A stretch of 64,000 nt of DNA, from assembly GCA_947650285.1 (NCBI GenBank), contig CANTFL010001461.1, positions 1 to 64,000 on the forward strand, in the 5' to 3' direction. A program made the position numbers and the translations under genes. The notes under the pieces were generated by a model. The model was not told the origin of the DNA. It did no database searches and worked only from the letters and a program-made list of their open reading frames with translations. Of this stretch, positions 1 through 64,000 are shown one piece after another. The stretch's first letter is position 1. Each line of letters starts with the position of its first letter. The DNA comes from Hyaloperonospora brassicae. Taxonomy: Eukaryota; Oomycota; Peronosporomycetes; Peronosporales; Peronosporaceae.

Positions 1-414
1 ACCAAGACGTTCAACGTCTCGGTTACTCCCTGGGAACTTGCTTCCACAGGTTGCTGAGGGCCGGATCCCTCAGCAAGTGACTCTTGAGGAATTCCTTCCT
101 CAAGTACACTCTCCAGTCGACCTAGGATTTCCATGTTGCCCTTTGAAGGCAACAGGTTTCTTACTTCTAAGATGCTGCCCGCTAGGCATGCATCCATGTC
201 CCGGTCCACTCGACTTATTCGAGTGGTGGACCTTCGGCGCAGCCTGTACTCCTGTACAGCCGCCGGGAGCTTGCTCCACAGTGTAGTGATCAACTACACT
301 GTGATCTTGTGCAGTTGTGCTAACGACCGTACCGCAAGTGAGGCCATCGCACTTACTCGCAGAACATCCACACGTTTGTGGACGCTCCAAGATGTTCATT
401 AGATGGCCATCTGA

Positions 415-836
415 TTAACAAGCGGCAGGCATCTTCACGGGTCGATGCTGCCAGCTCACCCTTGGCTCGTACTTTCTGAGGCAAGGTAATCCCAGGATGA
501 CATCAAATTTGTCATCCAGATCCGTTACGATGAAGTCATCATCCTCCTTTTCATCTGTTAACGTGTAGTGAATTCCTACTACACGTTTCTCAACGGTAAT
601 CGATGCGCCTGTTGCAAGGCGCACCGTCATCCTTGTGAGGGGAAGTCGCGCTCAACGAACTTGAGCCTACTACCCTCTAGTGACTGGCGTCGAACAAAGT
701 TGTTCGACGCCCCACAGTCTACTAGGGCACGAAGCGACAAATCATTTGTCGCTTCCAACTTCAAGGTGATGAGCGAAACGTCATCACCAGGTGCAGAGAC
801 ACACAATGATTGTGTATCTGGAGCAACCTTCGTCAA
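415..836 (-). pseudogene. Retropepsin-like protease region of copy A, frameshifted
   Basis: Two adjoining minus-strand reading frames together give the aspartic protease of the polyprotein. The first (836-627) holds the active-site motif ALVDCGASNNF. The second (630-415) holds the distal part with DVILGLPCLRKYEP, typical of Gypsy proteases in which a hydrophobic-ILG motif precedes the C-terminal strand. The frames meet at about 628, where a small indel breaks the ORF. The catalytic Asp is retained. The next stop is near 415, before RT, so no functional polyprotein could be made from this copy. Confidence 0.8.
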
Positions 837-886
837 GAGATTTGTAAATTCTCGTGAGGTTGCTGGATCAGTAGGGCGCTCCGCCC

Positions 887-2035
887 CTACTGACCCCGAC
901 CATTTTTTGATGGTCCGTCTCGCTGTTGCGGCTTCGCAACAGCGCTGGACCCACGCCCATTGCCCTTTCTGGTAAAAGGTCGTCCATTTCGCTCAGTACT
1001 GTTTGGTACTGGGCGTGGAGCACTACACTCGTATGCGTAGTGCCCTAACTTCTGACAGCGATTGCACCTCTGCAATCGATTGTTGTTTGAAGAGCGAGGT
1101 CTCTCGCTCTCAACATAGCAGAGGTCCATTGGTTCTGGACCTCCGATCTCTTGTCGTCTTTGTGGACGATAAGAGTTTGAGCTAGCATGAGCCTGTCTCA
1201 TGCTAAAGTCTTCCTGTTCCGCGGCTGATATCGTATCTTCCAGCGTATTCAGCTCAAGGCGGAACAGGTGGCTCCTGACGGGCCCTTCTACGAGCCCTTG
1301 CATGAACACCGTAATCAACGTGTGTTCATGGACTGGGTTAGCAGTTATACTACTCGCGAGGAGTCGTATATGTTGTGCGTAAGCGTGCACATCACGCTTA
1401 CCCTGCTTGAGTTTCAGGAGCTCTGAACGAGCCCTGAACTCAGCCCGTGGCGGCTCAAACGTTTGTCTGAGCCGGGACTTGAAGTCATCTAGCGACCTAA
1501 ACACATTTGGGTCGCTACTCTCGAGCCCCAGGGACCAAGTTTTGGCACGCCCTGACAAGTGGGTCTTAGCAAATGTGAGTTTCATTTGCTCACCTTCGAC
1601 GCGACGAACCCTTAAGGCTCTGTCGAGTTCGACAAACCATAGTAACAGGGAGTCCTCCGGGACTCCACTGTACTAGGAGATGTCAACTTTCATGACTTCG
1701 GGACGACGCGCATGTGCCGTCCCGCCCACAGCAGCATGGAATTGCTGCTGTCTCAGCAGCTCTGTCTGTTGAGCACCGAGTTCTCTCAACTGCTCGGCCT
1801 GTTGAGAGCCTTGCTGGTGAAGCAAGGCTACTTTCTCCCTTTCGGCGACAAGTTCATGTTGAATGAACTTGGCGATAGCGGCATGTTGTTAGTATCTATC
1901 TAGAGACTCCAACATGGCGCTAATGGAGAACTCGCCTACGGTAGAACTCATTCGTTCTACCGCACCCCATTCAATGTCACTTAAATGGGTAAACCCTTCA
2001 CGCGTGGCGTGAAAGGTCTCTTTATCATCCAACAT
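887..2035 (-). pseudogene. gag (capsid plus CCHC zinc knuckle) of copy A
   Basis: The minus-strand frame starts with an ATG at 2035, equivalent to the gag start in copy C. It carries at least two in-frame stops between 1600 and 1910, and is then open for 232 residues (1585-887). The open part has the capsid-like segment with FKSRLRQTFEPP and LLKLKQGKRDVHAYAQ, then the knuckle CNRCQKLGHYAYEC (CX2CX4HX4C) and a basic tail. Copy C has a stop just before the knuckle where this copy reads through, so together they show the knuckle belongs to Gag. Function in active relatives would be particle assembly and RNA packaging. Confidence 0.85.
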
Positions 2036-2085
2036 GAAAATGTTGGATGTTGTGGTCCTTGGAAGGACTACAAAGTGCTACCAGG

Positions 2086-2475
2086 TGTAACGGGGCAAAC
2101 CCTTGCGTGAACTTAACGCAAGGGTATCGGTGCCCCGACAGACGTACACAAGGCAAGCGAGGAAGCGTAGATAAGGTAAAAGTAAAACTGATATATTAAT
2201 ATAATTAAGTCTTTAATCCACTGTCTCTCTGTTTGACTTAACTTGATTATACTAATCAAACTGAGTGTATGGTGACGTCTCGTCACCACTCATTGCGCGC
2301 GTCTTGCGGCGATTGGTGGGTTGATATCATCAAGATATCAACCAATGAACAGACTCTTTGGTCGACCCTTCAATATCACCACTTTGGTGATATTGTTCAA
2401 AGAATATTCAACTTAATATTCTTATTGTCACTTTCTTTAAAGTGACAATTCCATGTAACGGGCTGCCCCGTTTCA
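2086..2475 (-). repeat. 5' LTR of copy A
   Basis: A 390 bp LTR, here seen in reverse. Its left edge TGTAACGGGGC abuts the putative primer-binding site (CTACCA, 2078-2083), and its right edge ...GCCCCGTTTCA is a mutated form of the family end GTTACA. It aligns along its length with the LTRs at 53979-54416, 55535-55925 and 63127-63519. It contains the hairpin ATTGTCACTTT / AAAGTGACAAT and the pair CAATATCAC / GTGATATTG. The flank from 2476 onward is host sequence. Confidence 0.9.
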
Positions 2476-3653
2476 GAATGCACCACGAAGCTCGAAGGAA
2501 GTGATCAGGGTGAACAAGTCCACGCTTGATAGAGTATCAATTGCTCACGTGAATCGCACAAAGTCCAGCGATGTGACGTTCCTTACCCATGTGCTGTACG
2601 CGACGTGCAGTGGAACTGAGGACATCAAGCGACAAGAACCATTCGTGATGACATCTTCGAGAGTAGTGGGAATGGAAGCAGTACTAGCGTCGTAAAAGCA
2701 CACACGCATGAGTACCTCCGCGGAAATGCATAGTGGTTGCTATGGGCGTAGCGATCCTCGCAAATCGGTGCCTGTCCCTCGGTCGTCCATCGTAACATCT
2801 GCTCGCGGTAGACGTGCGTTTGCTGCGTACCCTTTTGCTGCTAAGAGCATTAACGAACGACCGGTCGGGCACGGACATCCCCCCGTGACTACACACACCG
2901 GCACCTTGATCTGACCACAGTGAGCTCACGGGCTATCTTGAAGAACAGGAGCGTCGATGCACTACACAGCTGTCGGACGCCGGGACGTGCGTGGAAGTGG
3001 AAGGGTCTAGTGAAAAACGACACCTGGCAACGAACAGCGAGATAGGGGCCGTGGCCAGAATTGAATGCCGTGTGTGGCAAGATCGAGCACGTCGCCTATG
3101 CTTCAAGACAGGTGTCAACGCACCGCATTCCGGCTGAGGTGCTGGTCAGAAGCCGCCAATCGTGGGTCGCAGCTGCTACAAAGAAATTGTTGCTTCTCCA
3201 CGGCGGTCACGTTGACATGGCGTCGACGAGGTTCGAGAAGTGCGTCTGCTGTACAGACGACGTCAAACCTCTGCGTTGCAAGTCGGAAGGATAGCATCGG
3301 TCTGCGCTGTGGACATTGTAGCAAGAACACACACGAGGAGCTGTCCAGGCCATTGGCGATGGAGATAGTGGACCAAATAAATCGCTGCATGAGAAGTGCA
3401 TTCGTCTGCGCCGTCTCGAGGTCGGGGCGGAAACTTCTTTGCTCCCGCCAACAAATCCCTTCGTGATCACACACATACACACACTGTCGTCGACAAGCGT
3501 TCGCCTCACTACTGTACTACCCCCTAAGACGTTATGGCACAAGCGTAGTGGCTGCATCATCTCAGCCCTAATGGGTGCCGACCGCCACGACTGATTGATT
3601 AATGTGCCACTATTGGTGCGCACGACGGTCGACCCCTCGTCGTCCACTCTTGA
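2476..3653. other. Intergenic region upstream of APRT; no gene recognised
   Basis: About 1.2 kb of GC-richer sequence between the LTR and the APRT promoter. Several reading frames of 60-150 codons are open on both strands, but they overlap each other and show no recognisable domain or convincing intron structure. I treat them as chance frames in GC-rich DNA. Confidence 0.5.
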
Positions 3654-3668
3654 GCTCATTCGCACTTC
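3654..3668 (+). promoter_or_regulatory. Oomycete-type initiator (Inr) of the APRT gene
   Basis: GCTCATTCGCACTTC closely matches the GCTCATTY...TTY core initiator known from oomycete promoters, where transcription starts inside or just after the CATT. It lies 38 nt upstream of the APRT start codon at 3692, giving a very short 5' UTR, which is usual in these organisms. It also supports 3692, not the upstream in-frame ATG at 3602, as the true start, because 3602 would lie upstream of the transcription start. Confidence 0.7.
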
Positions 3669-3691
3669 AAGTCTCTGGTGACCACCCGATC

Positions 3692-4300
3692 ATGTCGTTG
3701 ACAAAGCTGAACTTGGACGACCCCGAGGTCAGGCACCACGCGCGGGTCGGTCTGGCCACGACCATCCCCGTGGTCCCCTTCAAAGGTGTCGCGTTCTTTG
3801 ATATCGGAGGTCTACTCGCGAATCCAGAGAAGCTGCAGCTGGCGCTCCATCTGCTCGTGCACGCGGTGACGCCGTTGATCGACAACGTGGACGCCATCGG
3901 ATGCGTTGACGCGCGCGGGTTCCTCTTTGCACCGTATTTGGGCGTGCACTTTCACAAGCGCGTCTTTATGCTGCGCAAACCCGACAAGATGCCGAGTGTG
4001 GGCGATACGGTCGAGTACGTCAAGGAGTACAAAGGCGACCACAGCGGAGGCGGTGACCACCTGAGTATCCAGACGTACGCCGTCCAGAAAGGCGACCGAG
4101 TGCTACTTGTGGACGACCTCCTCGCTACGGGCGGCACCTGCGAAGCTGCTATCCGCCTCGTCCAGCAAGCAGGTGCCTCGGTCACAGCGTGCACGTTTGT
4201 GGTCGAGATCAGCGGACTCAACGGACGAGGCCGTGCGCGCCAGACGAGCACGAACGAGCAGATGGCGATCCTCTCGTTGCTCACGGAGAAGGACTTCTAG
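3692..4300 (+). CDS. APRT: Adenine phosphoribosyltransferase
   Basis: A single-exon 202-residue protein, slightly longer than typical APRT (about 180). It converts adenine and PRPP to AMP and pyrophosphate in cytosolic purine salvage. Family landmarks in order: FKGVAFFDIGGLL (about residues 29-41), the equivalent of the FRDIT loop; DARGFLFAPYLG (about 75-86), the equivalent of the ESRGF signature; FMLRKPDKMP (about 94-103); and the PRPP-binding loop VLLVDDLLATGGT (about 139-151) with its two acidic residues and TGGT turn. I chose the ATG at 3692 because the initiator at 3654-3668 lies just upstream. The frame is also open back to 3602. The FRDITP loop reads FFDIGG, an unusual but conservative variant. 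The gene sits 0.85 kb upstream of the CoA-transferase gene on the same strand. The frame looks intact. Confidence 0.92.
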   Translation: MSLTKLNLDDPEVRHHARVGLATTIPVVPFKGVAFFDIGGLLANPEKLQLALHLLVHAVTPLIDNVDAIGCVDARGFLFAPYLGVHFHKRVFMLRKPDKMPSVGDTVEYVKEYKGDHSGGGDHLSIQTYAVQKGDRVLLVDDLLATGGTCEAAIRLVQQAGASVTACTFVVEISGLNGRGRARQTSTNEQMAILSLLTEKDF

Positions 4301-5153
4301 GGACGACCTAACGAGTACACCCAACACTACCGGTACAACCGCTTGACTAGACCTACGGAAATGACGAGGTACTCGACGTGCCTAGTTGCAGTCGGAAGGT
4401 GCTTTGAAGTTTCATGCACGTTAGAGGCGATGTTTGAGGTGATGGCGTGTAACGATGACGCGGTTGAGGGGGACAACTTCCTCTCACGTTGCACGTGCAC
4501 GTGAGTGAGTGTAAGTGTGTTTGTGTACAAGGAACAGGAGACTTGTTCGGATAACATTTCTTCGCGACTTTATCTCTTGCTGACGCGGTGTTTCATGAAC
4601 AGCGCGTGTCTCTCTGTGGTGTCGAGTGCATCGACATCATTCAGCAAATGCTCGAGCAGCTGTCGGGTGGTGTTTTGACGACAGAGCGAAGCACGTCCGG
4701 GAGTTACATCCTCCGAGGTACGGAAGTAAAGCAACGGTCCACGCAAGATCGACGTTGAAGGTACGAGTGACTGTAGGATCCAGTGGACCGAATGTATAGC
4801 AGCTCCACTCGTCCGCCTCGGCTCGGCTCGTGTCGTGTACCTACCACCTCGTGTCTGAAGTAACGCTTTGGGTCTTTTTCGCTTTGTGTCTTTTTGCATC
4901 CGCTCCACGACACACAAGGGACGCCAATTTGTCGGTCAATTCCTGCGCCCCCTTTGTAAACAATGTCCCAAAAAAGCAACAACTAAAAAAAGTAAAAGCC
5001 ACGACCCCTCTCGATTCGATAATCTCCACCTAAGCTTCGTGATGAGATGCAGCCGCCAAACTCGCTTGAAGTTGAGCGAGAAAACAGACGCCCGACGTCA
5101 TTCGCTAACGTACTCTCCGCACGCTTCAGACCGGCAGCTGATCCCACGTGAGA
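4301..5153. other. Intergenic region between APRT and SCOT
   Basis: It holds the APRT 3' UTR/terminator region and the SCOT promoter. Reading frames here (for example 4570-4917 minus) show no domain. A partial initiator-like string GTCATTCGCTAAC lies at 5096-5108, about 45-55 nt before the SCOT start, and is the best candidate core promoter of that gene. Confidence 0.45.
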
Positions 5154-7141
5154 ATGCTGCGACACGCAGCGCTCCGGACCACGAAGACCCCGTGCCGTCG
5201 ACTATTGGCCACTCGTTCCTTGTCGCATGACAAAGTGTTTGCAACCGCCGACGCCGCCGTCAAAGACATTCCGTCCCACGCCACACTGTACGTCCATCAA
5301 CCAGTGGCTCTGCCAGTCAGTGCTGACCCTTTTGCCTGTGTGTTTTCTCGTGAATGCTGTTATGGTCTTTTGTGGCCGTTTGTGGTCGTTTGTTGCCAGT
5401 GTCGTGGGTGGGTTTGGACTCTGCGGCATTCCGGAGAACAGTATTTGCGCACTGGTCAAGCACGTGAGTCAAAAGGCGCGGACTTTGTTACTGTATCTGA
5501 TGTCCTAACGGCTGTCGATCTCTCCTGCATACCGTTTGTCGGTTGTTAATGATTGGGACAGGGAGCGACCGACTTGACTTGTGTGTCAAACAATGCAGGA
5601 GTCGACGATTTCGGCCTGGGACTACTGCTGCAAACCCGCCAGGTACTGGACATTCATGGGCAATATAAGGTGATGGTTTGGTGTCTTGATGCCGGCTCTG
5701 CTAACTTGTGAGGCGATGGAATCGCATAGATCAAACGGATGATTTCGTCGTATGTTGGGGAAAATGCACTTTTCGAGAAACTTTACCTGACGGGGGAGCT
5801 CGAGGTCGAGCTCACGCCACAGGGAACCCTCGCCGAGCGTATTCGGGCTGGTGGATCTGGCATCCCAGCCTTTTATACACCGACAGCTTACGGCACCATC
5901 ATCCAGGTTGGTACAAGCTTTCATGATGTGCATCGCAAGCTTCTTTTCCAATACGTAAGCCTGTGGCTCATAGGAGGGAGGATTTGCCATCAAACTGAAT
6001 CCTGATGGCTCTGTTGCCATACCGAGTGCTGCGCGAGGAGTTCGCGAGTTCAATGGCCGCAACTACGTGATGGAAGAGGGGATCACGGGCGACTTTGCGC
6101 TTGTCAAGGCGTGGAAAGGCGATACAGACGGCAATTTGGTGTTTCGAGGCACGGCGCGCAACTTTAACGTAGATGCAGCCAAAGCTGGACAAATTACGAT
6201 TGCAGAAGTGGAGGAGCTGGTGCAGCCGGGCGACATCCATCCAGGTACAAGCCCCTCGCCGATTGTTCGTTGTGCGTCGCGTCTCTGACACGATTTGACT
6301 TGTTTAAGACGAGGTTCATCTGCCGGGAATTTATGTACAACGCATATTCAAGGCTGACAAGATGGAGAAGCGAATCGAGAGACTCACACTTGCCGACGCA
6401 AAGGTTTGCTGATAGCTTTTCTGTTTATGCAGCACTTATAAGAGCTATGCTAATGACGGTCTGTTGCAGAAATCGCAATACAAGATATCGCCGGATCGCG
6501 AGCGCATCATCCGCCGCGCGGCCAAAGAGTTGAAGGACGGAATGTATGTGAACCTGGGTATTGGGCTGCCAACGTTAGCCTCGAACTACGTTCCGGACGG
6601 AGTCAAAGTAATCTTGCAAAGTGAGAATGGGTTGCTGGGTATGGGACCATACCCGAACGAGGGCAAGCAGGATCCGGATCTGATCAACGCTGGCAAGGAG
6701 ACCGTAACATTTCTACCGGGGTCGTCCACTTTCTCTTCTTCTGAGTCATTCGCTATGATTCGTGGTGGTCATGTGCATTTGACAATCCTGGGTGCTCTCC
6801 AGGTTGCGGAGAACGGCGATCTAGCCAACTGGATCATTCCGGGTAAGATGGTCAAAGGAATGGGTGGCGCGATGGATCTCGTCGGTAGCGGTAACCGAGT
6901 GGTTGTTACAATGGAGCACAACGCAAAGGGCGGGGTCAAGAAGATTTTGAAAAGCTGCTCGCTACCGCTGACGGGCAAGAGTGTTGTGGACACCATCATC
7001 ACGGAATTGGGCGTGTTCGACGTAGTGCCCGGTAAAGGTCTCGTACTCGTGGAGATTGCACCTACCACCACCGTTGAACAGATACGGGAGCGCACGGAAG
7101 CAGCATTCACCGTGGCCCACGACCTGAAGTCGATGGAGTAG
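5154..7141 (+). CDS. Succinyl-CoA:3-ketoacid-CoA transferase (SCOT), mitochondrial, seven exons
   Basis: The enzyme moves CoA from succinyl-CoA to acetoacetate in mitochondrial ketone-body use. I infer exons at 5154-5287, 5400-5463, 5562-5642, 5730-5906, 5974-6244, 6309-6403 and 6470-7141. Every intron is GT...AG, 64-112 bp long, and joins in phase, giving 497 residues (human enzyme about 520). The first ~25 residues are Arg-rich and lack acidic residues ([20 protein letters not shown]), like a mitochondrial presequence. Domain A carries [11 protein letters not shown] and [10 protein letters not shown], split by intron 2, then [20 protein letters not shown]. Domain B carries [11 protein letters not shown] and the catalytic-glutamate motif [12 protein letters not shown], then GGAMDLV. 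The stop is a TAG at 7139. Splice sites are inferred from the family sequence, not from transcripts. No broken exon was seen. Confidence 0.93.
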
Positions 7142-8600
7142 GCGCCATGACCGTGTCACAGAAATGCTCTGTGCTGTGATGGTTCTGACCAACTCAGCCC
7201 TGTCAGTTCCATTACGTTTATGCGACGCAAATGCGTGTTCAAATAATTACTTCTCCTGCTGGTTGTGTGCTGCTTTTGGTAAGGCGGGTTTCCAAGTGTA
7301 CATCATCCATGCTCACAAGCATAAGACATACGACACTTGCAGGTGTGCAGATACAACCAAGACCTGTAGTATCTCTGGAAAGCGCTCTGCTGTCCAGGGC
7401 CAAAACACACAAGCATTGTGCCAGTCCAGACTGCGCAGAAATAACGCACCTTGCGGGTCGACCGCTATCATCCGCATGCCCAGTGCTTTCAAGCACACGA
7501 TCTGACACAGATGCGGAGTAAGATGAACATCATGTCGTTCTTCATCGAGTCGACTACAACCGTTCTTGACCACCCGTCTACGATGGCGAAATGAAAGCAT
7601 AAGCGTACATCGATCTAGAAGTTGTGGCGTAAACGGCCACCTAGTATTCCGCTACACTATATGCTATGTACACATGAGTGGGACGCTGAACGGAGCGAAG
7701 GCGCCAGCAATAACGTTCGCCGAGACGAAGGGAAGGACGAAGGACAAAAGTTGGTCGATGAGCTCTTTTGGACGAAGGCGTACGAGATGGAGCACATGCG
7801 AATCTTTAAACGAGTGGTGTGAACTACTATTTGCTTGGTCTGGAATAGGCTGCTTTAAGCTGATAGAGGTAGATGCCCAAGTACAGACAGCAAAAATGGA
7901 CTCCGCTTTGCAACGCGTAAATATTCGTACTTCATCTCAGTATGGTCAGCCAGATAAGTCACGGTAATGCATCACGAATAGGCAGAGGTCGAACGGGTGT
8001 ATTTTCATGCTACAGATGAGCAGATACGCTTGAGCAACACAATTTCATTGCGAGAGAAGAACGGCTGGTCCAGCAGATCACGTTGGGTACTGCCGATCGA
8101 TGTTGGTAGTGACGGTATAACGGGCTCTCTCTATCCACAACAACTTTTTTGATGACACATAGCGAGTGGCGCGGATCATCAATCATAAATTGATCGGAGA
8201 GAACCGCAAGAAACAGCGTTACCTGGAGAACAACAGTCAATTCTCGGACACTCGCTGAGAAAAACCTCGACAGGATACCGAATGGCCACGCTTTTCGGCC
8301 AGACATGCGACGCAAGAACTGGTACGACGATCGACGGCACGGCCAGCGAGATCGCCGTGATCAAAGCTTTTTTGTACGCAAAAATGTCGGCCATGGCGGA
8401 AAAAAATGAAAGCACATTGTGATACAGATCAAGACCGATGTATCTTATTTTTAGTGACCGCTCTTGCTGGTGACCTATGTGCTGCGATTGACGACCGTCC
8501 CGGACGACAAGCACGAATTTACACGTAGGAGTGAGTGACGAGAGTGTATACGACCATAGCAAGCTCACTCCACTACCAATACAAACAGGTTGAGCAACAC
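7142..8600. other. 3' flank of SCOT; no gene recognised
   Basis: Mixed-composition sequence leading from the host island into the AT-rich region. Overlapping frames such as 8010-8568 (minus) contain a short hydrophobic run but no signal-peptide-plus-RXLR arrangement or known domain. I see no supportable gene. Confidence 0.45.
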
Positions 8601-11600
8601 AACCAACTAATTAACTTTAGGAAGCCCTTTAATGTTTAATCATTCAAATTAGCAAGCGAAGTCAACTGCCCTATCCAAATAAAATGATTAGTATCAGTGG
8701 ACAATCAATAAAACGTGCTCAATCACGTGTTTATATGATAAAGGTCATTTAAATAATAAAGGTAGTTCAAGAACCATATTATCCAGCCAAACAATTTATT
8801 TGGTGATTCGAAGTAATCAATATATCTTTCTTGACCGCTCTTGCACACAGCAAAGTTAAAACTGACTTCACTACTAATACGAAAAAATTCGATACTTTGA
8901 TCGACCCCCTTACCACTTTTTGTATCTAAAGCACATAATCGGCTAGCCAACTTCACTGACAAGCAAAACAAACAGGAACAGATATCACAGAAATGCCCAT
9001 AGCACATTATTAACTGCATGAATCATGACTAGAACTGAAACACCAACTCCTACATCAATCCATCTTATCCGATCTGCGCCATTAATTCGCATGTATATAT
9101 AGTCCAGCCATCGACATAAGCAATAAAACTAGCAATGCGATTCTTAGTTCATAATACTTACACAATACCCGCTTCAAAGGTTTCCAGTCTATCAATGTAG
9201 CAAAAGAATCCTCACGTCATTCCCGATACTATAGTCGATAATCGGATCGTCACCACTGAAGCAGTAAATAGTCAGCAGAATGTTTTGCCACCAGGAACCC
9301 ACATGCCATTCCCGATTGTATTTTTCATCTCACTGCCCATACATATAGGTGTTGATGCACAATCGAATACGTTATATGGTCTGATCCGGACTTCAAGATA
9401 ACACGCACGGACGAGATTAGTGTATATCTCATGGTGTGTGATAGTGCCGGCACAGTCAACGCCGATACGGTAACATGCCAGCTGGAAAAAGTCGAGTGTG
9501 TACAAGAAAACTGAGCGAAAAGCCGGTCACAACAACACGACCGCCTGGATATATTTAATAGCTAATAGAGCGTACAACCTTCGTAATCCATGCAGGACCG
9601 CTGTATATGATGCTCACATCTGCTGACGATTGTTCAAACTCTGACTGAGAGCACTGAAAGGAAAAAGTCGGCGTAAGCCAGACTTTGTGAAGTTCGGTAA
9701 GCTTGACAGAAATTTCCTCGACAGATCAGTTGTACGAGAGGAACTCCTAGACATGTACTGGTCGGGCTAATAAAATTGGCGTGCTAGCAATCCTTTATTT
9801 TCTGGTTTATAAACACCGCTTCTACAGTTGTTGGACATCAGCGAGCGTATAGTATGTTCTCACGTGATGACAAGACATAACGGCTTAGTAAACAAGAATC
9901 AGGGTATCGAGACAAACGGGACGCTACGATATGGAATAAGACCGTACAAATAGTGATGATCAATCGATCCTCAAGATGAAAAAGCCCTTTCATTTACCAA
10001 GAGCTACAAGTGATTTGTGCAAACAGCGATGTGTCTTGCCAGGAGAAAGAATGCGTAAGGTTGTATATAAGGCTCGACTATAAAGCGATGATGAACACTA
10101 TCACCATGGAAGATTTAGGCGATAAAGAAATAAAATATGATGGATACCGGAATGAAAATCGCAGCAAGCAGTAAATTGTTTGCCAAGCAATCACCATTGA
10201 AACGATAGCGATCAAAAACAAATAAATTGGTGCGTAACAAAATGACCTGATTGAGTGCGAAATCAGTTTAAAGTCTAGAACATTCATTATTCTATAAATT
10301 GCTGAATAAAGTGCAATTTCAAGACTTTGCCATATTGTAATTTGGAATGACGTCGGATGTAGCGGTAGTTAAATCTGGAGGTGCTAACAAGTTATGATAC
10401 GTATACCCTGTGGTGTACGACTCGTTTAATGAGTCGTAACAAGTTCAAAAGCGGAAGCGTATCACACATATAAGACGTACATTTCGAGTTGTAATCTAGT
10501 AGTGTGTAACACCTGTTACGTAAGTACTCGGTCTAGTATTACTCCTGCGTAAAGATAAAATAAACATCAATTCACATTTCGATCTATAGAGTACATGTGG
10601 CTTGTTTAGGCGTCTCAAATTTCGAAACGTTTCGAAGCCTCTTAAGGCATGCACTATCTATCCATATATGCTGCCCATTTCTTTGATCTTGAGACCCCTT
10701 ATACGTAACTAGAGGTTCTGTCAGAAAAGTTATTGTCTTTGCTAAATGAGCGAGTAAAAATGGCTAGCTCGTAATTCTTATAACTTGTCGACTCGTTCAG
10801 TCGTTGCTTGTTCTACAAACTATTTGACACATTGAGCTTCAGCTTTTATCTAGAAAGTAATCAAAATAGCTCCGCTTCACATGACACCTACAATGCGCCT
10901 AAATTACTATCGGATGAGACCACGATTTCTCTAATCAAATTTCTAAAGGTAGCTGCCGGAATAGGCTGAAGAAAAGTAATAGCTGAGTCGGGGCACCTAA
11001 ACAATAGAAGTTTGGCGACAACAGTTCGCAAAACCCGAACGTGTCAATTTGCTGCAGATATAAGTAAGGGGTACAACGTACGCCCTAGCTCTTTTCGACA
11101 ATTGAGTAGAAAAGGGAAAGTAAAATGACGAATTGTCGCTAAATAGCGCAGCGGAACCACACCACTCTAAAATTGTTGGGTGGATCTTGCATATGTCCAT
11201 ACCGCAAAGCAAATGCTGTGTACACCCACATTCGCGCGCTAAAGTTCCGCAAGTAGCAATCATTATCATTTTGAATAGCGTGGGTAGCAAGCACATAAAT
11301 ATTAATACCAGATATGCACGCACATTATCTACACTACCCACCGCAACCAGTAATACATCGAGCCTGGTGATCAATATCGAGCAATATACGTACAAATCAG
11401 AAAAAATTGTAAACACTCAAAGTACCCGAAAATTTGAAAATAAATATGCCTCGGACTAAGGTAAAAAATTGACCGAAATTGAAGCGATAGCTCATAGCGA
11501 TCAATATCCTCTCCGGGCTCTGATTATTTTTGCCAAATGTCGATCAATATTTTATCACCGAAAGAGAACTCATCGAAAAGGAAACCCTCGATCACGTAGA

Positions 11601-12829
11601 TTATGTAGTATTTGTCAAATATCAGCGCGTTGGTATATAACATATTTATCACACTGGTAATTGGGCTACGTCTTGTCAGCAAACTAGGACAGATACAAAA
11701 CGAAAATTCAATCAGGCCAGATATAGCCGGCCAAAGTAAATACAAAGAGCCTACACATGTCAAATCAACAGCGGCATTTCGTCCACGTATGGAGTTCGGA
11801 CTGTTTCAGATGCAAGTTGATCCATATATGGAGCTAACTTGATGCATGAAAAGGTGTTTTTTGTGACGGCGTGTTTATATTACACTCCAGATTTGCTCAT
11901 GCCGAGTTATTCTTACTCGAAATACATAACTATTCTTTTGCTTGCTCTTGGTTTTGACCGAATGCTTGCTGAATTTGTAATTAAGAACATATTAACTAAT
12001 GAAGACTATCACGGACATGCTTTGTTTTCTCTTGTAATTAAAATGATCTTGCGTCTTTTCATTGACACTGACAGCCTTTGTAGTTCACTGCACAAATACA
12101 CGCAGTTTGAATTTCTACCCGTCTTGTGTAGTCGATTTTATTTCTGGCGACAACAACATTCGTTACTCCAGCTTCTACCTGACCGAGATGTGCTTCTATC
12201 ATTGTAATCGAAAGTATCCCTTTTGAATTTGGTTTCTAAGGTCTTATGTATGAAAAGATCATTATATACCACAATAAAAATTCTTTCAAGCCTTATCAGC
12301 TCATGTCTGTTCTAAGATAGGGTTTTGTAGGGCTCTCGCTATATCACTCATTCAAATAGCTCGAATCGAGAGCTTATATTTATGCTAATGAAATTAAACG
12401 CTTGAGCATCATCATCTGACGGGAACGCCCTATTGTCGTCGTTTCCACACATTATCTATACGGAAAATGTACTCAGCTTTTATTACACTATTCATGCATC
12501 TCTCACCTATTTAAGATACACTCTATCATTATTCGACTATCCGCAGGAAAGTCCAAAGCTAATCGTATTTGTTTGGTCCCGTCACTAGATTAATCAAAAT
12601 CGTCTATATATACACCTCATGGTCTCCGACTGCAACAGCCTATATGCTTAGTAATCGAATAATTTACAGACATAAAACACTCATAAATTACGATTTGCGT
12701 TCGAGCTAAGGCCTGAGAGGACACACGAAGTGTCGTCTAAATTCATCTAGCGGCTACTCTTATGATTGTAAGTACATCGGTTCGTACAAGTGTGATCTAG
12801 AAAAATAATCTCAGTCATAAGACGTGCAT
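8601..12829. other. AT-rich gene-poor region
   Basis: Base composition falls sharply in GC after about 8600, and reading frames are short on all strands. I found no recognisable retroelement domain here, although the composition matches the decayed elements further right. A small inverted repeat CGACTC / GAGTCG lies at 10419-10438. This is probably old, heavily mutated repeat sequence. Confidence 0.5.
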
Positions 12830-13690
12830 ACGACCGCACTCGACGTGACTCAACGAGTAGACCAAAGTCGGCTACCCGACGTAGCTCGACCACTCAACGA
12901 AACTTAGTAAACAACGAAACTCGAGAAGTCGACATAACCCTACAAGTCGATAAATCCCGACGAATAGATGCCATAGGGCCTGTACATATCTTCTCTAAAT
13001 GAAGTAACAGTTTGTAAAGACACCAGGAAATGTTAAGAGCCACCCAAGAAGCCCTAACTACAAGACAAGTAGAGACAATTTTGATACAGAGCATAATTTT
13101 CTGAGACCAAGACACGCGTTAAAATTTCGGGAAGTCCCTCCGAAGGCTCTATTCTGCCTGCCGTCTACCATTGAGAGACAAGGCTTGTAGAGGTTTTGAA
13201 TGGTTGCATTAAGAGGTTAAGTCGGCCCAGAGTGGCCACTCGATACCAACGCACGTTAATCCTTGTCAAGAAAAAAGCCAAGGATCCAATTCATGGCACC
13301 GTTTTAGACTTATCGAGCGACAAGCCAGTTAACTTATTAGAAGGTACCTTTGAAGGCCTGTCTAGTGATAAGACGCCAGAGGGACTCTGTCGGGGACACC
13401 GATACTTTCTAGTCTGGTGAATACTGCACCCGTTGACCTGTGGAAGCGTAAAATGCCGAATTTATCCTTGAGTAAGTCACAGGTAATGAACACTTAGAAA
13501 CTGCACCCCTTACGTAGGCTTACGAAAGAATTTGGCTACGGATCATCAGTAAAGGAGAGCCACAATCAATTTCGAAGGGGCAATCCGCGTAGGGATATCG
13601 TTATATTCCATCGCAACAGCCTAACCTGACCGCTTTACTTGGCGACATCGTTGTACTGGTGGATCAAACTTGCATAAATATTATAACGTA
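12830..13690 (+). repeat. Heavily decayed LTR related to the LTRs of the 15 kb inner element
   Basis: Aligned by eye with the LTRs at 32909-33953 and 47050-47996. Shared stretches include the GTCGNCGACT-like repetitive start (12830-12960, much eroded), CTGCCTGCCGTC (13157-13168), GCTTGTAGAGG (13182-13192), ATGGCACCGTTTTAGACT, TCGAGCGACAAGCC (13314-13327), TCTAGTC...TGGTGAATACTGCACCCG, and CGAAGGGGCAATCCGCGTAGG near 13575. Orientation matches the intact LTRs. Boundaries are approximate. Confidence 0.65.
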
Positions 13691-14399
13691 TTGTGCCACA
13701 CCAGAGGCTTTACGCACGCGATGTAGGTCCACGCTTTTCTAAATGCCATAAGTGTACTAGCATGTGCGAGACTAATTTACAAGTCTAAATTGTTTAAAAC
13801 ACACCAAAGGCTCAAAGTGCGGCGTGCGGAACGCGCCATTTATCATATTTTTCGAAGTCAAAATGAAAGCAATGCTTGTTCTCTTAATCTTGATACCTTG
13901 TATATTCTACACTGGTCCGAGATATTAATCCTGATTCTACTTTCGTCGTAAACACCAGTTGCACACTCTGTGTTATAGGAGACCACGGACCGGACAGAAG
14001 ACTGTCGAAAGTGAAAACAAGAACGGCAACTAAATGCCCAGCGTATGTTTCTCTGAACACTAATTTATCTGACAAGGGAATGATAATGAAAAGAGGTGCT
14101 CGCAAAACTCATGGGAACAAGCAAGGGCCCGAATTCGTCTGGGACAATCATCTCAGTCGGTGCGGTCAGAGGAAACGGATGATTTTAATAGGTGCAAGTT
14201 CTATTGGAATGAGTGATGGACCATTTATAAGCGAACGCGATCGAAGGAAGCAGTTGTTAGATTTCATTCGATACAAACACATACTATCAAGAAAAAAAAC
14301 GATTCCTGTGACCACCATATTTAAGTATTGACATGCAAAACGTCAACATAACCACATAACACATTACGTATACCGTTTTTTATCGTTGGTAGCGAGCTA

Positions 14400-15500
14400 T
14401 TTTAACGAGACGTCCAACATAAAATGGCGATCCTGACGGAAGTGATTACAGTCGATATCAAGGTCGATGGTATTCAATTTAGAGATACAGGAGTATTTCT
14501 GGCGGATAAAAATGAGAATATACAGATCTGATGTGGAACAACGATTATTTAAGTTTAAGGAGAGGCAATGCTTTTCATCCTGTGGTGCGTGGATAAATTT
14601 GTTTGATTATTCAGTGAGAGAAAACGCAGTTGTGCTAATTTTGCGGCCGGAGCTCTGAGTTAAGTTAGATACTGACACATATAAGCAAGTTTACGATCGA
14701 CCAAGATCATAATACCATCTTCATTATCATGGTCTTCGACGATCGTGGCATCACCATGAAAAAAGGTATAGACATACCGCTATGCAACATTTGTCAATTT
14801 GTCTACCCAGTTACACATTTAATCATTCATCCTCTGCCAATGGTCATCGAGTTGTTATATGATATAAAATAGGTGTGGTATTGTTCCCTGTATGTAAACG
14901 GGGTATGTAGGCAATACAAATGAAGGAATGGGCAAAAGCGATTTTAGCGTTTGTAACGAAATCATTTATATTGCAACGATACGAATGCCTTTCGTTATAA
15001 GTAAGATGTATGACCTTACAAGCGCTTTATCGATGTAGCTTGGTACAAATTTCGAAAATATATGTCAGTAAGCGACTCTATTACGACGAAATTGTCAAGG
15101 CCGACCGACTTCTTTTTTATCCGTGAAAAAGAAATCAACGTGAGACCATCGGTGGAACGGGAAGTCTATATTGACAAAGTGTTGATACTTGGAACGTCGT
15201 GGACCTCGCTTTATAGAAGGTGTGACGGTATATCGATACGTGTGATCAGTCGCTTTATCGATCGGCTACTTTAAATGTTTGTTAGGATCGTATGGTAAAC
15301 TTAATGAAGATTCTGATTTAATTGCACGTCGAAAACCTCACCAAACATTCTTTTTTTCTGGAAGTACATGTGTATATTCCACACACCAGTCGATACGATC
15401 AATGTTTTCATTATGGGAAATTGAACGACTACAGCCACTTATTTATTGCCTTGTATGCGTCCGTTTTGTACAGACTTCTTAGGCAAACTTAGATAGAATT
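14400..15500 (+). pseudogene. Remnant of Gypsy protease-RT linker and reverse transcriptase
   Basis: Scattered + strand frames retain landmarks of the Gypsy pol found elsewhere in the window. ILTEVITVDIKVDGIQF near 14430 matches the acidic linker upstream of RT. VEREVYIDKVLILGTSW (about 15150-15205) is the RT motif around YIDD, with the second Asp mutated to Lys. The sequence between is too eroded to translate. The remnant ends near 15500, where an inverted LTR/leader copy begins. It may belong with the decayed LTR at 12.8-13.7 kb, but that is inference. Confidence 0.55.
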
Positions 15501-15509
15501 ATCTGTGCT

Positions 15510-17440
15510 CATAAACGATCATGTCTGGTAAAGTCGATCTCACAAAATCTCTTGTGTGAGTGTAGATCTTCCACTTTCCCAGACTTGCCAACTCCCGGAG
15601 GGGGTACTCCGATCCGTGCCTTGTTGTATAGCCTTGTGCTCACCTTGTGTACCCGTCGGTTGGGCTGGCTTGAGTTCTTCGTAATGGCCTTGGGAGATGT
15701 CGGTCTCGCTGAGAGGTTGGGTTGAGATTTCGCTTCCGGTGCGTAAATCTTCACACCACGAACAGGGGTTCTGCGATCTTGATCTTGAGTCGCGACGATC
15801 TCTATCTGTAAGCGTCGCGATCTCGATCTTGAATCACACCGATCTCGATTTTTCTTCGGGATCGGGGTCTTCGCTGTGCGGAAATCTTCACTCAGCAAAT
15901 AATTGTCTTGCGTCGATCTTGCGTTGGGATCGGTCCAATCTGGTCTTGGGATCGGCCGATCTTGCCGGAAGTGCGCAATGTGGGCAGATCGGTTCTTTGT
16001 TTCGCCAAAATGAAACGTGCCGATCCGTCCAGTAAATCAAAACGATCTTGCTCGGTCTTGTCTTGAACGCCTTGTCCAGATCTTCTGACCACTTGCGCCG
16101 TCTCGCGATCTTGTGTCCAATGTCCTTTTCCTTTTCCTGATGTTGCTGCTACCCTAGCAGTTGAGTTGAGTGTGAGTACTTGATCGATCCGGGCCAAATA
16201 TCCCGAGATCGCTCTTCTCGATCTTGGCCAACAATCCAAGATCGGTCTTCTGTGTCCCTGTAACACGCGCGCCTTGACCCGCCGGGGAAGCCAAATCAAT
16301 CTTGCCCGGAGAAGAGGGGAGGAGAACGTGCGTCGTGAGCAGAAGAAGTAGAGTTCAAGTCTGTTTATTAACCAACCAAATTAACAGCCAACCTATCATT
16401 AAGCCTATTCCCAAACGTAGGTCACTCTCCAAGTCGATATCACCTTTAAGCTTGACCGCCCCTTTGAACACGTGTCGAAATTTCGTGACCTGTACTCCAA
16501 AGATAGCGCCAATACTCCCAATATCGTACCTAGGCACCAAAAAGGGACCAAATTCCAAATACGGTACCAAATACCCAATTTGGTACCGAAAAGTCCAAAA
16601 TAGTACCCAATGCTGAATATGTCTAAATCCATTTTACGAAGTCAATTCGACCGGCTTCCACTGGCTCTTTCGATCTGAACCTTTACGACATCACTCATGG
16701 ACCTTTATCAAGCATGTTTATTACGATTCAGCAACTCCATCACCGATATATTCATAGTCAGCAGGGGGCATGACCGATCTGATGCCCAATTCGAGATTGT
16801 TGAGGACCGACACAGTGCAATCCGGCCATATATGTTCTTCCGTCCATTGAGCGTACTCCGATACCCTCGTCACGGGTTTATCTGCTCAATGGGACTATCC
16901 GTAGTTCTTACAACGGTCCCACGGGCTCCCGCGAACATCCACACTTCCAGATCGGGCCATAATTAACCCAAATCAGTACTCCCTTCGGGAGACCGCTAAC
17001 GGGTGTCACCTATCTGATGGATTTCGGCACCTTTGTCACAGAGTCACCCCACATCGCCTGGTCCCCGATGCACCTTTCCCTGAGTAATTCTGCTTCAGAT
17101 CGGTTGTTTGATGCAATCCAGTTCCTTGTCTCAGATCGCACCGTTGAAATCATTTCTTGTGCCAGGTTGTAGCGTGGAAATCATCCCTTTCCGCGCCCCG
17201 TCTCTGATCGTTCCATACCCATCAGTCTGACAACAGTTGGATCAGATCATCTTTCTCCGTTGGGATTGCCTCCAATCTCTTATTAGATCGCCATGTCCCA
17301 TGGTCTCATTTTCCACCAGTAAGTGGCACCTTAACTGGGTGGTCACCGATCCACGTCCTATCATTTGATCAGTGACTTTACCACACAGGCATTTACCAAA
17401 TTCTGGACTAGATCGCGTTTGCCGTATCGAGATGAATGTT
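15510..17440 (-). mobile_element. Truncated Gypsy fragment: LTR plus 5' leader/gag start, minus orientation
   Basis: About 17440-16330 is LTR-like, and 16330-15510 is the adjoining internal leader, read on the minus strand. The same arrangement occurs in the opposite orientation at 25690-27470. Matching blocks include the multiple GGTACCAAA-type runs (16500-16620 against 26450-26520), AATAAACAGACTTG / AATAAACATATTTG, and GACCGATCTTGGAT. Minus-strand frames in the leader are rich in Asp, Arg and Gln and in GATC sites. There is no pol, so this is a truncated copy. Confidence 0.6.
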
Positions 17441-20400
17441 AACGCAATTTAGTATTAACGATAATTTTTTATGCGATTCTGAGGGTTGAAACAGCTACGG
17501 AGAAATCAATTATCACACTTTCACATCTTGCTGCTAAGATAGCCACAAAATACATCTTGTAAAAAAAATCATATAAGGCTTAAGCATTCGAATGTGACGT
17601 GAGCCGATAATTAAGTGGGATCAGCTGTGTTACTTATGGGAATTGAATTTGTGTACTGGCTTATAACTATCTATAGTCGCACGGTGAGACCAGATATATT
17701 TTATTATGGTATAATTGAAAAAGGGTATTACTTCCTCTTTAGAGGATGATTGCGGTATATATAATCCTAATTACACGAAATATTAAAGGCTTCTAACAAC
17801 ATCAACGCAGGCTTGAATGTTACAGTCTTATAATATCAATGGCAGATCGTGAAGTTGATGAGCTGCAATCTTATAATACTGGACAATAGAAATCTGTCGA
17901 TGATAAGAAAGAAGTATGATAGTTGGTCCTTTTGCGGCTTGTGACATTTAGAGTTATGTGAAAGAAGTATCAATCTATGAAAGCAGCCTAGATGGACGAA
18001 AAGCATGATGCAGCAAACAATCGAAATTCCTGAAAGCCCCGTGGTAGCCAGTATTGATAGGTCCGCCAGGGCAAAAAAACAGAAGTATTTAGCGCGATCA
18101 AATGCAAATTGTTATATCGAACGCTCGTACTTACAGTTTCTGCGTTTTTTAACCAATAGTGTGAAAATGAAGCCGAATATTAAGTCCTACTACTAAACTT
18201 TTATCTTCATAAATATCAGACCATGATAAGCATCATTGGTTGCAGTGACTCACATGTGTTATTAGGTAAATGCGTGGCGAGATCGACAGCCAAGCAACAT
18301 AATTTAAACTGCTCTGTCATCATAATCTAATGAGACTCCGTTGTATTAGGGTCCAATATGTATTTGGACTATATTCGAAGCGCTAATTGATTGCAAGTGA
18401 AGCTCATCAGCAAGAGAAGAGTGCGTTCGACTTACCGACTATGATCGTCTAGACATGATTTATTTTAGCAAGTGAATATATTATCATACTAAGACGTCGA
18501 ATAGTAGCGAAATCGGCTACGATCAATTGATCAGCAGTAAGAAGACGCAAACACCCGCAAGTTCTAAAAAAGGAAATGTTTACCAGTTATAATTTGATCG
18601 TTTAAACGGAACTCTTGGTAGTTGACTAAAAATGATTAAGAGACAAATCTAAGCGTAAAATGCGGATTAAGGGTAGGAGATGCAACGCTTTTGAACTTCA
18701 TTGCACTGAAGTATGATTTGAGCAAACATATACTCATTCATTAGAATTTGAGACGCAGTCTACAGATCGTGTAACGTTAACCAGTATATCAATATATAAA
18801 ACACCAAGCCTTCTTGCGTACTATCTCGATAGGTGGTCTCGAAAGAATAGGTCAGATGAATATGATGATCTAGGTAAAAATCCATTAGCATGAAGTTTCT
18901 TGAGTGTGCGATGTAAAGTAGGCACATATTTGAATTTTTATTCTAGCAGCGTGCGATCATATACTATTATAATGGATCACTGGAAAGTAAAAAGCTGCTG
19001 AAACATTCAGATTTTGGCCATCAATAAAATTGCATTGTAGCCGCGATTATTAAAAAGAACACATCGGCATGTTCTAATAAATCAATCGACGATATGACTA
19101 CTCATTATGAAAAGATACTTTTCTCGAACTGCACAGACAATCACATTAAATGTGAAGAAATGAGTTTGGGCCGTTTTTACGCCAGCTGTATGATACTTCA
19201 AAACCGACATCTAGATTTATGTCCAATTTACATTGATTTGACAAACGTATTGCGGAACAGAACCAGCACTTTACAATATGGTGTCAAGCGCAAGCTATTA
19301 GGACGTGGACTATGCGGATTACTCAGCACTTGCGACAAGCTTAGCAAAATCGACAGAATTTAAAATTCTTCTCTTCGTCTTACTCCGTTAGTTCCGACTC
19401 TGCTGTCTCTTCCACAGATGCACTCTCGCAGCGCTTTTGGGGTCGCCACCCGCTATTCGTCGGCATGCCTCTGCTACTGCATCCTGCGAAATTGTTCGTC
19501 TCCATCACCGGTTATCATTCACACCGTCATCTATGCTTTCTACTCTTCTTTTTTGGGCGCTAAGACCCCCGGAGGTTTCAGGAGAGGTGCCCAAGGTCGA
19601 TCTCTTGGGCCATTTGTTCAGCAATTCGTCGGGAGAAACTAGTGTATCCAATGCTGATCGGAAACCATCAACGATCAGTTGTTCCTAAGCCAGTACGCCG
19701 TCTTTCCTGCTACCCGCATATGTCGCGACCGGTGGATCCCGGATATTAATTGAGCATTCCCCGATCGTTTAATTAAGTAGATTAATATTTGTCGCGTCGG
19801 GTTAGATTCAGCAGCATCGACCAACTAAACGTAAGGTTATTTTCCAATCAGCTTTTAAGCTATAAAAATTTACCTTTACTGCATCCAGTGATCAGAAGAT
19901 GGCGTTGTACCCAGAATGACGTTGGATGTTCAGATTGGTCTTTGCAGCGCGTATCTACTCGCTGTATAGCCAGAAGCCTAATATTTTCGATGGCAAGGTT
20001 GATCTCATTTTAATTAAAGTGGCCGGGTATGAAAATAATGTGTTTAAGCTATACCACGAAATTGAAGATCGCCATCGGCAAATTTCGTGAATTTCAATGC
20101 ATCTTTTTTTCATCTTCAGCATAAAATGACAAGTTGACCCGAAAGCGACCCGAGTTCTTTCAAGAACGTAGACAGCGTCGATTCAGATCCGGACCTCTTT
20201 GAAAAACAACTCCCCGCTTAATTTACCAACGTATTACCAAGGGGTATTACGAACCGTACATCATGCGGTAAACTTGCTTTCCAAAAAATTTGGCACCTTA
20301 AATGCGGCCGCTGTAGCTCTTAATATTGGGAGGTAAACAGACCAACATTCTCAACTTAATTAGTGCTTTGCCGTAATTATATCTGGGGAACATGACGCAT

Positions 20401-21289
20401 CCAGTAACAATCCTCGATCGCAAAACATCTCGGATCGTCGATAATCCGTCTCTACGGAAAGCGCTGCCCTCGTTGACCTCTCAGGTACTTCTTTTGTATC
20501 ACTTCTATGTCATTTTATCAATCATTTTTTATTCGTCATTGTCTTGTCGAAAATGCCTTCTTTTTTCTTTCTCCTTTCAGCCGCGATCGGACCCCACAGA
20601 TTCATTTAATCGGTACAATTATTACATCGATTTTATGCCGCCTTCTAACATAACCTCTTGCGTATTTTACCCAATTTAATCCCATTCCGTGCTCCTTTAT
20701 AATAACTTTTTCTTGACACGGCATCACTTCGAATTGGTTCGTCTCTACGCGATGTCATTCGAACTCTTGTACTAGCGCACCACAATTTAAATCTGATTTG
20801 TCCCCCCGCGATAAATCGCTTTATCCCTTCCAATGAATTAGGAACTGTTGTCGCATCTTCTTGAGATAGAACTCATTGCTTCATGGGAGGAGTATGACGC
20901 GATTGCCATCCAACTGATTGAGAAATGGATGGATCATCTCTCACTACTACTATGCAAATACGCTGATGGGTGGATTGAAAGACAGTCGGAGCATTCGGTT
21001 GGACATAGTAGAACAAACAAGGTCTTTATTACAACCTTATATATTCCTGTGACTCCAAAAGCCCCTCAAGCAAGGTTAGCGTAAATTCATCCTCTGCAAG
21101 CCGCAGGTGTGTCATTGCCCTGCCGTAACGCGTTATTCGACCAAATCGCACATCCGTTTTCTTCTCCACTTCAAATTCGTCTTCTTTCAGATCTCAATAC
21201 AAACTGTCTTCAGGAGGCTACGCTTCATCAAAATTGACATGATTCTTGTACACCACACCTAGCCGTTTCATCGGACGTTACAGAAACTT
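17441..21289. other. AT-rich region without recognisable genes
   Basis: Reading frames are short, and no domain was recognised. About 19380-19760 is less AT-rich and may be the 3' tail of the minus-strand Gypsy carcass to its right, but I could not match it to the LTR. The rest I can describe only as decayed. Confidence 0.45.
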
Positions 21290-22440
21290 TTAACGATCTT
21301 TAAATTCGACAAACGCAACACTGGGAACAGTCAGTCCGTAGTACCGAATTCTGTCAATCGCACCGCGTGATCACCGCACTTGTCGATCACCCGAAAAGGT
21401 CCGTGCCACATGTGCGCCAATTTGCGAGCAAATAATTCTTTACCACGAATCATTTACAGCCATAATTGCGACCAGTTGTTTATGTTCAAGGGATCGCGAT
21501 ATTAATCTTGGTGATCTGCGCGTTCTTATAATACAACTTTCATTCGTTCGTTTGTCATAGACCGTGCGCGTTGGTATTGGCGTTCTATACCATACATCCA
21601 CCTCCGTAGGTTACTACCGCGTGGTGCGGTACTTCCTAATGGTAGTGTGGCTTTCTAGGTCGATCGTGGGTCTTTACCGCGAATGCAGTATTTTGAGGTG
21701 TATCTACGGACCCGATCGTGTGCGGTTGTTGTCTTATGTCAATCGTTCTACATATTCATCCCCGTTCTCTGTATTTTCATCACATTTATACATATCGACC
21801 GCCCTTGAAAGAGTATGGACCATGCGTTCGTCCTTGCCGCTCGCTGTGACCTGTAGGCCATGGTGGCCCATTGTTTCCGGCCTTCGATCAATATATAAAC
21901 ACGAAAGATTTTCGACATGAACCCTGGTTACCGTTCGTGGTGGATTGCTGCTCTTGTGCCAAAACCCGTCTGAAGATACACCTCTCATAGTTTCCGCGAT
22001 CGTTTGAGCCGCCCGAGACGCACTCGTCTTCTAAGTCACATAGCCTGAAACTGGATCGGTTCACTCCTACATCTCTAAATTTCCCTCAAAAATTTGTGTG
22101 AGTGACGATTTATGATCCATAGCTTCCATTTGAAACGAATACGTTGCTTGTACGTATCCTGGAGAATTACTGCATTCACATGGGTGTATTAGCCTGTTTC
22201 ACAACTAAAATAAATTCCTACGAAATGCTGTACACTTCGATATAATCCTTTAATAAAACTTCGCCCTATTTGATGTTAGGTGCGGCCTGTGACCTGGTGG
22301 CCACCCTCCAATCTTGTATGGCAGCGATGCAGAAAATATTGTAGCAAAAAATTTATGACTAATAATCGAAATAGCTCTGTGACATCTTCGGATGTCGTGG
22401 CCGATCTCGGGCAGAAGACTGGAAAAATCTGACATGAATT
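21290..22440 (-). pseudogene. Gypsy integrase remnant with GPF motif
   Basis: On the minus strand, fragments match the integrase of the common oomycete aRNH-type Gypsy elements. ASGKDERMVHTLSRAVDMY with DENTENGDEYVERLT (about 21880-21735) is the segment around the catalytic Glu. KLAHMWHGPFRVIDKCGDHA (about 21435-21375) is the GPF/Y module after the core. Frames are broken throughout. It follows aRNH and RT remnants in the correct order (29.2 down to 21.3 kb), so it is the 3' part of one minus-strand element. Confidence 0.7.
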
Positions 22441-22699
22441 TGTGTAAAGGCGCGATTAGGTCATTTCTCTTTGATCCGCTGACTCCGGCGCGGATATTTC
22501 CCGGTCAGGTAAACCTTAAAATTGGAGATTGAACTGTTTTCTTTCTACGCCTGTCTGATGCGCTCATTCCGTATCTGTTGCACCATATCTTTTTGTAAAA
22601 TTTGCGGCCTAAAACGTCAGCTCACGGCTGTCGGGTAATCGCATCATCTGTCTTGCGTGGTATCAACAATTCGTCTGATTCATTGAGGGTAATTAAATC

Positions 22700-23140
22700 T
22701 TAGTGATCTTAATCGATATCCGCCACCAAACTCTTCTCCTTCTGAAGCGCTTTACTTACTAGCTGAAACACGCTTAGATTCGAACCCCGTTTCACATGAA
22801 GAAACTTAGGGATAGGCCTTGATATGAGTTTCGGCATCTCTTTGTTCCGCAATATATGTAAACCAGGTGCCTTACAATCGACATTCGTACGCATTTGCCT
22901 GATCAACAAATTTAAATCCGGCATAAAATACTCGTCTCCTGATCTAATTAATCAGCAGATTAACGTACAAAAGTATTTATCTATACTCTGTCTCGTTAAC
23001 CGTAATATCAGTGACGAACTTAGAATCTACAGGAATAATTGTCCATCCAGTCAAATTCCATATGATCGCGCTGCAAGCTCATCCCTTTCTCTTTTACCGA
23101 GCAGATTAATAGAATATGACTACTAAGAGACTCTTGTCCT
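22700..23140 (-). pseudogene. Remnant of a second, archaeal-type RNase H (aRNH) domain
   Basis: The minus strand retains LLVVIFY (equivalent to the LLVVSFDG start of the domain, catalytic Asp lost), DITVNETEYR (equivalent to the NEAEYRG catalytic-Glu motif) near 23015-22985, and LIRQMRTNVDCKAPGLHILR (about 22905-22845) from the family segment that follows the third acidic motif. This is the extra RNase H that some oomycete Gypsy elements carry downstream of the original one. It is broken by stops and frameshifts. Confidence 0.7.
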
Positions 23141-23390
23141 CCTCGACCGTAGGTGGTCGCATGCTTTTCGTTTGTCTTGGTTGCTTCCGTGAAGAAATCG
23201 CGATTAGCACTTCATCCACCGCACGTCGAGGAGTTACGCTGTCTGCCAGGGCACCCAGTGTCTCGTCTCCTCTCTTCTTACATCGACGAATCTTAACCTT
23301 CCAGTTTACAAGTAGCGAGTCCCATCTACCCAATCTCTTGTTGAGTCCGAAAGATTGTATAAACCAAGCTGAGTTAAGTAACAAATGAAA
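23141..23390 (-). pseudogene. Pol connection segment between RNase H and aRNH
   Basis: An 80-codon open minus-strand frame contains FGLNKRLGRWDSLLVNWKVK and DETLGALADSVTPRRAVDEV. These match the end of the first RNase H and the tether preceding aRNH in oomycete Gypsy elements. It is the least eroded part of this carcass. The lower-coordinate end runs directly into the aRNH remnant. Confidence 0.7.
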
Positions 23391-24099
23391 ACTGTGATCT
23401 CACGTAAAACTAGCATGGTTTAACAGACATCGAGCATCCGTAGCGGTGCTCACAATTCTATCTCCACCAGACCATAATTACCTTTGGTATACAATAACGT
23501 GCCGTTGAAATAGGTGACCGACCAAGACACGATCTCGTGCTCTTGCAGCAATGCAGAAGTTACTACCCACCTGCTGGCAAAAATTACGATCACAGGTGAC
23601 CGATCCGAGTCTAATTGTCTTTATATAGGCGTTGTAGCTATTTCATTTTTCAGAAATGCAAATGCGAACAAAGATTTTCACCAGAAACTTCTTCCTTTGT
23701 AATCGCGATGATCCCCAAAAATTGGGTACAAATCATGATCACTGAGAAATTTGGCACATATCGCGATCGCATCCCAAAATTGGGTACGTATCATTATTCA
23801 AATTATTTTTGGACGCGGCGGTCACTGTACTTTCAGATTCATGGACTGATAATGGACCATCGCACATGCGTCGGATCTCATAAAATCTGCTTCTCATAAC
23901 TCATATAACATATAAACTTAAATCGTGAAGTTTTTAGTAACCCAGCTTTAGTGGTTGATACTCCCGAGAAATGATTGCAAAAATCTTAAGGATTAAGGAT
24001 ATGACACGTTCGATAGTATTTATAACTCTCTCGAATATGCTTTCAATCTGTCCAGTGAGACTTGATGGACAAGGTAGTCTACCGTACGGCTCCTCCAAA

Positions 24100-25180
24100 A
24101 ATGCTTGGTCACGCTGATTGACAAATTATATTGGTTGCAGAAATTGAGTAATCGCTCTACTTTCTAATGCAGCGACTTCTAAGACTTGGCGGGTAACAAT
24201 ATATTGTCCATGTATGATATCCGTCCGAGAAACGGCGAAATTGTGTCGATATTCGGTTTGCCGTCGGCAAATACATCGACGATTTTGGAGGGTCCAGCAG
24301 CGGTTGTAAGTGTGCTATAACCAATTTATAAATACCCGTATGGTGCATTGTCTATCAGTCGTTAGTAATGCTGCGAAGCGTTCTTTTGTAAAAACAACTT
24401 CCTCAAACGCACAAATAGTGCTGAAGTGTACTGAATGCCGATATCTCTATTACTCGATTCGTCATATTAATCAAATAAGCTCCCCCCGCCATATCCAGGG
24501 AGATATATACTTTATCCATATCCTGCAGCAGGTCTCTCATATATGCCACGAGGTAAACCATCAGTATTGTCTACTGATTTAATCATCTATAGTTAATACA
24601 AAATCTCATAGTAGCCATTCTAATTTATGATGACCACGATCTGCAACTCTCATGGGGACTTGGACGTTTAAATTATCCTCGCCGTCAAAAATTCTTAATC
24701 AGGTCGGCCATTTTCTCACGAAACTTGGGTGCAACGGGTCGTACAACTTTTGCGATTGGTTTAATCCCGCCAACATTGATATCGTAGACTGATCCACGCG
24801 CCGCAGGAGTTAAGGCAATACATCTGACCATTATGAGATGGCAATTCTTCCATATTATCTCCATAAAATTTTCTTGATAGTCCGAATGTGGCATTCCCTA
24901 TTCTCCAATTTGAATGTCATCGATAAAATCTTTTTCGTCGAGATCACTACCTCTGAAAGGATTGTCATGTGTTGATCCACGTCCTCGGCAAACAAAGCTT
25001 GTACCCTGTCAGTTTTTCGTGATATAACATTGAGAGGGTACAAGCTTCTTCAGCCGTTTCTTTCAAGTAGGTTACACCATCGTAATCTCTCCTCACCTGT
25101 CGCTTAGGACTCTCTAGTGACACACACTCTTGGTTCTTCATCCCGTCTGACCGATCTTTGTACCCTCCCTGGGTCATTTA
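24100..25180 (-). pseudogene. Gypsy reverse transcriptase remnant
   Basis: Landmarks in order on the minus strand: FAEDVDQHMTILSEVVIST (acidic linker, about 25000-24940); TPAARGSVYDINVGGIKPIA then RPVAPKFREKMADLIK (about 24810-24690), the RT N-terminal segment; a frame near 24560-24480 reading RDLLQDMDKVYISLDMAGG; and FLGRISYMDNILLPAKSW (about 24235-24180), the catalytic YIDD region, here YMDN. Several stops and shifts separate them. The linker is separated from the protease region at 27.5-28.3 kb by an inserted, oppositely oriented LTR fragment. Confidence 0.72.
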
Positions 25181-25689
25181 ATTTGCATACCGAATAGAAT
25201 TACGTTCGCGATCATCTTTATCACATCGATCAACGCACTGGGTCAATTTCGAAACCGATCCAAGTATCCTCTTTCTTTGATAGTCACGATCGACGAAAAA
25301 AACTTGGTTGTTTGATGATCTCCTTGATCGGGTTATTCGCACAATCATTCCTTGTCCGTCTTTATTCTACCCGTCCTAGTACATCATTGTTTCTGCATTG
25401 CACCATTTCGGTCGTGGTCGCGGATGGTTGATTGCTAGCTTTTCCTAGAGATAAATAGGTGTCCACTAGCTCGCCCCCCTCCGCTACGAAAAAATTGTAT
25501 GCTGATAATATTTTTTTGATTACGTACCTTCTCGACTTTCTTTCCCATTCGTACTGAATATATCACTGCCGCAACTCCTTATTGGTGATCCTACGGAGTG
25601 TGTCAATCCCTGACATTTCCACTTGGTTGACATGTCGGTCGGAGCTTTTCTGTGTGTTCATGTTGATTACCGCGATCGCATCTGGTTGA

Positions 25690-27470
25690 TTTCAAAACTG
25701 TCGTTGTAGCCGATCAGTAAAAGCGTGAATAATTTCCCCGGTTAAAATCTTTGTGGTAAAGACACTAATTGATTGGAAGGTGGGTCGGTGGCCATCCTGT
25801 TTTGGTGTCTCTAACTGGCAGAAAATGGCACCAAGAAATCCAGCGGTAGAATCAAGGTGGAAGACGATCCCAACGGTGATTAATAAACCGATCCAGCTGC
25901 CAGGGGAAGAATAGATATTTGACATTATATGGGACAAGGTGATAACCCTGATGTTTTCCATGGAGCTATCTGGGACTAGAATGTAATACAAAGCTATATA
26001 ATTCGTCTGAATGTTGGTAAAGAGGAAGGATGTGTAGATCGAATTAGGCGTAAGCCAGATCGCTGATTTATATTCCAAGGCTTTATCGATTAAGGGATAC
26101 CAGAACGTCGGATCAACAAAAATCTGCACCGGCTGTATATTTGCCTATACGAATGATCTCGGTGACTTGGTACACCATGGGCGATGACGTTGTAGCATGC
26201 GCATCGGGAGAAAGAATGTCGATCGCTGATTTGTATCGGATCGATCTCCGACATCTCAATACTAATGCCCAGATCGGTCATTATCTCCGCGGATGATATA
26301 TATTGTTGACAGAGCTACAGGATCATTAAAATACACTTGATGGAGAGACCTAAGTGACACATTTTAAGTTTTGACTGAAAGAGCCAGTAGAAGTCGTCCA
26401 AAATTGACAGCATGAATCGGGTTTGGACATATTTGATATTCAGGTCCTACATTCGGTATTTGGTACCATGATCATTATTTTGGTACTATAATTGGTATTA
26501 AATCCATTTTTTGGCGTTTTGGCTGTGATATCGGGAATACTGGCGCTATCAGTAAAGTAAAAGTTACGCGATTTCGACGCAGGTGTAAAGAGCCGACCAT
26601 GCTGAAATTAATATTGGAATGTGTAGTACGCTGCGGTTGGGTATAGGCCCAATGATAGCTCTGCTAGTAATTTGGTTAGCAAATAAACATATTTGACTTT
26701 TATCTATTCTACTGACGACACGTCGCCCCCTTATCCAAGAAAATTTCTTTGGCTTCACGACTGCTGAAGACACAGGTGTCTTAAAAGGCTCGGAAGACCG
26801 ATCTTGGATGTTATCCTAGATTGCTAAGATCTATCCCGGGGTATATGGCCCGGATCGATTAAATTCTCAAATCAACCCACTTATTTGCTATTAAAATCAT
26901 CACAGAAGGAAATGCAGTGGTAACAAGATCACGATAAAGCTCATGTGATCAGAAGACTGATTAAGCAGTTTCAGAACAAAACCGAGCGAGATCGAAACGA
27001 TACAGATAGCAAATCGGCACATTTGATTTGGCGAAACGTTCGATCGATCTGACCCAAATTGCGCACTTCCAACAAGATGGGTGATCCTGAATGGAGATCG
27101 GACCGATCCGAAGGCGAGATCGACGCAAGAACTTCAGATCGCTGTGTGAAAATCTACACACTGAGATCGAACCTCGATCCCAATCATATCAGCAAAATCG
27201 ACAACCTCAAGACCGTTACAAAGAGCTTAATCAGCTCAACCAACTGGTACACAAGGTGATTACAAGGCTTTGTAGCTAGCCGTAAATCGAAGTGCCCCCC
27301 CTGTGAGTCAGCAAGTCTTGGCAAGCTAAACATTGCATCTCACAGATGCGGTTTTGAATGTATGACTTCATCACATCTCCTCTACCGCATTACTCGACTT
27401 ACTCAATCGACGTTGCACCTGATTGACGTCGCCCAACGCGTTATTTGTCAAACGATGTGTCTTCGGCTTT
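25690..27470 (+). mobile_element. Truncated Gypsy LTR plus leader inserted in the minus-strand carcass
   Basis: About 25690-26740 is LTR-like and 26740-27260 is leader sequence. It is the inverted counterpart of 15510-17440. It separates the PR/linker part (27477 upward) from the RT part (25180 downward) of the minus-strand element, so it looks like a later, truncated insertion. The leader has a + strand frame with QSYQQNRQPQDRYKELNQLN and many GATC sites. No target-site duplication could be identified because both edges are eroded. Confidence 0.55.
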
Positions 27471-27476
27471 TTTATA

Positions 27477-28300
27477 TTATTTTTCTTCTCCCTTCTCCAC
27501 TATAGTATCAAACGCCAAAGTTTGCCATTCATTATAACGACGCGATCCGATTGACACATTTCCTTGTGTTTGCGGTGTCAGGTCGGCTGCATACAAAAGC
27601 TCAACGGAGCCCCATGTCTCAAATATTACATTACAATCGCTGATTATAGTAAATTGTACATACTTGATCCTGCCGAGTCCAGAAGTTACGGTGGGCATTC
27701 ACGCTCCATCTCGCCTCACCCACGGCTTGGCTCTTCGAAAAAGCGCCCGACGTTCGACTCAGTCGACCTACCGACAGGGGTGATCATACGTCGATAGTTT
27801 AGATTGGTCGCCTAAATTTTTGACCAGGATGGTGATATTTGGCCTGCCAGATCAATACGTACTTTATTCGGCAAACAAAAGTTTGGTCGACCAAATACAG
27901 CGGTACATCCGAGGAAACCATAAAAACCATACCTGATTCGGCGTCTTAGATTATCTGATTTCCAACCTGCACTTTGAAGCAATGTGCCATCATCCCGTCC
28001 AATTTGATTTTGTATCTCGTATGCCCTTTTATCATGTAAGCATTCTCCCTAATCCCTACACACATCAGCTAGGTACCATCGATAAGGCATCCTACCGTAC
28101 AAGCAACGTTAGTGTCAAACATCGATATATTTAGCGCCGGAGTTAAATATCATAATATCATAATAATTATTGATCGAACCCCTTACTCTTAATTGCTAAG
28201 ACACTTATCGGAAGTGTGAAGTGTCCAATACACACGTAACTTTCTCGGCGCAAGATCGAGCTCCATCCTTATAGGAGATCGGGAATACCCAACCACTCTT
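27477..28300 (-). pseudogene. Gypsy protease-to-RT linker remnant
   Basis: The minus-strand frame 27698-27477 contains TSGLGRIKYVQFTIISDCNV and GSRRYNEWQTLAFD, a stretch that follows the protease in this Gypsy group. The + strand carcass has the matching ELRRYNE and QVLAFEA near 49000. Sequence between 27700 and 28300 should hold the protease but is too eroded for me to place its catalytic Asp. Confidence 0.62.
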
Positions 28301-28399
28301 TTTACACTTAAGGTCGGCAAGCCATGGTTATAATTATCACCTAGGTCAGCGATCGGGTCGATCCGATAGTGAATTCATTGATCTCGCTTTTGCCTTTTA

Positions 28400-29180
28400 A
28401 ACAAATGCATAAATGCATAGCCTAGAACGCTCGTATTGTAATATATTCAAACCTAGCGAGCGTCCCAGTTTGACATTTCTACGACCTTGGGTTAGAAAAC
28501 TCCGGCGTTCTTGCTGAGTACGTACCATTCGCGAATCAAATTGTAGAATTACTCCATAGGACATTTATTACAATCATGTATCTCTAAACAAGATGCGCAC
28601 ACGTGTACACACTTTTCTGACGGATGTTCATTTCGTCCACACTTTTGGTACTTCAATCGCTTTCTGCACGCACGATCGTCGTGACTATTTGATTTCCAGT
28701 GGGTGCACGCTTTTTTCATCGTCACTAGACCGCACTGTTATTCAGAAGCTTCTCTCCTGTATCCGCACCATAATATCACTAATTCTTCATTCGATTTAAG
28801 ATCGCGGACACAAACACATTCCGTAGTTTCTTTTCCCCGTTCGGACAGCTGAGATCTGAAGCTGATCCACTGTCTTCGACCTACACACAAAGATCTCCCA
28901 CTGCACGGGCTAGGGTTGAGGGAGAATCTGGTGTAGGTCACGATAAAAATTTGTTCAATCGTGTTAATTAATACATCTGTCTGTGTTTTGTACGCTGGTA
29001 AGCGCGTAACGTCTCTTCCATCTCATCTGCATCTTCCGGCCGTAAAACAGTCAATTGTTTGGCCGGATCGCCATCGTCAAGCATTCCGATAAAATGTTCC
29101 ACATGTTCACAACGTACATCCAGTGATTGTGGTGGAACGGGGTTCACATGATTGCTAATGTGATCCCGTATCTCCACTAG
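28400..29180 (-). pseudogene. Gypsy gag remnant with zinc-finger region
   Basis: The minus-strand frame 29177-28968 carries CEHVEHFIGMLDDGDPAKQL and EMEETLRAYQRTKHRQ, the capsid C-terminal part of this gag group. Further left, about 28710-28540, a Cys/His-rich stretch reads KYQKCGRNEHPSEKCVHVCA then CNKCPME, followed by FYNLIREWYVLSKNAG. The + strand carcass has the same region at 32750-32908 and 48001-48050, which identifies both as one family in opposite orientation. Confidence 0.75.
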
Positions 29181-29199
29181 CGCCCAGACGACCGAATAT

Positions 29200-30080
29200 C
29201 GAAGGCGGTTCTCATTTCCGTGCTTTATTCATTCCTCACCTTGAGATCCCGTCATAATGGCGGGCTGTACTTCTTGGTGGGCTGTTGTCCAAGCTCAACT
29301 TGACCGTGTTTGGCACAGAAATGATCTTGTGGAAATTGTGAAGAAGCGCAGAAGAACAATGATGGAAAGTGTGGATCGCGCCTACCTCATTGAGTGCTAG
29401 ACCGATTTGATTGGTGGAGTGCGCTCGGAGATAGGCCCTTTGGAAGGCAGAATGGGACCAGACGACTGAAGGACAGAAAGCGGGATGTTGAGGTCATTCG
29501 AATTGATCTACCTAACGGTCAACAAGGAGTATAGTTAAGGATCGATAACTAACCGAACACTATCCGCGATCAAGGGGCTTGGATCATCAAATTACAAGGA
29601 CCGGATCACTCAAGGGGTAAACATCAACCAAAGTACTGGATCGCCAACGACAATGGAAGATAGGTGAATATGGAATCAAGCTGAAGGAGTGAACCGCCAA
29701 GATCACCAAACATGGAATGTCTCAGAAGTGACGGCGATCCGACGGTGGATGCCCGATCAGAGATTCGAAGGACTGATCACGATTCACTCTGGGTATGTAA
29801 TGCTGGATTGTGTGGACGCATAATTGGCGTGGACACATAATTGGTGTGGATCACATACCGCGATCCGCTACCCCGCGATCCACTGCACTGCGAAATACTG
29901 CACCGCGATTCACTACGGAGTGTATTCTGTCGGCCACATGATGCAAGAGGTGAATAACATAGACAGGCGATACGCAACAGAGATCTAGCGAAAAGATGGG
30001 CATAGTCATAGGATTGGTTTGTTGACATTAAACACAATTAAATTTGCAACGAAAGAAATGCGTCGACTTCTCCCGGGCAG
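29200..30080 (+). repeat. Probable decayed 5' LTR of the + strand outer Gypsy element
   Basis: The segment lies directly upstream of the + strand gag remnant. Its right edge (CGACTTCTCCCGGGCAGG, 30063-30080) resembles the right edges of the LTR/leader copies at 16.3 and 26.75 kb. The interior is GATC-rich. The left edge coincides with the truncation of the minus-strand gag remnant. Assignment rests on position and short matches only. Confidence 0.4.
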
Positions 30081-30099
30081 GAAATTTGGCATCCCATTG

Positions 30100-32908
30100 A
30101 ATAGAGATTCACCCGCGTCTTTAAAAACTTCGCCTTTGGATTGTCTTGCAGGGCGGAACATCAATTCTCCCCCCAAACTGCGATAGGACGCAGGGAACCT
30201 AAAGGTTCGGATTCAAGATCGCGAGACGGCTCAAGTGGTCAGAAGCCTCGCGGATCAAGAATCAACTTTGGATACAGGCGACTCTGAGGGAGCTCTCAAG
30301 TGTACTTGCGATCGAGTGAAGAAATTCCACTCGATCCACCCCACGTTTGACCGAATGTAGAATTTTCAGTCGATCGGCACCTATCCCCAAAATAGTCAAG
30401 TTCAGATTAAATTTAAGTCCGCCAAGAAGAGCGCAACTCGCCCCACCGACGGGTACTTAAGGTGAGCGAGAAAGCACATAGCACGGAATCGGGATGCCCC
30501 CTCCGTTTTTCGGTCGTCCGGGCGCCAGTGGAGAGTCGAAATTACAAGGGATTTGTAATTACCACTCCACTACAATGCTGCGCGTGCCCGGATAGTCTGG
30601 TGACCCGGGATTTCACCGTGAGCCCCTGTGAAAAGAAGCCAAGATAAAGACTGAATCTGGGATAAAAGCTCCAGCGAAAAAGTATCGTCGAAGAAGCGTG
30701 AGAATGAAGGATATCCAGATCGCCAAAGTTTTGGGAGGGATTTGACGACATGAAAGTAAAAGAGAAAGATCGGTCGCACGATCTGGAAGAAACCCCCCAG
30801 CTCTCTCCTGAGGTCCATTCGGTGTCCAACGCAGATCGCACTGCAAAGCACGATCTGCAGGATGAAAGTCCTAGAAGAATACCAAAACGATTTCATTTAT
30901 ATCAGATAAACCTTCAAAAATGATAAAGAAAGAGGCAGAGAGTTCAAACGACTTAAACAAGTTGACCGCGGTAAAACAAGTATGAAACGTCTACAAGAAC
31001 AGGCATGCCGGAGATAAGGTCACGGAGGAGAATATGGATCAAGAACTAAAGTCAGTAAATCGCGAAGTGAAGTTTGAGGAATGGCGATTTGATGAAATCA
31101 GCCGGGAGTCCAATTTGAAGGAGCTAGATAAGCTGTTTTCTAGGGAACATGTGCTGGAGACGATCAAGCCGAAGCTGACCGGATCGCTGCGCGGACCGAT
31201 ATCAGCGCTTCAACCGAATCGTAACGTGTTCGAGGCGCTCCAGCGTATAATTAAACTTCTAGCGGAGGGAGGGTCCCAACTGGAACGTTCAATGCGCAAA
31301 CGCTACTAGAGTGCAACCACAATCGAGTGATGGCTGCCAAATCGTCGCTGATTAAGACGTTGAGTCCGCTTGTAAGGCATACATGACCCTGGAGACAACA
31401 CGATTCGCCGATCGGCACTACCGATCTACGGATCACGCAGCGAGTCACGATAAGTCAAGTTCTCACAACGATCAACGATTTCCCCGTAGGATGAACACAC
31501 TGGATCGTCCCATTATGCTTCAGCGGAATCAGAAGAGGACTCGAATAATTCGTTCGAAAATCCAAGGGATGTCACTAGGACCAAGGGGCGCGGATCTATT
31601 GCAAAAGAAATTGAAACGGAACGAGGCAGAGGCGCAATCGAGAAAGCCACCGGCGAAGCAGTTCATGAACATGGTGGAATCAGATCAGGTGAATTCCTAT
31701 TTTCAAGAGCAGCCATGAAGAAATATGATCTATAAAAAGCCCGTACGAATGCCGGACGATCGGCTATTCACCAACCTGAAGCGGAGATGATATGCCAGAT
31801 GTGGACATGGAGTCGGTTGGATCGCGTCTTAGTAAATCGCACGACTGTAATTGTGCGCGCCGATACCAAGGTAATTAGAGATTACCACAGGTGGAAACGG
31901 CAGAGGCTTCCAATATTGGTCGTTTCTCTATCCAAAGGATTCGGGTATCTGCCTTGGCCGAGCTCAAAGTGTTTGCTGGACGAGAGAAGAATAAATTTTT
32001 GAGCGAGAAACTGGATCAGTAAGGTAAAGTCGGCGTTCCTACGTGATCAATCGCCTGACGCGGAGAAGTGCCTGGTATTCAGCGATTTTATTACGGAATT
32101 AGCGCGTGACTGGTATAACAGTCTCATTCGGTCGACAAGGACTTCGTGGAAGGCAATCCTGGAAGGCTTCATGGCCGAATACCGAGGTAATAAGGGCATT
32201 TCGGTAGGGAGACTCTACCACCAAGCCCGTAAGGGATCGAACGAGACTCCATTATAGTACTAATAGTGTCTGAATGTGGATACGATCCGAGCGGAGATCC
32301 CGAAACGAGATGGACTGTCTGCTATCAGCAAGGAACATGTGAATCAATACATTGGTACCCTGGACAATCGCGATTTGGCAAGATTGATGACAAATCTACG
32401 TCTTGGAGATGCAGACGATCTTAAAATAACTCTGCAAGAATGAGATGGTATGGATGTCTGAAAATCTTACGCTTCTTTGGTGTCGAAAAATGTTCGACAG
32501 CGTCTTACGTCACAGGCGGCCCAAATATCAGCGAAACCGGACCGGGCTGTGAGACCGACATACTTGGAAAGCGAGAGCAGTGGATCCGAAGCTGATTCCG
32601 GCGGATCGGATACGGATTCAGATCGGCGCAATGTATACATGGCTACAGCTGCGGATCGCGATCAAAAATCAGGAGACCCGATCGTCCAAAATGAGAGATT
32701 TGATCAAGAAAGACACTGCGATCGTGGGAAGCCTCAAAAAGTGTGTACGCACTATGGGTTGAAGAGACATGACGATCGCGGGTTTTGGAAGCGGCTGACA
32801 TGTCCGAAGTGTGGAAGTAAATATTATCTTGGGGACAAGTGCTACTACGTGTGTTCCGTATTCAAAAACGTCCCCGATGAAGGAAAGTTCCCAATGGAAC
32901 AGTTTTAT
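30100..32908 (+). pseudogene. gag of the outer + strand Gypsy element, split by the inner element
   Basis: Broken frames on the + strand give an N-terminal helical part (31034-31309, with REHVLETIKPKLTGSLRGPI), an eroded capsid (about 31900-32260), and an open C-terminal part from 32477. The C-terminal part has a Ser/Asp-rich segment (SESSGSEADSGGSDTDSDRR) and a Cys/His region CTHYGLKRHDDRGFWKRL then CPKCGSKYYLGDKC. Some knuckle cysteines are lost. The frame is interrupted after MEQFY at 32908 by the inner element's LTR and resumes in the same frame at 48001. Confidence 0.8.
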
Positions 32909-33953
32909 TGTGGTGTAGAGAATTTCAGTCCCGGGATATTAGGTCGGCGACTTAAGGGTCGGCGACTCAAGTGTCGGGAACTCGAGCGACAGTGGAAAAG
33001 GTCGGCAAATCGATTATCGGCGACTTAATAGTCGACGACTTAAGGGTCAGCGACTTAAGGGTCAGCGACTTGTGGGTGTCGGTGACTCGGGTGTCGACGA
33101 CTCGGGTGTCGGCAGATCAAGTGCCAGCGACTCAAGTCTCGACGACTCGGGTGTCGGCGACTTAAGTGTCGGAGACTCAGGTGTCGACGACTCGGGTGTC
33201 GGCGACTCAACTGCCAGCGACTTACGTGTCGGCGACTCGGGTGTCGGCGACTCGGGTGTCGGCGACTCAAGGGTATAGCAGAATGCGGAAAGATCTAACG
33301 ACAGAGTCATCACGTTATTTGTATAGGAACTAGGGAAGTCCAGAGAGCCATTCAAACTGGCTCTGCGAGAAAGCAAAAGAGATAAACCAATACATTGCAG
33401 AATTTTTAAGTCTAAGTTACGCGTAAACTTAAGGTAAGTCCCTGCGTGGGCTAGATCATGCCTGCCGTCGAACCTTTAGAGGCATAGCTTGTAGAGGTAT
33501 CGACTGGTAGCGCCAAGAGTTAGGAAGGCCCGGGTTGGGTAGCGCTCGCTACTAGCGAAGGAAGGAGTCTCGTCGTCGACTAGCTGGTGACCCAATAGAT
33601 GGCACCGTTGATAGTCTTGTCGAGCGACAAGCCGGTGGGCCTCAGTCGAGGGCATCGTAATTCTTCTAGTCGGGTGGACACTACGCCCGGTGACCTTTAA
33701 AAACGCGTACTGCGTCGGCTTCCACCCGTTGGTGTGAAGCCACAGGAAGAGAGAGTTTTAGAAGCTGCTGAGCTCAGGCAGGCTTCTGGAGGAGTGGTTG
33801 TAAGGAATCGGCTAGCCGCAACTGAACCCGAAGGGGCGAACCACGTAGGAATTTATACTGACGTACCAGCCTGTGTCGCCGACTTCACTCGGGAATTGTT
33901 GTGTTTGTACGTTGAGGCTGTTATACGACGGGATTAACTAATACTATCCCACA
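32909..33953 (+). repeat. 5' LTR of the inner element (1045 bp)
   Basis: Starts TGTGGTGTAGAG and ends ...CCCACA. It holds a degenerate minisatellite at its left end and a conserved right half with GAATCGGCTAG and CCCGAAGGGGC. It aligns with 47050-47996. The start is set by comparison with the 3' LTR (TCTGGTGTAGAT) and by the TTAT duplication. Confidence 0.85.
32942..33275 (+). repeat. Minisatellite in the 5' LTR (unit about 15 bp, GTCGGCGACTCRRGT)
   Basis: About twenty imperfect copies of a ~15 bp unit with core GTCGGCGACT and variable tail (CGGGT, CAAGT, TAAGG). Unit spacing is uneven. The 3' LTR has the same array but shorter (47085-47310). Because the unit is a multiple of three, all frames stay open and give spurious repetitive ORFs. 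Confidence 0.85.
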
Positions 33954-34103
33954 ACTGTTTTCTCGACCCGGGATTTCAGGGTGTGCAATTGTTTAGCAGG
34001 TACCAAGCAACCAACTACGAGCGAAATGGTCACACATTCGAAACTAGCGAGCGGTGGGATCTCTGCGTCTGATGGAAGATCGTCGCGCGCTGGGTCGACC
34101 TAG

Positions 34104-36410
34104 GTGATTAAGAACAACACCGAAGTTAAGGTGAAAGTGAAACGAGAACCTGGGCTTGACGAATTTGAAGAAGGTGACCATGTGGAGGAAGATCAAGATG
34201 GAAGTGATGAGTACGACAATGGAGGAGTACTCGTAGAAGAGGAAGAAAAGCAAGTTCTCCACGCGGGACATTTGATTCGCGTACAGGCGATGTAGGAGAA
34301 GTCATGCACAAGCGGTGAGAGACTTTGTGCAAGCCGAGCAAGGAAAGGGATATGACGAAGAGCTGAGGTTGGGGGTGGCAGAACTTCAATCGGCCATCTT
34401 CAGGACCCCGAAGAGGAACTCTACTCCTCACGCGAACCGGATCCTTCATCGAATTGCTGACGATATGAAGAAGAGCAGGTGGGTCAAGCAGTTCGACATC
34501 GAACGATCCACTCAAGCGAAATGGTCGGAACTCATCACCATGTTGAACACGACCTGCACCATTATGAACATTGGAGCACTCTCGGCGTACAAGACCTACC
34601 TCTTGCGTGCAATGGGATACAAGTGCAAAGCGTCGAAGGATCCCAAACTGGCGGAGGCTGTTTTCAACCCGCGGGTGGTGGACAAAGAGATGAAGGAATG
34701 GAGAGCCAAGCTCAGAGACGCGTTTGGAATCGACGCGATTCCGAGCGTCAGATCTACAATGGAACAGCTGCATGTAGACGCCGCTTCAATAGAAGAGAAG
34801 GCACCGGTACGATCTAGTTATGAGCCACAGTTAAGATTCAGCGAGACTCAAGCGTGGACACACGCTCAAGGAGACGAGAAAGGTGAAACTAAACCGGAAG
34901 CATACTCTCGAGTGGAGAGATAGCCTTACATGGAGGATGTCTACATGTAGACTCCAAGGTCTACCCTCCGACAAGGAGATAGCGTTCGCAAACGAGAGGA
35001 TAAGATGGACGAGGACCCTACGAACGACGACGACGACGATGACGACGATTATTGGATGGGATGGGACAACAACGCGGAAGTCATTCGACGAACAACTGCA
35101 ATCGTCGTCTGAGTTTTGAAGGATCTGTGAGTAAACGAGGACAAGTTTTCGAGATTCGAACGCATGCCTCGTTGGAGAAGATCGCCAAGTTCGAGGGAAG
35201 AAGATACCAGTCCGACGAAGCTCTAGAGTGGATCAAGACGTTTACGTATGAGATGAAGGGAACATGCAAGCCCCAGAATGACTGGTGTGAGCCTTTCTCG
35301 TTGAGTCTAGGAAAGTCGACGAAGAGTTGGTACCGACAGTTGTCGAAGAAAACGCAGAGGACATGAAATGTTGCTCAGCAAGGCGTTTTTGGAGTACTAC
35401 TGCTCGCAGTACGATCAGTCGGCCAGGTCCAGGTACTTATCGGCGAAGCGCCAGGAATCGAAACATGTGTGCGACTTCCTCCTTCGCTTGAATGGATACG
35501 CACGAGCTGCGAATGATCCAATACGAGAAGGGCGGGGCCGAGTCTGAAGATCATGTGGAGCACTTCTTGCTGAATTGTGGAGATGATGACTTGATGGACT
35601 TCATCCACCCGCAACGACTGGGTGATATACATCGAGTGGAACAGATCATCAGTCATCGGTTGCTAGGCGAAAAGCGCAAGAAGCAACGTGACAGAATGAG
35701 CAGCAATCGACTATCTGGTCCACACCGATACGAGTCCAGGATCACTCGCCGCAGAGACAGCTGTAACGACAGCACGCGTCAATCAGAAGGCCGACGTGAC
35801 AACAGCCGTGATGGACATCGTTTCAATCACCAAGAGAGACATGAAGAACACCGACTCGTCAGCAGAGACAGGCAACCGCGGCGAGAAGGACGAACAGGGC
35901 GATACGAGTACGACGGTAGCCGTCGTATTACCCTCGCATCGGCAACTACGGACGATCTGCGGGCTGCAGTCGAAGAATTGAAGCTCAGACAATACGCTTA
36001 TATATTTACGAGTCGCAAGAGGACGAAAGCGACTACGACCACACAAACGACTACGAGTCGAACTATGACGCCGATTACATGGAGGTGGGCAGAGAAATGA
36101 ACAGAGTGGCGTTACCAGCAGAGCGCGGTGAGCGACCACGACCTGGTCCTAATACTATGGGTCGAGCAGGCAACGGCTGAGCATGAGGTACGACCTGATC
36201 CACATGACCAAGCCAACCAGCGTCATCGGCCAGACCACTCGAGAGAACGCCGACCATGGGGTCCCTGTGGAGCGTAAGGTGCAGCAGGACACGACGCTCA
36301 TTTTTGCAGACGCCGTTGCAAATTCTGCAAACATGTGCACGACGTCGGTAGGTGCGAACTGTTCACCGAGTTCGAACGACTAACCAAGTTCGTCAAGTCA
36401 TCGATCGATC
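34104..36410 (+). pseudogene. gag of the inner Gypsy element, fragmented
   Basis: Open pieces shift between frames. 34315-34923 (202 codons) is an N-terminal segment. 35150-35680 is the capsid-like part with FEIRTHASLEKIAKFEGRRY, KSWYRQLSKK and FLEYYCSQYDQSARSRYLS. About 36310-36350 is a zinc knuckle CKFCKHVHDVGRC (CX2CX3HX4C), one residue shorter than the usual spacing. An Arg-rich stretch lies between capsid and knuckle. At least four frameshifts or stops occur. Active relatives would use this protein for particle assembly and RNA binding. Confidence 0.7.
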
Positions 36411-38265
36411 GAATAACTGTGCCCGAAGAACTTCAACACATCTATCAGCCAGGCCATTTAAATTAGGAGGCTCGCCGACTTTGAATGGGTCGGGAAACAA
36501 CGGGCTGCCACAGTCAGTGGAACCAGCAGTCGACGCGAACTACGTGTTTGCTTGTTTTGGAGACACAAGAAAACCCGGCGATGAAGCGCGTATAAGGTTA
36601 AATAGAGGGGAGCATCCGCCGGACATGTCAACTACCGACGAAAGGGTCGATGGTGAAAGAGCGATGGCTCGGATGGACGCATCACCCAACTCTCGGCGAC
36701 AGATAGAATTGGAAAAGCCACTGAAGTTGCTACAAGGGGAGAGACTAGGATGGTGGTCGTCAAGGAAGTTCGATCGGAGAATAAGAATGAGAGCTATTGT
36801 GATGGGGGCAGTGAATGACCAACGGAATCAGATCCTGCTAGACACAAGAGCAAACATCTCAGCGATAAGCGAATCGTTTGCACGAAAGCTTAAGCTCCGA
36901 GGTCGAATGAGTACGGACAAGCAGATCGACGTACAAGGGATAGGGGAGTCAAAAGTAGTCACGACGTCACGGTTCACGGTCAAGATAACACTCGGGTGGA
37001 AGGTGGTCTATGAATTCGAAGTATGGATCATGCCACATCACGCGGAAGTAGACCTTATACTCGGAACAGACTTCATGATACCAGCTGGATTCCGTCTATA
37101 TCTCTTCAATTCGACAGCCAAATTACCCGATGAACTAGTCGTGCCACTCCTTAAGTCCACGAAAGAAGTCGACGGGCAGGAGTGGGGGAGAGAAGTCACA
37201 GGGGGACCCAGAGATACCATGAATATCGATCAACGAGGGTCTGAGGTGTGTAAGTTGCAGCGTCAACAACCAATTGGATCCACACACGAGCTGTGGGTTC
37301 GTCGACTACCCGCACTACTACCCACAATCATACATAACATGAAAGGGAAAGCGACGACGGTCAGATTAACCAATCTCGCATTACGGGTAACGACATGTCC
37401 AGAACATTCCCCGATCGTAGTGTGGATGCCACACGGTACGTTGCCACGAGATGAAGGATACGTGCGCGTGAATTTGTCGAAGTACAGAAATTGGCAAGTG
37501 CTAGCGTACGAACATGTCTTAGACAAAGAATTGATGCAGAAAGAGAAAGGTTTGTATGAGGAGTGGTTGTCCCGACAACCACTAGCTGTGGAACGGCCAA
37601 CCTACACTCTACCGCGTGCAACCCTTCGTCGGGATGAAGCTACTGTGAATACGCAGTGTACGATCAACAAGGAAGAACGAAACTGGGAGGGTGCAGACAG
37701 CGTAAGACGACAAGCTCAAGGTGCTCCCACAAAACTGACGGAGAGTGAGCCGAACAGAAGCAATGGCCAGCCCGCTAACCATCATCCAGAACCGGCCAAG
37801 AATGTCACGAATCGCGACGGAAGCATCAACAATGCTACGTGCCACTCGGCAGCAACCAGGGCGGTGTGCACGGCGTTTGAAGAAGATACGTGGTTACTCA
37901 ATGAACCACTTTACCGTGTCGGTGAAAAGTTGTATGATCCAGATAAAACATTAGATCAAGCTATCGAATCATCTACATCACCCTTATCGTCACGTACTAG
38001 GGAGAATAACCCTGTCGACGAACTGGACGATCGATACTTGTGTGTCCTGGAAGAGTCGAGTATGGACCTTCTTGAGAAGGATCCATCTACTGCGCTGTTG
38101 GACAGATTTGCGTTCAAGCATGGTTCCAGCGAAGACACCGTGGTGGATTACGCTCGCGAACTTGCCTTTCTGCCGAACCTCACGGAGCTGACACAAAAAA
38201 GTTGGACTACGATGGAAAGAATGTTATATCATCAGCTCATGATGAGGATTAACAGGCCAAGTTGA
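36352..38265 (+). pseudogene. pol N-terminal ORF with protease, inner element
   Basis: The longest open frame of the element (637 codons). The protease lies near its middle: QILLDTRANISAISESFAR (about residues 160-178) is the active-site region, followed by VDLILGTDFMIPAG about 65 residues later. The expected Asp-Thr-Gly is Asp-Thr-Arg here. Downstream are the RNWQVLAYEH-type linker and an acidic/Asn-rich spacer leading to RT. The frame ends at a TGA at 38263-38265 that overlaps the RT frame, so at least one shift is needed to reach RT. Confidence 0.78.
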
Positions 38266-39640
38266 TCGACGTATTGAAGAAACATGAACAGATCATGATC
38301 TCGAGTGGGAATATATTACAACCTCTAGCGTACGGAGTAGTCTGCGATATCTACGTAAACGAACACGATCCTATTCAACAACGGGCACGACGCGTACCAC
38401 TCCGACATCTGACAGAACTGTACGAATCACTGAAAGGATTGTTGACGGCAGGACCCATTGCGTTCTCACAGAGTCCGTGGGCCTCACCGATCGTAATTGT
38501 TCCCAAGAAGAATGGCGTGGGCATACGATTGTGTATTGACTACAAGATGGTTAATGCGGTGACGGTAGACATGGAATACGCAATGCCTTTAGTGGACGAT
38601 CTGCTGAAGGAGTTAGAAGGCTATCAATGGTTTTGCTCTCTTGATGCTGCTAGTGAATTCTGGGAGATCATGATGACTGAGAGAGCGAGACGCATATCTG
38701 CTTTTGTGTGCTCTCTGGGGCACTTTGAATGATTGCGGATGCCATTTGGAATAAAGAAGACCCCAATGATCTATCAGCGACTAATTGACAATGTCTTTTG
38801 GGGCTACGTTCAGCCTAAGGGAGGATGGAGTAAGTTCTCGAAGAAAGTATTAAATATGGAGAAAGAAGCAGCGAATAGACAGGCGATGGAATCATCAGGA
38901 ACACCATCATGCGCTCGACCCCACACACACCGTCACTAAGTTTGAAGCAGATTGCTACATCAACACAGGGCCCGACGCAGTACAACGAATGGTCAACGAC
39001 CCTGAGAACGACATGTTCTTAACAGGCGAACCCGACGAATCTACACTTGCACCGGTGTTCAAGCGTCGATCGTTTGTCGACGATATTTGTTTTGGTGGAC
39101 GGAATTTTTGATTACTGCTTAGCAACACTCAATCAGTTGTTAGAACGATTCACTGAGTGTCGAATAAGTGTGAGTTTATATAGAGCATCTTTATATAACC
39201 GCGAGTTGACTTCCTCTCCCATAAAGTAAACGCGCAAGGAATCGCAGCTGATCCAGGGAAGCTGGCAGCTATCGCTGAGATCCCCTTTCCGACGTCAAAG
39301 AAAGGAATGCAAGCATTCTTACGAGCTCTCAATTACTACAGGCGGTTCATTCAAAATATGGCTATCTACGGGGCGGTCCTCTACCAGCTGAAGGAGGATG
39401 ATTTCCTGGGGTCACCCGCTCTGGCGGCAGCTCGTAAATCGTTTGATCTCCTCAGACAGTCAATCGTCAAAGCACCCATACCCCGTCATTTTGATCAAAG
39501 TCTAGATGTTCACGTGATGATCTTCGCAAACGACTGGGCACTGAGTAGCACCCTAATGCAATGCCACGACCACAAATTGCATCCAGTGCGATTTTGCGGC
39601 CGAGTGTTAAAAGGAAATGAAAAGAGCTAGCACCCCGCAG
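38262..39640 (+). pseudogene. Reverse transcriptase and connection, inner element
   Basis: RT landmarks: RRVPLRHLTELYESLKGLL, SPWASPIVIVPKKNGVGIRL (about 38475-38534), CSLDAASEFWEIMM (38637-38678), LRMPFGIKKTPMIYQRLIDN after a TGA at 38730-38732, and the catalytic FVDDICFGG (about 39076-39102) with both Asp residues. A degraded stretch (38940-39240) follows. The connection domain MQAFLRALNYYRRFIQNMA then begins a clean 107-codon frame (39307-39630). The frame is interrupted by at least five stops or shifts. Confidence 0.82.
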
Positions 39641-39990
39641 AGCGCGAGGTGCTAGCACTATTACAACTGATCAAAGTCGTACATACACTGCTGGTGGGGA
39701 AAACGATTCACGTCTATACGAGATACTCAACATTGGAGTGGGTCTTCACGTCCAAATCATTGTATAAACGCGCATTCAGCTTTCCTGTACTATTATCACC
39801 CTATCATCTGAAAATCACAGGAGTCGGCGAGCGCGATGTCGATTTTCTGCAGCTACTCCAGGCGTCCATCACACCGACAGTCGGACTCGACGAATCGCTA
39901 GCACACATTGCTCCATGCCCTACTCCTAGAACAATAGTCCGCCTCGATCCTGAACTGTTGTACGCACGAGTCTCGCAAGAATTTAGTGGG
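39480..39990 (+). pseudogene. Original Gypsy RNase H, catalytically degenerate, inner element
   Basis: Position after the connection domain and the string VMIFANDWALSSTLMQ, HPAEREVLALLQL and VYTRYSTLEWVF identify the Gypsy RNase H. The Glu of the second motif is present. In the third motif the usual TDH is TRY, so the catalytic Asp is Arg. In the first motif Asn replaces the first acidic position of the usual (C/A)DAS-type motif. Loss of the original active site is what is reported for elements that have gained a second RNase H. A TAG lies at 39628-39630. Confidence 0.7.
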
Positions 39991-40400
39991 TTCGTCATGT
40001 CTTTCGACGGTTCGTCGAAGACAACAACACATGGTGGATTTGGAAGTTGTGCGTGGATATTGTGGAGACTGCCCGAGTGGACAGTCGTAATGGCTGCGAG
40101 TGATTACCTACCGTCTACCACAGTAAATTTGGCAGAATACGCCGGCATGAACCGATGCGCTTAAGCAGCATTGGATTACCAAGTTACTGATCTGATCATA
40201 GTCAGAGACTCGAGTTTAGCGATTTAACAAGCCGTGAGAGTGATCGCATGTAAACACCACGCACAGCAAGTAGAATTGGCACGTCATAAAGATATAGATA
40301 CGAGATTTAATTCCGTACGGTACCTGCACGTTATCCGCTGTTACAATGCAGCTGCCGACGTCCTGGTCACGGAAGCACTGGAAGCTAAGACAGAGAAGCT
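39990..40400 (+). pseudogene. Archaeal-type RNase H (aRNH), inner element
   Basis: A second RNase H follows the degenerate one. Motifs in order: FVMSFDGSSKTTTHGG with the first catalytic Asp, LPEWTVVMAAS, TVNLAEYAGM with the Glu, IIVRDSSLAI with the second Asp, and NAAADVLVTEAL with the final Asp. The four-acid set D-E-D-D is therefore complete at the residue level. Two stops (TAA at 40162-40164, TAA at 40225-40227) break the frame. Oomycete Gypsy elements with such domains have been reported, and I recognise the domain from that group. Confidence 0.78.
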
Positions 40401-40841
40401 ACTCTTAGGTGAAGGAAGCTATGAAGAGCCACGAAAACTGAATCGGATACAAGAAAAGTTGGTTGGGGATAGGAAACCCGATAGTGCCGTCGAAGCAAAG
40501 CCAGCGGTGTCAGTGATTACACGGAGCACACTCGTCGCGTGCGATTCGCCGACCAGCTAGGTGATGGGCGATCGACACTGGGGAGTGAAGAGTCGGTTAA
40601 AAATCGAGAAAATGAGAAGCGCGTTCGACTCACCGTGACCCGACCGAATCCAGAGACTCGAAGATCATCCAGTGCGTAGGATAATGACCCAACAGCCGTC
40701 CAACAGGAACGGAGAGAACGGATATCGACCGCACAAGACGAAGAGACGAAGTGGACAGACCTCAAGACGTATCTGCGAGGAAAATTTGACAAAATTACAC
40801 ACCGTCAAGGTAGCGAATCCGAAAAGATCGCTGATCGTTTC

Positions 40842-41789
40842 GTGTTGAGCCGGGACGGGTTGCTTTATTACGTAGGACGGCGACGAGAATTAAGAGAGTC
40901 ACAAGAAGATGACATTAAACTACGACTCGTAATTCCAACGACACTAGTCGATGAATTACTGTTAAATTGTCATGACTCGATAGAAGGCGGCCACCAAGGA
41001 ATTGTGCGGACATATCACAAGGTCAAGACTGATTATTACTGGACCGGACTGTATGCAGATGTGACAATGCATGTACAACGTTGTGAAGATTGCAGCACGG
41101 GCAAAAGCAAGCCAACACTCAAGGGGCATTCGCCTAGGAATATAGTTTCCGAGCGACCGTTTCAGGTGGTGTCTATGGACTTTGTCATCCCATTCCCGAA
41201 GACTCGACGGGGAAACACAGCGCTTTTACTGTTCCAAGATCATTTTACGGGGTTTGTGATAGCTAAAGCCATGAGTGATACGTCGGCACTGGAGGTAGCG
41301 AAAGCGTCTGAAGAGAATATCTTCCGTCATTTTGGTGCTCCCAGTCTCATTCGTCACGACAGAGATCCTAGGTTCATGAGTGAGGTCTTTCAAACGTTTG
41401 CTGAAATGATGCAAGCTAAGTCAAGAGCCGCCCTCCGTTATCGTCCACAAGCGAACGGACAACAAGAGCGAAGTGTGAAGACAATGATACAAACAGTGCG
41501 AGTCTACGCGGAAGATCCACAACAAGCGGATTGGGATGACATTGCAGAAAAACTGGTTCATGCCATTAATAATTCTAGAGATACAACGAGAAAAGAGATG
41601 CCATTCTATTTGGTACACGGGTGGGATGTCCACTCCACACTGAAGGCGATGACAGAGTCAATGCGACTCGCTAATCCAAAGAATAATAGGGTGGTGGACT
41701 CGACGAATCCAGTCCTGTGGCGTCGCGAGTCCAACAAGCAGCTAAAAGTGGCCCTACTACTGGCAAAAGAGTACCAAGTGAGAGAGTAA
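40842..41789 (+). pseudogene. Integrase, inner element (core intact)
   Basis: 315 open codons. The HHCC zinc domain has CHDSIEGGHQG and CEDCSTGK. The DDE core has Asp in VVSMDFVIPFP, Asp in IRHDRDPRFMS and Glu in PQANGQQERS, so all three catalytic residues are present. The frame stops at 41787-41789. The same frame then runs on to a GPF module (KKLAHRWHGPFRVKKQ, about 42017-42066), which ends at another stop. In an active element this enzyme would insert the cDNA. Confidence 0.85.
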
Positions 41790-42239
41790 GCAAGAAAGGC
41801 ACGTAAAAATAACGAGCTACTCAGTCCAGCTGATAGACGGATTGAGTCAGCAAACACTGGACAGGATACTGAGCAAGAAAATGAGGCGCCAGGAGATCAA
41901 GCTGCTCGAACTGGTGACAACAGAGTTCAAAGCACGACGACCAGTAAGACGTCTAATGCCGCGATAAATGAGGGAGCCCAAGTGTGGCTATTCATGGAAA
42001 GGGTGAAGCCTGGACGAAAAAAGCTAGCTCACAGGTGGCATGGTCCTTTCCGAGTCAAGAAACAGGTTAAATAGTTCGCTTTTAAATTGGAGTTGCCCGA
42101 TAGAAGAGGATATCGGTTCTACCCAATTGTCCATATTTCGCGATTGAAAACAGTGACAGAACAAGAGGCACGTCCAACGACAAAGTTGGTGGAAGGACTA
42201 GGAGATACAGATCGACTTAACTTTGACGAATAACTACTG

Positions 42240-42425
42240 CCGGAAAATAGCTGGATTCCCGACAAGTCCAGTGGCCGATACGAGGTAGAAGCCATACTCG
42301 ACGATGACACGTCTAGGTCAACACCTACTGACAGAAGCCAGCGAAAGTTCTTGGTAAAATGGGTGGGATACGATGAACCCACGTGGGAACCATTGACCAA
42401 CTTGTCATGTGGAGGCTTATTGTTT
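42240..42425 (+). pseudogene. Chromodomain at the integrase C terminus, inner element
   Basis: The + strand frame reads GRYEVEAILDDDTSRS, QRKFLVKWVGYDEPTWEP and GLLFDYLRRKKRE, a chromodomain with the aromatic positions (Y, W, W/Y) in place. Such domains on Gypsy integrases are thought to direct insertion to particular chromatin. It is the last + strand coding landmark of the element. From about 42860 rightward the better coding signal is on the minus strand. Confidence 0.78.
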
Positions 42426-42861
42426 GACTACTTGAGGCGAAAGAAGAGAGAGAATTGTCTGCAGATGGCGCAAGTCGCAGACGAACGGTAGAAATACCAT
42501 CACTACGCGTACTCTCTTTCTGTGAAGACTAGCAGGCAAAAAGAGAAGTGAAGTTACCGCTTCAAGATGTATTGATGCATGGAGACAGAGATGAATTAAT
42601 TTACGAGATGAAGGAACGAAGTCAAAACAGAGGCGACTAAATGTCAGCGATGGCCGAGCTGGAATCATCATGCGACAGCGTGGGAAAACAGTCAGAAGCG
42701 TCGACGAAAATCTGCATACCATCGCGGTTTTCGGGCTCGGGAGCAGAGGGATCGACGACCGGAGGAGAAGCTTCGTCTGCGTCGACATCCTCGACGACCT
42801 GTGATTCCACTTCACTCTCTGACGTGCCGACCGGAGCAAAGACAGGGAAGCCCGGATTGCA

Positions 42862-45800
42862 TCAACGGAAACACGTGTTATAGGGATTCTCCGATGGACG
42901 AGTCAGCCACCAAACACGCCAGGGTTCAACTATGGTCAAGCGCTTTAAGTTCGTTCGATCCAGTTCACCCCCGGGTACCCACGCATAACTCATGATTGGA
43001 TACACAGGAACTGACGGCTCAAAGAGAAGTTCGGGGTCGAGTAAAGGTGTGGGTTCCACGAGATGACTTCGCAGACGCCGCATCTTGCAAGACAACACTC
43101 AAAGCCCTCGCGACTTTCCGCAGATGATCTCTAAGACGTTTGCGAGTGGCAGCATAATTAACCCAAGCTGCATGAATTTGGGACAAGTCTTTAGGCAAGC
43201 GCAAAGGGTTTTCATCGGGGTGCATGCCCATAAGAATACTTGACTCCAAGATCCATTGCGTACGCTCTCATAAAGCAGCGAAAAATTTCGAGCGAGTATC
43301 GACATGGGCAGACGGCGTTGGATCACGACTAACTCCGCGAAACTTGACCCACGCTTCAACCACCAAGTCCAGAGGAGAACTAGAAGGAGAGTGATGGAGA
43401 GAATGGCGGAGCCGATCCTGAGCGTCGCCAAGCTTGGACACACTCATGTACATCGGCTTCGATGGAAATAACGCCAGAGTACGCTGACACGGATGCGATG
43501 GATCATGTACGTCGGCAAACGCTAGTAGACTTGCGAGTGAAACGGGGGTGGGGGCGACGAACGACTTCGAACCAACGCGCACCTGTCGGATAGGGGACCG
43601 AGCTGACGTGACGCACAACCAACAGCGAGCTGACCCGTGATGGAAGAAACGAACATCCCGACTCGCTCGCATGGCAGGAGTCTATCTCGGTTCCCGAGCG
43701 ACCACTTGACCCGCACGAGCTCGAAGAAGAGAGTACGGAACCGTTAATGTCTCAGGCAAGCCAATAGCGGCAGTCGCCACCGGGGTTGACGGAGAATTGC
43801 ACTCAATATTGCTTGGCGCCCACAAACGTGGGGACGTCAACGAAGAAGCAGGCGCCACCTCAGCTGTCAGCGTCTTTCTGAGGTTGGCTCGGGACCGCCG
43901 AATCCGTTGCTTCCTTCTTCGGTGAAATGGTGGGTCGTCCACCAACGTAATTGGTTGAGGTATCGACAGCAGCGGAAACAATGGACGGAATATAGGTGGT
44001 GACGGGAGCGTTGGTCTTCTTCTGCGATGAGCGGCCGAGAGTTACGCCAGTCGAGACAGCAGGGACGTCCACCGAGGAGGCTGTGACAGGAACTGGATAG
44101 AGTGACGGAAGGAGGACGCCTTCCCTTTTCTTGGAAGACCTAGCAGACGACCGGCTTGCGGGAACGACGGAAGACGCACCATCAGAAATAACGACGGCGG
44201 TCGGCGACGTCGATGACACCACGTCAGATACGACTTCAATTGATGGGGTGGTCGCGATGGCAGCCGACGAAACAGGAACCGGAGCAGCTTGGGTTTGGAC
44301 TAGCGGCACATTAGCGATCGCAGTATGTGGGACGAACACAGCCGAAAAAGACCGGCGAGTTCTCATCCGGGGAAGTGATGTGGTTGGGGCAACAGGTGTA
44401 CCAGTTACATTGGATCTCTTCAATCGTGCTGAAGCCCTCGGAGCCTTGACCTTCTTCGGTGACGCGGGTGAACGCTTGTTGACTCGACGACGGACTGCAC
44501 CCACCTTTCGACGCGACTTAGACGGGTGAGCTACCGGTGGCGATGCGGGGCGAGGAAGATTAGGAGCAACGTGGGAGTGCGCGGCAGAACTACATTCTCT
44601 CCTGCTAATCCCAGACGCTGGGAATGTGAGGTGGTCGACAAAACAGCCTCTTCAGCGGAGATTCATCAGCTCAGGCGCGGAAATGGGCGTCATTGTTGAA
44701 CCGACATGGAAATCCAGCTCGGTGAGAGACGAAGTACCAATTTCATGAACTGATGATCCAACAGCTTGAAGGGACGGTAAATAAGACGATGACGCAGTAG
44801 CACCCACCGATACCGACCTAGCGGTCGATGACCACGCCGACCAGAAAGACGAATGTGGATCCAGGAGGTGCGCCAGGATCCACTGCAAAATCACACGAAT
44901 CCGATCGTCTCCTCAGATACGTTAGAGATGCTACCGCCGACGAGGACGGCTCGCCGACGGACACATCAGTAGACGACGAAGACGCTACGCCGACGGTCAC
45001 AGCTATCGACGGCGTAGAATTCGAAGACACGGGAGCCGCGGAAAAAGATGCAAATGATAGCGTCCGACGTCCAGACCGAGACTCCGAGCTTTGAAAAGAT
45101 ATCAGAGGAGCTACAAGACGAGGCGGATCCATCAGGGTCGCTAGAGCCATCGCTGGTGTGATGGGGGGAGCAGACGAAGGTTCGACCCGCAAAACCATGT
45201 TCTGAAACGTCGTTGATTCATCGAACGAAATGACGTCCGGGAACCGAGTCGCGAGAAGTCGACACAGCCGCGAGTTGATGTCCATATTTCGAGGATATAA
45301 TCCCGGGACGTCCACTCCAACCGCTGCGGCCACCGCAAGGTTCGGATCCAGCGGACATTGTATGTTTCCACGACACAGCAGAGCATTTTGTTGTCGGATG
45401 ACTTGTTGTTGACTGCTGACGGTGCGTCGCATCACCCTGAGCGCATGTCTACCCCCGTTGCACAAGGCCATCGTTGCAGCCTGAAGCTGACAGAAGTAAC
45501 CAGCGGCAACACCTTGGACAGTCGTGTGTCGAGCGTCAGCATTTGCGAGGTCGCGCGTAAGCTGGTTGATCAAGCGATCACGTTCCGCCATACCAGCGGA
45601 CAGCTCGGCAATCATACGCTCAGACGAAGCAAGACGATTTTCCCGATGCGTAGCAGTCAGGCGCGCAGATGGCTCAAGCGAGTATATCGACTTGTGCAAC
45701 GAGTCAATCAACTCGGTCGTCTTGAGAGCAGCGGACTTCCACGTTTGTGACTCTTTCTCGGTCGTTGACAAACGATGCTTCAGGTCCTTCGAGTCCGAGA

Positions 45801-46914
45801 CAGAAGCTTGCATTCGTCGACGAAGCGAAGCATTCTCTCGGTGGGACTGAGATAGAGCCACGCATAGAGGCGCGATATCTGCGGAATGGTCGACGACGGG
45901 AGAGACATCAGCGACCACCAACGAATTCAAATTATCCAGCGCGCGAATTCGGGAATTTGATTGCCTTAACGACGTGTCGAGATGTGGGCGAGGAGATTTC
46001 ATCATCGTCACGATCACCCGGACCAGCTCAACTTCGCGCCGTTGCATCCGATCGTCGATGCTCGAGAGGAGACGACAGACATCCAGCGTATCCAGCGATG
46101 ATCCAGATTCATGGCCAAGTAAAGGTTCAGCCTGGGCGGAGTTTGTAGCGGAGCTACACAGCTCCTTAAGTCAGAGGAAGACTTAACGCTCTTACGAGCA
46201 ACTTTGGTTCTACGAACCCGACTCAGAGAGTCAACAAGCTCAGAGAGCTTACGGTCCCCGTTCCTGAGGGACCAAACGATTCAAGAGAATCACAGCACAG
46301 AGTGCTCAGGAGCAGCTACCTTCACAGGTATTGCTAGCTCCTATCGATCAAAGACGCCTCGTAAGGCACGTGTCTTTCAGTGATCAAAAGGGGAACTGAA
46401 TTTTTATTTCTTTGATTAACCTAAAAGAACACCTTAGAACAACGTATTTAACCTGCCCTAAATAACCTCTTAAAAGATCTCGCAATCAATTGATGACAGA
46501 CATCAGTCTTCAACAATTGATACACTCACTGTGTTCTAAAATTACTTTATAGGGTACCCCCTCTCTTGTGTGCACCACACCTATCGTCGACTACCAGCCG
46601 ACGTGTAACCCCGTTACACAGTTGGCTTAGACGACGCCCGGCACAGAAGTGTCACAAGAAGCCGGTCTCGACGAAGTGTCAGGTTCATCGTCTAAGCTCG
46701 ACGATTCTTCCACGGCTAAAGTCGGCGGGGAAGACAGCCTCCGGTCGGGTATCGCTCCGTCAACAACTGACGGAGCTGACGAAGCAAGCGTCGATGACGG
46801 TGGAGGATCAGGTCGAAGTCGCGTCTCGTGAGTCGTAGAAGGCGAGTCTTCGACAGACTGAAACATGCAACAGAGAACATACCACCGAGCAGAGCACAAG
46901 TTAAAAGCCGCCAC
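42862..46914 (-). pseudogene. Long antisense ORF between integrase and 3' LTR, inner element (coiled-coil protein)
   Basis: Reading leftward: 46914-46627 (95 codons, Ser/Pro-rich), then after the solo LTR an open frame to 44818 (409 codons from the ATG at 46047), 44894-44652 and 44504-43860 (one frame, one stop), 43981-43682, 43672-43268, 43249-43019 (one frame, two stops), and finally 43098-42862. About three frameshifts and four stops break it. Residues after the start include heptad-like ENASLRRRM, KDLKHRLSTTEKES and MIAELSAGMAERDRLINQL, suggesting a coiled coil. Next come a Ser/Thr/Val-rich low-complexity part and a C-terminal part with HPSRAN-free, Trp-containing WRVWWL. I know no family name. 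It faces away from pol and starts about 140 bp inside the 3' LTR, which could supply an antisense promoter. Confidence 0.6.
46144..46618. repeat. Solo LTR nested in the antisense ORF (hairpin-rich, TGTAGC...GTTACA)
   Basis: A 475 bp insertion that begins TGTAGCGGAGCTACA and ends GTGTAACCCCGTTACA. It is flanked by GAGTT (46139-46143) and CAGTT (46619-46623), a 5 bp target-site duplication with one mismatch. Excising it with one copy puts the antisense ORF pieces on either side in the same frame. Its termini resemble the TGTAAC family, but its interior differs. It is packed with short inverted repeats such as TTAAGTC/GACTTAA, GACTC/GAGTC and AAGCTC/GAGCTT. No internal region or second LTR is present. 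Confidence 0.72.
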
Positions 46915-47049
46915 GAGAAGTAAGATAAGTAGCGTCTTGGATAATCATACCATGGTACAGGGGAAACGGCCCGGAATGACCAAAAGAAGTGGCGGTGAAT
47001 AAAACGGTCGAGACACTCGCCCGTTAGGTTCGTATCGCGACTGGGCAGC

Positions 47050-47996
47050 TCTGGTGTAGATAATTTCAGTCCCGGTATAATAGTTCGGCGACTTAAGGGT
47101 CGGCGACTCAAGTGTCTGCGACTCGAGCGACAGTGGCAAAGGTCGGCAAATCGAGTATCGGCGACTTAATTGTTAAAGACTTAAAGTCGGCGACTGAGGT
47201 GCCGACGACTCGGGTGTCGGAAACTCAAGTGTCGGTGACTCGGGTGTCGACGACTTAGGTGTCGGCGACTCAAGTGTCGGCGACCCGGGTGTCGGCGACT
47301 TAAGGGTATATTAGCATGTGAGAAGCTCGAACGACAGATTCATCACGTTATTTGTATAGGAACTAGGGAAGGACAGAGAGTCATTCAAACTGGCTATGAG
47401 ATATAGCAAAAGAGATACACCAATACAGTGCAGAATTTTCTAAGTCCGAGACACGCGTACACTTGAGGTAAGTCCCTGCGTGGGCTTGAGAATGCCTGCC
47501 GTTGAACCTCTAGAGGCATAGCTTGTAGAGGTATCGACTGGTAGCGCCAAGAGTTTTGGAAGGCCCGGGTTGGGCAGCGCTCGCTATTAGCGAAGAAAGA
47601 AGTCTCGCCGTCGACGAGCCGGTGACCCAATAGACGGCACCGTTGAAAGTCTTGTCGGGCGACAAGCCGGTGGACCTCAGCCGAGGGCATCGTAATTCTT
47701 CTAGTCGGGCGGACACTACGCCCGGTGACCTGTAAAAGTGCGTACTGCGTCGGCTTCCACCCGTTGGTGTGAAGTCACAGGAAGAGAGAGGTTTAGAAGC
47801 TGCTGAGCTCAGGCAGACTTCTGGAGGAGTGGTTCGAAAGAATCGGCTAGGCGAAAGCCGCAACTGAACCCGAAGGGGCAAACCGCGTAGGAATTTATCC
47901 AAACTTTCCAGCCCGTTGCGCCGACTTAACTTGGCGATTGTTGTGTTTGCACATTGATGCTGTTCTACGACGTAATTAACTAAATACAATACTACA
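47050..47996 (+). repeat. 3' LTR of the inner element (947 bp)
   Basis: Aligned with 32909-33953. It is shorter mainly because its minisatellite (47085-47310) has fewer units. It starts TCTGGTGTAGAT (consensus TGTGG) and ends ...AATACTACA, followed by TTAT. The upstream sequence shows no strong polypurine tract, perhaps because of decay. Confidence 0.85.
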
Positions 47997-48000
47997 TTAT

Positions 48001-50013
48001 AACATGATCCTTACGTGGTATGTTCTTACGAAGCATGCAGGGATGATGCCGGAACAAGCAAAGAAGATGCTAAATCAGGACGCCAACCAGATTAAAATCT
48101 AGTACGAGCTGAGCTTTTAGGCTCTGCATTCATGCATTTGTGGAGGCGAAGTTGGTAGACGGAAGCGATGACAAGCAGGATGATCTACATAATACATGTA
48201 ATTCTTCAAACTTTCTGCGTTCCATTTTGAATGTTAGGATACATGACGAGTACGCCTGATCGCCTCCAAGATGGAGATTATCATAGTGTCGGGCGAGGCA
48301 AGAGGATATTTGTAATTCCATGCACAAGAAAAATAGTTCAATCAAGCTAAATTGAAGGGAAGGAATAACAACGAAAATACCACAATACTTCTTGATTCAA
48401 GAACTGAGATCTCGATCGTGGATACTGCGTTTTCTGGTAAGGAAGGATGTGTCATCGACGAGAATCAAAACCAAGCGTATGTGGGGAAAGGTAAAAACAC
48501 GTACATGACCGAAGGACTTACCAAGATCAAGTGTACCCTACTTGGATCACTGGTGTACTTTTTTGATGTGCGGTTGGGTGATCAAGTCGGGCAAGAAGCT
48601 TCTGGATATGGATTTCATGGTTCCTGCAGGTATACGTCTGGATTTAGCTGATGGGACGCTGGTATTGCCGGATGAAGTCAGAATTTACCAAACATGACGC
48701 AGACCTCTGTACGGATCGTCCATGCAGCCGAGCTTTATCCCAGAACAACATGTAGCTCTACCGGTCGGTAGATTGACCGAGATATGGAACGGCAATATCC
48801 AGTTTAACGCCAAGCTGTGGTTTAGGCCGCGATCCAACGCGGGTAACTATCGTAATCACCGGGATAGATCGGATCAAGTTATTGCATCTGACAAATCTCA
48901 GCGATAAAGTAGTTACCCTCGATCGCGGACCGGTTTAATGTTTGATTATGGCTGCCGACATGGTGTCTCGATACCCAGGCTGCATCTGGGTGGAATTACG
49001 ACGGTACAACGAGTAGCAAGTTCTAGCATTTGAAGCAAAGACAGAAAAAGAGGAAGAACCGCCACCCGAATACGCTTGTCCGCTTGTGAATCACCCACCT
49101 TTTTCTACATCGAAGAAGATTTTAAGTAAATCGAAAGAGATTAATGGAACAACTTACAGGCCGATACGAGATAAGGAAGTTGTTCTACGTCTGGAGCTAC
49201 TACCACGTGTGGTTAACACGATCGAGGAGAAGGCGGAGGCGATCGATACCCGATGGTCCAATGGAAAGAGCTAAAACGAACAATGACAGGAATACCGATC
49301 GATCGCACGATCGATTGCGACACGTTATCGATGACCTACAAAAATATCTACGATTAACGAGCGGACTGCGTGTTGTAATTACGATTTAAGAACAAACGAC
49401 GAACGGCGGAGCAGGCATTAAGTTTGAGAAAAAGGCCGAATATTTACCAGATGTAAAGATCGATGAAGGGCCATGGTCGAATGATGATCGAATTCCGGGA
49501 ACTTTAAATATCTCTGCCTATTGTAATGAAAGTGGGTAATCGTAAGCCGAAGATGTGTATCAGCACATGGCGGTATTACCTGACACTGTTACGCCTACTG
49601 CCGAAGTTACGATTGACGATATTCAGGTAGGTGATTCAGACTTACCGTTGACTTATGACCAAGAACGATTGAGACAACTTATCTGGATGAACAAGCACCT
49701 TTTTAATCGTAAAGGGATTGCACTCCGTCCAGCTACACGGGGGGGCGATATGCGAATTAGACGTGGAAGGAGTGATCCCTAACGCACAGAGAGTACGGCT
49801 AGTAGTGCCTGAGTTCCGAGAAAAGCTAGCGGACTTGTTTAAAGGACTGTTATCAGCAAAGATTATTTGACCTTCCACATCACCATGGGCTTCGCCGATC
49901 GTCCTTGTAATCAAGAAGAATGGCGAGGGCATTCGATTGTGTATCGACTATCTACTATCAACGAGTTTTTTTCAGCTAATTAGGCTAATGGTGAATCCAA
50001 TGCTGTAGATCCA
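48001..50013 (+). pseudogene. gag tail, protease, linker and RT start of the outer + strand Gypsy element
   Basis: It continues the gag interrupted at 32908 with NMILTWYVLTKHAGMMPEQA and a stop at about 48100. Protease: TTILLDSRTEISIVDTAFSG (about 48370-48430), with Asp-Ser-Arg where Asp-Ser-Gly is expected. Linker: WVELRRYNE and QVLAFEA near 49000, then AEVTIDDIQVGDSD (about 49600-49640). RT start: PNAQRVRLVVPEFREKLADL, then SPWASPIVLVIKKNGEGIRL (about 49884-49943). The RT is cut off near 50013 by the junction with copy B. Many stops and shifts are present. Confidence 0.75.
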
Positions 50014-52757
50014 TCAAACGGAGGAGATTCGTATCTCCTGTGTACGACTTTTCCGCACGTCGTCGAGTAAAGGCGACGACGGCACGCTGACTGTCAGTGT
50101 CGCAACAGTGGGATTATCCTCACTGTTGAATTGTGCGTCCGGCTCGAAATCGGGCCGGCGTGACAGCGCATCAGCGACGACGTTGAGTCTTCCTGGTTTA
50201 TACTCCACGGAGAAGTTATACTCCGCGAAGAAAGACAGCCACCTCGCCATTCTTTGCGAGAGGTGTGGGCTGTTTACGGCCGTGCGTAATGACGCATGGT
50301 CCGTATAGACAATGAACGGTCTATCTCCAAAGAGATAGACGCGTAAATTAGCCAGTGCATACTTCATGGCAAGTAGTTCATTGTCATGCACTGAGTAATT
50401 GCGTTCGGCTGGTTGCAGCTGCCGCGATTGATAGCAGACGACGCGCTCCGCGCCATCTGTGTCGAACTGGATCAGTGTATACCCGATTGCAAAATCACTG
50501 GCGTCACAGAACACATGTAATGGTCTGTCCTGATCTGCAATCGCCAAGATGGGGATTGCATCACGCTTTGCTTAGTACCTTCAAAGGAACGCTGGCACAC
50601 AGCGTTCCATGACCACTTGACATTTTTCTTGAGTAAGCAAGAAAGATGAACAGTCATCTCGGCGTAGTTACGCGAGTACTTGTGCAAGTACGCCGCTAGC
50701 CCAAGGAACTTCCTTATTCCCTTGACATCAATTGGCACTGGCCAGTCGGTGATTGCCTTGATCATTTCGGGATCAGGGTGTACGCCGTGTTTACCCGCGA
50801 TGCACCCAAGAAGTGGTATTTCGCTAGCCGCGAATATACACTTCTTGAGTTTGGCGTAAAACTCATGGTTGCGCATGAGTTAAAAAAACCCGTCGAGCAT
50901 GAGTTCTATGAATCTCAACTTATGTCTTCCCGTCCATAGCCCGGCTATGGACGAACACATCGACAAAAAAACTCGGTGCGAAATCTCGCACCGGTCTCAA
51001 CAGATTTGTGACAAATCTGTTGAATGTTGCAGGGGCATTACTCAGCCCCTGTGTCATCACTAGCCACTCCTACAGCATTCCGCTGGGGGTACTCACTGCC
51101 GTAAACGGGATGTCCCGTTCACGCATGAGGATATGATAGAACTCATCCATCAGATCCATGGACGAAAAGATGGTACTCTTTGACATGCCATCTATGATAA
51201 TGTCCTTCCTCGGTATCGGCGTCTGAGCCGGTACCGTTGCAGCATTCAATTTGTTGAATGCGTGCACTATCCGCCATCCTCCTGTGGCCTTTCGCACACA
51301 GAAGGTCGGAGAGCTGTGAAGAGAAGTTAATGCCCTCACATGGCCCGCTGCTAAGCGATCGGCAAAGAACTTGTCGATCGCTAGTACTTGTTCACGAGGC
51401 AGTGACCACTGCTTCATGACACAGTACTTCAAGCCCGGTTTAAGCTCGATCTCGTGTCGAGTGCCTTTGTCCTTAGGCAACTCGCAAGGTACGGATTCAG
51501 GGAATACGTCCTTGAATTCGATCAAATCCTTATACAAAGGATTTGCCTGTAGTGACTCCCAGGATTGATACATGTGTCGCTCAATCCGAGTCTTCTCATT
51601 GAGGACACTTTCGTCCATCGGTGAGCTGCTGAGAACCCGTTCGTTCTCAGCAAATACTGTGGCCGACCGAATTTCGGCCACATACTCATCCTCTGTGACG
51701 AGTATGCAGATCTGCTTGACTTTGCCACTACGCGGATCACGCAAGAACCGTTTCGGTTCTAGCGTTGGCAACTGAGTTATCTCCGAAGTTAACTTCGGAG
51801 GCACAATCAGATCAAGCGTATGAGCGCCTACGCTTGATCCGTCATTACCCAAGACGTTCAACGGCTCGGTTACTCCCTGGGAACTTCTTTTCACAGGTTG
51901 CTGAAGGCCTAATCCTTCAGCAAGTGACTCTTGAGGAATTCCTCTCTCAAGTACGTACGGGACTTATTCCCTCGACGTCTTCTGACTGTGGCTGTGCAAC
52001 CACAGTCAGGTACCGATTCTCTACGGTCGACTTTCCAGTCGACCTAGGATATCCGTGTTGCCGCTTGTGGGCAACCGGTTTACTCTTGCTAGGATGTCGC
52101 CCGCTAGGCGTGCATCCACGCCCCGGTCCACTCGACTTATTCGAGTTGCGGACCTTCGGCGCGGCCTGTACTTCTGTACAGCCGCCGGGAGCTTGCTCCA
52201 CAGTGTAGTGATTAACTACACTGTGATCTTGTGCGGTCGAGCGAACGACCAAACCACAATTGAGGCCATCGCACTCACTCGCAGAACATCCACACGCTTG
52301 TGGACGCTCCAAGATGCTCATCAGATGGCCATCTGATGAACAAGCGGCAGGCATCTTCACGGATAGATGCTGCCAGCTCACTCTTGGCTCGTATATCTGA
52401 GCTAAGGTAGTACTAGGATGACATCAGACTTGTCATCCAGATCCATTACGATGAAGTCATCACCTCCTTTTCATCTGTTAACGTGTAGTGTATTTCGACT
52501 ACACGTTTCTTAGCGGTAATCGATGCGCCTGTTGCAAGGCGCACCGTCATCCTCGTGAGGGGAATGTCGCGCTCAACGAACTTGAGCCTACTACCCTCTA
52601 GTGACTGGGGACGAAAAAAGTTGTTCGACGACCCACAGTCAACTAGGGCGGATAGTGACAAATCATTTGTCACTTCCAATTTCAAGGTGATGAGGGACAC
52701 TTCATCACCAGGTGCATAGACACACAGTGACTGTGTGTCGGAAGCAACCTTCGTCAA
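50014..52757 (-). pseudogene. pol (protease, RT, RNase H) of copy B
   Basis: Protease motif ALVDCGSSNNF (about 52660). A 144-codon linker frame (52381-51947) follows, then a 274-codon frame (51894-51070) with the RT N-terminal half: YCVMKQWSLPREQVLAIDKF, SPTFCVRKATGGWRIVHAFN, FSSMDLMDEFYHI. It ends at a TAG replacing a Trp codon. The catalytic region reads FFVDVFVHS, so the second Asp of the DD pair is Val. RNase H (50547-50014) keeps FCDASDFAIG, NELLAMKYAL and YTDHASLRTA. The same stop and the same Asp-to-Val change occur in copy C. Confidence 0.85.
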
Positions 52758-52849
52758 GAGATTTGCAAATTCTGTTGATGTTGCTGGATCAGTAGGGTGC
52801 TCCGCCTTTGCTGACCCCGACCATTTTTTAATGGTCCGCTCTCTCTGTT

Positions 52850-53870
52850 GCGGCTTTGCAACAAAATCGGACCCTCGCCATCCAGTTCTTTTAACTGATA
52901 GAAGGTTACTGCGCTCATCACCATGGAGTTCTGATCGGAAATACTTTATTCGTATGCATAGTGTCCCAGCTTATGAAAGCGATGGCATCTCACCATTTGC
53001 TTTTCCTTCTCAGGGCGAGGTTTCTCGCACTCAACATGACAGAGGGCCAATTGGTTCTGGACCTCCGACCGCTGATCGTCTTTATGGACGATAGTATGTA
53101 AGAGTAGTGTGAGCCTGTCTCACACGAAAGTCTTCCTTCTCCGCAGCGTAGATCGCTTCGAAGAGAGTCTTTAGCTTCCCGCGAAACAGGTGGTTCCTGA
53201 CAGGACCATCTGCAAGACCTTGAATAAATATTTTGATCTTCACAAATTCACTTACAGGGCACACTAACATTCAACTTGCAAGGTAGCGTACATGCTGAGC
53301 GTAAGCGTGAAACTTACGCTTGCCCTGTTTTATCTCAAGGAGTTCAAAGAGAGTCTTAAAATTTGCCTTGGGAGGCTCAGAAGTCTCACTGAGAAAGGTA
53401 TTGAAGACGTACAACGACTCGAACACGTTCGGGTCGTGTAACTTGAGATGTAGGTCCAAATTCCTGGCGTCCCCTGCCAAGTAAGACTGAGCGAATGCAA
53501 CTTGCATTCGCTCTTTGTCTATGCGACGGGCCTCGATGGGCCCGTCGACCTCGACGATCCATCTAATCAGGGAGTCTTCCTCGACTCCCCGATACTTGGA
53601 ATCTCTAACTTTAGAGACTCCTGTCGACGCTCAACCGTCGAACTTGCGGACTGAGACTGATTCTGTCTCAGTTCTTTCGTCCGCTGGTGATCTTGTTGTC
53701 GCAACAAGGTCACCTGCTTCGCTACTCGTCAAGTTCTCGCTGCAAGAACTTGCTAATGAAGGAATTTTGCTGATCTCTATCTCTTGTGGGCAGCATGGCC
53801 TAGATCGCTTCCTCGTTAACGGGCGAACCCATTTATTCGATCGCACTCCATTCGACATCGCTTAAATGGT
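52850..53870 (-). pseudogene. Diverged gag of copy B
   Basis: Frames 53858-53631, 53507-53271 and 53270-53082 give a capsid homologous to copies A and C but clearly diverged, for example MQVAFAQSYLAGDARNLDLH where copy C has MKLTFAQTHLAGRAKTWSLG. LLEIKQGKRKFHAYAQHVRY and EDFRVRQAHTTLTYYRP follow. The zinc knuckle region (about 52950-53000) is eroded. The drop in identity at about 52840 against near-identity further left marks a sharp boundary. Confidence 0.75.
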
Positions 53871-53978
53871 AGTAGCTTTCGCGAGTTCCGTGAAGTCTGT
53901 CGCCTTCGACTTCGTTTTATATGTTCATGTCGGGCGATGCGAGTGTGGTCATTGGACGGACTACAAAGTGCTACCAGG

Positions 53979-54416
53979 TGTAACGAGGCACTAGTAACTA
54001 CGTACTGGTTGACCAGTACGGAGTACACTTCCACTGACGACAAAGATAGTCAGTGCCCTGATAAGTGTTGCACCAACACAGAGGATGGAAAGGAGACCAG
54101 TGAACACGCTAGTCTGGTAAAAGTAAAACTGTTATTTAATATAATTAAGTCCTATCAATCGTATGTCTCTGTTTATCTTGACTTAATTGTATTAATCTAA
54201 CTAAAAGTATAATGACGTCCACTCACCACCCATTGCGCGCGTCTAGCAGCGATTGGTGGGTTGATATCATCACGATATCAACCAATGAGTAGAACCTTCG
54301 GTCATCTTCAACAATATCACTAGCATGGTGCTATTGTTGAAAGAATATTCAGCGTAATATAATTTATTGTCATTTTATCCTTAGTGACAATATTATGTAA
54401 CGGGCTACCCCGTTAT
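53979..54416 (-). repeat. 5' LTR of copy B
   Basis: 438 bp from TGTAACGAGGC to ...CCCCGTTATA. It matches the other LTRs of the family in its right two thirds, but has about 50 bp of extra, different sequence at its left end (about 53990-54110), including TACTGGTTGACCAGTA, itself a palindrome. Confidence 0.82.
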
Positions 54417-54738
54417 AACTATGGACGGGGTATGAATGGCTTACACTATGGGGAAGAGGGTGTGGCGTCTCGCAAGCATTGCAGTCATTTGTCGTCGCTT
54501 CTCGTCGCAACTCACGGATCTTTTGCGTCCCTTGACCCGAAAGCATTGATACTGGCGCTGGATGTGGAGGAGGAACTCTATGCAACATACGGTCAGAGGT
54601 GCTGGTGAGCAGAGGAATTGGTGATGACTCGGCATGGGCTCGTTCAAACACTGACGCGTGTGCTATGCCCCATGTGTTGTAGAACGATCTGACGAACGCA
54701 GCCACTCGTTGACGAAAGCGTACGCGCACTAGGCACGG

Positions 54739-55307
54739 ATGCTGCTATTTACCCTGAATGATGCACGGAACGTCAACCTGTACAACCGACTCGTGTCGGA
54801 TGAGCTTCCGACGCAAATTCTGGTACGCATATGCGGCCCCGGAATGGCCAATTCGCAGTTCGTGCGTCAGCGAAAGGAGTTGATCAAGAAGCGCACGCAC
54901 GAGATAAAGCGCGACGGTCGTGACGTTGAGGGCTTAAAGGTGGACCTGTTTGAAAGCCGCAACTGCGGCAGCTCACGGACACTCTATCGCCAGTGGCGTC
55001 GCAAGGCTGTGGTAGACCGTACGCAGATCATCATTGTATGTCTGATGTACCCATGTCAATGCAAGCTGTCGCCGGCTGGTAGAGGACCAGGACCGAGCCG
55101 TTCTTCGGGAAGCAAATGCAGCGTGAGGCGCGGCTTTCAGCAGGATCCTCCATCGAAAAAGAGGAGGTAGAGCACTCCTGGGCACCGTTCGATAGGACGT
55201 ACGCACAACAAATGAGGTTCGTCGTAGCAGAGGAGGGTATCAGCCAAGACCGACCATACCTGCGCAAACAGTTGCCCGTCCTCCCCCATGTCGGGCTGGT
55301 AGGTTGA
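54739..55307 (+). CDS. Unrecognised host gene-like ORF, possibly two exons
   Basis: A GC-rich + strand frame starts MLLFTLNDARNVNLYNRLVS and runs to about 55035. There a GTATGT donor and a TAG acceptor at 55080-55082 would remove a 47 bp intron in phase 0. The second exon (55083-55307) contains SSIEKEEVEHSWAPFDRTYA and SQDRPYLRKQLPVLPHVGLV. I recognise no domain. The final ~160 bp of it are present again at 63526-63684 with the frame still open. The 47 bp intron would be short for this genome. The region may equally be a fragment of another repeat. Confidence 0.3.
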
Positions 55308-55534
55308 TCCACGAAACCTTCGAACCGACCGGCGAAAGATAGTCTTGGCCCTAGCTGTGTGAACATCCTGTGATAGAGACGGGCCTTCCATGCGGCGGAG
55401 GCGCTCGACCTAGATGGCATGAAGTCTCGTTGATACAACAAAACGCCACAGCTCTCGAGATGCCGGGAAGACCATAGCCTAAGCATTTAATAAACCTGCC
55501 CCTGTGGTCATAGATTGCTTGACAACAACCCAGG
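55146..55534 (+). repeat. ~390 bp direct repeat, left copy (flanks copy C)
   Basis: Runs from CCATCGAAAAAGAGG to AACAACCCAGG, immediately before the 5' LTR of copy C. The same sequence, with roughly a dozen or more substitutions, starts just after the 3' LTR (63526-63911) and then continues into unique sequence. Confidence 0.85.
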
Positions 55535-55925
55535 TGTAACGGGGCAGCCCGTTACATGGAAATTGCCATTAAAGAAACAATGACAATAAAGAATATTAAC
55601 TTGAACATTCTTTGTACAATATCACCAAAGTAGTGATATTGAAAGGTCGACCAAAGCGTATGTTCATTGGTTGATATCTTGATGATATCAAGCCACCAAT
55701 CGCCGCAAGATGCGCGCAATTAGTGGTGACGAGACGTCACCATACACTCAGTTATATTAGCATAATTAAGTCAGGTTAAACAGATAGACAGTAACAAAAT
55801 ACTTTATTATATTAATACAACAGTTTTACTTTTCCCTTATTTACGCTTCCTCGTTTGCCTTGTGTACGCTTGTCGGGGTACCAATATCCTTGTGTTAAGT
55901 TCACGCAAGGGTGTGCCCCGTTACA
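55535..55925 (+). repeat. 5' LTR of copy C
   Basis: 391 bp, TGTAACGGGGC...GTTACA. Both ends form inverted repeats: arms TGTAACGGG / CCCGTTACA at 55535-55556. Further hairpins include CAATATCAC-type and TTGATATC-type pairs. Confidence 0.92.
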
Positions 55926-55927
55926 CC

Positions 55928-55946
55928 TGGTAGCACTTTGTAGTCC
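55928..55946 (+). promoter_or_regulatory. Putative primer-binding site of copy C
   Basis: TGGTAGCACTTTGTAGTCC begins two bases after the LTR. The first 8 nt complement the 3' end TGCTACCA of eukaryotic initiator tRNA-Met. The match does not extend further, so the priming tRNA is uncertain. The same sequence abuts the LTRs of copies A and B. Confidence 0.5.
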
Positions 55947-55969
55947 TTACAAGGACCACAACATCCAAC

Positions 55970-57178
55970 ATGAAAATGTTGGATGATGAAGAGACCTTTC
56001 ACGCCACGTGTGAAGGGTTTAACCATTTGAGTGACATCGAATGGAGTGCGGTAGAACGAATGAGTTCTACCGTAGGCGAGTTCGCCATTAGCGCCATGTT
56101 GGAGCCTCTAGACAGAGACCAACAACATGCCGCTATAGCCAAGTTCATCCAAAGTGAACTTGTCGCCGAAAGGGAGAAAGTAGCCTTGCTTCACCATCAA
56201 GGCTCTCAACAGGCCGAGAAGTTAAGAGAACTCGGTGCTCAACAGACAGAGCTGTTGACACAGCAGCAATTCCATGCTGCTGTGGGCGGGACGGCACATG
56301 CGCGTCGTCCCAAGGTCATGAAATTCGACATCTCCAAGTACAGTGGATTCCCGAAGGGATCCCTGTTACTGTGGTTTGTCGAACTCGACAGAGCCTTAAG
56401 TGCTCGTCGCGTCGAAGATGAGCAAATGAAACTCACATTTGCTCAGACCCACTTGGCAGGGCGTGCCAAAACTTGGTCCCTGGGGCTCGAGAGTAGCGAC
56501 CCAAATGTGTTTAGGTCGCTAGATGACTTCAAGTCCCGGCTCAGACAAACGTTTGAGCCGCCACGTGCTGAGTTCAGGGCTCGTTCAGAGCTCCTGAAAC
56601 TCAAGCAGGGTAAGCGTGATGTGCACGCTTACGCACAATATATACGACTCCTCGCGAGTAGTATAACTGCTAACCCAATCCATGAATACACGTTGATTAC
56701 GGTGTTCATGCAAGGGCTCGCAGAAGGGCCCGTCAGGAGCCACCTGTTCCGCCTTTTGCTGAATACGCTTGAAGTAGCGATATCAGCCGCGGAACAGGGA
56801 GACTATAGCATGAGACAGGCTCATGCTAGCTCAAACTCTTACCGTCCACCAAGACGACAAGAGATCGGAGGTCCAGAACCAATGGACCTCTGCTATGTAA
56901 AGGGCGAGTGACCTCGCTCTTCGAACAACAAGCGATTGCACATGTGCAATCGCTGTGAGAAGTTAGGGCACTACGCATACGAGTGTAGTGCTCCACGCCC
57001 AGTACCAAACAGTAATGGGCGAAATGGACGACCATTCACCAAGAAGGGCAATGGTCGTGGGTCCAGCGCTGTTGCGAAGCCGCAACAGCGAGACAGACCA
57101 TTAAAAAATGGTCGGGGTCAGCAAAGGCGGAGCACCCTACTGATCCAGCAACATCAACAGAATTTGCAAATCTCTTGA
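55970..57178 (+). pseudogene. gag of copy C with premature stop before the zinc knuckle
   Basis: 313 open codons from the ATG at 55970: an N-terminal helical part (AEREKVALLHHQGSQQAEKL), then KFDISKYSGFPKGSLLLWFV, the capsid core FKSRLRQTFEPPRAEFRARS and ELLKLKQGKRDVHAYAQYIR. A TGA at 56909-56911 replaces the CGA (Arg) codon present in copy A. The same frame continues through the knuckle CNRCEKLGHYAYEC (CX2CX4HX4C) and a basic tail to 57178. The start was chosen as the first ATG after the leader and overlaps a hairpin. Confidence 0.85.
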
Positions 57179-57600
57179 CGAAGGTTGCTCCAGACACACA
57201 GTCACTGTGTGTCTATGCACCTGGTGATGAAGTGTCCCTCATCACCTTGAAATTGGAAGTGACAAATGATTTGTCACTATCCGCCCTAGTTGACTGTGGG
57301 TCGTCGAACAACTTTTTTCGTCCCCAGTCACTAGAGGGTAGTAGGCTCAAGTTCGTTGAGCGCGACATTCCCCCTCACGAGGATGACGGTGCGCCTTGCA
57401 ACAGGCGCATCGATTACCGCTAAGAAACGTGTAGTCGAAATACACTACACGTTAACAGATGAAAAGGAGGTGATGACTTCATCGTAATGGATCTGGATGA
57501 CAAGTCTGATGTCATCCTAGTACTACCTTAGCTCAGATATACGAGCCAAGAGTGAGCTGGCAGCATCTATCCGTGAAGATGCCTGCCGCTTGTTCATCAG
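57175..57600 (+). pseudogene. Protease region of copy C, frameshifted
   Basis: Active-site string ALVDCGSSNNFFRPQSLEGS, then a +1 C in a run of five Cs at about 57369-57373 (copy B has four) shifts the frame. The distal part resumes as ITAKKRVVEIHYTLTD and ends with VSWQHLSVKMPAAC. Copy A and copy B show the unshifted sequence. Confidence 0.8.
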
Positions 57601-58038
57601 ATGGCCATCTGATGAGCATCTTGGAGCGTCCACAAGCGTGTGGATGTTCTGCGAGTGAGTGCGATGGCCTCAATTGTGGTTTGGTCGTTCGCTCGACCGC
57701 ACAAGATCACAGTGTAGTTAATCACTACACTGTGGAGCAAGCTCCCGGCGGCTGTACAGAAGTACAGGCCGCGCCGAAGGTCCGCAACTCGAATAAGTCG
57801 AGTGGACCGGGGCGTGGATGCACGCCTAGCGGGCGACATCTTAGCAAGAGTAAACCGGTTGCCCACAAGCGGCAACACGGATATCCTAGGTCGACTGGAA
57901 AGTCGACCGTAGAGAATTGGTACCTGACTGTGGTTGCACAGCCACAGTCAGAAGACGTCGAGGGAATAAGTCCCGTACGTACTTGAGAGAGGAATTCCTC
58001 AAGAGTCACTTGCTGAAGGATTAGGCCTTCAGCAACCT

Positions 58039-59385
58039 GTGAAAAGAAGTTCCCAGGGAGTAACCGAGCCGTTGAACGTCTTGGGTAATGACGGATCAAG
58101 CGTAGGCGCTCATACGCTTGATCTGATTGTGCCTCCGAAGTTAACTTCGGAGATAACTCAGTTGCCAACGCTAGAACCGAAACGGTTCTTGCGTGATCCG
58201 CGTAGTGGCAAAGTCAAGCAGATCTGCATACTCGTCACAGAGGATGAGTATGTGGCCGAAATTCGGTCGGCCACAGTATTTGCTGAGAACGAACGGGTTC
58301 TCAGCAGCTCACCGATGGACGAAAGTGTCCTCAATGAGAAGACTCGGATTGAGCGACACATGTATCAATCCTGGGAGTCACTACAGGCAAATCCTTTGTA
58401 TAAGGATTTGATCGAATTCAAGGACGTATTCCCTGAATCCGTACCTTGCGAGTTGCCTAAGGACAAAGGCACTCGACACGAGATCGAGCTTAAACCGGGC
58501 TTGAAGTACTGTGTCATGAAGCAGTGGTCACTGCCTCGTGAACAAGTACTAGCGATCGACAAGTTCTTTGCCGATCGCTTAGCAGCGGGCCATGTGAGGG
58601 CATTAACTTCTCTTCACAGCTCTCCGACCTTCTGTGTGCGAAAGGCCACAGGAGGATGGCGGATAGTGCACGCATTCAACAAATTGAATGCTGCAACGGT
58701 ACCGGCTCAGACGCCGATACCGAGGAAGGACATTATCATAGATGGCATGTCAAAGAGTACCATCTTTTCGTCCATGGATCTGATGGATGAGTTCTATCAT
58801 ATCCTCATGCGTGAACGGGACATCCCGTTTACGGCAGTGAGTACCCCCAGCGGAATGCTGTAGGAGTGGCTAGTGATGACACAGGGGCTGAGTAATGCCC
58901 CTGCAACATTCAACAGATTTGTCACAAATCTGTTGAGACCGGTGCGAGATTTCGCACCGAGTTTTTTCGTCGATGTGTTCGTCCATAGCCGGGCTATGGA
59001 CGGGAAGACATAAGTTGAGATTCATAGAACTCATGCTCGACGGGTTTTTTTAACTCATGCGCAACCATGAGTTTTACGCCAAACTCAAGAAGTGTATATT
59101 CGCGGCTAGCGAAATACCACTTCTTGGGTGCATCGCGGGTAAACACGGCGTACACCCTGATCCCGAAATGATCAAGGCAATCACCGACTGGCCAGTGCCA
59201 ATTGATGTCAAGGGAATAAGGAAGTTCCTTGGGCTAGCGGCGTACTTGCACAAGTACTCGCGTAACTACGCCGAGATGACTGTTCATCTTTCTTGCTTAC
59301 TCAAGAAAAATGTCAAGTGGTCATGGAACGCTGTGTGCCAGCGTTCCTTTGAAGGTACTAAGCAAAGCGTGATGCAATCCCCATC
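58039..59385 (+). pseudogene. Reverse transcriptase of copy C
   Basis: 58039-58863 has the N-terminal half (LKPGLKYCVMKQWSLPRE, TFCVRKATGGWRIVHAFNKL, SMDLMDEFYHILM), ending at TAG 58861-58863 where the family has Trp. Then EWLVMTQGLSNAPATFNRFV, catalytic FFVDVFVHS (second Asp replaced by Val), stops at about 59010 and 59040, and the connection part MRNHEFYAKLKKCIFAASEI, FLGLAAYLHKYSRNYAEMTV. A further shift occurs near 59380. Every one of these lesions lies in the tract shared with copy B. Confidence 0.88.
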
Positions 59386-59947
59386 TTGGCGATTGCAGAT
59401 CAGGACAGATCATTACATGTGTTCTGTGACGCCAGTGATTTTGCAATCGGGTATACACTGATCCAGTTCGACACAGATGGCGCGGAGCGCGTCGTCTGCT
59501 ATCAATCGCGGCAGCTGCAACCAGCCGAACGCAATTACTCAGTGCATGACAATGAACTACTTGCCATGAAGTATGCACTGGCTAAGTTTACGCGTCTATC
59601 TCTTTGGAGATAGACCGTTCATTGTCTATACGGACCATGCGTCATTACGCACGGCCGTAAACAGCCCACACCTCTCGCAAAGAATGGCGAGGTGGCTGTC
59701 TTTCTTCGCGGAGTATAACTTCTCCGTGGAGTATAAACCAGGACGACTCAACGTCGTCGCTGATGCGCTGTCGCGCCGGCCCGATTTCGAGCCGGACGCA
59801 CAATTCAACAGTGAGGATAATCCCACTGTTGCGACACTGTCAGTCAGTGTTCCGTCGTCAAGCTTACTTGACGACGTACGAAAGGCATACGCGGAAGATA
59901 TGGATCTTCTACGATTGAGTGGATCATCTGGTGCATCCATCCAGTAA
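59386..59947 (+). pseudogene. RNase H of copy C
   Basis: LHVFCDASDFAIGYTLIQFD, the Glu motif NELLAMKYALA, then an extra G at about 59586 (absent in copy B) shifts the frame. It resumes as RVYLFGDRPFIVYTDHASLR and VEYKPGRLNVVADALSRRPD. The catalytic acids are all present. There is no second RNase H in this family. Confidence 0.85.
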
Positions 59948-61506
59948 ATCCATGAGGGATTTACCGGCTCTGTACCGATCCTCATCGGATCGGCATAGTA
60001 GACGCAACGGATTGCTATACTATACAGCTGTTGCCGACGACACGTCTCGTGTCGTCGTCCCCGCTCATCATGATTTGCGCTTACGCATCATGTATGAGTG
60101 TCACGATGCCCCAACAGGTGGCCATCGTGGTAGAAAAAAGACCAAACTCACGTTAAGTCGTGACTTTACTGGCCACACCAGTATCATTTTGTCCGCAAGT
60201 ACATACGTGCTTGCGAGGTTTGTCAACAGGTGAAGCCTAGTCCTTCATCTCGTGCGCCATTGCAGCCTCTGCATGTTCCGACAGAGTGCTGGCAGTCCGT
60301 TTCAATGGACTTCGTCTTCGGGTTTCCCGAAGACGCTCACGAGAATACTGGTATTCTTGTGTTTGTTGACCGGTTCAGCAAGATGGTGCATCTTGCTGCT
60401 GTCCCTGAGTCGATCAAGGCTCAAGGTTGTGCTCGTGTCTTTCTCGACACGGTCTCTAGACTCCACGGGTTACCCCGTGAACTCGCATCCGACCGTGACC
60501 CTCGGTTTACGGCGGCGTTGTGGCAATCAGTGTTCCACACATTGGGACACGATTGAAGATGTCTACTTCTGACCATCCCGAAACATATGGTCAGACGGAA
60601 CGTGCGAACCGTGTCCTCGAAGTGATCCTTTGAGGATATTTCCACTCATTCACGAGTTGGAGCGAATTCCTACCCATGGTGAAATTCGCCATCAATAATT
60701 CGGTGCATGCTTCCACACAGCACACACCGTTTTACGTGAATGACCTACGCCATCCACGTGTGCCCACCCTTCTAGAGTGTGACTCTTAAATAAGGGGGGG
60801 AGGGACTTGCTCGAGCAACAACCGTTTTGGCTCTTGCTCATCACGTGTCGACGCTAACGTCGTCACGTATGATGCCGATGTCGATCAGGTCGACATCGAT
60901 GAAGAAGATCACCTCAATAATAGCGACGACGCTATTTTTGACTCGGATGATGATGACGATGCTGGTATATTCAGCATCGTCAACGATTATGCCAGCGAGG
61001 AAGAAGACAACCTCGCTGAAGAAGATAACAATCTCTTAGCGATGCGCACGAAGCGCACTGAAAGACAAAACAACGAGTCAGAAGAGAACTTCCTGTTGAC
61101 TCGAGAGGCGGTAGTCAGTTTCGTTCAGGACTCCATCGCAAATGCGGTGGACCGTCAGAAACGGAACGCATACAAGAATGGAAGAGCAAATGTTCTTTCA
61201 TTTAAGGTTAACGACCTAGTACTACTGTCTACGGTAAACTCACCTGGACATGCAGTCACTAGTGTCGGCAGTGGTAAACTACTGCCGAAGTACATTGGGC
61301 CATTTCGAGTGTTGCATCGTAAGGGCAATGCAAACACGATCGAATTGCCACGTTGGATGCGCACGCATCTAACGTTTTACGTGGGGCGACTCAGGCCGTA
61401 CTGTCGGTACGAGCCTTCTTCTTCCGATGAAGATAGCCCCCGTTCAAGAACATCAATCAAGTTCTTGTGTTCGCGCTCCAGACGATCCGTCTGGTCGCGC
61501 AGATAA
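59948..61506 (+). pseudogene. Integrase and GPF module of copy C
   Basis: The zinc domain has CHDAPTGGHRG and, after a shift, CEVCQQVKPSPSSRAP. The core has Asp in SMDFVFGFPED and Asp in ASDRDPRFTAALW. The Glu region is in a shifted frame at about 60580-60640 with QTERANRVLEVIL. An acidic segment (about 60850-61040) precedes NAVDRQKRNAYKNGRANVLS and the GPF module PKYIGPFRVLHRKGNANTIE (about 61289-61348). The C-terminal part overlaps the end of the antisense ORF on the opposite strand. Confidence 0.82.
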
Positions 61507-63005
61507 GATACCTCAGAACTCAACCGAGATATCTCCCCGCGAGCTGTCGCCAGCTCGCCGAAAATGGAGCGGACATCCCGCTCGACCTGAATCTGCGCTG
61601 TGGCATAATCGACGCGGTCTCTCGCCCGATCAGCCTCGTGACCCTTGCAGTTCTTCCGCCCGGTATCAGTCAAAGCGTAGCGCCGGTCGCGCTCGTGCTT
61701 TAAGTCATCGCGCAATTCATCGATTGCGTGATCCATCTCGTAAGGGTCGAGATGGTGAACCGAATCATTTGGAGGAGGTCTTTACTCCTCCACCACATCC
61801 TTTGGTGGATGCTCACGGTTATCAACACTCTATAGTGGAGCGTATCTTGAATCACCGTGACGATTCAGGATCAAGGACGAGCTACCTCGTCCAGTGACGG
61901 GGGTATCCACCCTCTTGGAACAGCTGGGATCCCCGCTCTCAGCTTTTGATGGACGTTGAAGGTCTCGTCCGCCAGTATGAAGAGACCCATCCGATGAGTC
62001 CTCGGGCCCATCGGTAAACACGCGCTTTTGGCGCTTGTAGACGGATTGCAAGTTTGCAATCTCGTCACGCATCTCCTCCGAGATGTGTGCCCTTCCCCAG
62101 GGCGAACTTAGGGAATACACGTCCCTATGTGCACGCTGCGAGTTGTCAATACAACTCGCACAAGGGTCTCCCCATATGAGGCAAGGAATGTCTGCTTCAC
62201 TCGACAAACAGTGCAACCGGTACCTGGCACCGGTTGGCGTTCGCTTTTCGAACCTGAGGCGTGTCGTCTCAAGTTTCATGAGCCACCCTTCTCGTCCAAA
62301 ATTCTTTACGTTTTGGACGAACGCGTTCCACGCAGCCAAAAGCGATGTTTTGTCACGCTTTTGATTGCCGTTGTACCATCGATGCTTGAGGAAAGCATCG
62401 AGATAAAAGTCTTATTCAGCGCGAAAGTTCTTCGCGCTGGGACTCAAGCCGTGAAGCTCAGTCGCATCGAATAAGGGTATTCGATGGTGTTGGCTTGTCT
62501 AATTAGACAAGCTATTGATGAGCCGTTCGGGAAAACGACCCGGCTTCAGCTCATCACGCTTCACAGTGGTACCTTTGTTGGTACCACGGCTCCCAGATTG
62601 ACGACGGCTCACGCCATCGTCATCACGCTCGCGCGAAGACGCACGAGCAGGCGGTGGTAAGGAATAATTATCCTCACCACCCTGATCATCGTCATCACTG
62701 CCGAACGGACTGTGATGCAAATCACGAGTCCGTTCGTTCGGCAGTGGCCTTGGCGGATACTGAGGCATCGCCGGTGAGCGAGACGCCTCTGAAGCATCGC
62801 CCGAGTCAGACACGTCTGACGTGCCGGAATAGATGACCTCAACGTCAGCGTCATCATGCGCACGCGGTGAGGTGCCGCGTGCACCTGCAGCACCTGTTGC
62901 TGCAGGCGAAGAACGAGCAGCAGACGACGAATCGTCTGCCGCAGAGGCTGGAACAGCACCGGGCTGTGTAGGTCTTGAGTCACCTCGCAAAGACATGTTA
63001 ACCAT
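61377..63005 (-). pseudogene. Antisense ORF between integrase and 3' LTR, copy C
   Basis: On the minus strand a single frame runs from the ATG at 63005 to the stop at 61377 (542 codons) with only four in-frame stops (near 62500, 62409, 61831, 61768) and no frameshift. It begins MVNMSLRGDSRPTQPGAVPA, is then Ser/Ala/Asp-rich, followed by a basic SRERDDDGVSRRQSGS part and a central part with VQNVKNFGREGWLMKLETTR and CLIWGDPCASCIDNSQRAHR. The C-terminal part is predicted coiled coil: AIDELRDDLKHERDRRYAL and EISRLSSEVSYLRDQTDRLE. I recall similar 'hypothetical proteins' in Phytophthora but no function. The start lies 120 bp inside the 3' LTR. Confidence 0.75.
61750..62018 (+). pseudogene. Chromodomain of copy C pol, overlapping the antisense ORF
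   Basis: The + strand frame reads YQHSIVERILNHRDDSGS then RTSYLVQ, a TGA at 61895-61897 in place of Trp, RGYPPSWNSWDPRSQLLMDV and VRQYEETHPMS, stopping at 62016-62018. This is a chromodomain shadow of the type RYxVExILxHR...YLVRWRGYPPxxxSWEP. It is in a different frame from the GPF module, so a shift lies near 61440. The whole domain is opposite the antisense ORF. Confidence 0.8.
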
Positions 63006-63115
63006 GCGAGGTCAAGCGGAAAGTGAATGGAACGGACCCAACAAGTACTCCCTGTCCCAATGGTGACCAACGGGTGGCCACCATATTTTCGATAGTCACA
63101 CGGTGACTATCAGTT

Positions 63116-63126
63116 GAGGGGGGTGA
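63116..63126 (+). promoter_or_regulatory. Polypurine tract of copy C
   Basis: GAGGGGGGTGA immediately precedes the 3' LTR, the usual site for plus-strand priming. It follows the hairpin GATAGTCAC / GTGACTATC (63091-63111). Confidence 0.75.
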
Positions 63127-63519
63127 TGTAACGGGGCAGCCCGTTACATGGAAATTGCCATTAAAGAAACAATTACAATCAAGAATATTAACTTGAATAT
63201 TCTTTAAACAATATCACCGAAGTGGTGATATTGAAGGGTCGACCAAAGCGTATGTTCATTGGTTGATATCTTGATGATATCAAGCCACCAATCGCCGCAA
63301 GACGCGCGCAATGAGTGGTGACGAGACGTCACCATACACTCAGTTATATTAGCATAATTAAGTCAAGTTAAACAGAGAGACAGTAGCAAAAAGTACTTTA
63401 TTATATTAATACAACAGTTTTATTTTTCCCTTATTTACGCTTCCTCGTTTGCCTCGTGTACGTCTGTCGGGGCACCCAAACCCTTCCGTTAAGTTCACGC
63501 AAGGGTGTACCCCGTTACA
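63127..63519 (+). repeat. 3' LTR of copy C
   Basis: 393 bp, TGTAACGGGGC...GTTACA, collinear with 55535-55925 with about twenty or more differences by eye. Confidence 0.92.
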
Positions 63520-63911
63520 TCTGCCATCGAAAAAGAGGAGGCAGAGCACTCCTGGGCACCGTTCGATAGGACGTGCGTGCAACAAATGAGGTTCGTCGTA
63601 GCAGAGGAGGGTATCAGCCAAGACCGACCATACCTGCGCAAACAGTTGCCCGTCCTCCCCCATGTCGGGCTGGTAGGTTGATCCACGAAACCTTCGAACC
63701 GACCGGCGAAAGATAGTCTTGGCCCTAGCTGTGTGAACATCCTGTGATAGAGACGGGCCTTCCATGCGGCGGAGGCGCTCGACCTAGATGGCATGAAGTC
63801 TCGTTGATACGACAAAACGCCACAGCTCTCGAGCTTCCGGGAAGGCCACAGCCTAAGCTTTCAATAAATCTGCCCCTGTGGTCATAGATTGCTTGACAAC
63901 AACCCAGGCGT
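63520..63911 (+). repeat. ~390 bp direct repeat, right copy (flanks copy C)
   Basis: Begins directly after the 3' LTR and matches 55146-55534, with substitutions such as GGCAGAGC for GGTAGAGC and TTGATACGAC for TTGATACAAC. It then continues into unmatched host sequence (63912-64000, CGTTGGGCGG...). No gene is recognised in the remaining 90 bp. Confidence 0.85.
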
Positions 63912-64000
63912 TGGGCGGAATTCCCGGGAGGTCCAGTCCAAACACCCAGACATGCAAGTCATCCTTCTGGAAAGTACTAAGCCATCGCCACCGATCAAGG

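What the first reader, a model, noticed from the sequence alone, without database searches (positions are those of the whole stretch)
55535..63519. A retrotransposon tiled end to end with short inverted repeats, including its coding regions
Seen directly: copy C is a near-continuous run of short perfect or near-perfect palindromes and hairpins, by eye one every 30-60 bp across LTR, gag, pol and 3' region. Examples: 56931-56954 is a perfect 24 bp palindrome (half-site AGCGATTGCACA). 57595-57614 is CATCAGATGGCCATCTGATG. 57708-57734 has arms CACAGTGTAGT / ACTACACTGTG. 57924-57951 has CTGACTGTGG / CCACAGTCAG. 58094-58123 has GATCAAGCGT / ACGCTTGATC. 58133-58152 is CTCCGAAGTTAACTTCGGAG. 58911-58935 has CAACAGATTTGT / ACAAATCTGTTG. 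58940-58959 has CGGTGCGA / TCGCACCG. 58981-59001 has GTCCATAGCC / GGCTATGGAC. Also 56420-56444, 56807-56827 and 57028-57058. Copies A and B show the same. APRT, SCOT and the 15 kb inner element do not look like this. Inference: either a mutational process specific to this element (reverse transcriptase switching template within quasi-palindromes and copying one arm onto the other), or selection for genome-wide RNA structure.
Basis: partly seen in the sequence, partly recalled or inferred. Interest (0 to 1): 0.96.

Follow-up and report, generated by a model that had tools for sequence, protein, structure and literature searches.

The report
Retrotransposon tiled with selected hairpins
A jumping gene in what is likely an oomycete genome carries about a hundred short, perfectly self-matching hairpins from end to end, genes included; they are likely kept by natural selection and would help it to stay folded and escape gene silencing.

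Summary
Copy C (55535-63519) holds 98 non-overlapping perfect hairpins with arms of at least 7 bp. At loop <=12 its density is 11.4 per kb against 0.85 in window 2901-50049; dinucleotide shuffles of C average 5 hairpins in all. The excess spans LTRs, gag, pol and an antisense gene, and is mostly at loops of 12 nt or less. All 37 other fetched 5'-half family loci show it; 30 loci of other retroelements do not. Two related families (about 60% identical pol) have it, mostly at other positions; a third, equally related, has none.

Variants private to one copy fall on stems as often as chance. Variants shared by three or more copies avoid stems about twofold, in the LTR too. I read this as purifying selection on pairing. 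Sense-strand RNA structure alone fits poorly: G-U is mostly not favoured over A-C. Arm-to-arm copying fits poorly as the maintaining force: pair-creating and compensatory changes are not in excess. Two exact loop inversions show that hairpin-driven rearrangement does occur.

The likely role, untested, is to keep both strands self-folded, hindering sense-antisense duplexes and siRNA silencing. The searches made listed no report of such an element.

The parts
55535..55925 (+). 5' LTR of copy C (TG...CA), itself with 5 hairpins arm>=7 (12.7/kb)
55970..56911 (+). gag ORF, 313 aa, Retrotrans_gag; 11 hairpins arm>=7
56912..59000 (+). end of gag, protease-like stretch (by eye) and start of RT; 14.4 hairpins/kb; frame broken in this copy
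59001..60780 (+). RT/RNase H/integrase stretch, broken in this copy; 9.6 hairpins/kb
60781..61900 (+). integrase C-terminal stretch (SH3_Tf2-1 in 61042-61503), 10.7 hairpins/kb; sister copy L069 shows a chromodomain here
61830..63005 (-). antisense ORF, broken in C into 169 aa (61830-62339) and 168 aa (62499-63005); 535 aa in L069; 13.6 hairpins/kb in 61901-63005
63127..63519 (+). 3' LTR of copy C, 93% identical to the 5' LTR; 12.7 hairpins/kb
56931..56954 (.). example hairpin, 12 bp arms, loop 0
58910..58936 (.). example hairpin, 13 bp arms, loop 1, in RT
60376..60398 (.). example hairpin of the commonest outer span (23 nt), arms 10, loop 3, in integrase; in sister copy L069 the same place encodes the residues usual in homologues
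2..2475 (-). copy A, same family, minus strand, incomplete; 13.8 hairpins/kb over 1-2900
50008..54415 (-). copy B, same family, minus strand, incomplete; 9.3 hairpins/kb over 50050-55290

Best explanation
Copy C belongs to a large family of Ty3/gypsy-type retrotransposons whose LTRs, gag, pol and antisense gene all carry perfect Watson-Crick hairpins (98 with arms of 7 bp or more in 7,985 bp), and these are likely kept by purifying selection for base pairing in replicating lineages, which would keep both strands folded on themselves and is predicted to hinder sense-antisense duplexes and small-RNA silencing. Shown: the tiling, its restriction (among the loci fetched) to this family and two relatives, the preference for short loops, the avoidance of stems by shared variants, the general lack of G-U preference, and an antisense ORF with relatives in downy mildews. 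Inferred: that selection (not another force) causes the avoidance, that the folded molecule matters on both strands, and that the benefit is escape from dsRNA/siRNA silencing. How the hairpins first arose is open; synonymous codon choice plus occasional hairpin-driven template switching is the likely route.
For: Element-wide excess over dinucleotide and codon-preserving shuffles. 37 of 37 other family loci (L002-L038) 11.3-18.2 hairpins/kb; 30 of 30 loci from the best RVT_1 matches (L039-L068) 0.3-1.9/kb. Excess mostly at loops 0-12 nt, as expected of folded single-strand hairpins. Private variants on stems 221 of 652 (0.34; stem share of sites 0.331); in 2 copies 50 of 179 (0.28); 3 copies to 25% 29 of 138 (0.21); 25-50% 5 of 64 (0.08); loops not depleted (also at the other thresholds tried). 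Circular-shift null for >=3 copies 0.336 +- 0.038, observed 0.168, 0 of 10,000 shifts as low. Holds in the non-coding LTR. Between families: third codon positions in L075 stems match L071 at 0.70 (n=67) vs 0.43 outside (n=625), p=3e-5 (the only significant one of 7 such comparisons); L071 and L075 share 7 of 17 hairpin centres vs 0.9 expected. Little sign of G-U preference: first outer mismatch G-T 23, A-C 33 of 172 hairpins in L069, L071, L075, and 30 vs 26 of 139 in copy C; stem variants in >=3 copies G-T 6.9, A-C 14.1 of 38. Sense and antisense folding energies alike. Antisense ORF of 535 aa with eight relatives (one 88%, seven 36-53% identity) incl. Hyaloperonospora and Peronospora; 20.4 hairpins/kb where only antisense codes. 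Transposon-derived small RNAs of 25/26 nt are documented in Phytophthora (PMC3804510, passages).
Against: Related family L072/L080 has no hairpin excess (1.7 and 0.4/kb) and is also abundant (1,508 first-look candidates vs 2,256), so hairpins are not needed for success. Shared pair-creating variants are not in excess (16.3 vs 17.2 expected). Six of seven between-family stem comparisons are not significant. In the small L071-family sample (5 rows) no stem depletion was seen. Where three or more further pairs follow the first mismatch, G-T leads A-C (6 vs 2 in C, 5 vs 3 in L069, none in L071 and L075). Only 7-8% of 25-nt windows hold a whole hairpin, though 69-81% touch one. PMC3804510 (passages) also reports that inverted repeats are the strongest small-RNA sources per Mbp in P. 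infestans, together with tandem repeats. Copies are related, so variant counts are not fully independent. Nothing here measures transcripts, small RNAs or silencing; the antisense ORF in L071/L075 was not tested.
Confidence: 0.43

Rival explanations
1. Mutational origin: the element's reverse transcriptase folds the nascent strand back within quasi-palindromes and copies one arm onto the other, so hairpins accumulate without selection.
For: Perfect Watson-Crick pairing and strand symmetry; two exact loop inversions of 24 and 28 nt, none in reversed or complemented controls (with a laxer threshold 6 vs 2 and 0); similar density over LTR, coding and antisense regions; confined to some families; outer span peaks at 23 nt (22 of 98).
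Against: Pair-creating private mutations only slightly above expectation (63 vs 56.2, 38 vs 32.0, 24 vs 20.9); shared stem variants mostly remain mismatched (paired in about 4.6 of 38); stems are depleted of shared variants.
Confidence: 0.25
2. Selection for structure of the sense genomic RNA only (packaging, stability, translation), as in viruses with genome-scale ordered RNA structure.
For: Mean folding z of -4.3 to -5.3 in 150-nt windows of the family, against -1.6, -1.2 and -0.1 in L072, L073 and L074; stems conserved in shared variants; short loops; G-T leads A-C 11 to 5 where further pairs follow the mismatch.
Against: G-U not favoured over A-C at helix ends, inside persistent stems (2 vs 2, other 4) or among shared variants (7 vs 14); antisense folds as well as sense; LTR tiled as well as the body.
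Confidence: 0.17
3. Selection on single-stranded DNA: hairpins in the minus-strand cDNA protect it or aid plus-strand synthesis, integration or escape from nucleases.
For: Shared stem mismatches lean to A-C on the plus strand, i.e. G-T on the minus strand (14.1 vs 6.9; 33 vs 23), a weak trend.
Against: Copy C leans the other way (30 G-T vs 26 A-C), as does the count with further pairs (11 vs 5); trend weak and not formally tested.
Confidence: 0.12
4. Chance or composition artefact.
For: None.
Against: 10-20 fold over shuffles, direct and mirror repeats not raised in a comparable way, neighbours at background.
Confidence: 0.01

Closest known systems
Chromodomain Ty3/gypsy LTR retrotransposons (chromovirus-like)
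   Same: gag, RT, RNase H, integrase with H2C2, SH3_Tf2-1 and Chromo domains; LTRs TG...CA
   Different: whole element tiled with hairpins; long antisense ORF before the 3' LTR
Genome-scale ordered RNA structure (GORS) in RNA viruses (known to me; term searched, listing only)
   Same: structure across coding and non-coding regions, strong folding z-scores
   Different: discrete perfect palindromes mostly of 20-26 nt, little G-U preference, equal on both strands, in a retrotransposon
Retand plant Gypsy elements with antisense ORFs (PMC11963269, passages read)
   Same: antisense ORF between pol and 3' LTR
   Different: no TRP28 or other Pfam domain in the antisense protein here; the words hairpin and inverted repeat do not occur in that paper's main text
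Hairpin-loop small inversions of chloroplast DNA (search listing only; otherwise recalled)
   Same: exact flip of the loop between short inverted arms
   Different: there scattered and incidental (recalled); here two cases in one densely hairpinned retrotransposon family

Membership tests
Ty3/gypsy LTR retrotransposon | gag capsid domain | tested here: met
   Retrotrans_gag E=4e-15 in 55970-56908
Ty3/gypsy LTR retrotransposon | pol order RT - RNase H - integrase | tested here: met
   RVT_1 2-166, RT_RNaseH 255-360, Integrase_H2C2 478-535, rve 554-647 in L069
Ty3/gypsy LTR retrotransposon | two LTRs beginning TG and ending CA | tested here: met
   55535-55925 and 63127-63519, 93% identical
Ty3/gypsy LTR retrotransposon | aspartic protease domain | not tested
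   only a protease-like motif seen by eye near 57290; no Pfam search of that stretch
Chromovirus-type (chromodomain) | C-terminal chromodomain in integrase | tested here: met
   Chromo E=1.2e-13 in L069:2151-3380
Chromovirus-type (chromodomain) | place in the chromovirus clade of the RT tree | not tested
   no RT tree was built
Genome-scale ordered RNA structure | folding energy well below shuffles along the genome | tested here: met
   mean z -4.98 (gag, 6 windows), -5.31 (pol, 16), -4.28 (3' part, 19)
Genome-scale ordered RNA structure | sense-RNA pairing with G-U favoured over A-C | tested here: inconclusive
   not favoured in most counts: 23 vs 33 and 30 vs 26, 6.9 vs 14.1, 2 vs 2; leans to G-T in one small count, 11 vs 5
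Retand-like antisense module | antisense ORF with TRP28 domain | tested here: not met
   antisense ORF present (535 aa), no Pfam family at E <= 0.001

The most novel reading that the evidence does not exclude
The element has recoded its entire sequence, proteins included, into a two-strand hairpin armour: most siRNA-sized stretches overlap a hairpin that either strand can form (69-81% of 25-nt windows), so sense and antisense transcripts cannot easily pair and silencing complexes cannot easily bind, a sequence-wide, protein-free counter-defence against RNA silencing that is present in at least two related lineages at different positions.
Probability: 0.23. Interest if true: 0.95.

Novelty: new variant of a known kind. 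Interest (0 to 1): 0.86.

Why it matters
A retrotransposon that keeps a hairpin about every 80 nt through its protein genes and its LTRs would be a new way for a mobile element to shape its own sequence. It makes an old question, how far nucleic-acid structure alone can protect a transposon, directly testable. A related family in the same genome without hairpins serves as a natural control.

Tried and rejected
Chance, composition and low complexity: rejected by shuffles and by direct/mirror-repeat controls. Ongoing arm-to-arm correction: I favoured it after the loop inversions and dropped it as the maintaining force when private mutations did not create pairs clearly in excess and shared stem variants proved mostly uncorrected. 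Sense-RNA structure alone: weakened by most of the G-U counts. An ascertainment worry, that stems with much shared variation would no longer be called stems, was checked with lenient thresholds of 10 and 20% of copies and by circular shifts; the depletion stayed. Codon register of hairpins fits both selection and mutation and was not used. A scan of viral contigs for DNA of relatives found none. DNA of relatives in other species was not obtained; only proteins. Self-folding of 25-mers (2 shuffles each): at -4 kcal/mol L069 0.45 vs 0.29 shuffled, but hairpin-poor L072 0.43 vs 0.22; at -6 kcal/mol L069 0.27 vs 0.11, L072 0.12 vs 0.09. So it separates the families only at the stricter cut and is weak support. 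A first idea, that siRNAs would fold on themselves, is weakened because only 7-8% of 25-nt windows hold a whole hairpin. Literature: eight searches listed no paper whose title or start of abstract describes such an element; this is a statement about those listings only. In PMC5348765, on oomycete retrotransposons, the words hairpin, palindrom, antisense and inverted do not occur in the main text (passages only).

Full report
OBSERVATION. In 1-kb bins, perfect inverted repeats (arm >=7, loop <=20) run at 6-16 per kb in 1-3000 and 50001-64000 and 0-4 per kb elsewhere, where three shuffles per bin give means of 0.0-2.3. Copy C has 98 such hairpins at loop <=16 (140 with arm >=6) with 7-13 bp arms, spanning 29% (39%) of its bases. 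Codon-preserving shuffles exclude a by-product of protein sequence or codon usage in the five open stretches tested. The excess in C is 10-25 fold over a shuffle at loops of 0-12 nt and about 2-4 fold beyond 12 nt up to 40 nt; L003 and L069 also keep a smaller excess at 21-40 nt. Controls in the same call: direct repeats 2.6/kb in C against 3.1 and 4.0 in two other window stretches; mirror repeats 1.4 against 1.0 and 1.4; complement-direct 2.3 against 1.9 and 1.4. In L003 and L069 mirror (2.8, 2.2) and complement-direct repeats (4.3, 3.1) are about twofold up, far less than the inverted ones.

WHAT THE ELEMENT IS. A Ty3/gypsy-type LTR retrotransposon: Retrotrans_gag, RT, RNase H, H2C2 and rve integrase, SH3_Tf2-1 and a chromodomain, with LTRs of 391 and 393 nt that are 93% identical. 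Between pol and the 3' LTR lies an antisense ORF of 535 aa in the open copy L069, broken in copy C. It has no Pfam domain but eight relatives: one at 88% identity, seven at 36-53%, among them proteins of Hyaloperonospora arabidopsidis and Peronospora matthiolae. The closest named pol by identity is from Peronospora effusa (86% over 69%), so the host is likely a downy mildew or near relative (inference). The genome search scored 127 gag protein matches at 89-100% identity, of 4,474 candidates (a lower bound); most have gag frames open at 396 aa.

WHERE THE HAIRPINS ARE. In C: LTRs 12.7/kb, gag 11.7, gag-RT 14.4, RT-IN 9.6, integrase end 10.7, antisense part 13.6. In L069: pol 16.7, integrase end 13.2, sense/antisense overlap 15.9, antisense-only 20.4, remainder 7.9. 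Outer spans peak at 23 nt (22 of 98; 79 of 98 are 26 nt or less). Loops peak at 4-7 nt. Thirty-seven of 37 other family loci (mostly 5' half) have 11.3-18.2/kb; 30 of 30 loci brought in by the best RVT_1 matches have 0.3-1.9/kb (one of these, L064, contains 742 aligned bases of our family). Of further loci, L071/L081 (about 60% pol identity to L069) have 9.0/9.6, L075/L076 6.0/4.7, and L072/L080, equally related, 1.7/0.4. L073 has 1.3; the distant L074/L085 0.3/3.2; L086 1.6; main-family members L069, L070, L077, L078, L082-L084 12.4-16.0 and L079 6.4. Hairpin centres of L069 coincide with those of L071 and L075 little more than chance (2 vs 2.0 and 3 vs 1.5 expected), while L071 and L075 share 7 of 17 (0.9 expected). 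So the positions turned over, or the feature arose more than once.

EFFECT ON PROTEIN. Many hairpins are written with codons for the residues common in homologues (for example FSKMVHLAA with 11-bp arms); others carry substitutions. Amino-acid identity to 120 homologues is lower in stems (0.60 and 0.64 for the two arms) and loops (0.56) than outside (0.69). To three of the closer relatives stems are nearly as conserved as the rest while loops are not: P0018 0.86, 0.88 outside, 0.69 loops; P0055 0.88, 0.89, 0.78; P0061 0.81, 0.83, 0.68. But P0001 (0.75, 0.83, 0.62) and P0003 (0.73, 0.78, 0.61) show a gap. This hints that the same stems constrain relatives in Peronospora (weak inference).

TESTS OF MECHANISM. 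(a) Private versus shared variants in 41 LTR, 39 gag and 38 post-gag rows (of 48, 40 and 40 pieces tried; the rest gave no full-length piece): private variants fall on stems at the site share, shared ones progressively less (0.34, 0.28, 0.21, 0.08). Fisher OR 2.53, p=1.8e-6 for >=3 copies; circular shifts 0 of 10,000 at the 20% threshold, 1 in 10,000 at 10%. It holds in LTR, gag and post-gag separately (p 0.001, 0.008, 0.014), and at gag third positions private 33 of 99 against 9 of 55 in >=3 copies. Relatedness of copies makes the p-values optimistic. (b) Arm copying: pair-creating private mutations 63 vs 56.2 expected (arm 6), 38 vs 32.0 (arm 7), 24 vs 20.9 (arm 8), a slight excess without formal test. 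Shared pair-creating variants 16.3 vs 17.2. If arms were regularly corrected from each other, about half of the missing shared stem variants should reappear as compensated pairs (my argument); only about 4.6 of 38 variants in >=3 copies are paired. A few compensatory pairs exist within the family (e.g. LTR columns 99/104, gag 433/437) and between L071 and L075. (c) Loop inversion: two exact flips (24 nt in L020, 28 nt in L022), none in reversed or complemented controls; at a laxer threshold 6 against 2 and 0. (d) Strand: G-T versus A-C at the first outer mismatch 23 vs 33 of 172 (L069, L071, L075) and 30 vs 26 of 139 (C, same family as L069); where at least three further pairs follow, G-T leads, 6 vs 2 in C and 5 vs 3 in L069, none in L071 and L075. 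Sense minus antisense energy per 150-nt window: gag -3.2 +- 2.9, L069 pol +0.6 +- 1.8, L069 3' part +1.2 +- 1.4, L071 +1.0 +- 1.1, L075 +0.9 +- 1.2. Private stem variants G-T 88, A-C 72 of 315; two copies 15 vs 16 of 72; >=3 copies 6.9 vs 14.1 of 38. Persistent single-mismatch stems 2 vs 2, other 4. (e) Between families, L075 stems keep third positions in L071 (0.70 vs 0.43, p=3e-5); the other six comparisons are not significant; in five rows of the L071 family no stem depletion was seen.

READING. The hairpins look like physical single-strand folds (short loops) that are conserved where the element replicates and decay freely in single copies. The general lack of a G-U advantage argues that sense RNA alone is not the target, though the counts are small and one leans the other way; equal folding of both strands fits either both transcripts or single-stranded DNA. 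Because the element carries an antisense gene with relatives in other downy mildews, converging on pol, and because transposons of Phytophthora are sources of 25/26-nt small RNAs (PMC3804510, passages), I commit to the view that the tiling keeps both strands folded and so hinders long duplexes and siRNA action. That last step is untested. Against it stand the hairpin-free, abundant related family L072, the fact that only 7-8% of 25-nt windows hold a whole hairpin, and the report in the same paper that inverted repeats are strong small-RNA sources.

NOVELTY. None of eight literature searches listed an element like this. The element is an ordinary Ty3/gypsy type; the element-wide, strand-symmetric hairpin tiling under apparent selection is the new part.

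Noticed in passing
L069:2758-4362 (-); broken in window 61830-63005 (-): Antisense ORF (535 aa) without Pfam domain, overlapping the chromodomain end of pol; relatives in Hyaloperonospora and Peronospora.
   Followed up: partly
55150-55534 and 63524-63908: Copy C lies directly between two 97% identical copies of a 390-bp dispersed repeat (40 scored matches, 137 candidates in the genome); either inserted at the junction of a tandem pair or an unusual flanking duplication.
   Followed up: partly
family loci L020 and L022, post-gag stretch: Exact inversions of hairpin interiors (24 and 28 nt), each in a single copy.
   Followed up: yes
L069:2151-3383 (+): Integrase C-terminus and chromodomain lie in a frame different from the main pol frame (1-2403), overlapping its end; possible frameshift site.
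   Followed up: no
L072, L080: Related family with about 60% pol identity and a long open frame but no hairpin excess; a natural control.
   Followed up: partly
32911-33941 and 47052-47983: Direct repeats of 84-92% identity about 14 kb apart, likely the LTR pair of the inner element.
   Followed up: no
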